64,000 bases of DNA from Polytrichum commune (taxonomy: Eukaryota > Streptophyta > Polytrichopsida > Polytrichales > Polytrichaceae). Below the pieces are notes generated by a model. That model did no database searches, was not told the DNA's origin, and saw nothing but the letters and a program-made list of their open reading frames with translations. The DNA lies in assembly GCA_950295325.1 (NCBI GenBank), contig OX485807.1, positions 4,404,501 to 4,468,500 on the forward strand. The letters are read 5' to 3'. Shown here one piece after another: positions 1 to 64,000 of this stretch (its first letter is position 1; the number at the start of each line of letters is the position of its first letter). Position numbers and translations under genes: made by a program.

Positions 1-171
1 ACCCGCATAACAACACTGACTAAGTTCATCTTAAGTCAACAAACAAGCTCATGCCCTAAGCAGTATGCACGTTGAGAAATTTGCATTCATCAACAAAGGG
101 TGACTAAATTTAACTTACACAAGAACAATCAGATTGGACATCTCCAGAGCCTAATTTGTCATGCTAAGTTA

Positions 172-689
172 GGGCCACTTCACACATGAGCCAAGAGCCC
201 GTGACCATTGCACTTCAAGCACTCCCATTGGTGGAAAAGGCGGAGCCGGTTCAAGTTCGCTTCACACTTATGCATGAGGGACCCATGGAGCATGTGAATG
301 CAAGATGGATGGTACAGTCTACATGGATTCCTATGTGGCATCAAATGGATCATGTTTCATGGTCACTTGAACTATTTTCAAAAACCACCTCTTGGGGATA
401 GGCCTAACACAAAACCAGGAGACCATGGCACTCCAAACGCTCACAACCATTGATATATTATATTTTATCATGTGTGAGGACCCAATCAAGTGTGAGGACC
501 CGCATGAATAGAGTTTCATCGAAATAGCATTTGGTTGAGGACCCAATCACATATGACTTCACACTACACTTGAGAATCCATGACCACGCGACGTGATTTT
601 GAAGGTGTGTTGGGATGGTGTTTGGACACTTTCTTTTGGGCTCTCACAATTTCATGGTCACGGCTCTTGGCTCGTGTGTGAAGTGGCCC
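172..689. mobile_element. Harbinger-type MITE with TTA target duplication
   Basis: A 518-bp element with inverted ends that begin GGGCCACTTCACAC and continue into a conserved subterminal region (GAGCCAAGAGCC then TGACCAT). It is flanked by TTA on both sides, the 3-bp duplication typical of PIF/Harbinger elements. It has no credible coding capacity. Copies of the same family lie at 7441-7939 and, truncated, at 63287-63418 and about 18720-18914. A larger relative with a transposase remnant lies at about 3345-5045, so this is probably an internal-deletion derivative of that element. Confidence 0.85.
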
Positions 690-692
690 TTA

Positions 693-2640
693 ATCTCTCA
701 AGAGACCCAAGTCCTCATGCACTTATGAGTATTCTGAGAAGATTTAAACATCATATTGTCCTCTAGTCCAGCAATCGAGGAGCCAGGCTTCCAATCTGTT
801 GTGGGCGAAATCTTTGTCCTCCACCACACCATAAGTCAATTTATGCCCTGCACCCAAATGGTATCAAACAAGGTGTAAGAAAATTCTCCCACCTTGAGAT
901 ACTCACTAAATATCAATATTTGAATGGTTGTACAATTTTGATACTCACGGTTAGGTTCTTTGAAACATGATTGATGTTGATTATTGATACCATACCTTCA
1001 CCTAAGGCAGAAATATCATAACCCGTGAAAACAAGGTGATTCGCATTAAAGATTTGGTCTGACAATCATGAGATAATTTTCCAAGATAGATGAGAAGGAA
1101 TCGTGAAGAATGCAAGTTGTTTCATATTTTTTTGCCCTATACAAAAAATGCTACAATTTTTCAAAGTGGAAAGTTGTCCAAACCCCTACTCATTCACTGG
1201 ATTCTCCCTACACCGAACACAGTAATCCGCATTTTCATACAGAACATCGCCTAAATCGGTTACCTCGTGGGTACATTAACACTTGACTCTCATTGGCTAC
1301 ACTAAGTGTACACGCATTGAAGTTGCCGCTGAGTCATGATCCATTTTAGAAATGGCACTTCACCATTATGACGGCAATCTAGTGCACGGCTAGAGGGTGG
1401 TTAACGGGTTATGGTATTCCTACCTTATATATTGGTCAAACTAACTTTCTTGAACTATTATCTCACAAAATAATGTGCTCTATGTAACTTCCTAGACAAG
1501 TCAACCTTTTGAATGACACTAACAATTAATATGTTAATATGTTCTTAGAGTACCATAGATATGGGGTTTTCACATGGACGTGCAAACCCCTAAGCATCTA
1601 AGAGGCCTAGACTCTTCAAGCAAAAAATAGTGTACAATTTGAGCTAAATACTTTCACTTGTAGTTACTCATGTCAAAAGTGACCCTATATAAAATCAACT
1701 TATAAGTCTTCAAAGTACACTATAATTTGAATAAGTTAAACACTTTGATGTTTTTGAAGATTCATGAAGTTCAAATATGTAGCTTGAGTGTCCTTGAATG
1801 CAAATATCACACATATTATTTTGATCATCAATGTCTAATTTGAGTATATTTTATTTTCCTCGACATATAAGACAATGTATGTAATAACTTAGGTCTCAAA
1901 TACATAATTATATGAAAGTCAATTGGCACACATCTTAAAGTGGCTCTTCTTTCTAAAAACACTACAAGCATACGACTCCTGGATAATTGACCTACGTCAC
2001 TAGAAAACTTATATTGTGTAATTGGAAAATTCACAGTTCTAGCACAATGATGGATTTGCATTGTTCTTTCATCAACGTGGAACAATTATGTAGGACTCGT
2101 ATGCTATTAGTCAAAGCAACACCTCCTCGGCAACTCCCAAACTACTTACTTGTAGCCTAAATCATGAGCCTAAGTTCATCTAACCAAATTGAGCATAACA
2201 AGTTTAACATACTCCACCATTGATTTGTCATACTTTGAACATGCTTGCATAGTCTCTTTTTATACTCTATACTGCATTAACTATATATTCAACATTTATT
2301 TATATATACTTCGGCCCACATTAATTATTTCCACACTAATTTTCACCCACACTAGGTCATAACTGTTCGGGAAACATCCTATCATGGAGGCCTTAGGGCT
2401 CTCTATTCCAACAAAAAACAAAAACAATTCCACTCAAAAGTAGCCACATGTTATTCCTACATTGGTTGAGATCACTTGAATCCAATGTGGAATTATCTAC
2501 ATTCGTGAACTTGTAAAGATGAAATAGAGTGCCTCGTATTGTCGTTCATGTTTAGATATAATTAATTTTTTCTTTGGCACAAATTGAAAATTCAATTATA
2601 AGAAAGGACCCAAAATACAACCAACGCAACCCGAGTGGAA
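693..2640. other. AT-rich stretch without recognised genes
   Basis: I see no convincing coding region, RNA gene or element boundary in this stretch. The open frames are short, AT-rich and show no domain motif. Isolated copies of words such as CTACACTAAGTG (near 1299) resemble a MITE terminus seen elsewhere in the window, but no partner end was found. Confidence 0.5.
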
Positions 2641-2641
2641 A

Positions 2642-3055
2642 TCAAAAAGTAATACCTATATGTGGTCTAACTTTCCAAGTGACAACTAAGTTGCTCCGGG
2701 TCACAATAAGGCCTTTGACCCCCCAAATTGAGTTGAATTTGTTCAAAATATCTTGGTAAGCAACATCTAGGGCCTTTTTCAAGTCCAAGAGAGCCCGCTT
2801 CCATTCAATCCTACCATAATCTTGCAAGGCGCCCCAAATGGCTTGGCAAAATTTCTCAACAGGCCATTGTAGATTATTAAACACTAGATTATTCCGTTGG
2901 CGCTTGGTAATCCATAAGATACTGCTCCTCAAGAAGAACCATATGCGATTTAACCATCTGAGTGTCTTGCAAAGTGGTTGATCAAAGAGGCATTGCATCA
3001 TAGAGAAGGATTTCCGTGGACTGAGATTCCCTCTTTTGACAAAGAGTTGCCACAT
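2642..3055 (-). pseudogene. LINE retrotransposon ORF2 C-terminal relic
   Basis: An open frame of 137 codons without a plausible start. It holds a Trp/Arg-rich segment (LRSSILWITKRQRNNLVFN) followed by a conserved-looking stretch (WPVEKFCQAIWGALQDYG). This arrangement, a hydrophobic W-x-RN-x-x-F motif and a helical tail after it, is known from the region downstream of reverse transcriptase in plant non-LTR retrotransposons. No reverse transcriptase or endonuclease domain is present nearby, so this would be a 3'-end fragment of the kind left by truncated integration. Assignment rests on motif memory, not on a search. Confidence 0.5.
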
Positions 3056-3320
3056 GATGTTGGTAGCGTATCACCACCCTTGTTGAGCGAGTGGACAACT
3101 GTAGGATTTTAGATGTAATCAGAGGACAATAGTGAACTGAATTTCGTTGGTTGTCAACCGAGTTGCAGCAACATGTGGAATATTGGAAGATCGACTACTC
3201 TAAATATCATATTTAGTGTCATATGATAGTTTATATCATTGTGGTAAAATTTCAAATGACGCTTTTATGAATCAATTTATAAAAATTGTCATCCCAACAT
3301 ACTTTTAGTTCATCCACACA

Positions 3321-3351
3321 TGTGAATCGGTACAAAATGTACCGATTCACA
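3321..3351. repeat. Perfect 14-bp hairpin with 3-nt loop
   Basis: TGTGAATCGGTACA is followed by three A residues and then its exact reverse complement. It sits at the left margin of the decayed Harbinger-like element and includes the TTCACACA of that family's terminus. It may have arisen by terminal inversion or by insertion next to the end. Confidence 0.8.
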
Positions 3352-5045
3352 CACAAGCCAACGGGCCATGACCATGTAATTGTGAGGGCCCTTGACTCTT
3401 ATCCATAGTCCTCATGATGAGAAATGGAAAAATCATTTTGTGTTGTCATGGGTCCTTGAGCATAGTGTGAAGTGAGAATGGATCATGTTGAGGGACCATT
3501 ACATATTTTATTGGTGGAAAAAGAGGGCATAACTACGTCATTTGTTACATATCTTCATTCTTTTGCTTTTTAATTTTTTGTATTCCACATTGGAAAGGAA
3601 GGAAAGAAGAGCACGATGGATCATCTTAAGAGAAGAAGGGTGGATTCTTGTTGTATTAGAGCTTTGTATTGGTGTTTGCACATGATTGTGCAACATGTGC
3701 TTCATATGCAACCATTGGCACACTCAATGAAGAATGTGAGGATGCCTTGATATTGAGCATTTGCTTTGCCAGTATGAAAATGAGTGATCATAGTGTGTGG
3801 ACACTTGAAAGAAGTGTATGCTTCATCAATAAATTATTCCTGAATTCTTTAACGTGATAAAACACTCAACCCAATAATTCATATATCTCATAATACATTC
3901 AAGTTTCTTTTTGAAAATTCAAATTTGTACTTGCAGAGGAAGAATGCTTGTATAAGAAGGGCAATTTTGATTGAAAATAAAGTATCCATGCCATCACAAA
4001 GGCTTGGGATTGGAAATACCTTTTGTGACATTGGAAAGCTATATAGGGTGGCCGAAAATACAATTCCAAAACTTATAAGACGATTTTGTAGACTAATAAG
4101 AGTTCAATGATAACATATAATTGTCCAATTTCCAAGCCCAACTCAATATTGTGATGGAAGCCAAATAGTGATGAATTGTAGACAATCATAAGACTTTACA
4201 ACCATTCTAAGTGTATTGTTATATTCATGTTAGTTTAATAGTATTTTTGTTCATGTTTTAATCAGTTGTTAGGTTGTAATTTGAGCTTTGGTTTAACATG
4301 CATGTCTCTTCTTTTTGACATGTTCTAGTTTGCTTTCTTGTGGCAGTTGCTTCCACCTTTGCTTGCATGAATGCATCTTCATTGGCTTCCATATTTGGTG
4401 GCATTTGTGATCCAATCATTTCTAGTTTTGCATCATTATGAAAGCCCAACATGAAAAACTATAAATTTTGACCTACATGTTGAAAATCACTCACATTCCT
4501 AGTTGCCAATGAAGGTTCATGCATCCAAATTGTGGTTGATTCCATGTCATCCAAGGAAAATTTTGATTCCAATGTTGTGCTTCGGAACAACTATCATTTT
4601 GCGAGAAGCATGTCATTGACAAAAAAGAATTATCTACTAAAAAATACAAGCAAGCTCCCAAAATTTGGAGTTGTGGCCTGACGAGAGAGACAACCCTCTT
4701 CAATTAATATGACTTGAAAAAAAATTATGTTGGAAAAAATGTACAAAATAACCATGGCAACCGATGATAGTTGTTTAATTGCCATAGTTTGCCAAAATTT
4801 GCATCATGCCTACCTCTATTGGAGGTGGGGCTAATGCAAATTCCAGTAGACCACGAAACATCATCCAATAGTTTGCCATGTAAGGAATCCATGTAGACTT
4901 TTCATCCATGATATTCTATTTAGGCCCTTAAGCCTTCACCTTTCTAGTGTGAAGTGATCTTGAACGGTCTTGGCCTTTTTGACCAACGAGAGATCTTATT
5001 ATGCAATAGTCATGCGCCTCCACTCTCATGTATGAAGTGGGCTTG
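3345..5045. mobile_element. Decayed larger Harbinger element, probable parent of the MITEs
   Basis: The left side (TTCACACACAAGCC, then GCCATGACCATG and AATTGTGAG) aligns with the subterminal sequence of the 518-bp MITE. The right side (CTCTCATGTATGAAGTGGG at about 5017-5039) aligns with its other end. Between the ends lies a fragment of a Harbinger-like protein at 3925-4110. Ends are degraded (GGGCC is no longer intact) and no clean TSD is visible, so the boundaries are approximate. Confidence 0.55.
3925..4110 (+). pseudogene. Harbinger transposase N-terminal fragment
   Basis: The readable segment contains SMPSQRLGIGNTFCDIGKLY and, just after it, a VAENTIPKLIRRFCRLI helix. This matches the helix-turn-helix region that precedes the DDE domain in PIF/Harbinger transposases. 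The frame then stops, but after a short shift the sequence encodes IVQFPSP, the same word found in the second fragment at 17127-17522, so the gene continued and has been frameshifted. No catalytic Asp/Glu motifs remain here. Confidence 0.55.
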
Positions 5046-5705
5046 AATTATGCCCGAGTTTGTGAACCGGCTAAGTGCATTGGAGTTCTTGAAAGTGTGT
5101 GAGTACTTAGAGCATGTTCACATGTTATCAATACATGGCCTTGCAACTTGATAATGTTAGGTTTAGCCTGGGAGTTGGATCTACGCGTCAGACTCAACCA
5201 CTATTGTATTGCTAGCAGGGCCCATAAAGCTCTCCCTGGCTGTAATAGCTTGGATTTAGTGCGGTCCAACTTTTAACTCATCTATAAGACTATCAACACC
5301 TCAAAATATAATCTCAACTTTAACTACTTCTATGTAAACCTTGCGTATTGTAAGATATTAGTTTGGATCACAGGACTCACAATTTATGAAGCTCATATAG
5401 AGTGAACGTGTGGGACATATAAAGAAAATACTTTCCTCAAAATAATGTTACCCAATTTAACACCCCTTTGTGTTAGTGTTTGGTGTACAAATGTATGAAC
5501 ATGCTCTTACACAAATGTTGCCTGGTCTTATTTGGACATAAGTTTACATTGATTAAAAATATGATGATTTCATGCTTTGAGGTGTTTGAGATGGTATTTA
5601 TTTTTATTTTGAATTCTAAAGATTGTGACATGTCAATAGATCTCATTGACTTAGGATCATCTTATTGGAGGCAAGCATTTGAAATATTATAAGAGAGTGT
5701 TAGAC

Positions 5706-5852
5706 TCCGTAACATTATTCAAATCCAGAATAGTGTTCTATGGGATTTGCAATATTACACAGAATATTCCTCACATTCAAATTGAATGTGGGGCATATTT
5801 TGCAAATTACTATCAGTCCCATAGACCAATGTTATGGATTTGAATAACGTTT
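5706..5852. mobile_element. Foldback MITE (copy 1 of 2)
   Basis: A short element whose two arms are imperfect reverse complements: GTAACATTATTCAAATCC on the left and its mirrored form near 5831-5850 on the right, with ATATTxxxCACATTCAAATTGAATGTG at the centre. A second member lies at 9067-9213 within a gamma-SNAP intron. No coding capacity. Confidence 0.7.
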
Positions 5853-5915
5853 TGTCCATGCTTTGTAAGCTGATGACATTTCTGCTTCACTACACTCTTA
5901 GTAGTGATTGTTGTA

Positions 5916-7571
5916 GGTCAAATTAACTTCTCTAAATTAATATGACCTACCACCTATATTTCACAACATTATCTAGCCGAGTTTATATGTTGGGTGGGTA
6001 AGCCAAATTTTATTTGGAGTTATGTTTTGTTTGTTCTCTCAATAATCCACTGCTCTGGCATATTCAACTTGATAAACTTAGGTAAAGTAATGTCATTGAT
6101 ATTATTAGAATGGAACGGCTGATAACACTTGATTCATGTTATGTAAAAATTCAATGTGCACGTCTTATACAAAGTCATTTAAAACCTCCAATGTAACACT
6201 ATAGAAGACCACACCCAACGCTTGAAACTTAAACTTGATAAAATTGACTGCTTTGTTGTTGTACAATCAAAAGAAAATATAACAAACGAACCTGAAAATT
6301 TGAATGAGATTTATAGTGGATAATACATGCAAAGGCCATAATTCAATAATTCCATCACAACTCTTGAGAGATGTCTTTCCCCATAGAATAGGTATCTATT
6401 CATGGAGCTACATGCTACAATGAAGAACGAGCCTTCAATTTGACTTACTTGCAAATTTCAGTTATTTGATTTCATATGCTATTGCGTCACTGTAGATCTC
6501 CAACAACTGCTTCACAAATTAGACTTAAACAACATACAAATATATTTATACCGATGATCCAAAATCCAACATGAAATTTAAAACTGTACAATGGATCTAG
6601 CCAATACTTGACCAACTGGACAAAATTGACACCCGTCTTTGATTTCTTTGCTATACTAATCAACTTATTTTGAAAGCGCTTCTCTCATAGGAAATCGTCG
6701 TAAGTGAAGCTATCAACATGAATTGCTGCACTAGATTGAGTGAACAAAAATCCTATCGATAAAGAAGAACACGTATTTCGTACTCTAAAATTTCCAAATT
6801 CTGAACTGAAGAGGTTCGGGTGTGCTAAGTCATAGTTTCTCTCACTTCTGTGAGTAAAAATCGCACTAAGTTAGGTCATCTGGAGTATCTTCATGAACCA
6901 AATTTCCTCTTGGCAGTTGTTTCGCCAACCTTATAATCTGCATGGAGTGTGGATTCTTATGAGAAAGAAAATTCAGTTAGATCAATCATTAGCCGTTGCC
7001 TCTGTTGCAACATGTCCACAACTCATATATATAATCGACTCATTCTTCGATTCTAACCATCTTTGCTATGAAAAGAGATGATTGATGATAAACTTCAACA
7101 TGGTTGCTCAAAAACGTATGGTCGTACCATATGGTCGAGATGAGGGACGACATTGCTATTAGTGGAGACCAAGCGTTTAATTTCATCGGCTCTTGCCTCT
7201 CTATACGCCTCCAACAATTGCTCCGCAAATTGGTTTTGCTCACTTTTGAAAAAGTTATCAATCCTGCCTCCTTCCCAGAAGTTGAGCAATTTATGCCATT
7301 TCTATGTTATCAAAATATATACCTTTGTCGTTTATTGCGTATTGTGTATGCAACTACACTAATTAAGTCCAACCAAGTTGAAACTTTTGTGATGACTCGG
7401 ATGCTCTCACTTTGATAGTTGGGTTTGGCGAGTTGCCTAAGGGCCACTTCGCACTCTTGCCAAGAGCCGTGACCATGAAATTGTGAGAGCCCCAAAGGAA
7501 GTGTCCAATGGCCGTCCCAACACACCTCCAAACTCAAATAGTGTGGCCATGGATCCTCGAGTGTAGTGTGA
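5916..7571. repeat. Segment duplicated at 61430-63417 (direct copy)
   Basis: Sequence from AGGTCAAATTAACTTCTC to GTAGTGTGAA is repeated in the same orientation about 55 kb away. The segment covers the last two exons of gamma-SNAP, its 3' flank and the first 130 bp of a Harbinger MITE that sits in the intron. This copy lies in the functional gene. The far copy has gained a 340-bp MITE and lost a splice donor. Confidence 0.9.
6465..6525 (-). pseudogene. Decayed duplicate of gamma-SNAP exon 8
   Basis: The minus strand reads NLVKQLLEIYSDAIAYEIK followed by a stop. This is clearly related to QFAEQLLEAYREARADEIK in gamma-SNAP exon 8 (7128-7263). It lies downstream of the gamma-SNAP stop codon and has lost its splice context. 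The same relic is present in the distal duplication (about 61985-62048), so the exon was duplicated locally before the segment was copied. Confidence 0.6.
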
Positions 7572-10500
7572 AGTCATGTGTGACCGGGCCCTCAACCAAA
7601 TGCTATTTCAATGAAATTCTATTCATGTAGGTCCTCACACATGATAAAATAAAATAAATCAACGGTTGTGAGCGTTTGGAGTGCCATGGTCTCCTGGTCT
7701 AGTGTTAGGCCTACCTCCAAGAGATGGTTTTGTGAAAATAGTCCAAATGACCATGAAACAAGACCATTCGATGTCATGTAGGAATCCATGTAGACTTTAC
7801 ATCCAACTTGCATTCACATACTTTGTTGGTCCCTCAAGCGTAGTGTGAAGCAAACTTGGACCGGCTCCGCCTTTTCCAACAATGAGAGTGCTTGAAGTGC
7901 AATGGTCACAGGCTCTCAGTCTCATGTGTGAAGTGGCCCTAATATCCAATTCTTTTCAATATCTTGAGCTCCAAATGATGAAACTACCTATAGATCAATT
8001 CTTTTTTTAGGATCTCATTTGGATCTTCTGAAAGAAGAAAGGGCAAAAATGGAATAATACCCGGAGCAGTCTCTGTGGCAAACTACAGCATCCTTGTAGC
8101 AATCCGCATACAAATAAACAATTATCGCGCTCAAGTATGCCTAAATGAAAACAAAAACCCCAAAAAAACAATTGATATTAGTTGCAACCATTTCTTGAAT
8201 TGAAGAACAAAATAAGCACATGCAATCCATATCATTGGTACATTTATCTATCTATCCCAAGAACATATGAGAGAGACCAAAGAGAGTTAACATCCACCGG
8301 GGTCCAACGTGAATGAGAGATGCTTCATCTTTGGGCATAAGCTTTAAGTTCATTACCAAGAGCATAAGTCTAAATCCACATACACCATAGTAAATGATCA
8401 TGAAAAGCTCATCCAACATCCCGACAAATCTATGTATGATATTCTGTTGACATAGCACAAGGATCACATGTTATTGCGACTACACTAAACGTTGCATTTG
8501 TCACAAATTTAAGCATTGACAATGTTTCGTTCCATCAATATTAGGATGATGAATAAACCAAACTTTGTTTCAAAAATCAACATGGATTACATCATATTTT
8601 CATTCATCCTCAACCACACTTGTAGATCAGAACAATCTCATTCGAAGAGTGACCACAATGACATAAAATATCACATGATAATAGATACAATATTTAGTGT
8701 AGATTTTTTCCACTATGAAGTAGATTTTAGGTATTCAAATCTACTGGTGTATAGATTCGGATGCTTGAAATCTACCTTGTAGTGGCTGATGGCAAAAACC
8801 CCCAACAACATGTGATCCTTTTAGTGTGATTGAACCACTATTTAAACAGTTTGCACAGTAAATATGTTGAATGGTCATGATTAGATGTCCTTCTCTTTGA
8901 AGTAGCCCCCCATTGATCTTTCATGAGGTAGAAACAATATCAACTATACTAAAAAAACTATATCTACTTCCTTTCATTGATACAAACCCATAAGTAGCAC
9001 CCAAAATCCAAAAGTAGTCTCATGAAATCGAGTTAGGAAGATTCACACGAATATATGTTGATGGTGCATAACATTATTCATATCCATAACAATGTTTTGT
9101 GGGACTAACAGTAGTCTACAAAATATTTCCCACACTCATATTGAATGTGGCAAATATTCTACAAACTATTGTCAGTCCCACAAAGCATTGTTATGGATAT
9201 GAATAATGTTATGTGGGGTGTAGGAAACGTGATTGAATTTAAACAAAGGATTAAAAAATTATGCACAAGAACATTGAATACGGAGGGAGTGGCTCTTCAA
9301 AGGCCCATGATTTGAAGTTACTCACTTTACATTGACTTGAAGTAGCTTTATGTTTGTCAGCTGATTCACCCAATCTCAACAAAATTGTTGCAGCATCCTC
9401 AAACCTGCAGATGCATGTAATCCGATCGATTCATAAGTGATGAATAAAAGGAATGTTAGTGTTCTCATACATTGATGTGCGAAGTCCGTTTACCACATGT
9501 TCTTCATGTTCGCGTGACTATTGAGAGCAAGGGTGGCTTAGTTCCTATTTTCAGTAGGTGATACATAAGTGATAATATCAAGAAGGAAAGAAAAAAGAAA
9601 AAAAAGAAAAATGTTGAATTTGAGGATGTTGATCCTAACCTACTCAAGAGTCTTGTTGGTGAAAGGTGGGATTTATTGCAAAATTTGTGGTAGGTAGGCT
9701 CCTCTTTGTAAAACTTATGTAATTTTTAATATTCATTCAGTACAAGGGGGGAGAGTACGGGTTCTTGTTTACTATCGAGTTCTCTCTTGCACGGGTAGAT
9801 CACTTGGTGCATTTTAAAAACGACGTGCGGCATAATATAGAGAGGATTAAAATCATTTGAAATAAAAATTATAAAGGAATTCCAAATAATGAAGGGGCCA
9901 TTAAATGTAGACAATCCCATTATAAGTAAGTTAGATGGACATAAAACGTGGGCCATTATTTTTTTGTAAAATTAATATAGGGGCTAAAGATAAGGATCCT
10001 AGAAGGTATGTGTAGTATGGTATGTAAATGGGTTTAGGACTCACGGGGATGGATGATAATTGGGATTTCCATCTGTCCAAAATTACTTAAAAGGAATATA
10101 GAGTACAAAAAATTGCAGTGACTTGGACAATACAAGTAATGGAAGGGTGCAAACAAATGGGCCATTTTTGAAATTTAAGTAATTATAGGGAGGCTTTAAT
10201 TCAACCCTTGAAGGTAAATAGCCCCAAAACAAAAAAACCCCAGCCGCACGTGGTGCACAAAAATGCCTTACAGTGATCTACCCGTGCTCTCTTGTTAACT
10301 ATGAAATATGAGATATATTTGATGACTATTGGTGGATATTTTTCATGGCTTTTTAGTTAATAGGTGAAAACATTATTTGAGACTATTAGTTTTTTTGTAC
10401 CAATGCCTTTGGTTTCACATTAACTTTTAATGAAGAAGAAGAAGAATTGTAGTTACTTTTGAAGCTTTAGGTAGGCATTGCAAGCAGCCCGATACATGTC

Positions 10501-12677
10501 AAATGCCATGAGCTCCCGACCATCGTCCTCTAGCAAGCGAATTGCATCCATGTACATGCTAGTTGCATCGATTGGCCTTACCTCTTCGATTGCTCTATCA
10601 GTGCACAAAAAAACCTTATTTGAAAGAGAAATTAATCAAGATATCATTATTTTGCAACTACAAAAATTATGCTCTCTTAAGCAAGGAATCAAAACCATAT
10701 ATAATGGACGAAAACAATACTTGTGTCAAAATGCTTCCAAATTATTGTTAAATGTAAGAGATAGTACTAGAATGGCCTTTGTGGCATTCAATATAAGTAG
10801 GTCTCATTGGATGTGGTACAGTGGGACAAGCCATCTTTCTCTACTTGGTCTATGATCCCTAAAAAATAAAATAAAAAATAATGTGACTTCACATACATAG
10901 AAAAAGAGAGCAATGCATAGTTGTTGCATAATGTTATGAACATGCAAATGATATAAGAAAAGAAAAGAAAAGATTATTTGTACATAATTAGAGAATGCAA
11001 ACTCTAGGGTGAAATGCTAGATCGGACATGTTTCAAATTTTTTTGCATCCAATTGATCTCCTTGCATTGGAAAGGTGGACACTTCTATACAACTTAGAAT
11101 GTCACTTATAGAGAACCTCAGTTGCTTAAAATGTTGGAAATACTAGTGTGTTATTTAAAATTAGACCTCGTCCATTTTACTTTCAAGTTGAAGTCATAGT
11201 GGGTGAGGACTTGAACTTGCACACCTAGCACCCTTGGAGAGGGCATCAGCACCCGGTTGTGGTTTTTGGCATTGGATGTATAATTTGCTTGCTTGTTTGT
11301 ACAACTCTGCCACTTCATCCCAATTGCCAAGCTCTTTTGCTAAGGCGGCTGCTGCTTCCATGTGCTTTGCAGCTGTCCAATATCTAGCAATAGTTTTAAG
11401 GCGAAATGCACAATCGACTTGTTGACCTAAATTAATCCCCTCCCCCCCTTATAAACGGATGGTTTGCAAAATATATTGGAGTTTATAAGTCCAATCTAGT
11501 AGTTTCATGCTTGAACTCAAATGTGAAAATGGAATGCATGTGTTTATTGTTAAGATGTGAATGTGGATGAAGAATAATGAAAAAATAGAGCATTGTGGCC
11601 ACTGATTGAGCACTTAATATAATAAACCCAAAGTGTTGGCATAGTTGATGCAATGTCAACCATGTAAGAATGTAAACAAAAAAAAACAAAAAAAAAAATT
11701 GCACTTACTTCAAATATACTTCTTATTCATCAATGAAGACATTGTGAAGTATTTAGAATCCAAAAATTGATTTTCTAAAATTGATTTGACATATTAACAC
11801 CATAAGAACATTAAATATATTAGAACCCCAAAGTGTGCATTCGAGAATGGATACGTTGATAGCTTGGTTTGGCCATGTGCAGCTTGTGTGAATGCATATT
11901 TGGCTGCCTCATGGTTCTTTGTGAGCTTGAAATCTAAGGCTATTGCATGACCCGCAAACATATGATGTGAGCCATGTAGGTTGGTATAGGCACTTATATG
12001 GATGTGATCTTAATTTGCATGTATTGCATATATAGGTATATATGCGCATATAATTGAATATTTTGAAACAAATCACTGTTTGAATATTTAAGTTTGTGGG
12101 CTATAGGTTCTCTAGGCACATAAATGAGGCACCTGCTTGCTCAAAGAGGGGTGTTGCAGTTGCCCAATCTCTACTCCATCTCGTGAAGGTCAATGTAGTC
12201 CTAGATAAAACCAAAAACCCTTTGACGAGTAGTGAGTTCAATGCAACGGTCAAATTGTGAGGTCATCAATCAGATCACAAATTGTTGGGGTTCTACGATA
12301 TTGGTGAAAGGAAAACAACTAGTCCAACATACACAAGCAAATCATTTCATGATCAATATAGAATTGATTAATGACTTTGGTTGCATGACAACATGAATGT
12401 GAGTTACACATTTGACACACAATCTTCCACTTTAGTCCACGTTTTTAAATGCAAATTTGGCATTGTGAACTCTATTTTGACCAAATGTGTTGTGATTTAA
12501 AAAAATTAAATTCATGCACATCCACACAAATTCCATGCAATACAATTTGTTTGACTTCCTAAGGTCAAGGAACGCTTACAAATCTTTGGCCTTGCGTATC
12601 AATCTTTCAGCTTCTTTAATCTTGTTCAATGTGTGTTTGTTGGTGTCCTCGCGGGCTTTTGGGGTTGTGATGCACAT
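6866..12677 (-). CDS. Gamma-soluble NSF attachment protein (gamma-SNAP), nine exons
   Basis: Coding exons on the minus strand: 12677-12580, 12200-12133, 11939-11855, 11383-11225, 10594-10457, 9404-9326, 8140-8061, 7263-7128 and 6937-6866. All introns are GT-AG and every phase joins, giving 915 nt (304 aa, slightly longer than the roughly 290 aa usual in plants). Family motifs occur in order: LTFTRWSRDWATATPLFEQA, then AAKHMEAAAALAKELGNW, EDDGRELMAFDMYRAA, FEDAATILLRLG, SSQCKAYLSAIIVYLY, ADEIKRL, HLDHM/IIRLAKQLP and the terminal DDLT. It is an all-helical TPR-like adaptor that helps NSF disassemble SNARE complexes after membrane fusion. The start was chosen as the ATG beginning MCITTPKAR; an alternative upstream 5' exon cannot be excluded. 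Introns carry MITEs at 7441, 8480, 9067 and 9790. No inactivating change is visible. Confidence 0.93.
7441..7939. mobile_element. Harbinger-type MITE with TAA target duplication
   Basis: A 499-bp element beginning GGGCCACTTCGCAC and ending with GTGTGAAGTGGCCC, flanked by TAA on both sides. It is inverted relative to the copy at 172-689 and lies in gamma-SNAP intron 7. Its left 130 bp are included in the duplicated segment (63287-63418), so the insertion predates that duplication. Confidence 0.88.
8480..8702. mobile_element. CTACACTAAA-family MITE
   Basis: A 223-bp element with inverted ends CTACACTAAACGTTG and CAATATTTAGTGTAG in gamma-SNAP intron 6. Related ends occur at 17608/18712 and 19912/20297. 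No target duplication is obvious for this copy. Confidence 0.65.
9067..9213. mobile_element. Foldback MITE (copy 2 of 2)
   Basis: Nearly symmetrical 147-bp element: left arm CATAACATTATTCATATCC, right arm its reverse complement, centre CTCATATTGAATGTGG. It lies in gamma-SNAP intron 6 and resembles the element at 5706-5852. Confidence 0.75.
9790..10286. mobile_element. hAT-type MITE with 8-bp TSD CTCTCTTG
   Basis: A 497-bp element with inverted termini CACGGGTAGATCACT, flanked by a perfect 8-bp duplication CTCTCTTG (9782-9789 and 10287-10294). It lies in gamma-SNAP intron 5. A near-identical copy in reverse orientation is at 16290-16786. An 8-bp duplication is typical of hAT elements, but other superfamilies share it. 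Confidence 0.88.
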
Positions 12678-12699
12678 GCACACACGTAGGGCATTGGGC

Positions 12700-14680
12700 C
12701 CACTTTGCATGATACTCACTCAAAGAAGTAATTTATGCACAAATTTTCCTTTGCTCATCAAAGATGTGCCAAAATTGTTCCTATAAGATGAATTGCAACC
12801 CCCCGATTCAAATCGATACTCGGATTGCAACCCTGTTGGCCAAGCATTCCGTTTTTGGTTGCAATTTTAAACTTAAAACAACAAATTATTGGTTGCTTAG
12901 CCACACATTGTGCGTAGTGAGCCCTAAATAAGAGAATGGACTTTGTGCAACTTCATTTCAAAACCAAAATGAGGAAAAATTGCCAATTACGTCACACACA
13001 CATACTGCCACCAAACCATGCTAGTCATGGAAATGTGTGTATTCGTGGTCGAATTTACAAATAGAAAAGCATCGTCAAAATTTTAACAATCAAATGTTAT
13101 TAATGGTAGTGTTAGTGATATATGATTTCATATTCTGATGCATGTTCCATGTTTAATAATCCTATGTAGGTCATGGGTCATGAGATTGTTTTGAGGATGA
13201 TTCTTGCTTAGAAGGCTAAGTTTGACTTGCCAACTTGCAAGTTGAAGGACATGGGTGGTCTTCCAAAATAGACTTGTCTGAAAAATTGGAGGCAAGTGAC
13301 GGACAAGGCGACTCTTCATAGCCCATATGGACCCATTTAAACCCACGTGACTGTTAAAAAGACATTGTTTTGAGATGGTGGTGCAAAACTTGATATGCAC
13401 TTATAGGGTTCATGTGTTCTTTGTATCTAGTGTGTGCAAGTATTTAGGTGATTGAAATTTTACGGTGAGGGTAAGAATCTTACAACCAAAGAGTTGTAGG
13501 TTTGTCAACCTTCTCATAAGTACATGAGTTTGTCTTCCTATCGTAGGCTCAAGCATTACTTCAAATATTCTCACAATTCTCTACAATTCAACACATACAT
13601 GGGACTTGAATTCATAATGACGTGTCCACATTGTCATCCTCAATTCTGATGAAGAGTGTCTGCCCCCCCCAATTAATATAGCGACTCGTCTAAACAAGTC
13701 ATCACTTAAATGAATGCTAATAATGTCTTTGCAAATAAATGCAAGCCAAGGTCATGGACATGTAAATACATATAAACTCTCATGTATAGCAAGGAAAGCT
13801 AAAGTTTGGCCTAAGTATAGTACGTTTTTTTTTACCTTTTTTGAATTTAAAAATAGGTTTGTAATTGAGCTTGTGCATAAGATAATGTCAGTGTGGCAAT
13901 CACCAATGTAAAAATAAAAAACATTTGCAATTGCCACACTGACAATCACACTTCTAGGTTGGTTTGACCACAATCCTTTGAAAGTTGCATTTCATCTTTT
14001 AGCACAAATATTCAATTTTGGTAATCTCACAATGTATGCTAAAAAACGGCGGACATTTAACACCTCCCCACGAACTTTCAGGGGGTGTCAAATCCGGGTT
14101 GGGGCAACCCCCATAGTTCTTTTAAAACTTTACGAGCACGACCGAAAAATACTGCCCACCCCGCCCAACTTTAAGAAAAACATTGCCCTTTCATTCTTGA
14201 AGGCCGCTTGACTACAAATCCCATATTGAGTGCACTTCACCTTCAAGGTCTAAAATCCAATATATATGTGCACTTCCAATTGGTAAATGAGCAATTGATT
14301 GAGATTTCATTCCGGAAGTGAAACCATCAATGAAGCATGTAAATAACTTGGAGGTCAAAAACATTACAAAATCCTCATTGACATTGAGGTTATTAATTTT
14401 GTGACTTAACATTTGAAATTGCCTTTGTCATTCTACAATGTAACTTAAATTAGTGTGTTGATTTAGTATGTATATTTTACAATATTTTAGGTAATGCCTT
14501 CTACTTTCACAAGTATTCCTACATAATTAAGCACACCAATAAGGGATTTGAATTTATACAAGTGGCATTTGTGATTCAACTGCCTCCTCAGGCAAGGGAG
14601 GTTTCACATAAAAACCGGTCAGTCTTTTACAACTGCATCTATTTTTTGTAATTTACAACCGGAATGTTTCATAAACTTGT
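12700..14680. other. No recognised gene; one hairpin
   Basis: Upstream of the gamma-SNAP start. I see only short AT-rich open frames without motifs. A 15-bp inverted repeat (TGTCAGTGTGGCAAT, 13886-13900, and its complement at 13930-13944) forms a hairpin with a 29-nt loop. The proximal gamma-SNAP promoter should lie just above 12677, but I could not identify a clear TATA box. Confidence 0.5.
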
Positions 14681-14690
14681 ATATGAATTA

Positions 14691-16285
14691 CTACACTAAA
14701 TATTGTAGTTAGTGTCATTTACTATTTGGAATTACACAATGCTATAACTATTTATTGCAATATATTGTTTTCTACCAACAAAGGTCAAGAACCAGATGTG
14801 AACCAGATGTGGACCAAAAATAATGACCATGTACCAATAAGCGAATGTGTTGATTTTTTTAAATAGATGCCCAAAAAGGACAATTTAAAAACAAAATTCA
14901 AATTTAATCATCCTCTTGTCTTCTCTTGGTTTCACTTGTCTTCACTTCATGTTTTCGCTTGTTTTCACCTTGAATTTCAGTATACATTTTTTGCACACCA
15001 TTTGTCAGGTTACACAAGAAAATAGATTGTTTTGCTAAGTTGCCACTGCAAATTGATTATAACAAGACCAACTGATCAATGAGTTATAAATCTTCACTCC
15101 TCAAGCAACTAGATCTAGAAAAGTGAAGAGGAGGCCCCTATTAAATGGCAAGATTGTGAGATCAAAACCCTCATAGCCATTTGTGTTGATATGAAAGAAA
15201 AATTCAAAAAATTAACAAGAAAACAAAGTACAAAGTAGTGAATTTGAATCATTGAAGTTGATTTCAAAAAGATTAATTGAATGATTGAAAATAAAAAAGA
15301 CAAATTTAGATTGGGCCAATTGTGCATTTTTAAAGGCTTTTGCCTTTGCCTCTTGCCCTAGGCCCCCCCGCCCCCCTTTCTCCCCATTGAAAACTTAGTC
15401 ATTTAGTGATAGTCGGGAATCAAATTCCCGACCTTTTGGTCATGGCCAAACACCTTAAGAGGTGCTTTAGACCACAAAGTTCCTTATGTCAAATTGATAA
15501 ACTTTATCACATATAAAACTTAATTAAATGGTACTTTATTCAAAAATCCAATGGTTGTATGTGGATAAGAATGAATGTTTGGATCAATTTTCATGCTCGT
15601 ATGGTTTTGAATTTGCGGAATTTTGAAAATATTGGTTGGCCTTCAAGAAGAAATACAAGGTTCTATTGATAGAATACAAAATTAACAAGCATTCAAATGA
15701 AATTTTGAAGTCATGATAGACGTGAATGTTAATATTATGAGCAAATGGATATGTGAAATGTACAGTGTGTAAGCGTTGTTAATTAGATGCCAGCAAGTGC
15801 TCAAAAAGACAATGAATGCCACAATATTCAAGCCACGCAACGGAATTCACCTACAAACACTACAAATGACAAATTAAATTAAATTAAAGACAAGAAGGAA
15901 GGACTTTTAGAACAAATTGTTAGCAATTCTTCTAGTTTGATTGCATATTTTCAAGTTACAACAAATTTACCAAACATTATGGATGTTCATATGATAAATT
16001 TAATAAAAAAATTATGATTATTCACTTATATCAGATTCTCTATCTATATCCTGAAACTCCAACTTTGATTTTTTCTGAAGCTGCATTTGCCACACTGATT
16101 TGGCTATTGCTTTATGCATTTTTGTAGCCCCCACTAATAGTCCATTTTTTAAAAAAATAATGAAAAAATACAATATCTTTGTCGATATCTTCTATTTTTC
16201 TTGTATTATTTTCTATAATATTGATATTTTTTACCTCACCTATAGCTGCTATTTCAGTTCTCATTTATTATTATTACTTTAATAG
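14691..16285. other. AT-rich spacer with one isolated MITE terminus
   Basis: CTACACTAAATATTG at 14691 is a terminus of the CTACACTAAA family, but no matching right end was found, so the copy is truncated or decayed. The rest holds only short open frames and homopolymer runs such as the C-rich block at 15360-15380. Confidence 0.45.
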
Positions 16286-16289
16286 TTTG

Positions 16290-16786
16290 TAGATCACTCT
16301 AAGGCATTTTTGTGCACCACGTGCGGCTGGGGGTTTTTTGTTTTGGGGCTATTTACCTTCAAGGGCTGAATTAAAGCCTCCCTATAATTACTTAAATTTC
16401 AAAAATGGCCCATTTGTTTGCACCCTTCCATTACTTATATTGTTCAAGTCACTGCAATTTTTTGTACTCTATATTTCTTTTAATCCATTTTTGGCATTGG
16501 ACAGACGGAAATCCCAATTATCATCCATCCCCGTGAGTCCTAAACCCATTTACATACCATACTAAACATACCTTCTAGGATCCTTATCTTCAGCCCCTAT
16601 ATTAATTTTACAAAAAATAATGGCCCACGTTTTATGTCCATCTGACTTACTTATAATGGGGTTGTCTACATTTAATGGCCCCTTCATTATTTGGAATTCC
16701 TTTATAATTTTTATTTCAAATGATTTTAATCCTCTCTATATTATGCCGCATGTCGTTTTTAAAATGCACTAAGTGATTTACCCGTG
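16290..16786. mobile_element. hAT-type MITE, inverted copy of 9790-10286
   Basis: Reverse-orientation copy of the 497-bp element. The right end keeps CCCGTG; the left end has lost the first six terminal bases and starts at TAGATCACT. The flanks share TAGTTTG (16283-16289 and 16787-16793), consistent with a target duplication of at least 7 bp. The two copies are highly similar through their interiors. Confidence 0.8.
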
Positions 16787-17126
16787 TAGTTTGTTCTCTA
16801 TTTATTTTTTCAAACATCACTTTGCTTCTTCTATCTATTTTATATTGAATTTGTCCTTCCTAATTATACATATATTGTGTAGCATAATACATTTAGCAAC
16901 TATATTAGTAATATGCCGTAATAATATATCAACCCTTCTTATAATAATTCTTCATTTGCATTTTAGAATTCCGAAAATATGTTCTACACACATGTAACTA
17001 GAACTTTGAATAAAATTTCAATTTGCTTTGTAACCTTCCAAATACTCTACATAAACTTTGAATGGGCTGTAAATCCACGGCCGCATTGAATATGCACAAT
17101 CTTCAATCAACTTATAAGATAAGAAT

Positions 17127-17522
17127 TTACCTTTCATGTAATCGTTTCCAATTTTTATTAGTTGAAATAATGTTTAATTCTACATATTTTGTATTAACTA
17201 TACCTTGTAATAAAGCCAAATGAAATGACTTTCTATAATATAAAATTTCTCCTTCAATTACACGTGCAAGGACTGGAATACGAGATCCATCGATTGCTCC
17301 TATAATATGAAGAATCCCATAAAGGGCCTTAAATTCTTGTGATAGAACCTTAAACCGAACTGGACTTGGAAATTGTACAAAAATCCCTTGCAAATGAACT
17401 CTTACTAATCTATAAAAATTTCTCACAATGTTTGAAATTGTACGTTCTTCCACCCCATGTACCTCTCCAACAGTACACAAGGTATTTAGCCAATGCAACA
17501 AGAATCCTCCCTCTTCTCTCAA
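17127..17522 (-). pseudogene. PIF/Harbinger transposase fragment (DDE_Tnp_4-like)
   Basis: A 131-codon frame with the Harbinger order of motifs: a helix-turn-helix (GEVHGVEERTISNIVRNFYR), then VQFPSPVRF, then the catalytic GAIDGSRIPV motif with its Asp, and YYRKSFHLALLQGIVN. The downstream Asp and Glu of the DDE triad are missing, and the frame ends soon after VELNI. It lies just left of the CTACACTAAA element at 17608 but shows no ends of its own. The shared VQFPSP word links it to the fragment at 3925-4110. Confidence 0.75.
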
Positions 17523-17607
17523 GATGATTCATCGTGCTTCCTTTTCTTTCCTCACCACTATAAAACTCAAAAAACCAGTGAAAAAAATAGAGAATGAAGA
17601 TATGTAA

Positions 17608-18712
17608 CTACACTAAATAGGTAGATTAGTGTTAGATGAAGATTAGTGTTAGATGCAATAGTTACCTAAAGGGTCCATTCACGATTGAGGTACTACTTTT
17701 GGGACAAAGGACTTAAGGTCTTCGCAATATTTGGGTACGTTTAGGGTATTTTTATTAATTACCAAAAAATCGGGGAGAACCAACGGCCGGGATCTTCTCG
17801 GATAAGCGTCAGCGGGGAGGTGATGGGATTTCCAGAGCAACATGAATCCAAAATAAAAATTGACAATTTGGCGACATCAATGGCATTTTTTGTTATTTAG
17901 GTGTGCATTGGTGGTCAATTATTTTCTGTTTTGCATCTTGGTACCTTGGCATAAGTGTCATGTGTCCATTCATATAATTTTTTTTGTCCAATTCTTATAC
18001 TAGACGTTCCTTTTACGTGTGGCCATGTACATATGTATTTTTGGCCATGTTTGGTGCCACATGTAAAGTTGGGCAATTGATATTGAATACATTTTTGGTT
18101 CTATTGGTACACACTTGAACGATGATTGTGAGGAAAAAATTTGGGATCGTTTCGACTAATTCTTGTTGTCCTTTTCATTCCTTGATCCTAAGGTGAACAA
18201 TTAAGACAACACTCCTAAATGTCCTTTAAGGAATCAAAATGATATCTCAGATGACCCTATTCCTTCTAAATTAACTTTGTTGGTGTACTCAATATGGAGT
18301 ATGAATCGTAGGTATGATCCAAAATATGCTTCACAATACAAATCCAAGCATACCAAGCATGTGAAGTTATCCAAAAAACTCCTTTTTCCGTTAGACACCC
18401 AAAAGTAGTACCCCAACCGGAATGCCCCCTAAAACACTAATTTTCAACTGATATTAATTAGTGTTTGAATAGGGTTTGAACAAATTATACCTTTTACGAG
18501 GTTCTCATATTCTTCTTCCTTTAATTCTTCATTCCAAGATTTACAAAATATCATCTAACACTAAATGCGCTCATGTAAATATTTAAAGTTACTACTTGGT
18601 ACAAATAGTGTTAGAGTTGACATTTAGTGTTCTAACACTATAGAGACAATTTACATTTAGCGTTTTCGTCGACTATTAGTGTTTCCAACACTAATCTACC
18701 TATTTAGTGTAG
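17608..18712. mobile_element. CTACACTAAA-family element, 1.1 kb
   Basis: Long inverted ends: CTACACTAAATAGGTAGATT continuing into AGTGTT at the left, and the exact reverse complement at the right (18687-18712). The interior is AT-rich with extra copies of TAGTGTTAGA. Much longer than its relatives at 8480 and 19912. No transposase was recognised inside and no clear target duplication was found. Confidence 0.7.
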
Positions 18713-18719
18713 TGAGGTA

Positions 18720-18914
18720 GGGCTACCCCTCTTTTACCACTAATAAAATATGAAATGGTCCCCCAACATGATGCATTCTCACTTCACACTTTGTTTGAGG
18801 GATTGTCACTACACAAAATGGGTTTTCCAACACCCATGGTATGGCCTTTGGATGATAGTCAAGGGCCATCACCATTTTATGGTCATGGCCCTTGGCTCGT
18901 GTGTGAAGTGGCCC
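18720..18914. mobile_element. Truncated Harbinger MITE end
   Basis: The right side (GGTCATGGCCCTTGGCTCGT then GTGTGAAGTGGCCC, ending at 18914 before TAA) matches the GGGCCACTTCACAC family. The left end is degraded and its position is approximate. It lies immediately downstream of the stop codon of the gene at 18934-21393. Confidence 0.6.
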
Positions 18915-18933
18915 TAATCCACATACAAAGCAA

Positions 18934-21393
18934 CTAATGGAATTGTTTCATAAGGCATTTGCTTTTGTGGGCCTCCAGACGTGCTCTGTTGGTGGAGTTG
19001 GTGTTTAAATATATATGACAGTTTGGACACTCCAAAAATTCCGAGGTTCCAGAAGGTGGTAATGTTCGGCCACCAACTCCTGCCAGAGAGGGATTATTTC
19101 CTTGTAATTGAGAGATTATTTCCTCAGTTTTTTTTTGTACATCTTCCCAAGTCTTCCACAATGCATCTTGAAGATCAAGCTCAGCCTTATCCTCCTCCTC
19201 CAACTGCAAACCATCTTCACCCTGGAATCTCATGAATGCCTCCGATGTTGAGAATGAACGCCAAAAACACAAATTTGCGTGGAATTGTTTGGCGTTTTGT
19301 GAGTTTTTTGTAATGCGGCGTGAACAAGTCAGGTGCTCCTTCAATACGTAGGGCAATGTTTCTGTGAACAACTCAAAGAAAGCAACCCCCACGACCAAGG
19401 ACGAGTCCTGGCCTTCATTGATGACCTTCAGATCTCGTAGCCATTTCAGCAAAAGTTCAATGCACTCGCGAACACCTCGTGATACAGTCAAGGTCTTTGG
19501 ATAGACACCTTCTGGAGATCGGTGATCAAAGTGATAATAAATCTTTGGGTAGGTGCTGGATTTTTTCATGAATTTCCAAAAATCGGAACTGTTTTGCACT
19601 TTCACTGGCGCTAGATCATCCTCGTCCAATTTGGCAAGGAGGTCCTTCTTAAGATTCTCCAATGTTTTCTGATAAGCCTCTACTCTGCCATTTACAGTGT
19701 ACTGCAAATAAATGGGTTTTCGTATCAGTAACATTGTAAACAAACATACTACTTATCAGCATGTTTCTTAACATAAGTACTTGTTAAAATGTTGTCAATT
19801 GGAATAAATCATTCTTAAAATTGGGAGGGGCAGGTTTTTGCTCCACACCCCATAGTAGTTGTCATCAACTGAAACCCTTGCCAGTTTAATGCCTAAGATT
19901 CAACCAATCTACTACACTAAATATTGAATTTATTGTCACCAATTCTATTTGTCTTGCTCAATACTAAGTTGTAAACCGCCCATGTAGTGTCACTAACGCT
20001 AAGTGTAAACCAAACCTTATTTGTCATTCCTTGCTAAACAAAGAAAAAAAGGTACGATAGATTTCCAATGTTGCAATTATTGTCACTTACTAAGTGATTT
20101 TTCATCTAAATTTCAATCATCCGTGACAATAGTTCATAATGCTTATGTTAGGATGCATAACATACTAAACTTTGTTTCAATAAAAGGTAAGTTGGGATGA
20201 CAGTACTTGTAAATTTATTCATAAGAAGTTTCATCAGAAAAGTTACCACAAGTGACATAAAAAAATACTACATGACTAAATGCAACATTTAGTGTAGTAC
20301 TGGTAGCCTAGTTTCCTGTCCAAATTTAGTTGGTAATTCTGATCAATATCTGGCAAAGTACTGTAAGTTGAAAAAGGAAAATAATCCACATGAGACCTTC
20401 ATATTATAATCTGTGGATGTATGAAAAGTGTTTACTTGAAGAATAAGGTGGAGTTGACAGGAACACAGTAATCTTGTGTCCAAGTACAACCGTGCAAATT
20501 TCTTGATTAAAATCAAGTTAGGAACACATGAAAACATTTCAAGGTCGACAGTGGACCAATATGATGATTGAATATTTGTGATCACTTTTGAGTGCACAAA
20601 GACAAGTGAGTTGTAAGTGGTGCAAATACTCTCCATTTATCATGCCATTACCCACATGGAGCTTTGGGCAAATTACCACCTAAGGGGATGCCATGAAGTA
20701 GAGAGGACAAAGCCTGGTGATTAGAGCCCCGTTCACTAGGTTTTGTCCATTTTATCACATGGTTCTTTATTTTGTGAACTGTCCAAAGTTTTATACAACT
20801 TGGTGCTAGCAAGTTATCAAGTATCATAGTCCATATGTGAACCCGAAACGGGCTTATGGAGCAAGGCTATGGGAGAAGTGTACCAAGTGTTTAATAAATA
20901 TCTCTAGTGGTCAACAAATTCCATGCACATGGGACAACATGCAATGAACCTAAATTGAAGCTTGAGTTAAAATGTTTACCTCCTTAGGTTTTTCATGATA
21001 TGGACGCATTCGAATGTTAAAGTCCAAGAGCTGCATCATCAAAGCAATTTTTTTGATGTTTTGAAAGATTCTTTTCTTTACCAATCGACAAATCTTCTGG
21101 AGTTGAAAAGTCTTCCGGGTTAGAGTCTTCTCCAATGCGTCAGCTTTCAACTTGATCTTGTTCAAAAGTGGTTGATTGTGGCTCAATTGTATATCTAGAT
21201 TAGGCACTTGCTCCAAAGTGTCCAATATGGTCTTTATGCACACCAAATTTGTGTCGTTAATACTATCCTTTATCATGGTTTGTATGCGCTTCAAGATTGT
21301 CGCAATTTGCTTCCAAATAGCTGGCAAAGCAGCAAGAGCTACAGGTACTACTATTTGTAATGCACCCAATGCTAGAGTAACTGGATCACCCAT
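18934..21393 (-). CDS. Hypothetical helical protein with C-terminal C2HC-type zinc-binding motif, two exons
   Basis: Exon 1 is 21393-20980, ending in the donor GTAAAC. Exon 2 is 19701-18934, after the acceptor TTTATTTGCAG. Both are phase 0 and join to 393 aa. The start ATG gives MGDPVTLALGALQIVVPVAL, a hydrophobic N-terminal helix. Residues 30-135 look helical and lysine-rich. The middle (KIYYHFDHRSPEGVYPKTL; ECIELLLKWLRDL) is unrecognised. The C-terminus has ECPNCHIYL, then HKSKC, a CxxC...HxxxC pattern that could bind zinc. I do not recognise the family. The intron (1,278 bp) holds a 386-bp MITE. Coding character is supported by open length and clean splice signals only. Confidence 0.6.
19912..20297. 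mobile_element. CTACACTAAA-family MITE with TA flanks
   Basis: A 386-bp element with inverted termini CTACACTAAATATTG and CAACATTTAGTGTAG, flanked by TA on both sides. It lies in the intron of the hypothetical gene 18934-21393. Confidence 0.7.
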
Positions 21394-21429
21394 CGTAAAA
21401 TCCCGTAATCAAATATTTATGGAATAGAT

Positions 21430-24400
21430 TGCTCTGATCTGCAGCCTACACCACATTAAAAATGTGTCAGTCAATCAGCCAACCATATGAGTGTCAAATA
21501 TATAATCAAGCTAACATGATGACACTTCCATAAATATTGGTCCATTTCTATCATCCCCATGCCATTGTGGATATTCTTGTTCATTGGTCGGATTCTAACA
21601 ATACCACAACGATGAAAAACTGTAACCTATACAACCTTCATGAGAGAAGCTAACTTGAGACAAATGTCAATAGAAATAAGAAACCTACGAATCGGCAAAA
21701 AAACTGTTGAAATACTGAGAAATGCAGAAACCCCAGGCACACAAACATTTATGGAGAGTTCAAAGTGTTCATTGCAAGGTAAAGCTCACATTATTGTTGT
21801 GTTGAGCTGAAATATCCCCAGTAGGTGTAAATTAATCAAATAAAAAAACCAACCACAACCCTTACAAAGTGCCCACATGGGGCCAGCCATAGCCATATAG
21901 CCTCAGCCAGAATGAAACTAATGCTCCAGAAGAGCCCACCTCAGCACTTGCCACAAGCTTGTGGATGCCCACTTCATTCTTTGTTGAGCCAATGTAATTT
22001 ACTGCTGACGATGCTTTATAAGCTAAGGTTTAAAATTTATCGGCCCCGCAGTTTTGTCACCTCAATGACATTGTTCTTATCATCAAACTATTTTCTATCA
22101 AGTTGACTCAATCTCTCACGTCCTTGCCTGAAATTGCGAATAATTTAACCAAAAAATCAACTCTGTCACCATTTCCTTCAAGTACCAGGAATTTCAGGAC
22201 CTCCTACTGGTGGCCCTCCTTGATCAGTCCTACACCTGAACATGCACTACTCTGTCAACACCAACATGTGCAATGAGGTTGCCCCATGCTAATGTATCGA
22301 CATTGACAGTTATTTTTGAGTATTTATTACTGCAGGAACAAAATGCAGAGAGTTATTTATTTTTTGTGTGGTTGTTATACATATGAACAAACGAAGCTAT
22401 AAGTTTTTGTCATCTGATGTTGACACAAGGTGATTTACATGGGTAAAAAGGCAACCTAATTGCACATATCAGTGTAGCTTACATGGGTCACACAGAAGGC
22501 TTCAAAACCACAGATCTACTCAAACATAGTCACCACCCCACCACTCAGAGTAACACAATATCGAGATGACAAAAAGTACACAATAGTCAAATTGTAACTC
22601 ATGTAATGAATAATTAAGATTACAGTGTCTTCCTCTCTCTACTCACTTTATCGATACAACCAACAGCCACTCGCTTTGCTTTTCTTGAACAACTCAAAAC
22701 TGACCCACCTACTTACTTAAGGCACTGAACCCCTGCAATCTACGACAAGAAGCCTGAACCACTAGAACATACTCCAATTTCACTTTCATTACATCATTTG
22801 AAGAACTAGAAATGGAGGCACATAAAGATTTCTAGTCACCGTGTATATTTCAAAGTCTCTTCGAGTATGCAAACTTCCTCCTCGGAGGTATCAAAGAGAT
22901 GCTCGAGATCTCCAATATTGACCAATACTGTCAATTTGAACCCATACTCCAATCTTGTCGTCTTTCTGGTATCTGTTCCTAACTACAAGCCATGCCATAC
23001 ACCAAGTCTCACAACATAGGAGTGCGATCAAAAAGCGTTACCACATAAGGCCTACATACCTCGAAGCAAACAATTGTAGACTTATTGTTGAATCTCCTCC
23101 TTCCATAAAACTCTGCATGACCTGACCAACTTAAGGCGAAGAGTGGCGTGTCACAGCTATTGATGAAACTGGAGAAGGACAAATCTGGGCCCCGAGTTGA
23201 GAGATGAGAACAAACTTACAACAAAAGTGAGGAAATGAAGAAGCAAGACATGAACACAAAGTGACTGAGGAACTCGAGAAGTATGTGTCATAAGAAGCAG
23301 AGGCAGACATTTTTGTGGTGACTGCCTGACAATACCAGCATGCATGCTTACATTATAATATTTTAATTCAAGGTATGTGTACTACTGAAAATGTGTAGAG
23401 ACAATCCAGACACTCCCCTGGCAGGTTCAAGCTGAAAAAATCGGGTGAAGCATTGTACTGATATTGTTAGAATTGAGTTGTTGATAGCAATTCTTTAGGG
23501 GTTGATACATTGTTTATTTACAGTGCCGACTGGCAAGCTTTACCACGGATTGCCGACTTGCAGACACAATTATTAGTCTGTAGGACTTTTCAACACACAT
23601 GAGTGCATAGGTACTGAATAATGATTTGAAACGTTCAAGCCTTGAGGAGAGCCTTGAGGCCCAAGGAGGCCCACAAATCATAATTAGAGACTGATCAGAT
23701 CTTTCTATGCCACGTTCTTCGTGTTTTGATTTGACCTTCATTTAGTTCCAGTCACATGTTAGCTTGTTGGGGGAAGTTTGGGAAGTGTAAATGTAGTGCA
23801 GACTGCAGACTACAGACTACAGACTTACTGTATATATTGGTACAGACACAATGTAGGCCTACATAAATAGTGTACACCGATGTTGGACTGGTATATGTAT
23901 AGATGAACGCATGGTATCAATAAATGGTACCAAAGAACCTATGCGGTTGGTATCCAAATTCTAATATCAGTCAAATATTAATATTGGTGAGTGTATCATC
24001 ATGATAAAAGGAGGATCTTTGTATATTCAAGTTATTGTTTGGGTCAATACTATCTTAAGCCATAAGTTTGATACTAGGGTGGTTTTATCTAGGTGTAAAA
24101 TAGGTTCTTAGATGGTATATAGACCCGAATGGTATCGGAAACAAAACAAGATTTTAACTATCCATACCCTATTTGTATCAAAAAATGCAAAATTCTTGTT
24201 ATAAATACCCGGATGAAATCAAAAACTGATGATATTAATCAATGGTGTACATTCTAGAGTATATGAATAACATGATTATCCTGCCGCCATAAATGGTCCA
24301 TAAGAAGTATTCTAGCCTTTCAAAAAAACCTTAGTCAAACATAACTTAAGTTTGAAATTACCAAAAATATTTGCAAAAAATCTTCATTTTCTCAAAAAAG

Positions 24401-25900
24401 AAACTTTGTCTCATCAAACAACTTAGCATACTTCAACAAGCTAAGCTTCTTCTGTGGGCCTAAGAATAAAACACGGAGATTTGGGATCAAAACGTTCAGA
24501 TTGCTAGCATGCTATAGCTTTCAGTCTGAACATGAGCTCAGCAATGACTATTCATTTGACACTATAGAGCATGAAGGTCGTATCCAATACTAGAAAAATG
24601 AACATGACACCACCTCTTAGTAATGTTATGAGAGTTTCAACATTGCATCTAATTTCTTTGCATGTGTGTTGTTGGTGGCGTCATTGCCATGGCAAGATGT
24701 ATACATGTTGAACCCATTTTGTAGGAAAAACCGCCAAACCTCCATAATTCAATGTGCATTTGCCACATGTGTCAACGGGTCTCAGATCATCCATTCATTA
24801 CCATCTCCATAACATGGTTCACTCAAACTCCTGGTCATGGTACAATGGTATAGTCCTACCTCTTTAAGAGACACTCGATAATAGGACAACCTCAATATAA
24901 TGACAAAAATAATGTAAACCATACTTTTTAGTTAGAATCCACCTTTATAATACGACACTCTCGGACCCCCAAACTATCATGTTGTAGAGGTAATAAAAGC
25001 ATATATGGTGGGTAGCCCACATGTATAAGTACATAGTTAATATGGAATTCATGTAACTTTCACACATGAAATGTGGATAAAAGAAAATCTCAATGTAAAA
25101 TGATGCTAAAACATGGGAACTAAGGGAACTAGGTTCTCTATCTCAAAACTCAATCAAAGAGACTCATTAGCTTGTGTCTCTTTCGCAACAATTTTTCACC
25201 TAAACCTTAAAGCAAGGTGCACAATTTGTTTTCAATCATTTGGAACTTAATTTTAATCATATTGCTTTGATTTGCATATCACTAGAAAGTTGTTGAGATT
25301 GTGCTTCTTTTGGTGGTAGTTTTTCTTAATTATGAATTGTATTGGTAGAGTTATAACCGTTTGAAGGTTGTTTGAATTGCAAAAGTTGATAGTTAAGAAG
25401 TTGATTGACCTCCATGTATTGTAAAACTGGCATATGTCAACATCATGCTCAGTTGTTAGTTGCATTGTCTATGAACCACCCATTAGATTTTAATCTTACA
25501 TACATAATGAAATTTCATGTCATAACACTATATTCGTTAATCGGAGACTTTTGAAAGTCTCAAAATAAAATATGCCCATAGTTTGGGATGCCAATATTGT
25601 GGGCATATGGAATGTTGGGAACATCAAGAACATGACAATTTAAAAATTCGCACGTAAAGAATATTCCTAATACTAAAAATAGAAAATTGCAATTATAATG
25701 AAAACGTGAACTCCATGTGGAAAATAACAAGCGAATCTAAAAAACAAATGGTTTATGTCATTATAGAGTTTGGGGTGCGCATCCCATAAGTAAGGTTCTT
25801 ATGGTTTTGGATGGCACATCCCAAACGTATACCACAATGGAGTGTGACAAGTCTACTAAGTCTATTAAAAACCAAGACTACTAAGCACTAATGTTTTTTC
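21430..25900. other. Long stretch without recognised genes
   Basis: Only short open frames without motifs. Part of it (about 23879-24235) is a dispersed repeat: it resembles 59249-59595 in the same orientation, sharing words such as ATGTTGGACT, GCATGGTATCAATAA and TTGGGTCAATAC. Some blocks near 22.6-23.3 kb are less AT-rich than the surroundings, but I found no frame with domain character. Confidence 0.5.
23879..24235. repeat. Dispersed repeat, related to 59249-59595
   Basis: Two diverged direct copies about 35 kb apart share GTTGGACTrGTrTA, GCATGGTATCAATAA, CAGTCAAATATTrATA and TTGGGTCAATACyAT. No terminal repeats or coding capacity were identified, so the type of element is unknown. Confidence 0.6.
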
Positions 25901-25928
25901 CCGCCGTTAACTTTCACCTATGTTATGT

Positions 25929-28900
25929 TTACCCATCTCCATCTTCCGCTTCATATCCATTCTCGGCGTCATTTTCCGCAGCTGCAATACGTGCCAAGTT
26001 GTCTTTGGCAAAATCTAGATGTTTTTGGGGGATGGTCATTGCTTCTGTGTTGGAACCTTTGCGCGGCTTCCAAGCACAAAGTATAGTATCTGTGTTTATC
26101 CAAACCGGTGTGTACGCTGAGTCCACTGTTCACTTAAAATTCTTTTTGGTGTCCCAACCTAAATAAGTGCGGAGCACGTTCTGGTCTTTAGTGCTTGGAC
26201 GACAATATTCCACCTCAATTTGACGAAAGTTGGGGCTAGTTCGAACAAAATTGGGTGAAGACAATGCTTTTACCAACCAAATTGGTTTGGGATGCTCCTC
26301 ATCCCCTGCTCGTACGAGGACCAAATACCCTTCATGGCAATCAACACCTACACGAAACGACGGTGCCGGTCGATTGCGGGCAGGGCCAACGTAATGCTCG
26401 TCCATTGCGAACTCTTCACGAACGTCTCCATTGCTGAAAAACATAGTATCGGACTCAACAACCGTCAAACGACTTTGTGGCCAAAATTCTTGTGTCAAAG
26501 TCGTATGGGTGTCGCCACCAAGTGTCATCAAGGCTGAGCGAATGCGATCCCAATACGCGATCAACGGTTCATGGGTATCTCTAACACGTCTTGTGATGTC
26601 CTCCTCGCACAACTCTTTCCAATATTCAATGAATCCGGATATGCCTTTGATGATTTCCGGCCCATTCCTCATGGGTTCGGGTATGCAAGGCTTTGGTTCC
26701 CCATCCGGGACCAAACATTTCCCATCATTGTCTTGACGCCATACGAGTATACCATCATCCGGGCCCCAATTAGGAGATGTGCACAAAAGCTTGAATTGCA
26801 TGGCCGGGAGACCATCGTCCCTCATATAAAATCGGAATTGTTGTGCTTTGGTATGCCCCACCAAACGGTCCCCTCCCTTCAACATGTATGGCTTGATGAA
26901 GGCCTTGAAATTTGGTACTTCCTCAATCAAGTGCGGAATTACTGGCATATGGTCCAAATCCATATACGATTTCATAAGAAGAGGTATGGTTGGAAAATCT
27001 TCTTCATGCAACTTCATGCTCCACCGTCCGAATGATGCATCAATGTCGTCGTGTGTATGTCCCACCATCAAGAAAGACACAAACACCTCCTTGAAGATTC
27101 CTTTCGCCACGAGCAATGACCAAAAACAAAATACGTATCGACATTTGTTGTCCTTCGGACAATTATCAAGTTGAACGTGGAGAGTTGGAGGCAATGGTTT
27201 TGCACAAATGGGCTCTCCGGGTGGTTTTGGCAATGACGACATACAAACCTCCTTCCCCGCAAGCACTGCCTCATAAAGGGATGTGGTTCCACAACCATCA
27301 AAAAGTGCACGGGAAGAATGTACCGGTGGCTTCTCAAGATCGCGCAACAGTTTTGCAAATGAACCCACCGTGTGGTTAGCATCCCCAGGGTAAAAATCCA
27401 AACCATAATGGGCATACTTTACGTCCCCATGGCCGTGGGCAATCATACCTGGAAAAAACAAACGATGCGTGACCAAAATAATCAAATAACCACTAAACGG
27501 ATGTATGGAGTTGGACATTTGCCAAACACACCCAAAAAAATTGGATAGACTTTAAACACGTAGTTGTGATTTCATACAAACCTGTGACAGCTACGGGCAA
27601 CTTGAAGAGACCATCCGTGGCCTTTATTTTGCGTGCATAACAAGGGCATGCGGTTTTGGCGTGGTCCATTTTATCATGGATGACTGTTAGAACCTCTGTG
27701 GGCCTCATTATAGATAGAGCACGATTCTTATAGTAATCTTGACGGTGTGCCTCTTGATTGTTGACATGTTCAATATATTTTTTCTGGTGTCTGGAATGAG
27801 ATTCAGTGCCTATGGGGTGGGCGTCTCGAAGACCTTTGTATTTTTCACACGTCGTACATCTAGCGAACTTGTCCCCGGGTCTTTTCAGAATGTATTCCGC
27901 AAACTGCTGGTTTTTAATCACACTCAACTTGGACAAAGAAATGAGCCCACATCCCGCTATGCGACCCACTTCATTGATGTCCGTTAAGATGTTCTTCCAT
28001 TTTGTGCCCGTGGGCAACACCATTTGAACAACCTTCTCCCCTGACGACAATGTCCTCGTCTTGTGGGGCATTGCATCGGCCAATGGTACTATGATGGTGG
28101 ATAGTATCGCGGACGCTTGCAGTGTAGCCTCCCTAGGTTTCTTTGTGCCCGAGTTGCCATGAAATCGAGAGCGGCGACCCAACGATGAATACTTTCGAAA
28201 CCTATAAAAGTCAGCCTTGGAGACGGCGTGGATGGTATACCACGCTGTACAACACACATCAACATTCTCAAGTGTCACCACCTTATGCCCATGGGTATCA
28301 AGGTGCAAATTTCTGTGGACCTCGAGTTTCTTAGCCGACCTCATACGAAAATCCGCAAGCCACATCTCTTGACGCAGAGATCTAATTTTCTCCCGCGGGA
28401 AAAATTGGCAACATTTCCTCGCGCAACAATCCTTGCCGGACACTAGACGGATAGATTCGTCCCCCAAAAGCCGATCCCGTCGACGCTCCTTATCTCCGCG
28501 AGGCACACGGTTTGAATCATATCTACGGAGGCCTTTGCGAGGACGTGTTGTGGCCAACAAAGCTAATTGTGTTTGCTTATGCCGCCGCTCATGATCCCAC
28601 AAACTCACTTCCTCATGTAGAACTTGACGAAGCGGCCATCGACGCAAAGAAAATCTCCATGTCACCGGGACCTCTACCGGAAGCAAAGAGTTCAAGATGC
28701 ACACGCCAACATCATCGAGACCTAGGGCGTTGGCATCGACACAATCACGGGGATTGGAATTTCTACATATGCCATCTGCCACCGGGACACCAACCTCGTT
28801 GAGTAGAACGACATCAAGGCCAACCCATTGCTCCCTCCCGAAACCGGCACACAACGGAATGTCATCGTGGTCATCTCCGGAATGCAGAGATTGTTCGTGG

Positions 28901-29058
28901 ACTTCCAAAGATTCATGGGAGGATGTATCCACAAACACCCCCCTCACGTTTGGCACACCATTACTATCTGCCGACGGGGAACACAGTTCACATTCAGCAT
29001 CGGATGACGATGCATACGTCGATAACTCCAATGAACTATCACCCACATGCAACGCCAT
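25929..29058 (-). CDS. DUF7869-type transposon-associated protein, two exons, with a late in-frame TGA
   Basis: Exon 1 is 29058-27582 and exon 2 begins at 27448. The 133-bp GT-AG intron splits a Gly codon (phase 1) and joins cleanly. The frame runs 931 aa to a TGA at 26132-26130 and continues in the same frame for another 66 codons to 25929. That tail (INTDTILCAWKPRKGS, TEAMTIPQKHL) looks like part of the protein. Recognisable motifs are HDKMDHAKTACP, LHVQLDNCPKDNK, LLVAKGIFKEVFVSFLMVG and VGHTHDDIDASFGRW, the signature of the DUF7869 domain found in many transposon-like eukaryotic genes. The N-terminal half has a Cys-rich basic cluster (DCCARKCCQFF). The start at MALHVGDSS is preferred: the open frame extends upstream only into relic sequence homologous to 38.4 kb. 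The biochemical activity is not established; a DDE-like nuclease is an inference. Confidence 0.75.
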
Positions 29059-29289
29059 ACCGCCTAGACCAACCACCAGGAAATGATCAACCCAACCACC
29101 ACCGCAATGCATACAAGAGAGGATAGAATATATGTGGAGATAAATGGCCCAAAATTGACAAACAAATTTTGGTACACCATTGGAGAACCTCACGCACAAA
29201 GACGAACACGCGTCCCAAAAAAACGTTTTAAGCATACGTCTATGAGCCTCACTAATGTAAACAATACATGGACAAAGAGGAGAACAATC

Positions 29290-29710
29290 GTTAGTCGTCC
29301 AGGAGGGCCCTGCTGTTCGGACCAGCGCCTGTCCCCATACAACCGACGACGAAATCACAAATCCGAGAACGCCACATGCATTTACGAACGTGCGTTCGTG
29401 ACCTCAGTAACTTCTCCATGTGCATCCGGCGGCCTTCGAGATCCCTCATCTGAGAGCACCCTTAGGAATATCGGTTTTGTAGGTCAAAATACCATGTTGA
29501 CTTAGGAACCTGCGCGATATACTATCACAAGAGAACACTTGTCCATACGCACAAAAGTAGTAAATCTGCGGATGATGCCTGAATCAACTCCAACAATATT
29601 TTGAACACTGAACACCTCCATATTGCAAATTTGATTATGTTGACTTTTGCATACCTACCCATTTACGAACGGACGTTCGTAAATGGGTGCGACCCCGTGT
29701 TCACATCCTT
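29290..29710 (+). pseudogene. Second, diverged copy of the 3' end of the palindrome-bearing gene
   Basis: Aligns in direct orientation with 38409-38850. Shared landmarks are GGAGGGnCCTGCTGyTCGG, CCAGCGCC, CGAyGACGA, CCCTTAGG, TTTTGTAGG, ACTATCAC, TTGCATACC, and the palindrome followed by GGGTGCGACCC. Homology begins immediately to the right of the palindrome at 38395-38417. The exon-intron donor (GAGGT in the 38-kb copy) reads GAAAT here and is lost. It lies head to head with the DUF7869 gene. Confidence 0.75.
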
Positions 29711-30305
29711 CACGGACGAGCGATGAGCATATTTTTCTTGCTATTCTGTGTTCGTAAATTACTGCCATACTGATGTGCATGAATGAAGATGTGTTGCTGG
29801 ATGCGTAGACAATAATGACATGTATTTACGAACGTACGTTCGTAAATTCCTGACCATCAGGTACCAATAGATACGGGTCAAATAAGTATGTATGATCCTC
29901 GAAGGCATATTTACGAACGCATCCTCGAAGGCATATTTACGAACGCACGTTCGTAAATGATTGTCATGGATTAAGTGCATGTGACTAACCATATGAGTAC
30001 CTCAATCCAGAACATGCTCTCATGTGGGATTTACGAACGCACGTTCGTAAATTACCGACCATCAGGTACCAATAGATAAGGGTCAAATATGTAAGCATGG
30101 TCCTCGAAGGCATATTCACGAACGCACGTTCATAAATGACTGACATGGATTACGTGCATGTGACTATCCATATGAGTAGCTCAATCCAAAACATGCTCTC
30201 ATGTGGAATTTACGAACGCACGTTCGTAAATCCTTACCATGTACAGGTCCGAATCGTTTGTCTAAACCTGAAGCTCCTCATCTTTACGAACGTGCGTTCG
30301 TAAAG
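29380..30305. repeat. Palindrome array 1: eight copies of the 24-bp palindrome
   Basis: Copies start at about 29380, 29661, 29824, 29935, 30029, 30114, 30208 and 30282, plus one half site near 29910. Each has an arm ATTTACGAACG, two free bases and the mirrored arm CGTTCGTAAAT. Central bases here are TG, GA, TA, CA, CA, CA, CA and TG. Mismatches are few and mostly at the outer arm positions. The array continues the second-copy relic and would correspond to the 3' intron of the gene at 34-38 kb. Confidence 0.92.
29824..30207. repeat. Tandem duplication of a two-palindrome unit
   Basis: Unit 1 (29824-30028, 205 bp) and unit 2 (30029-30207, 179 bp) each read: palindrome, ACCATCAGGTACCAATAGAT, then CCTCGAAGGCATAT, palindrome, GTGCATGTGACT, CATATGAGTA, CATGCTCTCATGTGG. 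Unit 1 has an extra 26-bp slip duplication that includes a palindrome half site. So the array grew partly by tandem duplication and not only by independent insertions. Confidence 0.85.
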
Positions 30306-31879
30306 TTCCGGTATTTACGGCGGTATATGCGGTAGGTACAGCCTGTACTGTACCTGGGTGGTGTAGGGTTGGCGCACACGAAATGGCTTGAGCGCGTTCG
30401 GTGAGGTCTGTAGAGCGCACACTTGCATGTGCCGCTGAAAAGAGCTTTGTTGTGGGGGGAAGAGCTTTAAGTACTTCACCCCGCTGGTTCAAAATCCCTT
30501 GGATGCTCTTTAAAAAGCGGATTCCCGCGGCCTTCTTTGACCTGACAATCTCCCATTCCATCCATGCGGAATTATATAAATAGCATTGTCATGTATGGAA
30601 CATGCCTTGCATGCACGCCAACATATTGAAAATATATAAATCGGTTGCACACCTTAGTTGTGACCAAGGTCTCATCGAAATATATGTATATACATACATA
30701 TATATATATATATATACACATAATGTCTAAATATGAAGATGGCTAACATTGAATATTTAATTATTTGCGACTAAGGTATGAAGTCCAAGTTAATTGACAA
30801 TTGATGCCTAATAAAGTTATGAATGTCGAAGTCATATATATATATATCTATACATATATACACATATACACACATACACATATACACACACACACACACA
30901 TAATGAGGTCAGAGTGGCTAAGAACATGTTGCGGACGCCCCTAAAATTATAGGTATCATATGTTTCACATCAAAAAATGACCGTAATATGGTTACCAAGT
31001 GCATGAATACAACTAAAAAATCGGGTTAATCCATAATGGCTTGCACTAGGGTAGATTGAGGACATTATGAACTAATTATACCTAATAATATATGTAAGTT
31101 AGGTCTTCTTTCAAATGGTATCTAGGTGTGAAAATAAGGAATTAAAATGGCATGAGTAGGAAGGATGAATCAATTTGTAATGCTGCATAGTATGATAGCG
31201 TAATGATCATTGAGACTTGAAACCATACTAGCTACCGTAACATTGAATCATAGTTACAATTATTATGTGTTTGACGTCCTATTGGAAATTGAATTTTCGT
31301 CCACTTGTTGTAAGGGTACGGATACACATTAGTTAAATGTTTATTAGATCATTGGTGATATTTATAGTTGAATGCATTGTTCAATTGTTAGTTTAAGTTG
31401 ACATATGATTAAATGAGTTGAGGTCCTATTGGAAATAGATTTTTAGGGTTTGGGGAAATGCATTATTAATTTGGAATGGTGCATACAATAGTATGTACTT
31501 ACAATTAATATATGTTTTGCATCCTATGAGAAGGATGTGCATCATCATAGCTTAAAGTGTTGATATAAATTGAAGTCTTAAGACATGCATGTTATTATAA
31601 TAAGATCGTGGATTGTGTGATGAAATTTCACTCAGAACTATTAAGGTGAAAGAGAGAATATTTGAAATTTCACTTATCACCTAAACCAAAGTTTTATATC
31701 AAATCTATTAATTTGGAATGTAAAAATGACAATTGGCATCATTATCAATTATTATAGTTGTTATGAACGGAATTAAGCATTCTCCATCCACCCAACATTG
31801 GTAGACCAATTTGACCTGCCCTCAGAAAACAACATGGCCACATATAAGAAAGGTTGGTAAGATAAAAAGATGCAGGGAT
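30306..31879. other. AT-rich stretch with microsatellites; one ambiguous open segment
   Basis: 30306-30583 is less AT-rich and open on both strands (about 60 codons on plus, 99 on minus). I see no domain and cannot choose a strand. TA/TG and CA microsatellites lie at 30680-30722 and 30834-30902. The rest to 31.88 kb is AT-rich without features. Confidence 0.45.
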
Positions 31880-31943
31880 GTAGGGTTTAGGGTTTGCGGT
31901 TAGGGTTTAGGGTTAGGGTTTGGGGGTAGGGGTTTAGGGTTTG
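31880..31943. repeat. Interstitial plant-type telomeric repeats
   Basis: Imperfect tandem TTTAGGG units on the plus strand (TAGGGTTTAGGGTTTGCGG, then TTAGGGTTTAGGGTTAGGG). This is the Arabidopsis-type telomere motif. With AT-rich DNA on both sides it is an interstitial block, not a chromosome end. Confidence 0.85.
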
Positions 31944-32529
31944 TGAAAGTTGTGTATGTGGTATTTGGGTTTAGGTTCTAGATTGTTACTAGGATACATT
32001 ACACACACAAACAATATTGACTCCTCAAAAACCCTTGTAATTGCACTAACTTCATTCATCGCAAGCTCGTAGTTGATGCTAGCAAAATAGTTGACCACTC
32101 CAGAAATGCATTAGTTCAAGCTAACACCTAATATTGGAACTTGAATTGACATCCTATCGTATAGCAACTCTGCGCAATCTCATATTATTATGAATTCCTT
32201 TTTGCATGTAATATTTATGTGAGGAACCATCGAATTAATTGAAAGATATCTAGCTCTTACATAAACTATATTTTAAAACACCATATACATATCTTTGGGG
32301 GTGGATTCTACATTGACAACCTAGGAAATGACATGCATTGTTTATTACGAATTAACTGAGCATATTTTTCTAAAATATGTTTACAAGGAATCCAAATGTA
32401 GAGGTACTAAGGAAAGAAAACGAGTAAAATTCATGTATTTTAACTAAGCTTTTCAAGTTAATGCCCTAAACGCGTCCATTACATATAAATATGTCAAAAC
32501 ATGAGAATAACATGAAGGGTTCCAATATA

Positions 32530-33130
32530 CAACCATCTCCCATCTCCCATCGCATCCCATCCCATCCCATCCCTTCCCTTCCCATCACCTCCCATACCAT
32601 CCCATCCCATCTCCCTCCTAGCCCTAGCCAGTGGAGTTGTGCCACGTGGCAGGTGCTGGGAAACCCTAGCGGCGCACCTACCTCCCCGCGCCCCTTCCTC
32701 TTCTCCTCATTTGTCATTTCGAGGAGAGGAGGAGCGGAGCGCTTAGAGAGCGAAGCTCTTGCTTTTTTTAGTCTTGAAGTTTTAAATTAGTTTTGTTGCA
32801 AGTTTTGAGAGATTTCAGATTGAGAGCTTGTGTGAAAGCTTTTGAGTTTGTAAAAGCTTTCATTGTGAAAGCTTGTGAGTTTGTGAAAGCTTTCAGTGTG
32901 AGAGTTTGTGAGTTTCAAAAGCTTGAGAGCTTGAGTAGGAAAGCTTCAAAGTTTCGGATTGAGAGCTTGAGGGTGATCTTTAGAAGCTTGAGAGTTTAAG
33001 GAAGCTTGAGAGTTGAAGCTTGAGAGTTTAGGGAAGCTTCAGAAGTGAAGCTTGAGAGTTTAGGGAAGCTTGAGAGTTAAGGGTTTGCTTAAGAGTTCAG
33101 AAGCTTGAGAGCTACAAGCTTGTGAGTTTT
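32530..33130 (+). promoter_or_regulatory. Candidate promoter and 5' leader of the palindrome-bearing gene
   Basis: The segment changes abruptly in composition. It begins with CCCAT/CCCTT simple repeats (about 32535-32620) and a palindromic G-box GCCACGTGGC (32641-32650). From about 32805 to 33120 come irregular repeats of AAGCTTGAGAG and GAAAGCTTGTGAG. Such purine/pyrimidine-biased repeats are common in plant 5' leaders. A splice acceptor-like TTTTGCAG at 33474-33481 and then the palindrome-rich stretch precede the first coding exon. Transcription start and leader introns are inferred, not proven. Confidence 0.4.
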
Positions 33131-33595
33131 GTGTACATGGGAGTATACTAGGGTTTGTATATAAGCTGTGAAGGCTTGAGGTCTGCATTAGAGAGTTATT
33201 TGAGTGTGCATTTGAAAGGCAATTGAGTGTGCAGTTGTGAGGATTTCTGGGATTTTCAGAAAGAGAAGAAGCAGGGTTTGAAATGTGCAGCATTTCAATG
33301 TAATTTGTTATCCTTTCCAACTCCTCTCACATTCTGAAAATGTTGCTTCTTGAATTCAATTTCTTTTGTTACATGCAATGTGAATTATCACTTTCTTCTT
33401 CATGTTTCATTCTGCATCTCATTCTGCATCTCAATTGCTTTATGATTCAAAATTTGTATCATTCTGACCAAAATTTTGCAGGCACGGTTGCAAGCAGAGT
33501 AGCTAATAAGTGAGTTATATACATATATGTATATATACGTATTTGTATATATACGAATACATATATGTACGGACAGGGGATCCCAAAACCATCAC

Positions 33596-34166
33596 ATTTA
33601 CGAACGCTCGTTCGTAAATGGACATACACTGCATACCGAACGTGCGTTCGTAAATACACACTCCACGTTCTTTGAAATGATCTATATTTACGAACGCACG
33701 TTCGTAAATATACTCAAAATATCACTCAGATGGAACCTTAACTTTAATATGAACCTCTACGAATATCTAAAGAACAAATATAATTTTGCGAACACCAATA
33801 AAACAAATCACATGTACTTACGAAAGATAAATCAACCAAATATCCGAAAAGATAGTCCAAATGGACATACTTACGAACGCACGTTCGTAAATAAATCCAA
33901 ATCTATAAAACCTATATCTTTTACGAACGATCGTTCGTAAAAATAACCAAATATATTACAAATACATTCATGACGAGTAGTCTCTTTGATCTTCATATCT
34001 TTTACGAACGCTCGTTCGTCAACTCAATACTAAAAATTTATATGATCTTGCAACCCCTCATTTACGAACGAACGTTCGTAAATATAATTACATCAATTGC
34101 AAAGACGCATTAACACTGCGTAGTCTGTGGGATATGCATGTCATTTACGAACGTTCGTTCGTAAAG
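33596..34166. repeat. Palindrome array 2: eight copies upstream of the first coding exon
   Basis: Copies start at about 33596, 33633 (left arm shortened), 33686, 33870, 33919, 34000, 34060 and 34143. Central bases are CT, TG, CA, CA, AT, CT, AA and TT. Spacers between them are AT-rich and unrelated, unlike the tandem array at 29.8-30.2 kb. The last copy ends 28 bp before the ATG at 34194, and a TTCTGTTGCAG acceptor lies between, so the array probably lies in a leader intron. Confidence 0.92.
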
Positions 34167-35489
34167 TCACTAATTCTTTATATTCTGTTGCAGATGGCAA
34201 GATCAAGCAGAAGCGCCATTGAGATGTTCGCGGTGAAGGTCGATGGCCTTCCAGAGTCGGTGTTAGACGATAACGGCAACGACAACTATGTCCCCAAGGA
34301 AGACTTCATGGGGGAGTGGACGGCACTGCCAGAGAAGATCGGGGACGGCCTCTTCTGCATGCGCTTCACCTACGAGCTGGAGACAAGACCGGACCAGCCC
34401 GAACAGTGGGTTCAAATGAAGACGTGGGAGATAGAGTCCATAGAGGCCCAGGGGGAGTATGTAATTCTGGACATGAAGAACAAGAAGGATCATATCAACC
34501 TCTTGTTGCATTTCCAGAAAAATACCTTCTCCTACCAATACGCCACCAATAACGTAGCGAAAGATGCCAAGCACTTCGACCTGGACGGCCTCTTCTCCAA
34601 ATATGCGTTGAGCCCATACTGGACGGCAAGGAAATTGACCGCCCTTGCATTGAACATCTCCAAATACAACAGTGTGGTCACTGAGGCAAACAAGAAGAAG
34701 AAGAGCCCCAGGAAACCATCCACATCAGGGGCAGGAGGATCTAGAAGTGCACCCAGGCCTGTGCCTTCCGCTAGCAAGGCGACGGAGGGCCCCAGTAGAC
34801 ACTCCACGCCATCGAAGAGGACAAGGGAGGAGATGGAGAAATCGGGAGTAACAGAGACCGCGGAGGTGACCTCGCCTGTCGTAATGCCCACCCCCTTGAA
34901 AAAGGGCGAGAACCCTGACGCTGTGAAGGCCACGAGGATCCTTCGAGACTTCAACAACTACTCGAAGGATTGCTGGCCCATGGGACGCCACTTCACATTC
35001 AACGTGGACTGCTTCAAGTGCGAGATGTCCCCCAACAAATGGGTGGTTTAGTCTCGCGAGAGCGGTGGTGTGAAGTGGCAGATAAATAATCTAATGAACA
35101 ACGTCAAATGGGACAGGCAGACCGTTTGCGTCATGCCGAAGGGGCTGACATCCCGTCCGACGGAGAAGGACTGGCCACGGATCCAGAATGGAGAGTTCTG
35201 GATCATAGACGGCCAACACAGCTTGGAGGCGTCCCAGATAATCCTCAAGGACGACAACTTCCAGCATGAGCTGAAGGAGGACTTGCGCTACTGGAAGGCG
35301 TTCTTGGTGTGGTCGGACGATTGGGACAAGCTGCGGAAGATATCCACCTTCCTCAACTCCGGCAACAAGATCAAGGCCTTCGAGGCGTCATGGGCAGCCA
35401 ACATAGTGGCTGCAAGGGACGTCTGGGTCGCCCACGGGTGCCCCCCTAAAGAAAGGGAGAACGCGAAGACGCCATCTCCACAATGGAAG

Positions 35490-35586
35490 GTGAGTTTACG
35501 AACGAACGTTCGCAAATATCTTTGACATTCAAACTTACGAACGTGCGTTCGTATTTTGTGCGTTACTGATGCCTTTCTTGCTGCAG
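35490..35586 (+). other. Intron 1 (97 bp) carrying two palindromes
   Basis: Donor GTGAGT after CAATGGAAG, acceptor TTGCTGCAG. Two palindromes (35494-35517, centre AA; 35533-35555, centre TG) make up about half of this very short intron. The intron joins QWK to AFCDAM in phase 0. Confidence 0.8.
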
Positions 35587-36912
35587 GCATTCTGCGACGC
35601 GATGGTGGACAAGTTCTCCTCCATCGACATGAAGTCTACAACAACCAAGTCTGTCCTGGAGCTCAAGGGTGAGCTCCGCCTCATCTGTTGCAACAGGGAC
35701 ACTTGGGAGTTGTGGACACAATTTTTTGATGCGCACAGTTCGGGCGATCTGGTCAACCCCGACACCGAGGAGAAGTACAGCGCGGAGAAGACCGGGGAGG
35801 CCCCTCCACTACTGAGGGAGTTCTTCATGTCCCTTCAAGGGTTAACAGAGTCCGAGTTGCAGAGGTGCGCGGTGCATCTTGTTGGGAACACAATGGGAAG
35901 AACCATCCCATACCCGAAGATATTTTTGAAGAGGCCAAGACACAAGCCCGGCACGTATTCCATTAAGGAATGGTGCGAACACCGCAAGCTGAAGACTGCT
36001 GCAATGAGGGAGTTGAGCGCCCTAATACCAGAGTACGCACTCATCCTAGCCGACGGGGACATTAATTGGGCCAGCTGGAAGATGTTCAAGGTCGATTACA
36101 ACATCTCCGGACCCTCAATGCGTTGTCTTGTCAAGGAGCACGCCTCCATTTTGAACTAGAAGGGGAACAAGAGGACAAAGAAAACTGAGACGGATCCCCA
36201 GGAGGTGGAGCAATACAGAAGCTTTTTGGCGCGGAAGAGGTTGGCCACATTCGAAGGAGTGGCCAGATTTTGTTTGGTGACAACCGGAGTGGAGAGGGTC
36301 ACATTTTCCAAGTGGGACCGGACCATGAGCAGGGCCGAGGTGAGGGAGGATCGACGGGGGTGCCCATTTGCCCTGATCGATTTCAGGGGGATCCCCGGTG
36401 CGTCGAGGCAGGGGGGGAAGGACATACCTTTCTACGACCCCTTCATGGCCAAGTTCAAGGAGCACAAGTCTCCGGACATGAGGGAGCCTCACGTTTGGCT
36501 GTGGATAGTGGAGCAGGAAAAGCTCTCTGCTGTAGTCGACCTGTACGAGAAGACGATCAAATTCGAGTACATCATCTTCCACAGCACTTACGTGCCCGCC
36601 AAGACGGAAGGGATCGTGGCCATTAACGAGGCCAGGGGAAACAAACAGGTGGGGGCGGTCAGCCTCGTCTTCTTGACGTACAACGCGCTTCGGAATGGGC
36701 GAGCCCCTGTCAGGGCGAATACTACGTTCAAGAAGATCTACAGCATCCCCCATCCCCCTCCTAAGGATCTGCTGCAGGAGACCTTGTACACTGTCTTCCC
36801 GGCGATGGAACTCAGGTTGGAGTTCTACGTCTCCGTTTTGCAGAGCGTGGCAATAAGCGGAGAGACCGTGTACAACGTTTGTGGAGGCAACAAGTTCATG
36901 TACGCTGCGATG

Positions 36913-37053
36913 GTAAGCTCTCCAACTAATATTTACGAACGCTCGTTCGTAAAGTTCACCTCAACTTGTCTTGGGTTTTGATGACATTGTTTCTCGTCGT
37001 TGATGTTTACGAACGCACGTTCGTATATTCTAACGTATTTACTTGAATCTCAG
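36913..37053 (+). other. Intron 2 (141 bp) carrying two palindromes
   Basis: Donor GTAAGC, acceptor TTGAATCTCAG, phase 0. Palindromes at 36931-36954 (centre CT) and 37005-37028 (centre CA). As in intron 1, there are exactly two copies, near the two ends of the intron. Confidence 0.8.
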
Positions 37054-38017
37054 ATGCTGGGGCTGGCCGTCAACAGCTTCATTGAAGCCATCGACGAGGA
37101 GGACTTCCACGTGCACAGGGCGAAGGCCTCCACGATGGACCTGGAGGACATGTCCCTCCCGAGGACGGACATCAACATGCCCGTCGACGAAGGCATGCCC
37201 GCCATGGAGACGGACGACGACGAGCCCGCGCCCTCCTACAACGTCGAGGCGATCCTCCGATCCTTGGACGTCACTCCTCTCCGCATTTTGGCGCCGTCGG
37301 GAAATCCATCCGACGTGCAAGGGACTCCGGGTGGATACACGGGGTCGTCGGCGGGGACAACCCAAGATGTCCTCCCCGCGAGAACGTCTGGAGCGGAGGC
37401 ATTCGGCACTCCCGGGGGATGCTTGACATCCGTGTCGCCCAGGCCGATCGTGGTTCCCAAGATGGAGAACCTCGACCTTCTGGACCAACGGTCCCGACCG
37501 ACGTTAGACCACTACCGCAACACGAGGCGGAGGATGAAGAAGACCCCCTACGTGGAGCTGCCTCCGGGGGCAATCATAGAGGTCTCCGATGAGGACGAGG
37601 GCGACATGGAGATCATGGTCGAGCTGGGGGTAGACTTTGACAAAAACAAGAGGGTCAAAGAGGAGGCGTTGTCCGTCGCCAAGCTCGAGCAAAAGATGAA
37701 GGAGGACATGGCGAAGGCGGCAGAGGAGAATGCCAAGAAAATGTTCGCAATTCAGGAGGAGCTGAGGCAGTCCAACGAGAAGACGGACGCCATCCTCGCC
37801 ATGCTCCAGCGTATGCAGAGCTTCTCGGCGCCCCCCCAGCCGGCCTACCCCTTCCCTGGAGGATACCCCTCCCAATCCCCTCCACCAGGCATGTTCACCG
37901 GAGGGCCTTCCCGCCAGCAGGCGCCCCACCCTACGCCTGTTGGCACTCCTCCGCCCCCAGAGGTTCCCTCGACCACCTCCCACGATGCTGTGGCGGCGGC
38001 CATCTAGGAGGACGAGG

Positions 38018-38041
38018 ATTTACGAACGCGCGTTCGTGAAT
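38018..38041. repeat. Palindrome inside exon 3, in frame
   Basis: Copy with centre CG and one arm mismatch, 11 nt after the TAG at 38005. Read in the gene frame it adds about eight codons (DLRTRVRE) without a stop. Confidence 0.8.
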
Positions 38042-38394
38042 CTTCAGGTCCTCCAATCCTCACCCCTCCCCCTTCAAGGGTAGGACTGCCCTCATACACC
38101 GATGCGTCGTCTTTCACCGTCATCCCCAGGGTAGTAGACAGACATGGCGATGACTCTGCGCGACACACTGACATGGTCATTGTGGAGGACACGCAGGGGA
38201 GCCCCAATGACGCACCATGGGTGCATGGGATGGACGTGGAAGAAACCCATGCGGCGTGGATGGAGGATGTCAGGATGGACGCGCTCGACCTGGGCGCCGA
38301 GGAAGAAGACGCGCTGCGCATCCAGGCGACACAGGCGTCTCAAGCGGAGCGTGAGGCAGAGGCCATGGAGACAGAGGCGGCTGCAGCTGTGGAG

Positions 38395-38417
38395 GTTACG
38401 AACGCACGTTCGTTAAT
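38395..38417. repeat. Palindrome inside exon 3, in frame, at a homology breakpoint
   Basis: Copy with centre CA (GTTACGAACG... form), read as EVTNARSLI in the gene frame. The second copy of this gene at 29.29 kb aligns with the sequence from just after this palindrome onward but not before it. Confidence 0.8.
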
Positions 38418-38502
38418 CGTTGAGGAGGGACCTGCTGCTCGGTCCAGCGCCGCTGCCCCTCCCCCCCGATGACGAGGTAACTCTCCTCTGAGAATACCAT
38501 TT

Positions 38503-38962
38503 TTTTACGAACGCGCGTTCGTAACCTCTCTAACATCGCGATGTTTTTCTCTTCATCGACATCCAGTGGCCTTGCGAGAGCCCTCTTCAGCGGTCCCCCT
38601 TAGGGCCGAACAGTTTTGTAGGACACGGCATCATTTTGCCTTAGGAAAATATGATAGACTATCACGTGAGAAATGTAAATATTCAACGGATTAATATATG
38701 AGCCCATGTTATCTGCATCGCGTTGCTTCAAATTCTCTGCCCTCGACCCCTTCTCGTATATTGTATATGTTGATGAGATTATGTTCATTCTTGCATACCC
38801 ACCTCATTCGTGAACGCTCGTTCGTGAAAGGGTGCGACCCACTGTCCACCTCATTTGCGAACGACCGCTCGTAAATGTACGTGTAGCCGCGCTCACGAAC
38901 GAGCGCTCGTAAATGATGCGCACTGCCCCCGCAGCCTTCATTCACGAACGCTCGTTCGCAAG
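38503..38962. repeat. Palindrome array 3: five copies in the 3' intron
   Basis: Copies start at about 38503, 38805, 38852, 38890 and 38939, with centres CG, CT, AC, AG and CT. Several show arm substitutions (for example CGCTCG in place of CGTTCG, and GTGAAC or GCGAAC in place of ACGAAC), so this array is more diverged than array 2. It lies between the donor GTAACT (38477) and the FCP1-like exon at 39.1 kb. Confidence 0.9.
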
Positions 38963-39094
38963 TGTGCGCTTGAGCACATTTTCCTTGCACTCTCCTCACT
39001 TCCTCGTCTTTCCCCATAATGCACCGTCTTCATTTTCTACGCAACATTTCATTATTGGATCATAGAATTAAACTAGTCGAGTTGTTCATCACAG

Positions 39095-39267
39095 GACCCC
39101 CCGGAGATAGGTTGCAACCCCTCGACCAGTGGACCTCCCACCCGGCACAAACCTTTCATCGTTTTTGACCTCAACGGGGTGTTGTGTCACACCCAACACA
39201 TCCCAAGGGTCCCCACACGTCCCTTTCGTCACCCCGACGAAAGGGACTACGACGGCGAGCTCGACAC
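39095..39267 (+). pseudogene. FCP1-like HAD phosphatase, N-terminal part of a gene split by a retrotransposon
   Basis: Exon segment after an acceptor (TTCATCACAG at 39094, or GGAGATAG at 39110). It encodes KPFIVFDLNGVLCHTQ, the motif I region of plant FCP1-homology/HAD proteins; the usual second Asp is Asn here. It stops at the 5-bp target site GACAC, where the Gypsy element is inserted, and resumes at 46678 in the same frame once one GACAC is discounted. Using the 39110 acceptor, the phase matches the donor at 38476, so this may be the fourth exon of the ParB-like gene. Confidence 0.7.
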
Positions 39268-40210
39268 TGTCGCGACCCTTGCTAGTTTTTCTCCACTTAG
39301 CTCAATCGCTTTCCAACTCTAGCAAGTGTCCCGAGCGCTAACCTGCACATCCCACGCACATGCATGGTTAGCTCCCAAAACCGCGGACCTTCAATCCCAT
39401 ATTTGGTCACCAAACCCTCCTACACATGCATTCGGGACTCTTTCCCCTTAGTAGGTAACCCATCGCTAAGGTGGACTTCCATCCATGGAAGTCCACTCCC
39501 TACTTGGTCATAGTGTTGCTAGGACAACACTACAACCACCCGGAGCACATTGCCAAGTATGCTCCGGGGGGGGGGTCGGTCGGCAAAGCCGCCTCACCCA
39601 TATAAGCCTCTAGGACTTTTGGCGGGGCCCCTCCCCCACCGTCAACATCCCTTTTGTCTCTCTACCAAGAGTTGGGGCCAAGTAGACATTTTCCCTTAGC
39701 CGCTGGGTCTAGAAGCCTCCCTGCAGCTTCAGACCTTCATAACTTCCACGTGCGGTCTCTGAATCTAACAACCAACCACTCTATCGTCATCTACATTTCA
39801 CGTAGATCCCTATGGACACCTCACTTGCCCTATTCGGGCAAGTATTGAGGAAGTTATGCCTGTTTAAACCTTTGCAGTCCCGGGAGCCACTCCCAGGCCC
39901 CTGCTGTTCCAGGGCGCTGTCCCGGGACAGCATCCCACTCAAAGTGCCATATCTCCTAGCTCACACCTCAGATTGAGGTGTTCTTTAGCATTCTAGAATC
40001 GGGACGCCATAAGCTACTCATAGCTTATGGCTTTACCCTCATGACTCCTAGTCTTTGTGGGTGGGAGGCGTTCTAAACGCCCGGGGCCCTCACCCACCTT
40101 AGGATCACTTGGTCCCTCTCACCAATGGCGTCACAAGTCCCGGGTGTCACTCCGGGGTCCCCCTTGTGCCCATGGTGTTGCGGGCACTCCTCATGGAGAG
40201 GTGCGCGACA
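39268..40210 (-). repeat. 3' LTR of the Gypsy element
   Basis: 943 bp with TG...CA ends. Its G-run (CCGGGGGGGG at about 39563) is also present in the other LTR. Open frames inside it are incidental. Confidence 0.95.
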
Positions 40211-40222
40211 CTCACCCCCACC
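40211..40222 (-). promoter_or_regulatory. Polypurine tract
   Basis: On the element's sense strand, TGGTGGGGGTGAG lies directly before the 3' LTR, as expected for the primer of plus-strand DNA synthesis. Confidence 0.75.
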
Positions 40223-41038
40223 AAATGGAGTCGATGCCCTCATCGACTATACTTATAGTCGGGCACACCAATTCTCAAGTTGCCATCCTCTCTTGGTGTG
40301 GCATTGTGTTTTCTTTAGGGCGCTACCCCCACAATGCATCTTCAAATTTGGCAAAGTCTCAAAGGTGTCGATCCTAGGTGGTCCGTTTAGGAAAACCCCG
40401 GACATCTTGTCCAAGGACCTAAACTACACTAGACTCACCTACTTTGAGACTTACTTGGGTGACCCTTCCTTTGGGGCCACCCAAGTTAGGCTCCACTAGC
40501 CTAACTCTATCATTTTGACACAACTAGGTTGGACCTCAACGCTTCTACTAAGTTGCCTCGGTTGCCACTCCGAGATGGCTTTCCTTTGTTAAGCCACGTC
40601 TCGATCGCACGGGGGTGATGCCAAGTCCCGCCCGACTTGGCTCCCACTTTGCTCTTTCGAGACATGGGTTCATGACGCCCATGCGCCAACTCGCATTGGC
40701 TCGTGGGTTGCACTTTTATAAGCACGCGCCATCACCTTGCCCCCGCCCGGACAAGACCATGGCTAAGAGGTTTTTGGTTTTATCCAAGACCCCTCTAAGC
40801 CATGGTCCCCATTACTCGGCCTACCCAACCTAGTTTAGCATATATATTCCTCCCTCTTCCACTAACCAAGCACAAGTACAAGACTAGGACCTCATCTTAT
40901 ACTTTTCTCTTTGCACCACTAAAGTTGAACTTTATTGCCTTAAGCGAAAATGAACAAGTACATAATGTGGAGGACATTGCCTCCAAGTTAAGGGTGCTAC
41001 TAACATCTCTCCCCCACTAAAGGAGATTGATGTCCTCA

Positions 41039-44000
41039 TCAATGCCTACGTTTCCTTTTGTTGGACCCTCTAGCCCTAGTTTCTTCAAAGCGCTTCACTA
41101 TCTCCTTGGCATTCACCATGTCCCTTGCCGCTACCCAAGTGGCTTCTTTCTCATGAAACCCCCGCCACTTCACCAAATACTCCTTTCCTTTTCGCTTGTG
41201 GTTCCTACACTTGAGGATGCCTTCTACCTCGTACTCCAAATGATCTCCTACAAGGTCGGGAGGTGGCCTAATCACTTGCTTACGATTAGGCCATAAGGTG
41301 TCTTCCTTGAACGGCTTTAATAGTGAGACATGGAATGTCGGATGCACTTTGATCTCGGGCGGCAACTCCAACTTATAAACATCTTTGAAAACTCGTTCAA
41401 CAATCGGAAACGGACCCGCAAATTTTGACATGAACTTTGGAGTGAGGCCTTCGGGCATTGTGAAGTTTTTTACATTCAACAACACCTTTTGGCCCACCTC
41501 ATACTCCACTTCGCGTCTTCCGGCATTGACTTGTTTTTCATAGCGTTTTTGGGCTTTCTCCAACAACAACTTGGTCTTCTCCAAAACTTGTTCACGCTTT
41601 TTGGCTAAGTCCTCACCATCTTGGTTGAACTCTAGTGTTGAATGTGCCCCCTCGAGAGCTAGGTCGGCGGGTTGGAGCGGATCCACTCCATAAGCCACCT
41701 TGAATGGCGATTGCTTGGTCGCCGAGTGCGTGGCCGCATTATAACTAAACTCCGCTAAACCCACATAGTCCGCCCAATCTCGTTGGTCCGCACTCACAAA
41801 GTTCCTCAAGTATTGGTTCAAGACTCCATTCACACGCTCGGTTTGGCCATCCGTTTGGGGATGGAAGGCCGTGCTAAAGGTTAGTTTTGTTCCAACCTTC
41901 CTAAAGAAATGCCTCCAAAATGCGCTTGTGAACTTCGGATCTCGATCGGATACAATCACTCTCGGCAACCCGTGATGCCTCCACCATGCATTGAGAAAGA
42001 GCTTTGCGGTCTCCAAAGCGGTTGCCGTTCCCACGGTTGGCACCATATGCGCCAACTTACTAAACCGGTCCACCATCACCAAGATGGCATCGTAGCCTCG
42101 TGACTCCGGCAAACTCGTGATGAAGTCCATGGACACACTATGCCATGGCCCCGGCGGGATAGGCAACGGTTGCAATAAGCCGGCTTGCTTTTGATAAGAG
42201 GCTCGGTTTAATTGGCATTTGACACAAGTCTTCACAAAGTGGGCGATTTCTTCTTTCATGCATGGCCAATAATACCTCCTTGACACCGCCGCTATGGTGG
42301 CTTTTTCTCCTCTATGGCCGGCGATGGGACTATCATGTTCCTCCTCCAAAACCAATAGCCTCAACTTGCCTTGTGGCACATACACCCGACTTTGCTTATA
42401 CTTGAGCAATCCGTCCACCAACTTGATCTCCTTAAGCGCCTTGCCTTTGCGAAGCTCGCCTAGAAACACTTGTGCTTCGGGATCGTTGACGTACCCCTCC
42501 CTTAACTTACGATGCAAGTCACATTCACCTTTGTACATTAGCCACAAGCTTTGACTTGTGCCCATTTCTTGGAACTCTTCACGTCTACTTAACGCGTCCG
42601 GCACCACATTATCACGGCCCGGTTTGTGGATCAACTCCACGTTCATAAGCGCCAAGGTATCGTGCCACCGCAATTGCTTGGCGCTCACTTGCGTTTGTGT
42701 CTCGAAATACTTCAACGACACGTTGTCCGTGTACACCTTGGTCTTGTGCAACCCCAAATAATGTTGCCACGTCTTCAAGCAATGTACTACGGCGAAGAGC
42801 TCCTTTTCATGAGTTGGCCATCGTCTTTGACAACCATCGAGTTTCTTGCTCTCATAAGCAATGGGCCGTCCATCTTGCATCAACACTCCGCCAATTGCAA
42901 AATCGCTCGCATCCGTATGCACCTCAAAAGGCTTGTCAAACTCCGGGAACTTTAGTACGGGCGGCGAAGACAATTTGCTCTTGAGCTCCCAAAAAGCTTG
43001 GTGACAAGGTTCGTCCCATTCTTGGGATACCCCTTTCTTCAACAAGTCGGACAAAGGCCTAGCAACCTTAGAAAAATCTCGAATGAAGCGGCGGTAGTAA
43101 TTGGCTAGGCCAAGGAACGACCTAAGCCCTTTTTGAGTCGATGGCCGCTTCCATTCTTGAATCGCCTTTACCTTTTTCATGTCCGGCTTAATTCCATCCT
43201 TGGTCACCACATGGCCTAAGAACTCAATTTCATTTTGAGCAAAATCGCTCTTCTCCCCGTTAGCATACAACTTGTTGTCCCTTAGTTTTCGAAGCACCAC
43301 CTCAAGGTGCCGTGCATGCTCCTCCGCCGTCTTGGAATACACCAAGATGTCGTCGATATAGATTATTACGAAATCGTCGGTTTCCTCTCGAAAGATGGTA
43401 TTCATAAGGGTTGTGAATGTCGAGGGCGCATTACACAACCCGAAAGGCATCACCAAAAACTCGTAAGACCCATACCTTGTGCGGCACGCCGTCTTTTCAA
43501 CATCTTCATTCGCGATTCGAATTTGATAATACCCGGATTTTAAGTCAATACGACTAAAATACTTAGCTCCCGCCAATCGGTCGAAAAGATCATCAATCCG
43601 AGGTAGCGGGTAGTTGTTTTTGATAGTCACCTTATTCAAGGCCCTATAATCGATGCACATGCGTAGCTTGCCATCTTTTTTATCCACAAAGAGCACCGGG
43701 GCCCCATATGGTGATTTACTCGGCCTAATGTAACCTCTTGATAGCAAGTCATTGAGTTGTTTCTTCAATTCTAGCAACTCTTTTTGGTTCAATCGATAAG
43801 GTGCCTTGGACGGTGGCTCGGACCCCGGGATCACCTCGATCTTGTGATCGACTTTTCTCGTTGGCGGTAACTCTTGGGGCAACTCGTCGGTGAGTACATC
43901 CTTGTACCTCCCTAATACATCGCGAATGTGCTTTGGAGGAGGCCCATCGGTTTTAGCCTCCTCGTGAGTTCTTTGGTGTTGCTCCATTCGGACCACCACA

Positions 44001-45679
44001 ACCATTTGTACTTTGGACATTCGGTCTGTCGAGACCAAATTCAACTTGCCTCCTCCCGCCATAGGAGTCCTCGTCAACTTTAAAGTCATTTCCTTGCCAT
44101 TACGACAAATTACAAGCCGCACCGGCTTGCGCCTCACATCCACCGTGTGAGTCTCGAAGAAGGTGTCCCCCAAAATGAGGTCCACCTCATCCATTTCACA
44201 AAGTGTGAAATTCTCCTTAAACTCCAACGTCCCACACTTTAAGTTCACGTTCAACGCTACCTCCTTCGTCTCATGCGGCTCGCCCTTTGCGAACCGCACG
44301 TTAATGGGCTTGCCCGCTCTACCCGTTGGCAAGCCCAATTCCTTCGCAAGTTTCGGGCTCATGAAGGAGTGCGTTGCCCCTGTATCAACCAAGCATGAGA
44401 CATTCCGACCATTGATTTCGGCTTCAAGGAACAAAAGACTTGGCCTTGGCTTAAGGCTACTAGCCTTGGCCACAAAGCCACCTTCTAGCATTTGGTCGGC
44501 GGTACAACCACGATTTGTCTTGACACTCACCTTGTTGTCGGGGCACGCCGCTTGAAAATGACCAAGTTTGCCACATTTGTGGCACCGCTTGTCTTTCATG
44601 TCGCCTCCTTTAATTCCTACATTGGGTGGTTTTCCTCCTTGGTAGCCACCCTTGGTGGAATTTGTCCCGTCGGGTTGTCCTTTGAAATGGTTGGATGGCC
44701 CAAATTTCTTGCGCTCTTTGCCTCGAGACATATTTCGACTCGAGCCGCTTTGTTGTGCGGGGCCGCTTGACTTTCTTTCGGGGCCGTCGGCTTCAATTCT
44801 CTCCGCGATCTTAATGATCCCCGTCACGTCCTCGGGAAGCTTTGGAAACTTGAACAAGGCGTCTACCACCCACTTTTGTAAGCCACCTAAGAAAATGCAT
44901 CTCTTGGCAAATTCATCCATCTTAGGTGTAGCATTCATTTGGGCGTTAAAATCGCGCACATAGGCCTTAAGGGACCCCGTGTGCCTCATTTGCACCAAGT
45001 TCATTCCCTCCCGCAATTCTTGGTACTCCGGCGTGAACCTATCAACAAGCAATTCCTTGAAGCCGACCCAAGTCAAGTTTGCCACCAACTCGGGCTCTTG
45101 TTCTTTTTTGCTCGTCCACCATTGGAGCGCATGGTCTTTCAAAAAGGTCACCGCTATGGAGACCTTGTCGTCTTCATCGGGCCTTTGGACATCGTAGTAG
45201 TTGTCCATTTCCAATAAAAATTCTTTGACCTTTCTTGCCTTACCAAGCCCCGAAAAGGTACTTGGCATATTTACCTTGGCCAACTTCTTTGTTGAAGAAG
45301 AAGGCCTAGCCCCTTGCATCATAAGGAGCTCGATCATTTTGTCTTGGCGAGCTCTCTCGTCCTTGACACGCTTGAGCTCTTGATTCACGGAGTCCATGAA
45401 CTCAAGCATTTTGAGTTGGAATTTTAATCCAACATCACCACCTTCCAAGCTTTCGGGCGCATTTGGAAGTCTAGCCCCCGAATTTTCTTCGAGGTTTTCG
45501 GGACCCCTTTCTAGGGACTCCTCCACTTCCTCACCGGTTGCACCATCATCCCCACCATTGTTAATAGACTCAATGGCGGGGTCAACATCCTCTTCAACAT
45601 GATCTTTGTTCCGTTTTGAGCGTCGCAACTTTTTAGAAGTCCCCGCCTCACCATCGTTACCCGCACGTTTGGTAGCCAT
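41039..45679 (-). CDS. Gypsy gag-pol polyprotein with chromodomain
   Basis: One uninterrupted 1,546-aa frame. Approximate order: Gag (residues 90-300), CCHC knuckle [14 protein letters not shown] (about 364), aspartic protease [10 protein letters not shown] (about 428), reverse transcriptase with [13 protein letters not shown] (about 773), RNase H with [11 protein letters not shown] (about 918), integrase H2C2 zinc motif (about 1110-1145) and core with [10 protein letters not shown] and [12 protein letters not shown] (about 1245-1290), and a C-terminal chromodomain with [15 protein letters not shown] (about 1505). Gag and Pol are fused in one frame without a visible frameshift site. Catalytic residues look intact. 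A C-terminal chromodomain places it among chromoviruses, whose integrases target heterochromatin marks. Start chosen at [10 protein letters not shown], 37 bp inside the primer site. Confidence 0.97.
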
Positions 45680-45715
45680 CTCTCCTTCAAAGTGCTAGCT
45701 CAAAGACGAAACCCT

Positions 45716-45727
45716 GCTCTGATACCA
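45716..45727 (-). promoter_or_regulatory. Primer binding site, initiator tRNA-Met
   Basis: Sense strand TGGTATCAGAGC, two bases after the 5' LTR end. This 12-mer is complementary to the 3' end of plant initiator methionine tRNA. Confidence 0.93.
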
Positions 45728-45729
45728 CG

Positions 45730-46672
45730 TGTCGCGACCCTTGCTAGTTTTTCTCCACTTAGCTCAATCGCTTTCCAACTCTAGCAAGTGTCCCGAGCGC
45801 TAACCTGCACATCCCACGCACATGCATGGTTAGCTCCCAAAACCGCGGACCTTCAATCCCATATTTGGTCACCAAACCCTCCTACACATGCATTCGGGAC
45901 TCTTTCCCCTTAGTAGGTAACCCATCGCTAAGGTGGACTTCCATCCATGGAAGTCCACTCCCTACTTGGTCATAGTGTTGCTAGGACAACACTACAACCA
46001 CCCGGAGCACATTGCCAAGTATGCTCCGGGGGGGGGGTCGGTCGGCAAAGCCGCCTCACCCATATAAGCCTCTAGGACTTTTGGCGGGGCCCCTCCCCCA
46101 CCGTCAACATCCCTTTTGTCTCTCTACCAAGAGTTGGGGCCAAGTAGACATTTTCCCTTAGCCGCTGGGTCTAGAAGCCTCCCTGCAGCTTCAGACCTTC
46201 ATAACTTCCACGTGCGGTCTCTGAATCTAACAACCAACCACTCTATCGTCATCTACATTTCACGTAGATCCCTATGGACACCTCACTTGCCCTATTCGGG
46301 CAAGTATTGAGGAAGTTATGCCTGTTTAAACCTTTGCAGTCCCGGGAGCCACTCCCAGGCCCCTGCTGTTCCAGGGCGCTGTCCCGGGACAGCATCCCAC
46401 TCAAAGTGCCATATCTCCTAGCTCACACCTCAGATTGAGGTGTTCTTTAGCATTCTAGAATCGGGACGCCATAAGCTACTCATAGCTTATGGCTTTACCC
46501 TCATGACTCCTAGTCTTTGTGGGTGGGAGGCGTTCTAAACGCCCGGGGCCCTCACCCACCTTAGGATCACTTGGTCCCTCTCACCAATGGCGTCACAAGT
46601 CCCGGGTGTCACTCCGGGGTCCCCCTTGTGCCCATGGTGTTGCGGGCACTCCTCATGGAGAGGTGCGCGACA
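45730..46672 (-). repeat. 5' LTR of the Gypsy element
   Basis: 943 bp, same ends and length as the other LTR. It contains the promoter of the element; I did not assign a TATA box. Confidence 0.95.
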
Positions 46673-46677
46673 GACAC

Positions 46678-48382
46678 CCTCATTAACCGCAAGGCTGTCC
46701 GCGCCCGTCCCGGCTTGCGTGACTTCCTTCGCGAGGTGGTCGAGTTCGCTCACGTCATTGTGTGGAGCTCCATGGTCATGGAGAACACGGAGCCCATCGT
46801 CCACTTCTTTTTCCGCGATCTCCCGAGCCCGTGCCTCGTCCTCGGCCAAGAGGACTGCGACGAGCTGCTCGACGAGAAAGGTCAACCGGTGCCCAAGTTT
46901 GGCAGTCGGGGCGGAGGACAACAGTTCCTCAAGGTCCTCCGCTCGAGACTCTGGCGAGGCGTCCCCCGTCTGCAAGGGACGCCGCACGGGTGGTGGCCGA
47001 CTCCAGAGAACACCGTCCTCATCGACGACAGCCCCACCAAGAGCGTCTTGAACCCCCCGGGAAACGTCATCTTCCCGGACACTTGGACCGGCGATAGGCA
47101 AGACACATTTTTGGTCGATAGGCTAGCCCCCTACCTTAGAAGGCTCGTGCTCCACGCCGGTAGCATCCCATTTTTTGTTAGGTCCAACCCCTTCGGCAAT
47201 GCGGCACTAAGCCCCCGCGATAATGTATTCTAGAGCATCATGAGGCTCGCCAAACTCAATAAATTGATTTGAAATGCCTCCATGTCTTTGCTTGTATCAT
47301 GTGGTTCACATTTACTAATGCTTGCTTCATTTTTGGATGTCTTTTGTTGTTGTGATTGTTGTTGTTGTTGTTCTTGCCCATAGTCTGCCCCCATATGCGA
47401 CGCCCCTGTGGTCGACGACCCTTCCCGTCCCCTCTCGCCCCCTGCCTCCCCTTCCCGCGACGTCACGGACTTCCAAATGCCATCCCTCTACCAGTTCTCG
47501 GCGGTGGACGCGGCCTCGGCCGTGGATTACTCCCGCGACATCGGCATCGACGACGGCGTTGTCAACAGCCCGCCCCCCGCACTTGTTGCCCGCGCCTACG
47601 CCCCGTCGCCCTCCCCCCTCTCCAAGGAGAAACGGACGCTCGTTCGTTTGGGGCACCTCTCGCCCTCTAAGGACGACGCCGTCGCTCGTCGCGGGCCGAG
47701 CCGGCGTCTCCGCATGGAAGGCCCCCGTTGCCACACCTCCCCCGCCGACTCCGTTCCTCCCCCCGCAACGTCCTCCGCCATCGTGAGCCCTCCACGCCTC
47801 GACTCCCCCCCCGCCACTCACTAATACAATAGTTCCATCGGCTCCGGATGCTCCCGTCGACGCCCCCCTCGTTCCCACCGTTCCCCGCATGAACGTCCCC
47901 AAAGCCAAGGTGCCCTCCTCAACCTTAAACCCCTTTCCCGCTTTTGCTTCCCTTGTCTTCCGTTTGCGTGCCGTTCTCTTTACGAGTGCCCATCCCAAAC
48001 CGCCCTCATTATTTTCCCCACTCCATTCCTATTCTTATCTTCCTATGACGTTGTTTCGCAGGTGGCTACCCGCTCGCTTGGTGCCCGGCCCTCCTCCACG
48101 TCCTCCTTGGATAGGCACGCCCTCAAGGCCGCATCTTCCGAGTCCGATCGTTGTCTGGCCCTCCGGAGAAGCGCAAGACGTTCCCTTTCGCAAACACCCT
48201 CGCATTCTACTTATAATACCACCTCTTACAATTCGGGAGCGCGTCCTGAAACATGCAAGAACGACACATATTCCTGTCCAGGCAACACACAAGGATACAG
48301 TCGTGGGCCTGAGATTTTTAGAGCCATGGAGGCTGCCAAAAAAAAGGACTTAGCCGCCAAAAAAAATAGTGGGTCGGACTAG
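46678..48382 (+). pseudogene. FCP1-like HAD phosphatase, C-terminal part and disordered tail
   Basis: Continues the segment ending at 39267. The first exon (to 47224) carries FLREVVEFAHVIVWSSM, NTVLIDDSPTKSVLNPPGN, FPDTW and VRSNPFGNAAL, in the order of plant FCP1-homology proteins. The donor GTATTC at 47225 allows splicing (phase 0) to exon 47384-47782 (Ser/Pro-rich, starting SAPICDAPVVDD) and then, via GTGAGC, to exon 48062-48382. That ends in a Lys/Ala-rich tail (FRAMEAAKKKDLAAKK) and TAG. If unspliced, the first exon stops at TAG 47231. FCP1-type enzymes remove phosphates from proteins such as the RNA polymerase II tail; activity here is doubtful given DLNG in motif I and the split gene. 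Exon GC content matches the ParB-like gene. Confidence 0.65.
47635..47658. repeat. Degenerate palindrome relic in the FCP1-like tail exon
   Basis: GGACGCTCGTTCGTTT matches the centre and right arm of the 24-bp palindrome; the left arm is weak (GAAACGGACG). It could be an old copy, which would link this exon to the palindrome-bearing gene, or chance. Confidence 0.35.
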
Positions 48383-49243
48383 TGTGACGTCTAGAAGCGT
48401 ACTAGTGGGACGGACTCCCTAAATGGGCTTAGGTGTAGAACATATTTAAGTGCTTACTTTCTATGCTATTCCAAGTTACTCAAGACATTGATGGTATTTC
48501 CATTATAATTGTATTTCAATCCCAATTAATTCATTCAACTTCCATTCATTCTTCGCATCTTCCCTTCCATTCATAACGAGTTGTCATTTCATACGCAACT
48601 ATTCTCATGTATGCCTCACATTTTTGTTCACTTCCATGCCTTTATGTATAATAATAGTAGCATACCATTATACATATGGGATTTTTAGTCGTCATTACTA
48701 GTCCAATTTTGAAATGTGCATCCTTATATAGTCTCATAATCAACAAAAAGTCTCCAAATACCGAATATAGTGTTCATATTGGAGAAGCTCAATAAGATAG
48801 TTGTTGCTAATTTGAAGTGGCAACATTAATTGATTATTGATTCCTTCAAGTCCACATAGATTCCATGAGACAAATTTGCATATTTGTAAAGACATTTGAA
48901 ATGATATTTATTTATTTATGTGGCCAAATACCTAATGTGTGTTTTCATGAAGTCAAGGGTTGGGGGGGGGGGGGGGGAGGGGGGTTGACTACTTAGAGAG
49001 GGTTGTATATCACATGCAACCAAGGGGTATTAATGTAGGGGGTATTATGATGGCATGGACTAATTAAATGAACCATTCAATTGCCTAATTATCTAATTCA
49101 TGTTGTTTGAAGGGTCCGTATAATTACTTACAAATTGTGAAGGGGGGTATTTTTCCAACCTCTTAATTTATCATATTGAATTGAAGTAAAGTAGAAAATT
49201 GAAATCCAAATATTATAGTTAGAGATATTTCTAACAATTTGAG
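48383..49243. other. AT-rich spacer with a long G run
   Basis: No gene recognised. A G tract at about 48962-48987, followed by AGGGGGGTTGACTACTT, resembles the terminus of the CTCGGGGGG element family, but I found no paired end or target duplication. Confidence 0.5.
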
Positions 49244-49251
49244 TGCCAACT

Positions 49252-52200
49252 CTCGGGGGGTTTACTTCCATTTCATTCCAACTGACGTCCAAAAAAATAT
49301 AGGGTGCAACAAATTGTTTCAAAGTAAAAATTACAATTCATTTCAAAGTAATAGTGCCTGTCTTATATTCTTGAAGACTGATTTAAATAAATATAGGGTC
49401 TTATATATTGACTGATATTATAATTTTTTAAAAATTAATATTAGGGGTTCAAAAATTGTAAGGGACACGTGTAACGGTCCTATTGGTCGGGTTGTTTGAA
49501 GACCTCGCTTCAGATGTGGATCTCGAAGGTTTTGGGACGGATAGGGCTCGGGATAGGGTTTAGGAATCAGGAGGACAGTTAATCTTCCATTGCATTATGT
49601 GAGAAAGTAAGGTTTAGGGTGCAAGAACCCAACAACATTGTATTTGATTTGTTTGCATCTAGTGTACTGAGAATGCAATCAGCATGGCTGGAGTTAAGCT
49701 AATCCTTTGGACTTTGTTTAGTGAGGATGCCAATCCTCAATGTCTCGGCTCTCTGGATTGTACAGAGAACGATTCTTATGCCGCTTTGAGAGTGTTGTTG
49801 GAGGAGGCCGAAATACTTGACGGCGATTTTGATTTCTGGGATCCTAGTTTAAAATGCCGCATTAGAAAGAAGCTGGAGCAGTTGAACAAGATTGGATCTG
49901 ATGCTTTCATGATACCGGCGGTTGGAGAAGGAGACATTGGACCCACGGTTGGAGAAAAGAGGAGGAAGCGACCTAGATCTCCTGCTCACCTTTCGTCTGG
50001 CAATGGGGAAGAGATGGTTTCGGATTTAAACCTGCCCTTTGACGATGACCCTCCACCGGTTAGTCTGTTTGATTCGGAAGTTGGTAGCACTTTACCAACC
50101 ACTTCGACTGCCACTGTTGAGGTGTTGTTAGATGATATGAAGTCGACCCTACTGTCAACCGAGGTCCTTGCGAAGTATTCAGCAGCTGTAGATAAATTGA
50201 AGGTTGAAATGAAGAGGACAACTGTGGATGATCATATGTGGTGTTTGAAATCGTGGGATAAGGATGGGAAGGGGATAGTGAAGTTGTATTGTGGGGAGTG
50301 CAGCAAATTATACGGTAATTCGGTTGGAGACCATAGCAAAACGACCATTTCTACCCTGTTCGGAAACTTTAGCAAGAAGCACCTGGTTTCAACTTCGCAC
50401 ATTAGAAATTGGTGCACACGAACAAAGATTGAATTCAGCTCACTTCCTCAATCGGAGTCCAAAGAGAAAGGGGTTGTTATGATTCGGGCAGATCATGAGA
50501 AACTCGCAGACGAAGGCATTCACATTGTGGATCTGATCAATGACAGTGTCGATCAAGACCATAAACTTGTCGATCAAGACCATAAACCTTTCGTAATTAT
50601 TGGAGATCGGTCTTCGCCTCATATGCGTTGTTTTTGGCTGAAGGTAAATTGCAAATTTTGCGGGGATTTTTTTCAGCTTTGTCCGCCTAGGAGGAATTTA
50701 GAAGCCAACCTTACCAATCACATAATGGGTCCAAAACACGCAAGCGCAGTGGAAGCGGCACAGAACACTCGAGGCCGATCTGCTGTCTTGCGAACAGGGA
50801 AGAAAGGCCGTCCAGCAACATCCAGTGTATGTCTGGAGAACCAAGGAAGCCTTCACTCTTGATTCACTAGCCAAGGCTCTAATAGCCAGTCAGGTCATAT
50901 TCACCGTCCTCTCTCACTTCTATGTTGGGGATACTGGAGATCTGTCTGTAGCTATGCTGGGAAAATGTATTTGGTCCAAAGGTTGTTGCTGGATTTACAT
51001 CTTGGAGGTTCATGGATAGCCGAGCCAGAGACTAAAGGCAGGGTTGATTTGGGGGCAGGAGAGACCAAGATTATTGAAGGTTGCTTCAGACACAAGGGTT
51101 GTAGGAGGGTGTCAATGAGCGGTGCTCCGTTTGACGATCTGACATGTACACGTTGCGCACGGATTCCACAGGAAGTCGACTTTCGTCATCGAGTAATGCA
51201 TGAAGAACTAAGCCTGGAAAAGAGAGGCACCAGATCCAGTGCTGGGGGTAGGAGGCTAGGGTTTTTGCAAAGCCATGAATTGTTTCAGTATTCTAGGCAT
51301 AGAGCATATGAGATTCGGCTTGCTAAATAGAAGCTATGTAGGATGAGGGCGTTGGTGTGTCAATTAAAAATCACAAGGCCAACTTTAAGAGAGGCAGCTG
51401 CAGAGTGTGAAAATAGAAGGGATGTGTTAAAACTATGTAACAACATCATTCTAGCACATAAAACTAAAGCGTTTGGGGGAAAGGCAGCTCTTTGGGATTT
51501 CATTGTGGATGTTGGTAACAATCTAAATAAGAAGTCGGCCAAGGGAAACAGATTCAGCTCAAACACAGCTGCATTTGTCCAGACAGTGAAGTTATATGGG
51601 GGTAGACGCTTAACAGACTTGTTTTCATTAAACCTAGCAGGGCCTTCATTGTCTACAGTGAAGCTAGCAAACAAAAAAGGTGTGCAGTTTGTGGGTGGGT
51701 TTAGGCCAGAAATATTCTCAGCAGTGGCGTCAATATACAAAAATGCCATAGAAGCATATGAATTGGTAGGACCCATTCCAGTTCTCATGGCAGAAGACGA
51801 AACCAAAATCAAGACTAGGGTTTCCTGGGAGAGCCGATCTGACACGATGATTGGGTTTTGCGGAAGGGTGGATGACCACGTTTGTGAACCTGGATACAGT
51901 GTGGTAGTTGGTGACGACGAAGCTGGCTACAACAAGATCCTGGACAGTTTCCAAAACTGTAGGATGGGTACTTTTGCAAGGGTAATTATGGTCAACCCAT
52001 TACACACAAAGCTGCCCCGACTTGTGATAGCCATCTGCTGTACTTGCAACTCCTTCAATTCAAGTTGGGTTCGAGAGCAGTGGGTCCACATGGAAAAATT
52101 GTGGGCTGCCGAGTGCAAGCAGGTTGTGGGTCCCATTATCGGGCACGCTTCAAACGGTGATAGTAGGCGTCGACAACTTATGTTGCAGGATTATCTCTGT

Positions 52201-54492
52201 GACGATGTAACAAAAAAAAGACGATCGATTCCGTGGGTGGGCTGGAAGCTATCTGTTCTCCTAAATGCAGATGGGGAGAGTATGGGACTACACGATCAAG
52301 ATTTTATTCACAATGGAAAGAAGCTCATAAATCCATTGGACAGTCCTGCTAAGACACTTCAACTGGGAATGGATGTTGCATGCATTCAACACATTGAAGG
52401 CATTTACAACAAGTTCAAGTTGGAAGAGCACGGACTGAAGCAAGAAGACATTGTTCGTAAAGACAGACAAAACTGGGGGAGCGCTCAGAGGATCTGCCAA
52501 CAGCGAGTTCAGAAGTGCCTTGAAGTTGTGCGAGGCAGGGGGATGCATCAAGAGCGCACTTTGGGCACGCAAACATATCTTTCCATTTGTAGCGATTACA
52601 TTGATATGTTTTTGTCCCCTATATTGGATTTACGTGGCAAGATTGTGGTGGCAACAAGGGTTTGTTTTTTCCTTAGGCTATGGCGATTGTGGATTAAACA
52701 CGGTAGCCACGGTGTAGGTGGAAACTCAATGTCTTTAACATTAGTTGACTGCTTCGTGTCAAATCAATGTTTTATAGACATAACTATGTCCTGTCACTTT
52801 ATAGTTCTCTTAATTGTCATTTTTCGTGACAATTATCGGCACCTAGCGATTCCGTTCCATCTTACAGGTTCAAATAGTTGCGAGATTTTTTTTAGCAAAG
52901 TGGGAGGCATGGCTGGTATGGAACGCGTATATGACTTTCAAGAGCTGATTCAATGTGCAAATGCCTTGAATCAAATGTCTGCAATCGAATATGGAAGCAA
53001 TGGTCTGACTTTCAACCGAGTACATAACAAAATGTGCAACGTCTGGGACCAGCTACACTCGGTGCAGCCAGGGGAGACTATTGCTGACTTAAGCGACTAC
53101 ACATTAGTTGAAACAGGTAGGTCCTCTTGATTTACAGTTGACTGTTCTACTTAAAGGTGCCTACTTGGCTGATACAGGGCTAGGCCATATTTTTAATAGT
53201 TACTAATCAGGTTTCTTGGCTGGGTGTAGACGACCTAGTTGTCGAAGCGTTAAAAGAGGGCTTTAAGCAAGCGCAGGGGTTGATTAACGGGTGTAATATG
53301 GCCCCTTCGATTCAAGCAAAGAATCGCAAGTGGTTCACAGATCCTTGGTTGTTGGAATCAGAGGATAAGACATTCGTGTCTTTTAAACTTGCTGCAAGGC
53401 CGGTTCAGGGAGAAGATGGAGATGGTGAGGTCATGCGTGAAGATGTCAAAGTTTCAGTTGAAGTACAACTTGAGCCCCCTCTAGGCGTCGAGGTGGATAC
53501 CTCCCTGGTGTTCGATGACGGTAGCGATCCTACTGCAACGGTCGAAGACGAGGTCAGGGGTATTGTGAATGAGATGATCTCTTGTGCATCACAAGAGAAT
53601 GTCATCGTTCAGAGCAATGTCCCTTTTAGTAGCACAGTGAAATTCGAAGATAATATTATCTTCAAATCAACTTTGGTTAGCCAGCTAAATGTCAATCCAT
53701 TTTTGAGTAAGAATAGGCTAACTCGTGTGAAGTCATCACTCTATTTCAACAACTCTGAGTCTTATCTAGCTGCCGCAAATAGTTCTTCAAGTTGTTTTGT
53801 GGGGGTAGGTTCAGATGTCGGAGTCTATTTTGTTCAAAGAATATCCACGACTCAATCATCTGCTGTAAGGGCTGTTCAAAAAAGAAATAAACAGAAGGGG
53901 GGAAGAAAGGGTATAGCTGCACCAGTTACTGCAGTAGTGGATCAAGGGCTATGGTATCTAGGTAGAATCCAACGGCTGAAGGTGAAGAAAGGAAATATCT
54001 GGGGGAGACTTAACCAACCAGTAGACTTGATGAATAAGCCGTCCATAACGATTGCAGTGCACTTGAATTATTTTTCAAGAGCCCCAGGCCACTTAAAATT
54101 CAAGTATGACTTGACAGATAGTATATGGGTAGATTTAGAAACACTTATAAGTTCAGTTACTATGACCTACAATGAGCGACAAAATGTGTACACTCTTGAT
54201 GCTAATGATGCCGAGGCTCTTGCTGAATTTATTTCCAGTAAAAAATAAAAAAACATTGTTTATTTCATTTCTTTTTGTTATTAGATATTACATTTTTTGT
54301 AATATACCATGGTATTTATTTGATGATTGGTGTTAAGTTAAAGAAATATACCATAGTGTATAATAGTCAATATTACATAATTACATAATAATAGGGTGCC
54401 TATAAATCAACCAAAAAAGATTAATACCCCCATGTAAAATACACCATTATCTCAGGTGCCTATAGCAAAATACACTAAGTGAACCCCCCGAG
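49252..54492 (+). mobile_element. Near-intact 5.24-kb DNA transposon with 8-bp TSD TGCCAACT
   Basis: Inverted termini CTCGGGGGGTTTACTT (left) and, reverse-complemented, CTCGGGGGGTTCACTT (right): 16 bp with one mismatch. TGCCAACT is repeated exactly at 49244-49251 and 54493-54500. The interior holds one long three-exon gene. An 8-bp duplication fits hAT, P or KDZ-type elements; the termini match none of the classic consensus ends I know, so I leave the superfamily open. Two 340-bp elements in the window share the outer CTCrGGGGGG end and the 8-bp duplication. Confidence 0.93.
49684..54248 (+). pseudogene. Transposase of the CTCGGGGGG element, three exons, one in-frame TAG
   Basis: Exons 49684-50826, 50890-53116 and 53230-54248; introns are 63 and 113 bp, GT-AG, phases 0 and 1. 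Total 4,389 nt (1,462 aa), open except for TAG at 51328. Zinc-finger-like motifs: LYCGECSKLYG with later KKH and TSH (about residues 205-240), CKFCGDF with NHIMGPKH (about 325-360), and paired Cys/His after IIEGCFRHKGC. Candidate catalytic residues: Asp in LMAEDETKIK, Asp in GHASNGDSRRRQLM, and Glu in HLTGSNSCEIFFSKVGG, downstream of LRLWRLWIKHG. The start is MAGVKLILWTLF. The spacing of acidic residues suggests a DDE/D enzyme with a large insertion. The TAG would inactivate it unless read through. The family is widespread in my recollection of plant and invertebrate predicted proteins, but I cannot name it. Confidence 0.8.
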
Positions 54493-54500
54493 TGCCAACT

Positions 54501-55424
54501 AAGGCTAAGCTATCAAGGAATGGCACCAAGAAACATTGAGTTCCAAATGGTAGTGCTTTTGTAACGATGATCATAAATTCTAACTTTAATAGCTTAGGTT
54601 TCAAAAACATTACGATTACACACTTAATGGCACAAACAACGCACAAATGTTCCATCATCAACATGAAAATAAGTTGTAATACACCGTATGTTATATCTAA
54701 ATAAATAAATTGGATGTGTAATATATGAGCTTATGTTAGTTATATAATCCAATATGACATATTTTATTCATCATATATTACCGCTAAAAAATTTCAATAT
54801 TTTTAGATACAAATAATGTACTAAACCATATGTTTGGTCACACCATTCCAACCAATTTTTTTTGAAGTGAACCCTCCTCTGGGCATGAAGTGCCTTATTA
54901 TTATGACAAAAGAGGTCCAAATTGTCATATTATTGAATTTGTGACACCTCGATAATACAACAAATTTCTCGTTTCCTAAACGTGTCATACTAAAGAGGTA
55001 GGACTTATCACTGCTGCCATGGCCAATCCACATGAAGGAATAAAAACTCGATGTTATGAAGCTATGATCTTTGGCCACATCTTCCTCCAAAAACAAACAT
55101 ACATCTTGACATTGGAGCATGTATCTGAGGTCCCTCTTCAACACTTGGTAGCAATGCCTGTGGCATGTCAACCCATACTCATTACCCTCTTCCATGTGAA
55201 TGCATGAGGAAATGGTGATGGGTGCAAGCATGATAACGTGGACCCAAAAAAATGCTATAGTATACTCAAATCATAGTTTTTTGGTTGGATGCCTGAAAGT
55301 GGTAGCGAAATGTTGATTAAATTGGATAGGTATGCATGGTACTCTTTCTTGTTGTGTTAATTAGTCATACACAAAATATCAATCTACACCCATAGCTCAT
55401 TCATCCCATGAGAAGTAGATCTTC
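54501..55424. other. Spacer without recognised genes
   Basis: Only short open frames. The minus-strand frame near 54821-55231 has no motif I recognise. Poly-A/T runs and low complexity dominate. Confidence 0.5.
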
Positions 55425-57214
55425 TGTCACGACCCTTGCTAGCTTTCCTGAATTTAGCTTGATCGCCTTCCAACTCTAGTAAGTGGCACGAGCGCTAACC
55501 TGCACATCCCACACACATGCATGATTAGCTCCCAATACCATAGACCTCCAAGCTCATGGCTTGGTCACCAAACCCTCCTACACATGCATTCGTGTCGCAA
55601 CCCTCGCTAGCTCGCCTTAACTAACTTGGTCAATTTTATTTCTAGCAAGGGTCACAAGCACTAACCCTTTGCATTCCACCATGCTAATGATTAGCTCCCA
55701 ACACCGCAGACCTCAGTTCATAGAAGGGAAACCAACCCTCTTACTTTGTTTTTGGGACTCACCCCTTAATCGGTAATCAATTCTTAGATGTGTACTTCCA
55801 TCCATGGAAGTCCAACCTTATGTTGATCATCATGTTGTTGGAGCAACACTATAACAACCCGCTACCCCGCCGTTAAGAAACCTTTTGTCTCTCTACCAAG
55901 AGTTGAGGCCAAGTACACATTTCCCCTTAGGCGCTGAGGCTAGAAGCCCCCAGGAGCTTCAAAACATCATAACTTCCTTGTATGATCTTGGATGCTAATA
56001 AGTGACCACTTCATCATCATCTACGCTTCACATAGATGCCGATGGACCCCTCACTTGTCCTTTTCGGGCAAGTCTTGAGGACGTTATGCCTGTTCAAACC
56101 TTGGCAGTCCCAGGAGCCACTCCCAGGCCACTGCTGTACCAGGGCGCTGTCCAGGGACAGCGCCCCACTCAAATTGCCATATCTCCTAGCTCACACCTCC
56201 AATTAAGGTATTCTTGAGCATTCTAGAATCAGCACACCATATTTTACGCATATCTCATGGCCTTACCCTTGTGCCTCCTAGTCTCCGTGGGTGGGAGGAG
56301 TTCGCAACGCCCGGGGCCCTCACCCACACTAGAATCACTTGGGCCCTCTCACCAACGGCACAACAAGTTATGGGTGTCAATCCGGGGTCCCTCTTGTGCT
56401 CATGGTGTTTTGGGCACTCCTCATGAAGAGGTGCGCGACAATTCGGGACTCTCCCCTTAGTAGGTAGCCAATGGTAAATGTGGATTTTTATGGATGGAAG
56501 TCCACTCTTGAGTTGATCATTGTGTTGCCAAAACAATACTACAACAACCCGGAGCAAATTGCCAAGTATGCTCGGGGTGGGGTGGGTCCACTAAGCCGCC
56601 TCACCCATGTAAGCCTTTAAGACTTTGGGCAGGGCCTCTACCCCACCATCAAGTATCATTTTGTCTCTCTACAAGGGTTGGAGCCATGTAGATATTTTCC
56701 CTTAGCTACTGGGGCTAGAACCCCCTAGCAGCTTCAGACCATCTAACTTCTACAAATGATCTTTGATGCTACTAAGCGACCATTCTATCGATATCTGTTC
56801 TTTACGTTGATGCCGATGGACTCCTCACTTGCCCCATTTAGGCAAATATTAAGGAAGTTATGTTTGTTCAAACCTAGGCAGCCCCGGGTGCCACTCTCAA
56901 GTCATTGTTGTCCCAGGGTCCTATCCCTAGGCAACGCCCCACTCGAATTGTCATACCTTCCAGCTCACACCTCCAATGAAGGTGTTCTTTAGCATTCTAG
57001 AATTTGGCCGCCATAAGTTACTCATAACTTATGGCCTTACCCTCATGACTCCTAATCTCCATGAGTGGGAGGCGTTCTCAACGCCCAGGGCCCTCACCCA
57101 CATTAGAATCACTTGGGCCTTGTCACCAATGGCGCCACAAGTCCCCGGTGTCACTCCGGGGTCCCCCTTGTGCCCATGGTGTTGCAGGCACTCCTCATAG
57201 AGAGGTGCGTGACA
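55425..57214. mobile_element. Solo LTR of a Gypsy relative, interrupted by a second solo LTR
   Basis: Starts TGTCACGACCC and ends GTGCGTGACA. Without the nested insertion it is 937 bp, close to the 943-bp LTR of the intact element, and diverged from it along its length. Flanks are TCTTC (55420-55424) and TCTTT (57215-57219), a 5-bp duplication with one change. No internal region or second LTR is present, so it arose by recombination between LTRs. Confidence 0.88.
55593..56440. mobile_element. Nested solo LTR with TSD ATTCG
   Basis: An 848-bp LTR, TGTCGCAACCC...GTGCGCGACA, inserted in the same orientation into the outer solo LTR. ATTCG is repeated exactly at 55588-55592 and 56441-56445. It belongs to the same broad family but is shorter. 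Confidence 0.92.
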
Positions 57215-57271
57215 TCTTTAAAACTTATAATTAAAATTAATGTTCCAAAATAAATGGCCATAAAATCTAGT

Positions 57272-57610
57272 CTCGGGGGGGTCAATGTGTTAAAAAGTTA
57301 AGGATATAGGTGCGAACAACCACTATTTTATAGGGGGGTATTACTTTCAATTCTCTTCTTTTTTTCACATGCTATCATTATGTAAATTTCTACTTTGGGT
57401 TAATAGAAAAATGGCTTGCATTACTTATAATTCCAAATTACCTATTATTCCATACCCTATAGTACTTTAAAGATGTCCAATGCCATTTTTGATACCCTAT
57501 ATTACTCTTAAGCCCAATTATAATTTTTTGCTCCCATGTTTTTAAAATACCCTATCATTTGTTCGCACGTATATTGCTACTCCAACCAATGACTACCCCC
57601 CCCCCCCGAG
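57272..57610. mobile_element. CTCGGGGGG-type MITE with 8-bp TSD AATCTAGT
   Basis: 339 bp. Left end CTCGGGGGGGTCAATGTG, right end CCCCCCCCGAG. AATCTAGT is repeated exactly on both sides (57264-57271 and 57611-57618). Its outer nine bases match the autonomous element at 49252-54492. A reverse-orientation copy is at 62493-62832. Confidence 0.92.
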
Positions 57611-57619
57611 AATCTAGTT

Positions 57620-59245
57620 TGGAATGTAAATTTCATGACCTTAAATGTTTTGGACTTGAATTTTTGTTCATATTCCTTAAATTCATTATAAATGAGAGCC
57701 CCCTAAGAGCATCATTAAGAAGATATAAAATAGTAATAATATTATGTAATTCTATCATACTTAAAAAAGAATTAGATACTTGTTCAATATCACCTACTTG
57801 CACAATACTTGCACTGTTTTCTAAAATATGTAGAAGTGTTTCGAAATTGTTCTGTCAACATAAATTACTTTTCTTTGTGAATCAATATGTTTTGTTAATA
57901 TTTATGGATTTGTTTTCACAAATTTCAAAATTAATATATAGGTATGGATCACTTTCGCTTAAAGCTTTGCAAGGATCATGGATTGTCCACTTTTATTGCA
58001 CATCTCATCCCAAAGCATGGTTGTTGACCTTGATGAAATCCCGGTCGGAAGAACCAGTGGTTAGTTACATATGAACTGGTTGAGTTTGAGAAACAACCGG
58101 TTGAAGTTCAAGACTTTAGAAGAATCTATACAATATACCTCAATGAAGAAAGCAAAACTGGAAAATGTCAACATGTAACCAGTTGGATTTAGAATCACTA
58201 GGATCTTGACTGACTATGCCCAAAAACTTCCTGGGCACTGCTTCAAACTAAGGTATGAGGGGGTTGTACGAAATGTAAGACATTCAAATTGAGCATATGA
58301 AGCTTTGAACTCATAGAGGCATACTCCCACTCCTCTGTAAACTTTCAAATTTAGGCTAAAAGAAAATCAAGATTATGCATCTTGAACTTTCATTCTAGAA
58401 TCAAAGTGCACCTAAGTCAGGGTTTCCCTTGCCTCATATGAATAAGAAGATGCTATACGTGTACTTCCTCCCACCTTCTTGACCACGACCTAATACGTGT
58501 GTTTCCTTCTGTTCATTTGTCTTTGTAGGGGCATGTTTTTGTACATTTCAACATTTTTGTGGACATGGGCTTCTTGCTATTTTTGGTGTTGCAATAATGG
58601 CAGGCGCATTACATGGGGCGTTCATTACATGATAGTGTATGTGATGTCGCATTTTGCAGCTGAAGTACACTTGCTCCTTTGGAACTCAAGGTTGGAAGAT
58701 GTTTAATTGCATTAACACTTTCCTATCATGCATGACACGTACGGACAAAGTTTTTGGTTGCAATGGACACATAAATCTTTCCACATATGAGTCCATACAT
58801 AATGCATTGAACATATGAAAGTCATGTATTGAACATGGCATTGTTATTTGCCGTCAAATTGTGGCATTGTAAGCACCTACATCAAGCTACTTGCTTGTTG
58901 TCCATGGCAATCACATTTTCTCGCCCTAAGTTGCAATGGCCAAGTCGCAATGGACATTATTATTATTATTATTATTATTATTATCTTCTTCTTCTTCTTC
59001 TCCCCCCCCCCCCCTCTTCTCCTACTCACTTATCAATCAATAAAATAAAGAGCGGTCTTGTTGTCACAAGTTGATGCTGAGATAAATTGGCTCATGCATT
59101 TGATAATTCTACATACCCAGGTCCTAGACTGGCCAAAGTGCCTAGAATAAGTTGTAGTTATTATCAAGTGTGTCTCTGGGGAACAAAAGCAACAAGAGTG
59201 GTGTTAGGCTCCCCAAGCACACTGTCATAGGCCATCTTACAAACG
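57620..59245. other. Spacer with microsatellites
   Basis: No gene recognised. A (TTA)n tract of about 12 units at 58950-58984 runs into (TTC)n and then a C run (about 59003-59014). Confidence 0.55.
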
Positions 59246-59599
59246 TACAACCAATGTTGGACTAGTGTATAGGTGAATGCATGGTATCAATAATCAACTT
59301 CAATGATGGTATCAAAGAACTTACCTAGGGTATCAAAATTGTAACACCAGTCAAATATTGATACCAAGATATATATTGGTGAGTATGTCAAAGAGAGAGA
59401 ATCCTTGTATACCCAAATTAATATTTGGGTCAATACCATTCTAAATCATATTCATACTAGGGTGAATATACCTAGAAATGAAAATTCTTGCATGGAATAC
59501 CCGAAGGATATTGAAAACAAAATTACCATCGAAAAGTATGAAATCCTCATTATAGGTGCCCAAATGGTATTAACAAAAACACGATACCCGTCCAACACT

Positions 59600-60910
59600 G
59601 ATCGGTACAAACGGCCTCGAAGGACGAGAAGCGCCTTGGTTGCACCGAGCCACTCTTCATCTTCCTTCTTCGTCTTGTGCTAATACGTTATCGATCGCTG
59701 AAACAGAGGGTGACCCAGTTGCCACAACTATTCTTGCTCCTTGAATCGCATCCATTTTGTGTCCCTCTGCACTCGCACCGCTTCGCATCGACGGACAGCT
59801 GGAACACAACACAACGGAACATCAAAAACAGCAGCTCAGACTACTTTAGCGCCAACTTCAGCTCATCACGGCGTTGCTCTCGTAGGGCTTCAACGTGCTT
59901 CAATCATTTCACCCCAATTCCACTGCGTGGATGCTGTAGACGGAAGCGGTCAGAGTGAAGGATTTGGTAATGTTTACTTTGGGTAGTGAGAGAGCCTCGA
60001 CCACATAATTGAGGCTCTCAAGAAGAGGTGCGAGTTGTTGAGAACAGTTCTCAAATGTGGATTCCACTTGGTGGAACTTCTTCTCTTTTGGTTGATCGAG
60101 CGCTTCCTTCACCAACTCTTTGTCTCTCACGACACAATCTGAAGATTACGCGGAGCTACCACCGGCGGCTCTGTCAAAGTGCATTGTAAAGAAACGATCC
60201 AAGTCATTCCTGTTTGTACGGATTGCTTATTGATTGAGAGTTCATACCGTCATTGTCGAGGAGTTGAGAAAACAAAGTGCACATTGAGATTTATGTTATG
60301 CACCTCGAAACATTTGAAGGATAAGGACTATACACACAGTGCCTCATCCATCGCTGCGTCAAATAGCTTTGGTAAATTACAGCATTGGGTTGATCATCGT
60401 TTCCAATATTTTTTTCTTTCTGCAGAGTCAGTTTCTGGGTGAGACACACCATACCGAGTTTTCTCGAAACCAAGGACAGGTGGTAACTGTGGAAGTTTGC
60501 TATGCGAGTTTTGAGAAGTGTTATGTATGTTGTCATTACCCATAGACACACAGATTGACAAATTGCACCTAGGAGCCGGAGAAAAGACAACAGGAAGAGC
60601 GCAAGGAAGATTGCGCTCTTGAAGTCGGCTAGGACTGCTTGATCTCCTTCTGTTTGCGTCGTCCTTATCAAAATAGATGGAGACGTAGATTTGTTCACTC
60701 GCAACACTTAAAACTCTTCATAAAAATCGTCCAATATAAGCTGCAAGCGGACTGGAGAAGCCGGAGAGTGAAAGCTTGGATGTCGAAGATGGTGAAGTGA
60801 CGCAGTGAAGGATCAAGCTGTGTTTCTGATGGCTACAATGTTGGAGCTTTTCGGTCACTTCTTCCCGGAGGACGGCTGTGGCTTCGAACATGCCTTGGGT
60901 ATCTTCAAAA
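59600..60910 (-). other. Possible minus-strand exons of an unknown gene
   Basis: A less AT-rich island. The minus frame 60130-59909 is helical (DKELVKEALDQPKEKKFHQ, then LAPLLESLNYVVEALSLPK) and ends at a donor-like GTAAAC, with an acceptor-like TCTTCAG upstream. Another helical segment near 60900-60800 reads FEDTQGMFEATAVLREEVTE. I could not join them into one frame and know no homologue. It could be a real small gene, a decayed one, or chance. Confidence 0.3.
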
Positions 60911-60948
60911 ATTTGTAAGCAGTATGCACCAAAATTCTTACTCAAGTG

Positions 60949-61395
60949 CCAGGACCTGTAGTGTGTGTGACAGTCATGTGATATGACTTCAACAAAAATG
61001 CCAGAAATTTGCACAAATATTCTTACCCAACTGCCAGGATGTGTAGTGTGACATTCTTGTAACATAATTTCAACAAGAATATAAGCAATTTGCACCGATG
61101 TTCTTACCCAAATGCCAGGACCTGTAGAGTGACAGTCATGTGATATAACTTCAACAAAAAATGTAATGAATTTGCACCAATATTCTTACCCAACTACCAG
61201 GAGCTATGGTGTGACAGTCATGTAACATAACTTCGACATATTGCAAGCAATTAGCACCATTCGTACCCAACTGCTAAGAGCTGTAGTGACACAGTCATAT
61301 CAATGATATAACTTCAATAAGAATGTATGCAATTTGCACCATTCTTACTCAACTGGCAGAACCTGTAGAGTGACAAGAGTCATGTGACATAACTT
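60949..61395. repeat. Minisatellite, about six units of about 80 bp
   Basis: Each unit has CTGTAG, TGACAGTCATGTGATATAAC, TTCAACAAnAATG, ATTTGCACC and TTCTTACCCAACTnCCAGGA. Starts are near 60949, 61033, 61115, 61197, 61272 and 61355. Units are diverged and slightly different in length. Confidence 0.8.
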
Positions 61396-62387
61396 GGGAA
61401 CTAGATGATACGTAGTGGTGGTTCTAGGTCAAACTAACTTCTCTAAATTAATGTGACCTACCACCTACATTTCATAACATTATCCACCCAAGTCTATATG
61501 TTGGGTGGGTTGGGTATAAGCCAAATTCTATTTGGAGTTATGTTTTGTCTATTCTCTAAATAAAGCACTATACTGGCATAATCAACCTCATAAACTTAGG
61601 TAAAGCAATGTCATTGATATTATTAAAATGGAATGGTTGATAGCACTTGAATCATGTTATGTTAAAAATCAATGTGGATGTCTTATAAACAAGTCATTTA
61701 AAATCTCCAATGTAACACTATAGAAGACCACACCCAAGGCTTGAAACTTAAACTTGATAAAATTGACTGCTTAGTTGTTGTACAATGAAAATAAAATATA
61801 ACAGATGAACCTAAAAATTAGGATGACAATTTGAATGAGATTTATAGTGGATAATACATGAAAAGGCCAAAATTCAATAATCCCATCACGACTCTTGAAG
61901 ATGTCTTTCCCCATAGAATAGGTATCTATTCATGGAGTTGCATGCTACACTGAAGAAAGAACCTTCAATGTGACGTACTTGCAGATTTCAGTTGTTTGAT
62001 TTCATATGCTATTGCCTCTCTGTAGACCTCCAATAATTGCTTCACAAATTAGACTTAGAAACTAAACAAATGTATGTTTACCGATGATCCAAAATCCGAC
62101 ATGAAATTTAAAGCAGTATAATGAATCCGGCCGGTACTTGACCAAATTGGACAAATTTGACACCCGTCTTTGATTCCTTTTGTTATAGTAATCAACTTAT
62201 TTTGAAAGGTCTTCTCTCATAAGAAATTGTCGTAAGTGAAGCTATCAACATAAATTGCTGCACTTGGTTGAGTGAACAAAAATCCTATCGATAAAGAACA
62301 ACACAACTTTCCTACTTTAAATTCCCAAACTCTGAATCGAAGAGGTGTGCTAAGTCAGAGTTTCTCACTTTGTGAGTGAAAATCGCA

Positions 62388-63109
62388 CTAAGTTAGGTCA
62401 TCTGGAGTGTCTTCACGAACCAAATTTCCTCTTGGTAGTTGTTTCGCCAACCTTATAATCTGCAAGGAGTGTGGATTCTCATGAGAATAACACTCAGGGG
62501 GGTAGTCATTGGTTGGAGTAGCAATATACGTGCCAACAAATGATAGGGTATTTTAAAAACATGGGGCAAAAAATTATAAATGGGCTTAAGAGTAATATAG
62601 GGTATCAAAAATGGCATTGGACATCTTTAAAGTACTATAGGGTATGGAATAATAGGTAATTTGGAATTATAAGTAATGCAAGCCATTTTTCTATTAACCC
62701 AAAGTAGAAATTTACATAATGATAGCATGTGAAAAAAAGAGGAGAATTGAAAGTAATACCCCCCTATAAAATAGTGGTTGTTCGCACCTATATCCTTAAC
62801 TTTTTAACACACTGCCCCCCCCCCCCCCCGAGGAATAACATTCAATTAGATTCATAAGCCATTGCCTCTGTTGCAACATGTCCACAACTCATATATATAA
62901 TTGACTCGTTCTTCGATTCAGAAGAGAGAGAGAGAGACGATTGCTGATAAACTTCAACACGGTTGTTAAAAAATGTATGGTTGAGATGAGGGACGACATT
63001 GCTATTAGTGGAGATTAATCGTTTAATTTCATCTGCTCTTGCCTCTCTATAGGCCTCCAACAATTGCTCCACAAATTGGTTTTGATCACCTTTGAAAAAG
63101 TTGTCAATC
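62388..63109 (-). pseudogene. Gamma-SNAP exons 8 and 9, duplicated pseudogene
   Basis: Exon 8-like 63109 to about 62976 encodes NQFVEQLLEAYREARADEIK and ends HLNH. The next bases lack the ATGGTACG donor seen in the parent because of a deletion of about 11 bp. Exon 9-like 62459-62388 encodes IIRLAKQLPRGNLV and the terminal DDLT with its stop. The first seven exons are absent, so no SNAP can be made from this copy. Confidence 0.88.
62493..62832. mobile_element. CTCrGGGGGG-type MITE with 8-bp TSD GAATAACA
   Basis: 340 bp, reverse-oriented relative to 57272-57610. Left end CTCAGGGGGGTAGTCATTGG, right end CCCCCCCGAG. GAATAACA is repeated exactly (62485-62492 and 62833-62840). The paralogous site near 6961 lacks the element and so serves as an empty site. 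Confidence 0.92.
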
Positions 63110-63418
63110 CTGCCTTCCCAGAAGTTGAGCAATTTATGCCATTTTTATGATATCAAAATATACCATACCTTTGTATTTTGTTGCATATTGTATATGCAAC
63201 TAGACTAATCAAATCCAACCAGGTTGAAACTTTTGTGATGACTTGGATGCTCTCACTTTGATAATTGGGTTTGGCGAATTGCCTAAGGGCCACTTCACAC
63301 TCTTGCCAAGAGCCATGACCATGAAATTGTGAGAGCCCAAAGGAGAGTGTCCAAAGGCCGTCCCAACACACCTCCAAAATCATGTAGTGTGGTCATGGGT
63401 CCTCAAGTGTAGTGTGAA

Positions 63419-64000
63419 TAAAATAAAATGAAAATGAAAATGAAAATGAAAAAGAACTTCAGGGTTTAGTTTGTACCCCGACTTGAATAGGGAGCCCGTT
63501 TCTCTATGCCATGTTCATGTTCGACCAAGCGTCACCTTAAGAGTACTCTACCCTCTCGGGAGGTGAGCTCCTTTAGTTTTCGAATAAGTCGTATCTACCG
63601 TAGCACCATAGTTGGTTCATGCAAAAATAATTCCCCAAAAAAAACCAAAAATTATAAGCCCAATCAAACGAAAAAGTGAAATTTTGTATTAGAAAAAAAA
63701 ATTTAATGAAAAATTTGGACTCTTCTAAGCTCCAACCACGTTAACGCGCCATAAGAGGCTTTATGCTAACGCGTTAATGGCTCGGCACCCTACTCACGAG
63801 CTCCACACTAATAGGGATAAAAGCACAATCAACTCGTTATTGTTTTGGTGCCATTTCTAACACTCTTCTCACACATGTCAACGTGCAAATACATACAAAA
63901 GACCTAACACATACAATGTGCAAAGACAAACAAGAGCCACACTAAGTAAGGTTAAGGTGGATACTTAGGTTTAAGGCCAAGAAGTTGCCACGAATGTATG
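63419..64000. other. Simple repeat and unassigned sequence
   Basis: AAATG/AAAATG repeats to about 63450, then sequence with no recognised gene. A near-inverted pair GTTAACGCGCC and GCTAACGCGTTAA lies at about 63740-63776. Confidence 0.5.

Follow-up and report, generated by a model that had tools for sequence, protein, structure and literature searches.

The palindromes that recur in the 64,000 nucleotides analyzed here (in the following, the window) are putative binding sites for the protein of the gene that carries them, which may bind as a dimer and act on the chromatin or expression of its own element; we give this reading a probability of roughly 0.57. Letters that are constant in this copy, a free center, dyad symmetry, placement in non-coding DNA, and a change of letters in parallel to the gene point toward a dimer that reads the sequence and is supplied by the element itself.

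A motif scan of the whole window with ATTTACGAACGnnCGTTCGTAAAT identified 27 sites with 0–5 mismatches between positions 29380 and 38963 (Table 1). The initial annotation had counted 27 copies plus one half site; the 27 copies were confirmed, and two half sites were found instead of one (at approximately 29750 and 29909). For the 22-bp form with ≤3 mismatches, 26 matches were obtained, every one of them within 29.38–38.96 kb, with none in the remainder of the window and none in 100 dinucleotide shuffles of it. The restriction of the copies to this interval, with a doubtful relic at about 47.6 kb, was likewise borne out; the relic differs from the motif in one of the 14 specified core bases (core at 47632). 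Per-position counts over the 27 sites revealed that CGAACG and CGTTCG are near-invariant and that TTA/TAA is retained in 22–27 of 27 sites, whereas the central dinucleotide is free (11 of 16 possible forms present) and the flanks contain little information, indicating that the conserved unit is a dyad-symmetric motif of approximately 20–24 bp and nothing beyond. The CpGs of the window's sites are spaced by 4 bp (CGxyCGnnCGy'x'CG).

Table 1. Palindromes and gene features of the window, with positions as counted from its first nucleotide.
Feature	Position	Strand	Palindrome starts (motif scan)	Basis or remark
Part of a second, diverged copy, matching the 3' region of the gene (end of long Pro/Ser-rich exon and start of next predicted intron)	29288..29722	+		Alignment
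Left palindrome cluster, 8 sites and 2 half sites, partly local tandem duplication	29380..30305	.	29380, 29661, 29824, 29935, 30029, 30114, 30208, 30282	Offsets 179 and 205 bp
Predicted intron ending directly before the start codon, 8 palindromes	33510..34193	+	33596, 33632, 33686, 33869, 33919, 34000, 34060, 34143	GTGAGT...TTGCAG
Coding exon (exon 1): PH-like N-terminal domain (weak), ParB/sulfiredoxin-fold domain with DGQHS	34194..35489	+		30 homologues, fold matches
Intron, 2 palindromes	35490..35586	+	35494, 35533	GT..AG; position consistent with homologues
Coding exon (exon 3): helical region, weakly supported methyltransferase-like fold	35587..36912	+		52 further homologues, fold matches
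Intron, 2 palindromes	36913..37053	+	36931, 37005	GT..AG; homologue tails at 5' side
Predicted long Pro/Ser-rich exon, 2 palindromes	37054..38476	+	38018, 38394	Sequence reading
Last predicted intron, 5 palindromes	38477..39094	+	38503, 38806, 38853, 38891, 38940	GTAACT...CACAG; model only
Predicted start of NIF/FCP1-like phosphatase exon, broken by retrotransposon	39095..39267	+		Sequence reading; continues at 46673
Remainder of NIF-type phosphatase exon	46673..47233	+		PF03031 in ORF 46571-47233
Doubtful palindrome relic in later Pro/Ser-rich open stretch	47628..47651	.		8 mismatches over 24-bp form

Nineteen sites are located in the span of a near-complete gene on the + strand, which extends over approximately 33.5–39.3 kb and resumes at 46.67 kb after a retrotransposon. 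The gene model was obtained by reading the sequence for splice signals, with homologues as a guide. The homologues agree with the start codon and with the borders at 35490, 35586, and 36913; the border 33510, the exon start 37054, and everything from 38476 on, including the connection to the exon for the phosphatase domain, are model only. Seventeen of the 19 sites are predicted to be intronic, with introns representing 28% of the span length (p = 2.9e-8; this count used the borders 33511 for 33510 and 38478–39095 for 38477–39094, by which no site was moved). The palindrome at 35494 begins inside the splice donor of its intron. In this copy, exon 1, exon 3, and the long exon each contain one in-frame stop, and the model requires a reading-frame break near the end of the long exon. 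A reassigned TAG codon was not favored because homologues without these stops exist. The phosphatase exon is split by a Ty3/gypsy element encoding a chromodomain polyprotein, with LTRs that are 99.7% alike and, as read from the sequence, GACAC repeated on both sides. Furthermore, CpG depletion and TTTAGGG-like stretches were noted in the window; together with the style of the introns and the chromodomain gypsy element, they led us to regard the host as plant-like. The DUF7869 gene was rejected as the palindrome carrier: no site with ≤5 mismatches occurs in its ORFs (26.1–29.36 kb), and palindromes near it are found only in the fragment beside its 5' end.

This fragment is a second piece, located at approximately 29.3–30.3 kb, and the first 435 bp of it align to the 3' part of the gene in the same direction (29288–29722 vs. 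38410–38867, 66% identity over 466 columns); beyond 29722, no longer homology to the gene was found. The assignment of all copies to one genetic unit in the initial annotation therefore had to be replaced by two pieces, namely the near-complete gene and a diverged fragment. In this alignment, the palindrome at 29380 is matched by that at 38503 and the one at 29661 by that at 38806, and the shared palindrome cores are identical in 27 of 32 columns, compared to 282 of 386 elsewhere in the alignment, which is a small difference. Within the left cluster, the blocks 29824–29921 and 30029–30126 (91%) as well as 29922–30052 and 30101–30231 (93%) represent local duplications. Tandem duplication thus accounts for part of this cluster, indicating that the number of palindromes turns over.

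Homologue searches yielded 30 proteins for exon 1 and 52 more for exon 3, along with one already known, giving 82 in total. In many of these predictions, translation continues beyond the exon border into the intron, and the palindrome appears in such tails in all three reading frames, namely as FTNxRS-stop, YERxFV, and LRTxVRK. Evaluated by back-translation, 36 of 76 tails fitted the palindrome without mismatch and 52 of 76 with at most one, several tails too short to hold a palindrome being counted as misses, whereas none of 20 shuffled versions of these tails exceeded 0 and 1 fits, respectively. Among exon segments, 4 of 826 fitted the form of subfamily S1, to which the window's copy belongs, with ≤1 mismatch, this control having been run with S1 letters only and the tails having been scored with any letters. 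The tail set omitted some proteins with a non-fitting exon border, such as P0035, the end of which also reads LRTRVRN. As deduced from back-translated proteins, the palindromes of the homologues occupy the same two introns as those of the window gene, which suggests that they are an old and retained feature of the gene family. The splice donor is immediately followed by the first palindrome in many homologues of S1; the palindrome peptide was also detected upstream of the start in P0002 and P0011, with a one-residue variant in P0007. The spacers between palindromes appeared unrelated by eye in most tails, P0050, P0074, and P0076 being close kin.

Dispersed, uniform copies in unrelated spacers might also be expected from a mobile or homing sequence of very small size, here a palindrome, that inserts by itself, as the initial annotation had considered, and with the 20-bp core as the unit, the same two bases are found on both sides in 11 of 27 sites. 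However, these 2-bp flanks are the palindrome's own ends and are indistinguishable from a 2-bp duplication. Beyond them, exact target-site duplications of 3 bp were absent at any unit length tried, those of 4 bp occurred in at most 2 of 27 sites, and those of 5–8 bp in none. Because target-site duplications are missing and homologues hold the palindromes in the same introns, with letters that track the gene subfamily, this explanation is very improbable. Moreover, only two exact matches of the palindrome were found in a 257-Gb prokaryote collection, and the looser form was detected in four stretches of viral contigs, both being non-plant collections. Single palindromes in viral contigs (4 + 9 stretches) were taken as chance occurrences; two of the 13 were scanned further and contained one site each. 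Relatives were sought in prokaryote genomes and viral contigs, with 57 and 3 pattern matches, respectively, none of which was confirmed, and tblastn gave no match for P0032 (exon 3) in phages and none for P0002 (exon 1) in plasmids.

The family contains a second clade, the subfamily S2. Members of the S2 clade share 42–45% identity in exon 1 and 46–57% in exon 3 with the window's S1 copy, and the split between S1 and S2 received a support of 100/100 in the exon-3 tree (35 rows); in the exon-1 tree, S2 (100/100) is placed among poorly resolved S1 rows. As deduced by back-translation, S1 arms read ACGAACG and S2 arms mostly ACGGACG, being altered on both sides, and the corresponding S2 tail peptides are FTDxRP-stop, YGRxSV, or LRPRGRK. 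Exceptions within S2 are one site with ACGGCCG and the peptide LRPRGRK, which implies C at the next place. By back-translation, the informative S1 sites had A in the left arm without exception (33 of 33) and in all but one of the right arms (32 of 33), this number excluding one misparsed row (P0007 VTCERT) and including five sites assigned by identity outside the trees (one in P0074, two each in P0075 and P0076). For the informative S2 sites, back-translation likewise gave G in all but one of the left arms (11 of 12) and in every right arm (12 of 12), one of the 12 (P0082) being assigned by identity outside the trees. These counts comprise only peptides that fit the pattern, so that more diverged sites (e.g., FTNAHS in P0034) are left out, and LRTxVRK sites are uninformative on the A/G letter. 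The A-to-G difference is visible in two different introns, and an identical CpG frame would fit the S2 peptides, the pattern assuming CpGs at degenerate codons. Asymmetric sites in P0054 run counter to clean covariation, and the tail of the outlying P0031 contained no such motif. A symmetric letter change between two family branches suggests, at the level of deduced sequences, that the gene's own protein may recognize its own DNA, although the difference could have arisen just once, along a long branch.

Base pairing would also cause S1 and S2 to differ in both arms if the palindromes folded as hairpins in intron or UTR transcripts, with a role in splicing, RNA processing, or small-RNA production. 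Such hairpins would agree with the transcription of all 19 gene sites under the gene model and with the first palindrome directly behind the splice donor in many S1 homologues. Pairing alone, however, permits varied paired sequences, yet CGAACG/CGTTCG is near-constant over the 27 sites; 10 of 35 one-sided departures keep a G-U pair, symmetric two-sided change was observed at only three positions, and two sites lie within a predicted coding exon. An RNA function is accordingly regarded as distinctly unlikely. Alternatively, the element may exploit sites of a host transcription or chromatin factor, since host regulatory sites, like the sites here, are often positioned close to start codons and within introns. 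This leaves the subfamily-linked letters unexplained, unless S1 and S2 inhabit different hosts, and we consider it unlikely.

As to the encoded protein, fold matches of the modelled structures assigned exon 1 to the ParB/sulfiredoxin fold and, with weak support, exon 3 to a methyltransferase-like domain, so that the designation as a ParB-like gene in the initial annotation is backed computationally. Profiles of exon 1 and exon 3 gave weak, unrelated matches when compared with the PDB by sequence (best E 0.12 and 0.036, respectively), as did DUF7869 (best 0.23, weak). A further domain of the gene product is probably a NIF-type phosphatase, as predicted from PF03031 in the ORF 46571–47233 (49.3 bits vs. 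a cut-off of 21.8); the same exon reached 31.6 for the NCBIfam model TIGR02251, below the cut-off of 139, and had no PDB match by sequence at E 0.01. Weak Pfam matches to GmrSD_N (0.031) and to DUF6551 in 6 of 29 exon-1 members (best 0.012) were given no weight.

Bacterial ParB–parS systems combine a ParB-fold protein with palindromic sites near its own gene, and the same layout is seen here. In contrast to parS, the palindrome is a different one, is present at 27 sites, and lies in the introns of a plant-like gene, the nucleotide motif of which is unrecognizable. Fusions of a ParB domain with an N6/N4 DNA methyltransferase exist in phages and bacteria; the ParB-like and methyltransferase-like domains of the present gene follow the same order, but the catalytic motif is altered and PH-like and NIF phosphatase domains are added. 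The nucleotide motif of ParB is of the GERR type, and the motif of beta-class (N6/N4, MT-A70) methyltransferases is (D/N)PP(W/Y/F), e.g., DPPW. The presumed position of the former reads DGQHS, and the presumed DPPW position is occupied by DFR in all of the 35 aligned exon-3 homologues except one, which has DFC, deviating from (D/N)PP(W/Y/F), which makes methyltransferase catalysis doubtful. These residues argue against a parS-like partition or self-methylation system, in which the protein would load on or modify the palindromes and mark the element as self. Both folds in one gene and the 4-bp CpG spacing would suit such a system, the probability of which we nevertheless rate as low.

We favor self-recognition by the element instead. 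A dimer would bind, each of its subunits contacting a half site TTACGAACG, recognize sites in the introns and other non-coding stretches of its own element, and act on the chromatin or expression of that element. The earlier notion of a site bound by a dimeric protein gained computational support from the mapped sites, their predicted-intron placement, their recurrence in homologue introns (by back-translation), the two-sided subfamily difference, and the ParB/sulfiredoxin-like fold; from these, we infer binding by this very protein, its dimeric mode, and an anti-silencing or self-regulatory outcome. The likeliest purpose would be to keep the element active or free of methylation in a host whose silencing relies on methylated DNA, comparable to VANC for VANDAL. 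Self-recognition is considered likely, with anti-silencing as its likeliest use, and both are unproven.

VANC of the Arabidopsis VANDAL transposons is described as an anti-silencing factor that keeps the elements active or unmethylated, and the VANDAL motifs, the 9-base YAGTATTAY arrayed in one orientation, as located in introns and other non-coding parts, partly in local tandem repeats, and as differing between families (PMC5735166; PMC10398659). Similarly, the present element contains many copies of a short motif in its own introns and non-coding regions (17 of 19 predicted intronic), some within blocks repeated locally in tandem. Its motif, too, varies with the subfamily (A in S1 vs. G in S2 on both arms, by back-translation), and a candidate binder is encoded. 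In contrast to VANDAL, the repeated sequence is palindromic, rich in CpG, and free at its center. No terminal repeats or transposase, such as the MURA type of VANDAL, could be tied to the palindrome-bearing unit; an 11-mer search of 30250–34200 vs. 47000–49700 gave no convincing terminal repeats, nor could the neighboring DUF7869 gene be linked to the unit. The protein likewise differs from VANC in its ParB-like, methyltransferase-like, and probably phosphatase domains. DUF1985 was not detected by Pfam in the scanned ORFs of the window (for the long exon, its ORF 37000–38007 only), in 29 exon-1 homologues, or in 35 exon-3 homologues, so that, by this test, the protein is no member of the VANC family. 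The likeness to VANC is therefore one of layout, and anti-silencing would apply here by analogy.

More tentatively, a ParB and methyltransferase-like protein may have turned into a self-recognition system. A selfish element residing in a plant-like nuclear genome would scatter palindromes with spaced CpGs through the introns that belong to it, recognize them by means of a dimer, and thereby keep its chromatin open, with protein and sites co-evolving in concert and related families becoming orthogonal. A literature search returned no relevant paper, as judged on titles and the start of abstracts, which does not establish absence from print. As modelled, the protein would have a ParB fold, belong to a plant-like host, and be left unnamed by Pfam above its cut-offs. 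If self-recognition is true, it would represent a second, independently built case in which a factor encoded by an element recognizes non-coding DNA of that element, here through a different protein and a code of palindromes. With the pairs of S1 and S2, this protein–DNA recognition code becomes directly testable, and such pairs, if orthogonal, would be useful as tools for steering plant chromatin.

The window's copy of the ParB-like gene is decayed, since three in-frame TAG stops (35049, 36157 and 38005) interrupt it; for its first two exons, stop-free homologues exist. The insertion of the Ty3/gypsy element into the predicted NIF/FCP1-like phosphatase exon is recent, and the element's LTRs are 99.7% identical. 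The LTR-like pieces further downstream lie partly in tandem.

Features of the window (window coordinates)
Feature	Position	Strand	Remark
Dispersed repeat pair	5901-7572 and 61412-63418		~87% identical
DUF7869 gene	26130-29358	-	PF25273 match
Array of GAAGCTTGAGAG-like repeats	32760-33130		AT-rich stretch upstream of the gene
Ty3/gypsy chromodomain element	39268-46672		inserted in phosphatase exon
LTR-like pieces, akin to the element's LTR	55424-57214		74-86% similar

The left palindrome cluster is adjoined by the DUF7869 gene, whose match (8.3e-40) falls within the ORF at 26130-27518; a second ORF (27493-29358) gave no match. Possibly, this is a transposase-like gene in its own right or a partner of the palindrome-bearing unit; no mention of DUF7869 was found in the literature searched. 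The GAAGCTTGAGAG-like array is perhaps the gene's leader or a separate element.

At 36-37% identity, the distant homologue P0031 represents a third lineage of the gene family besides subfamilies S1 and S2. With no recognisable S1/S2-type palindrome in its intron tail, this lineage may use a different motif.
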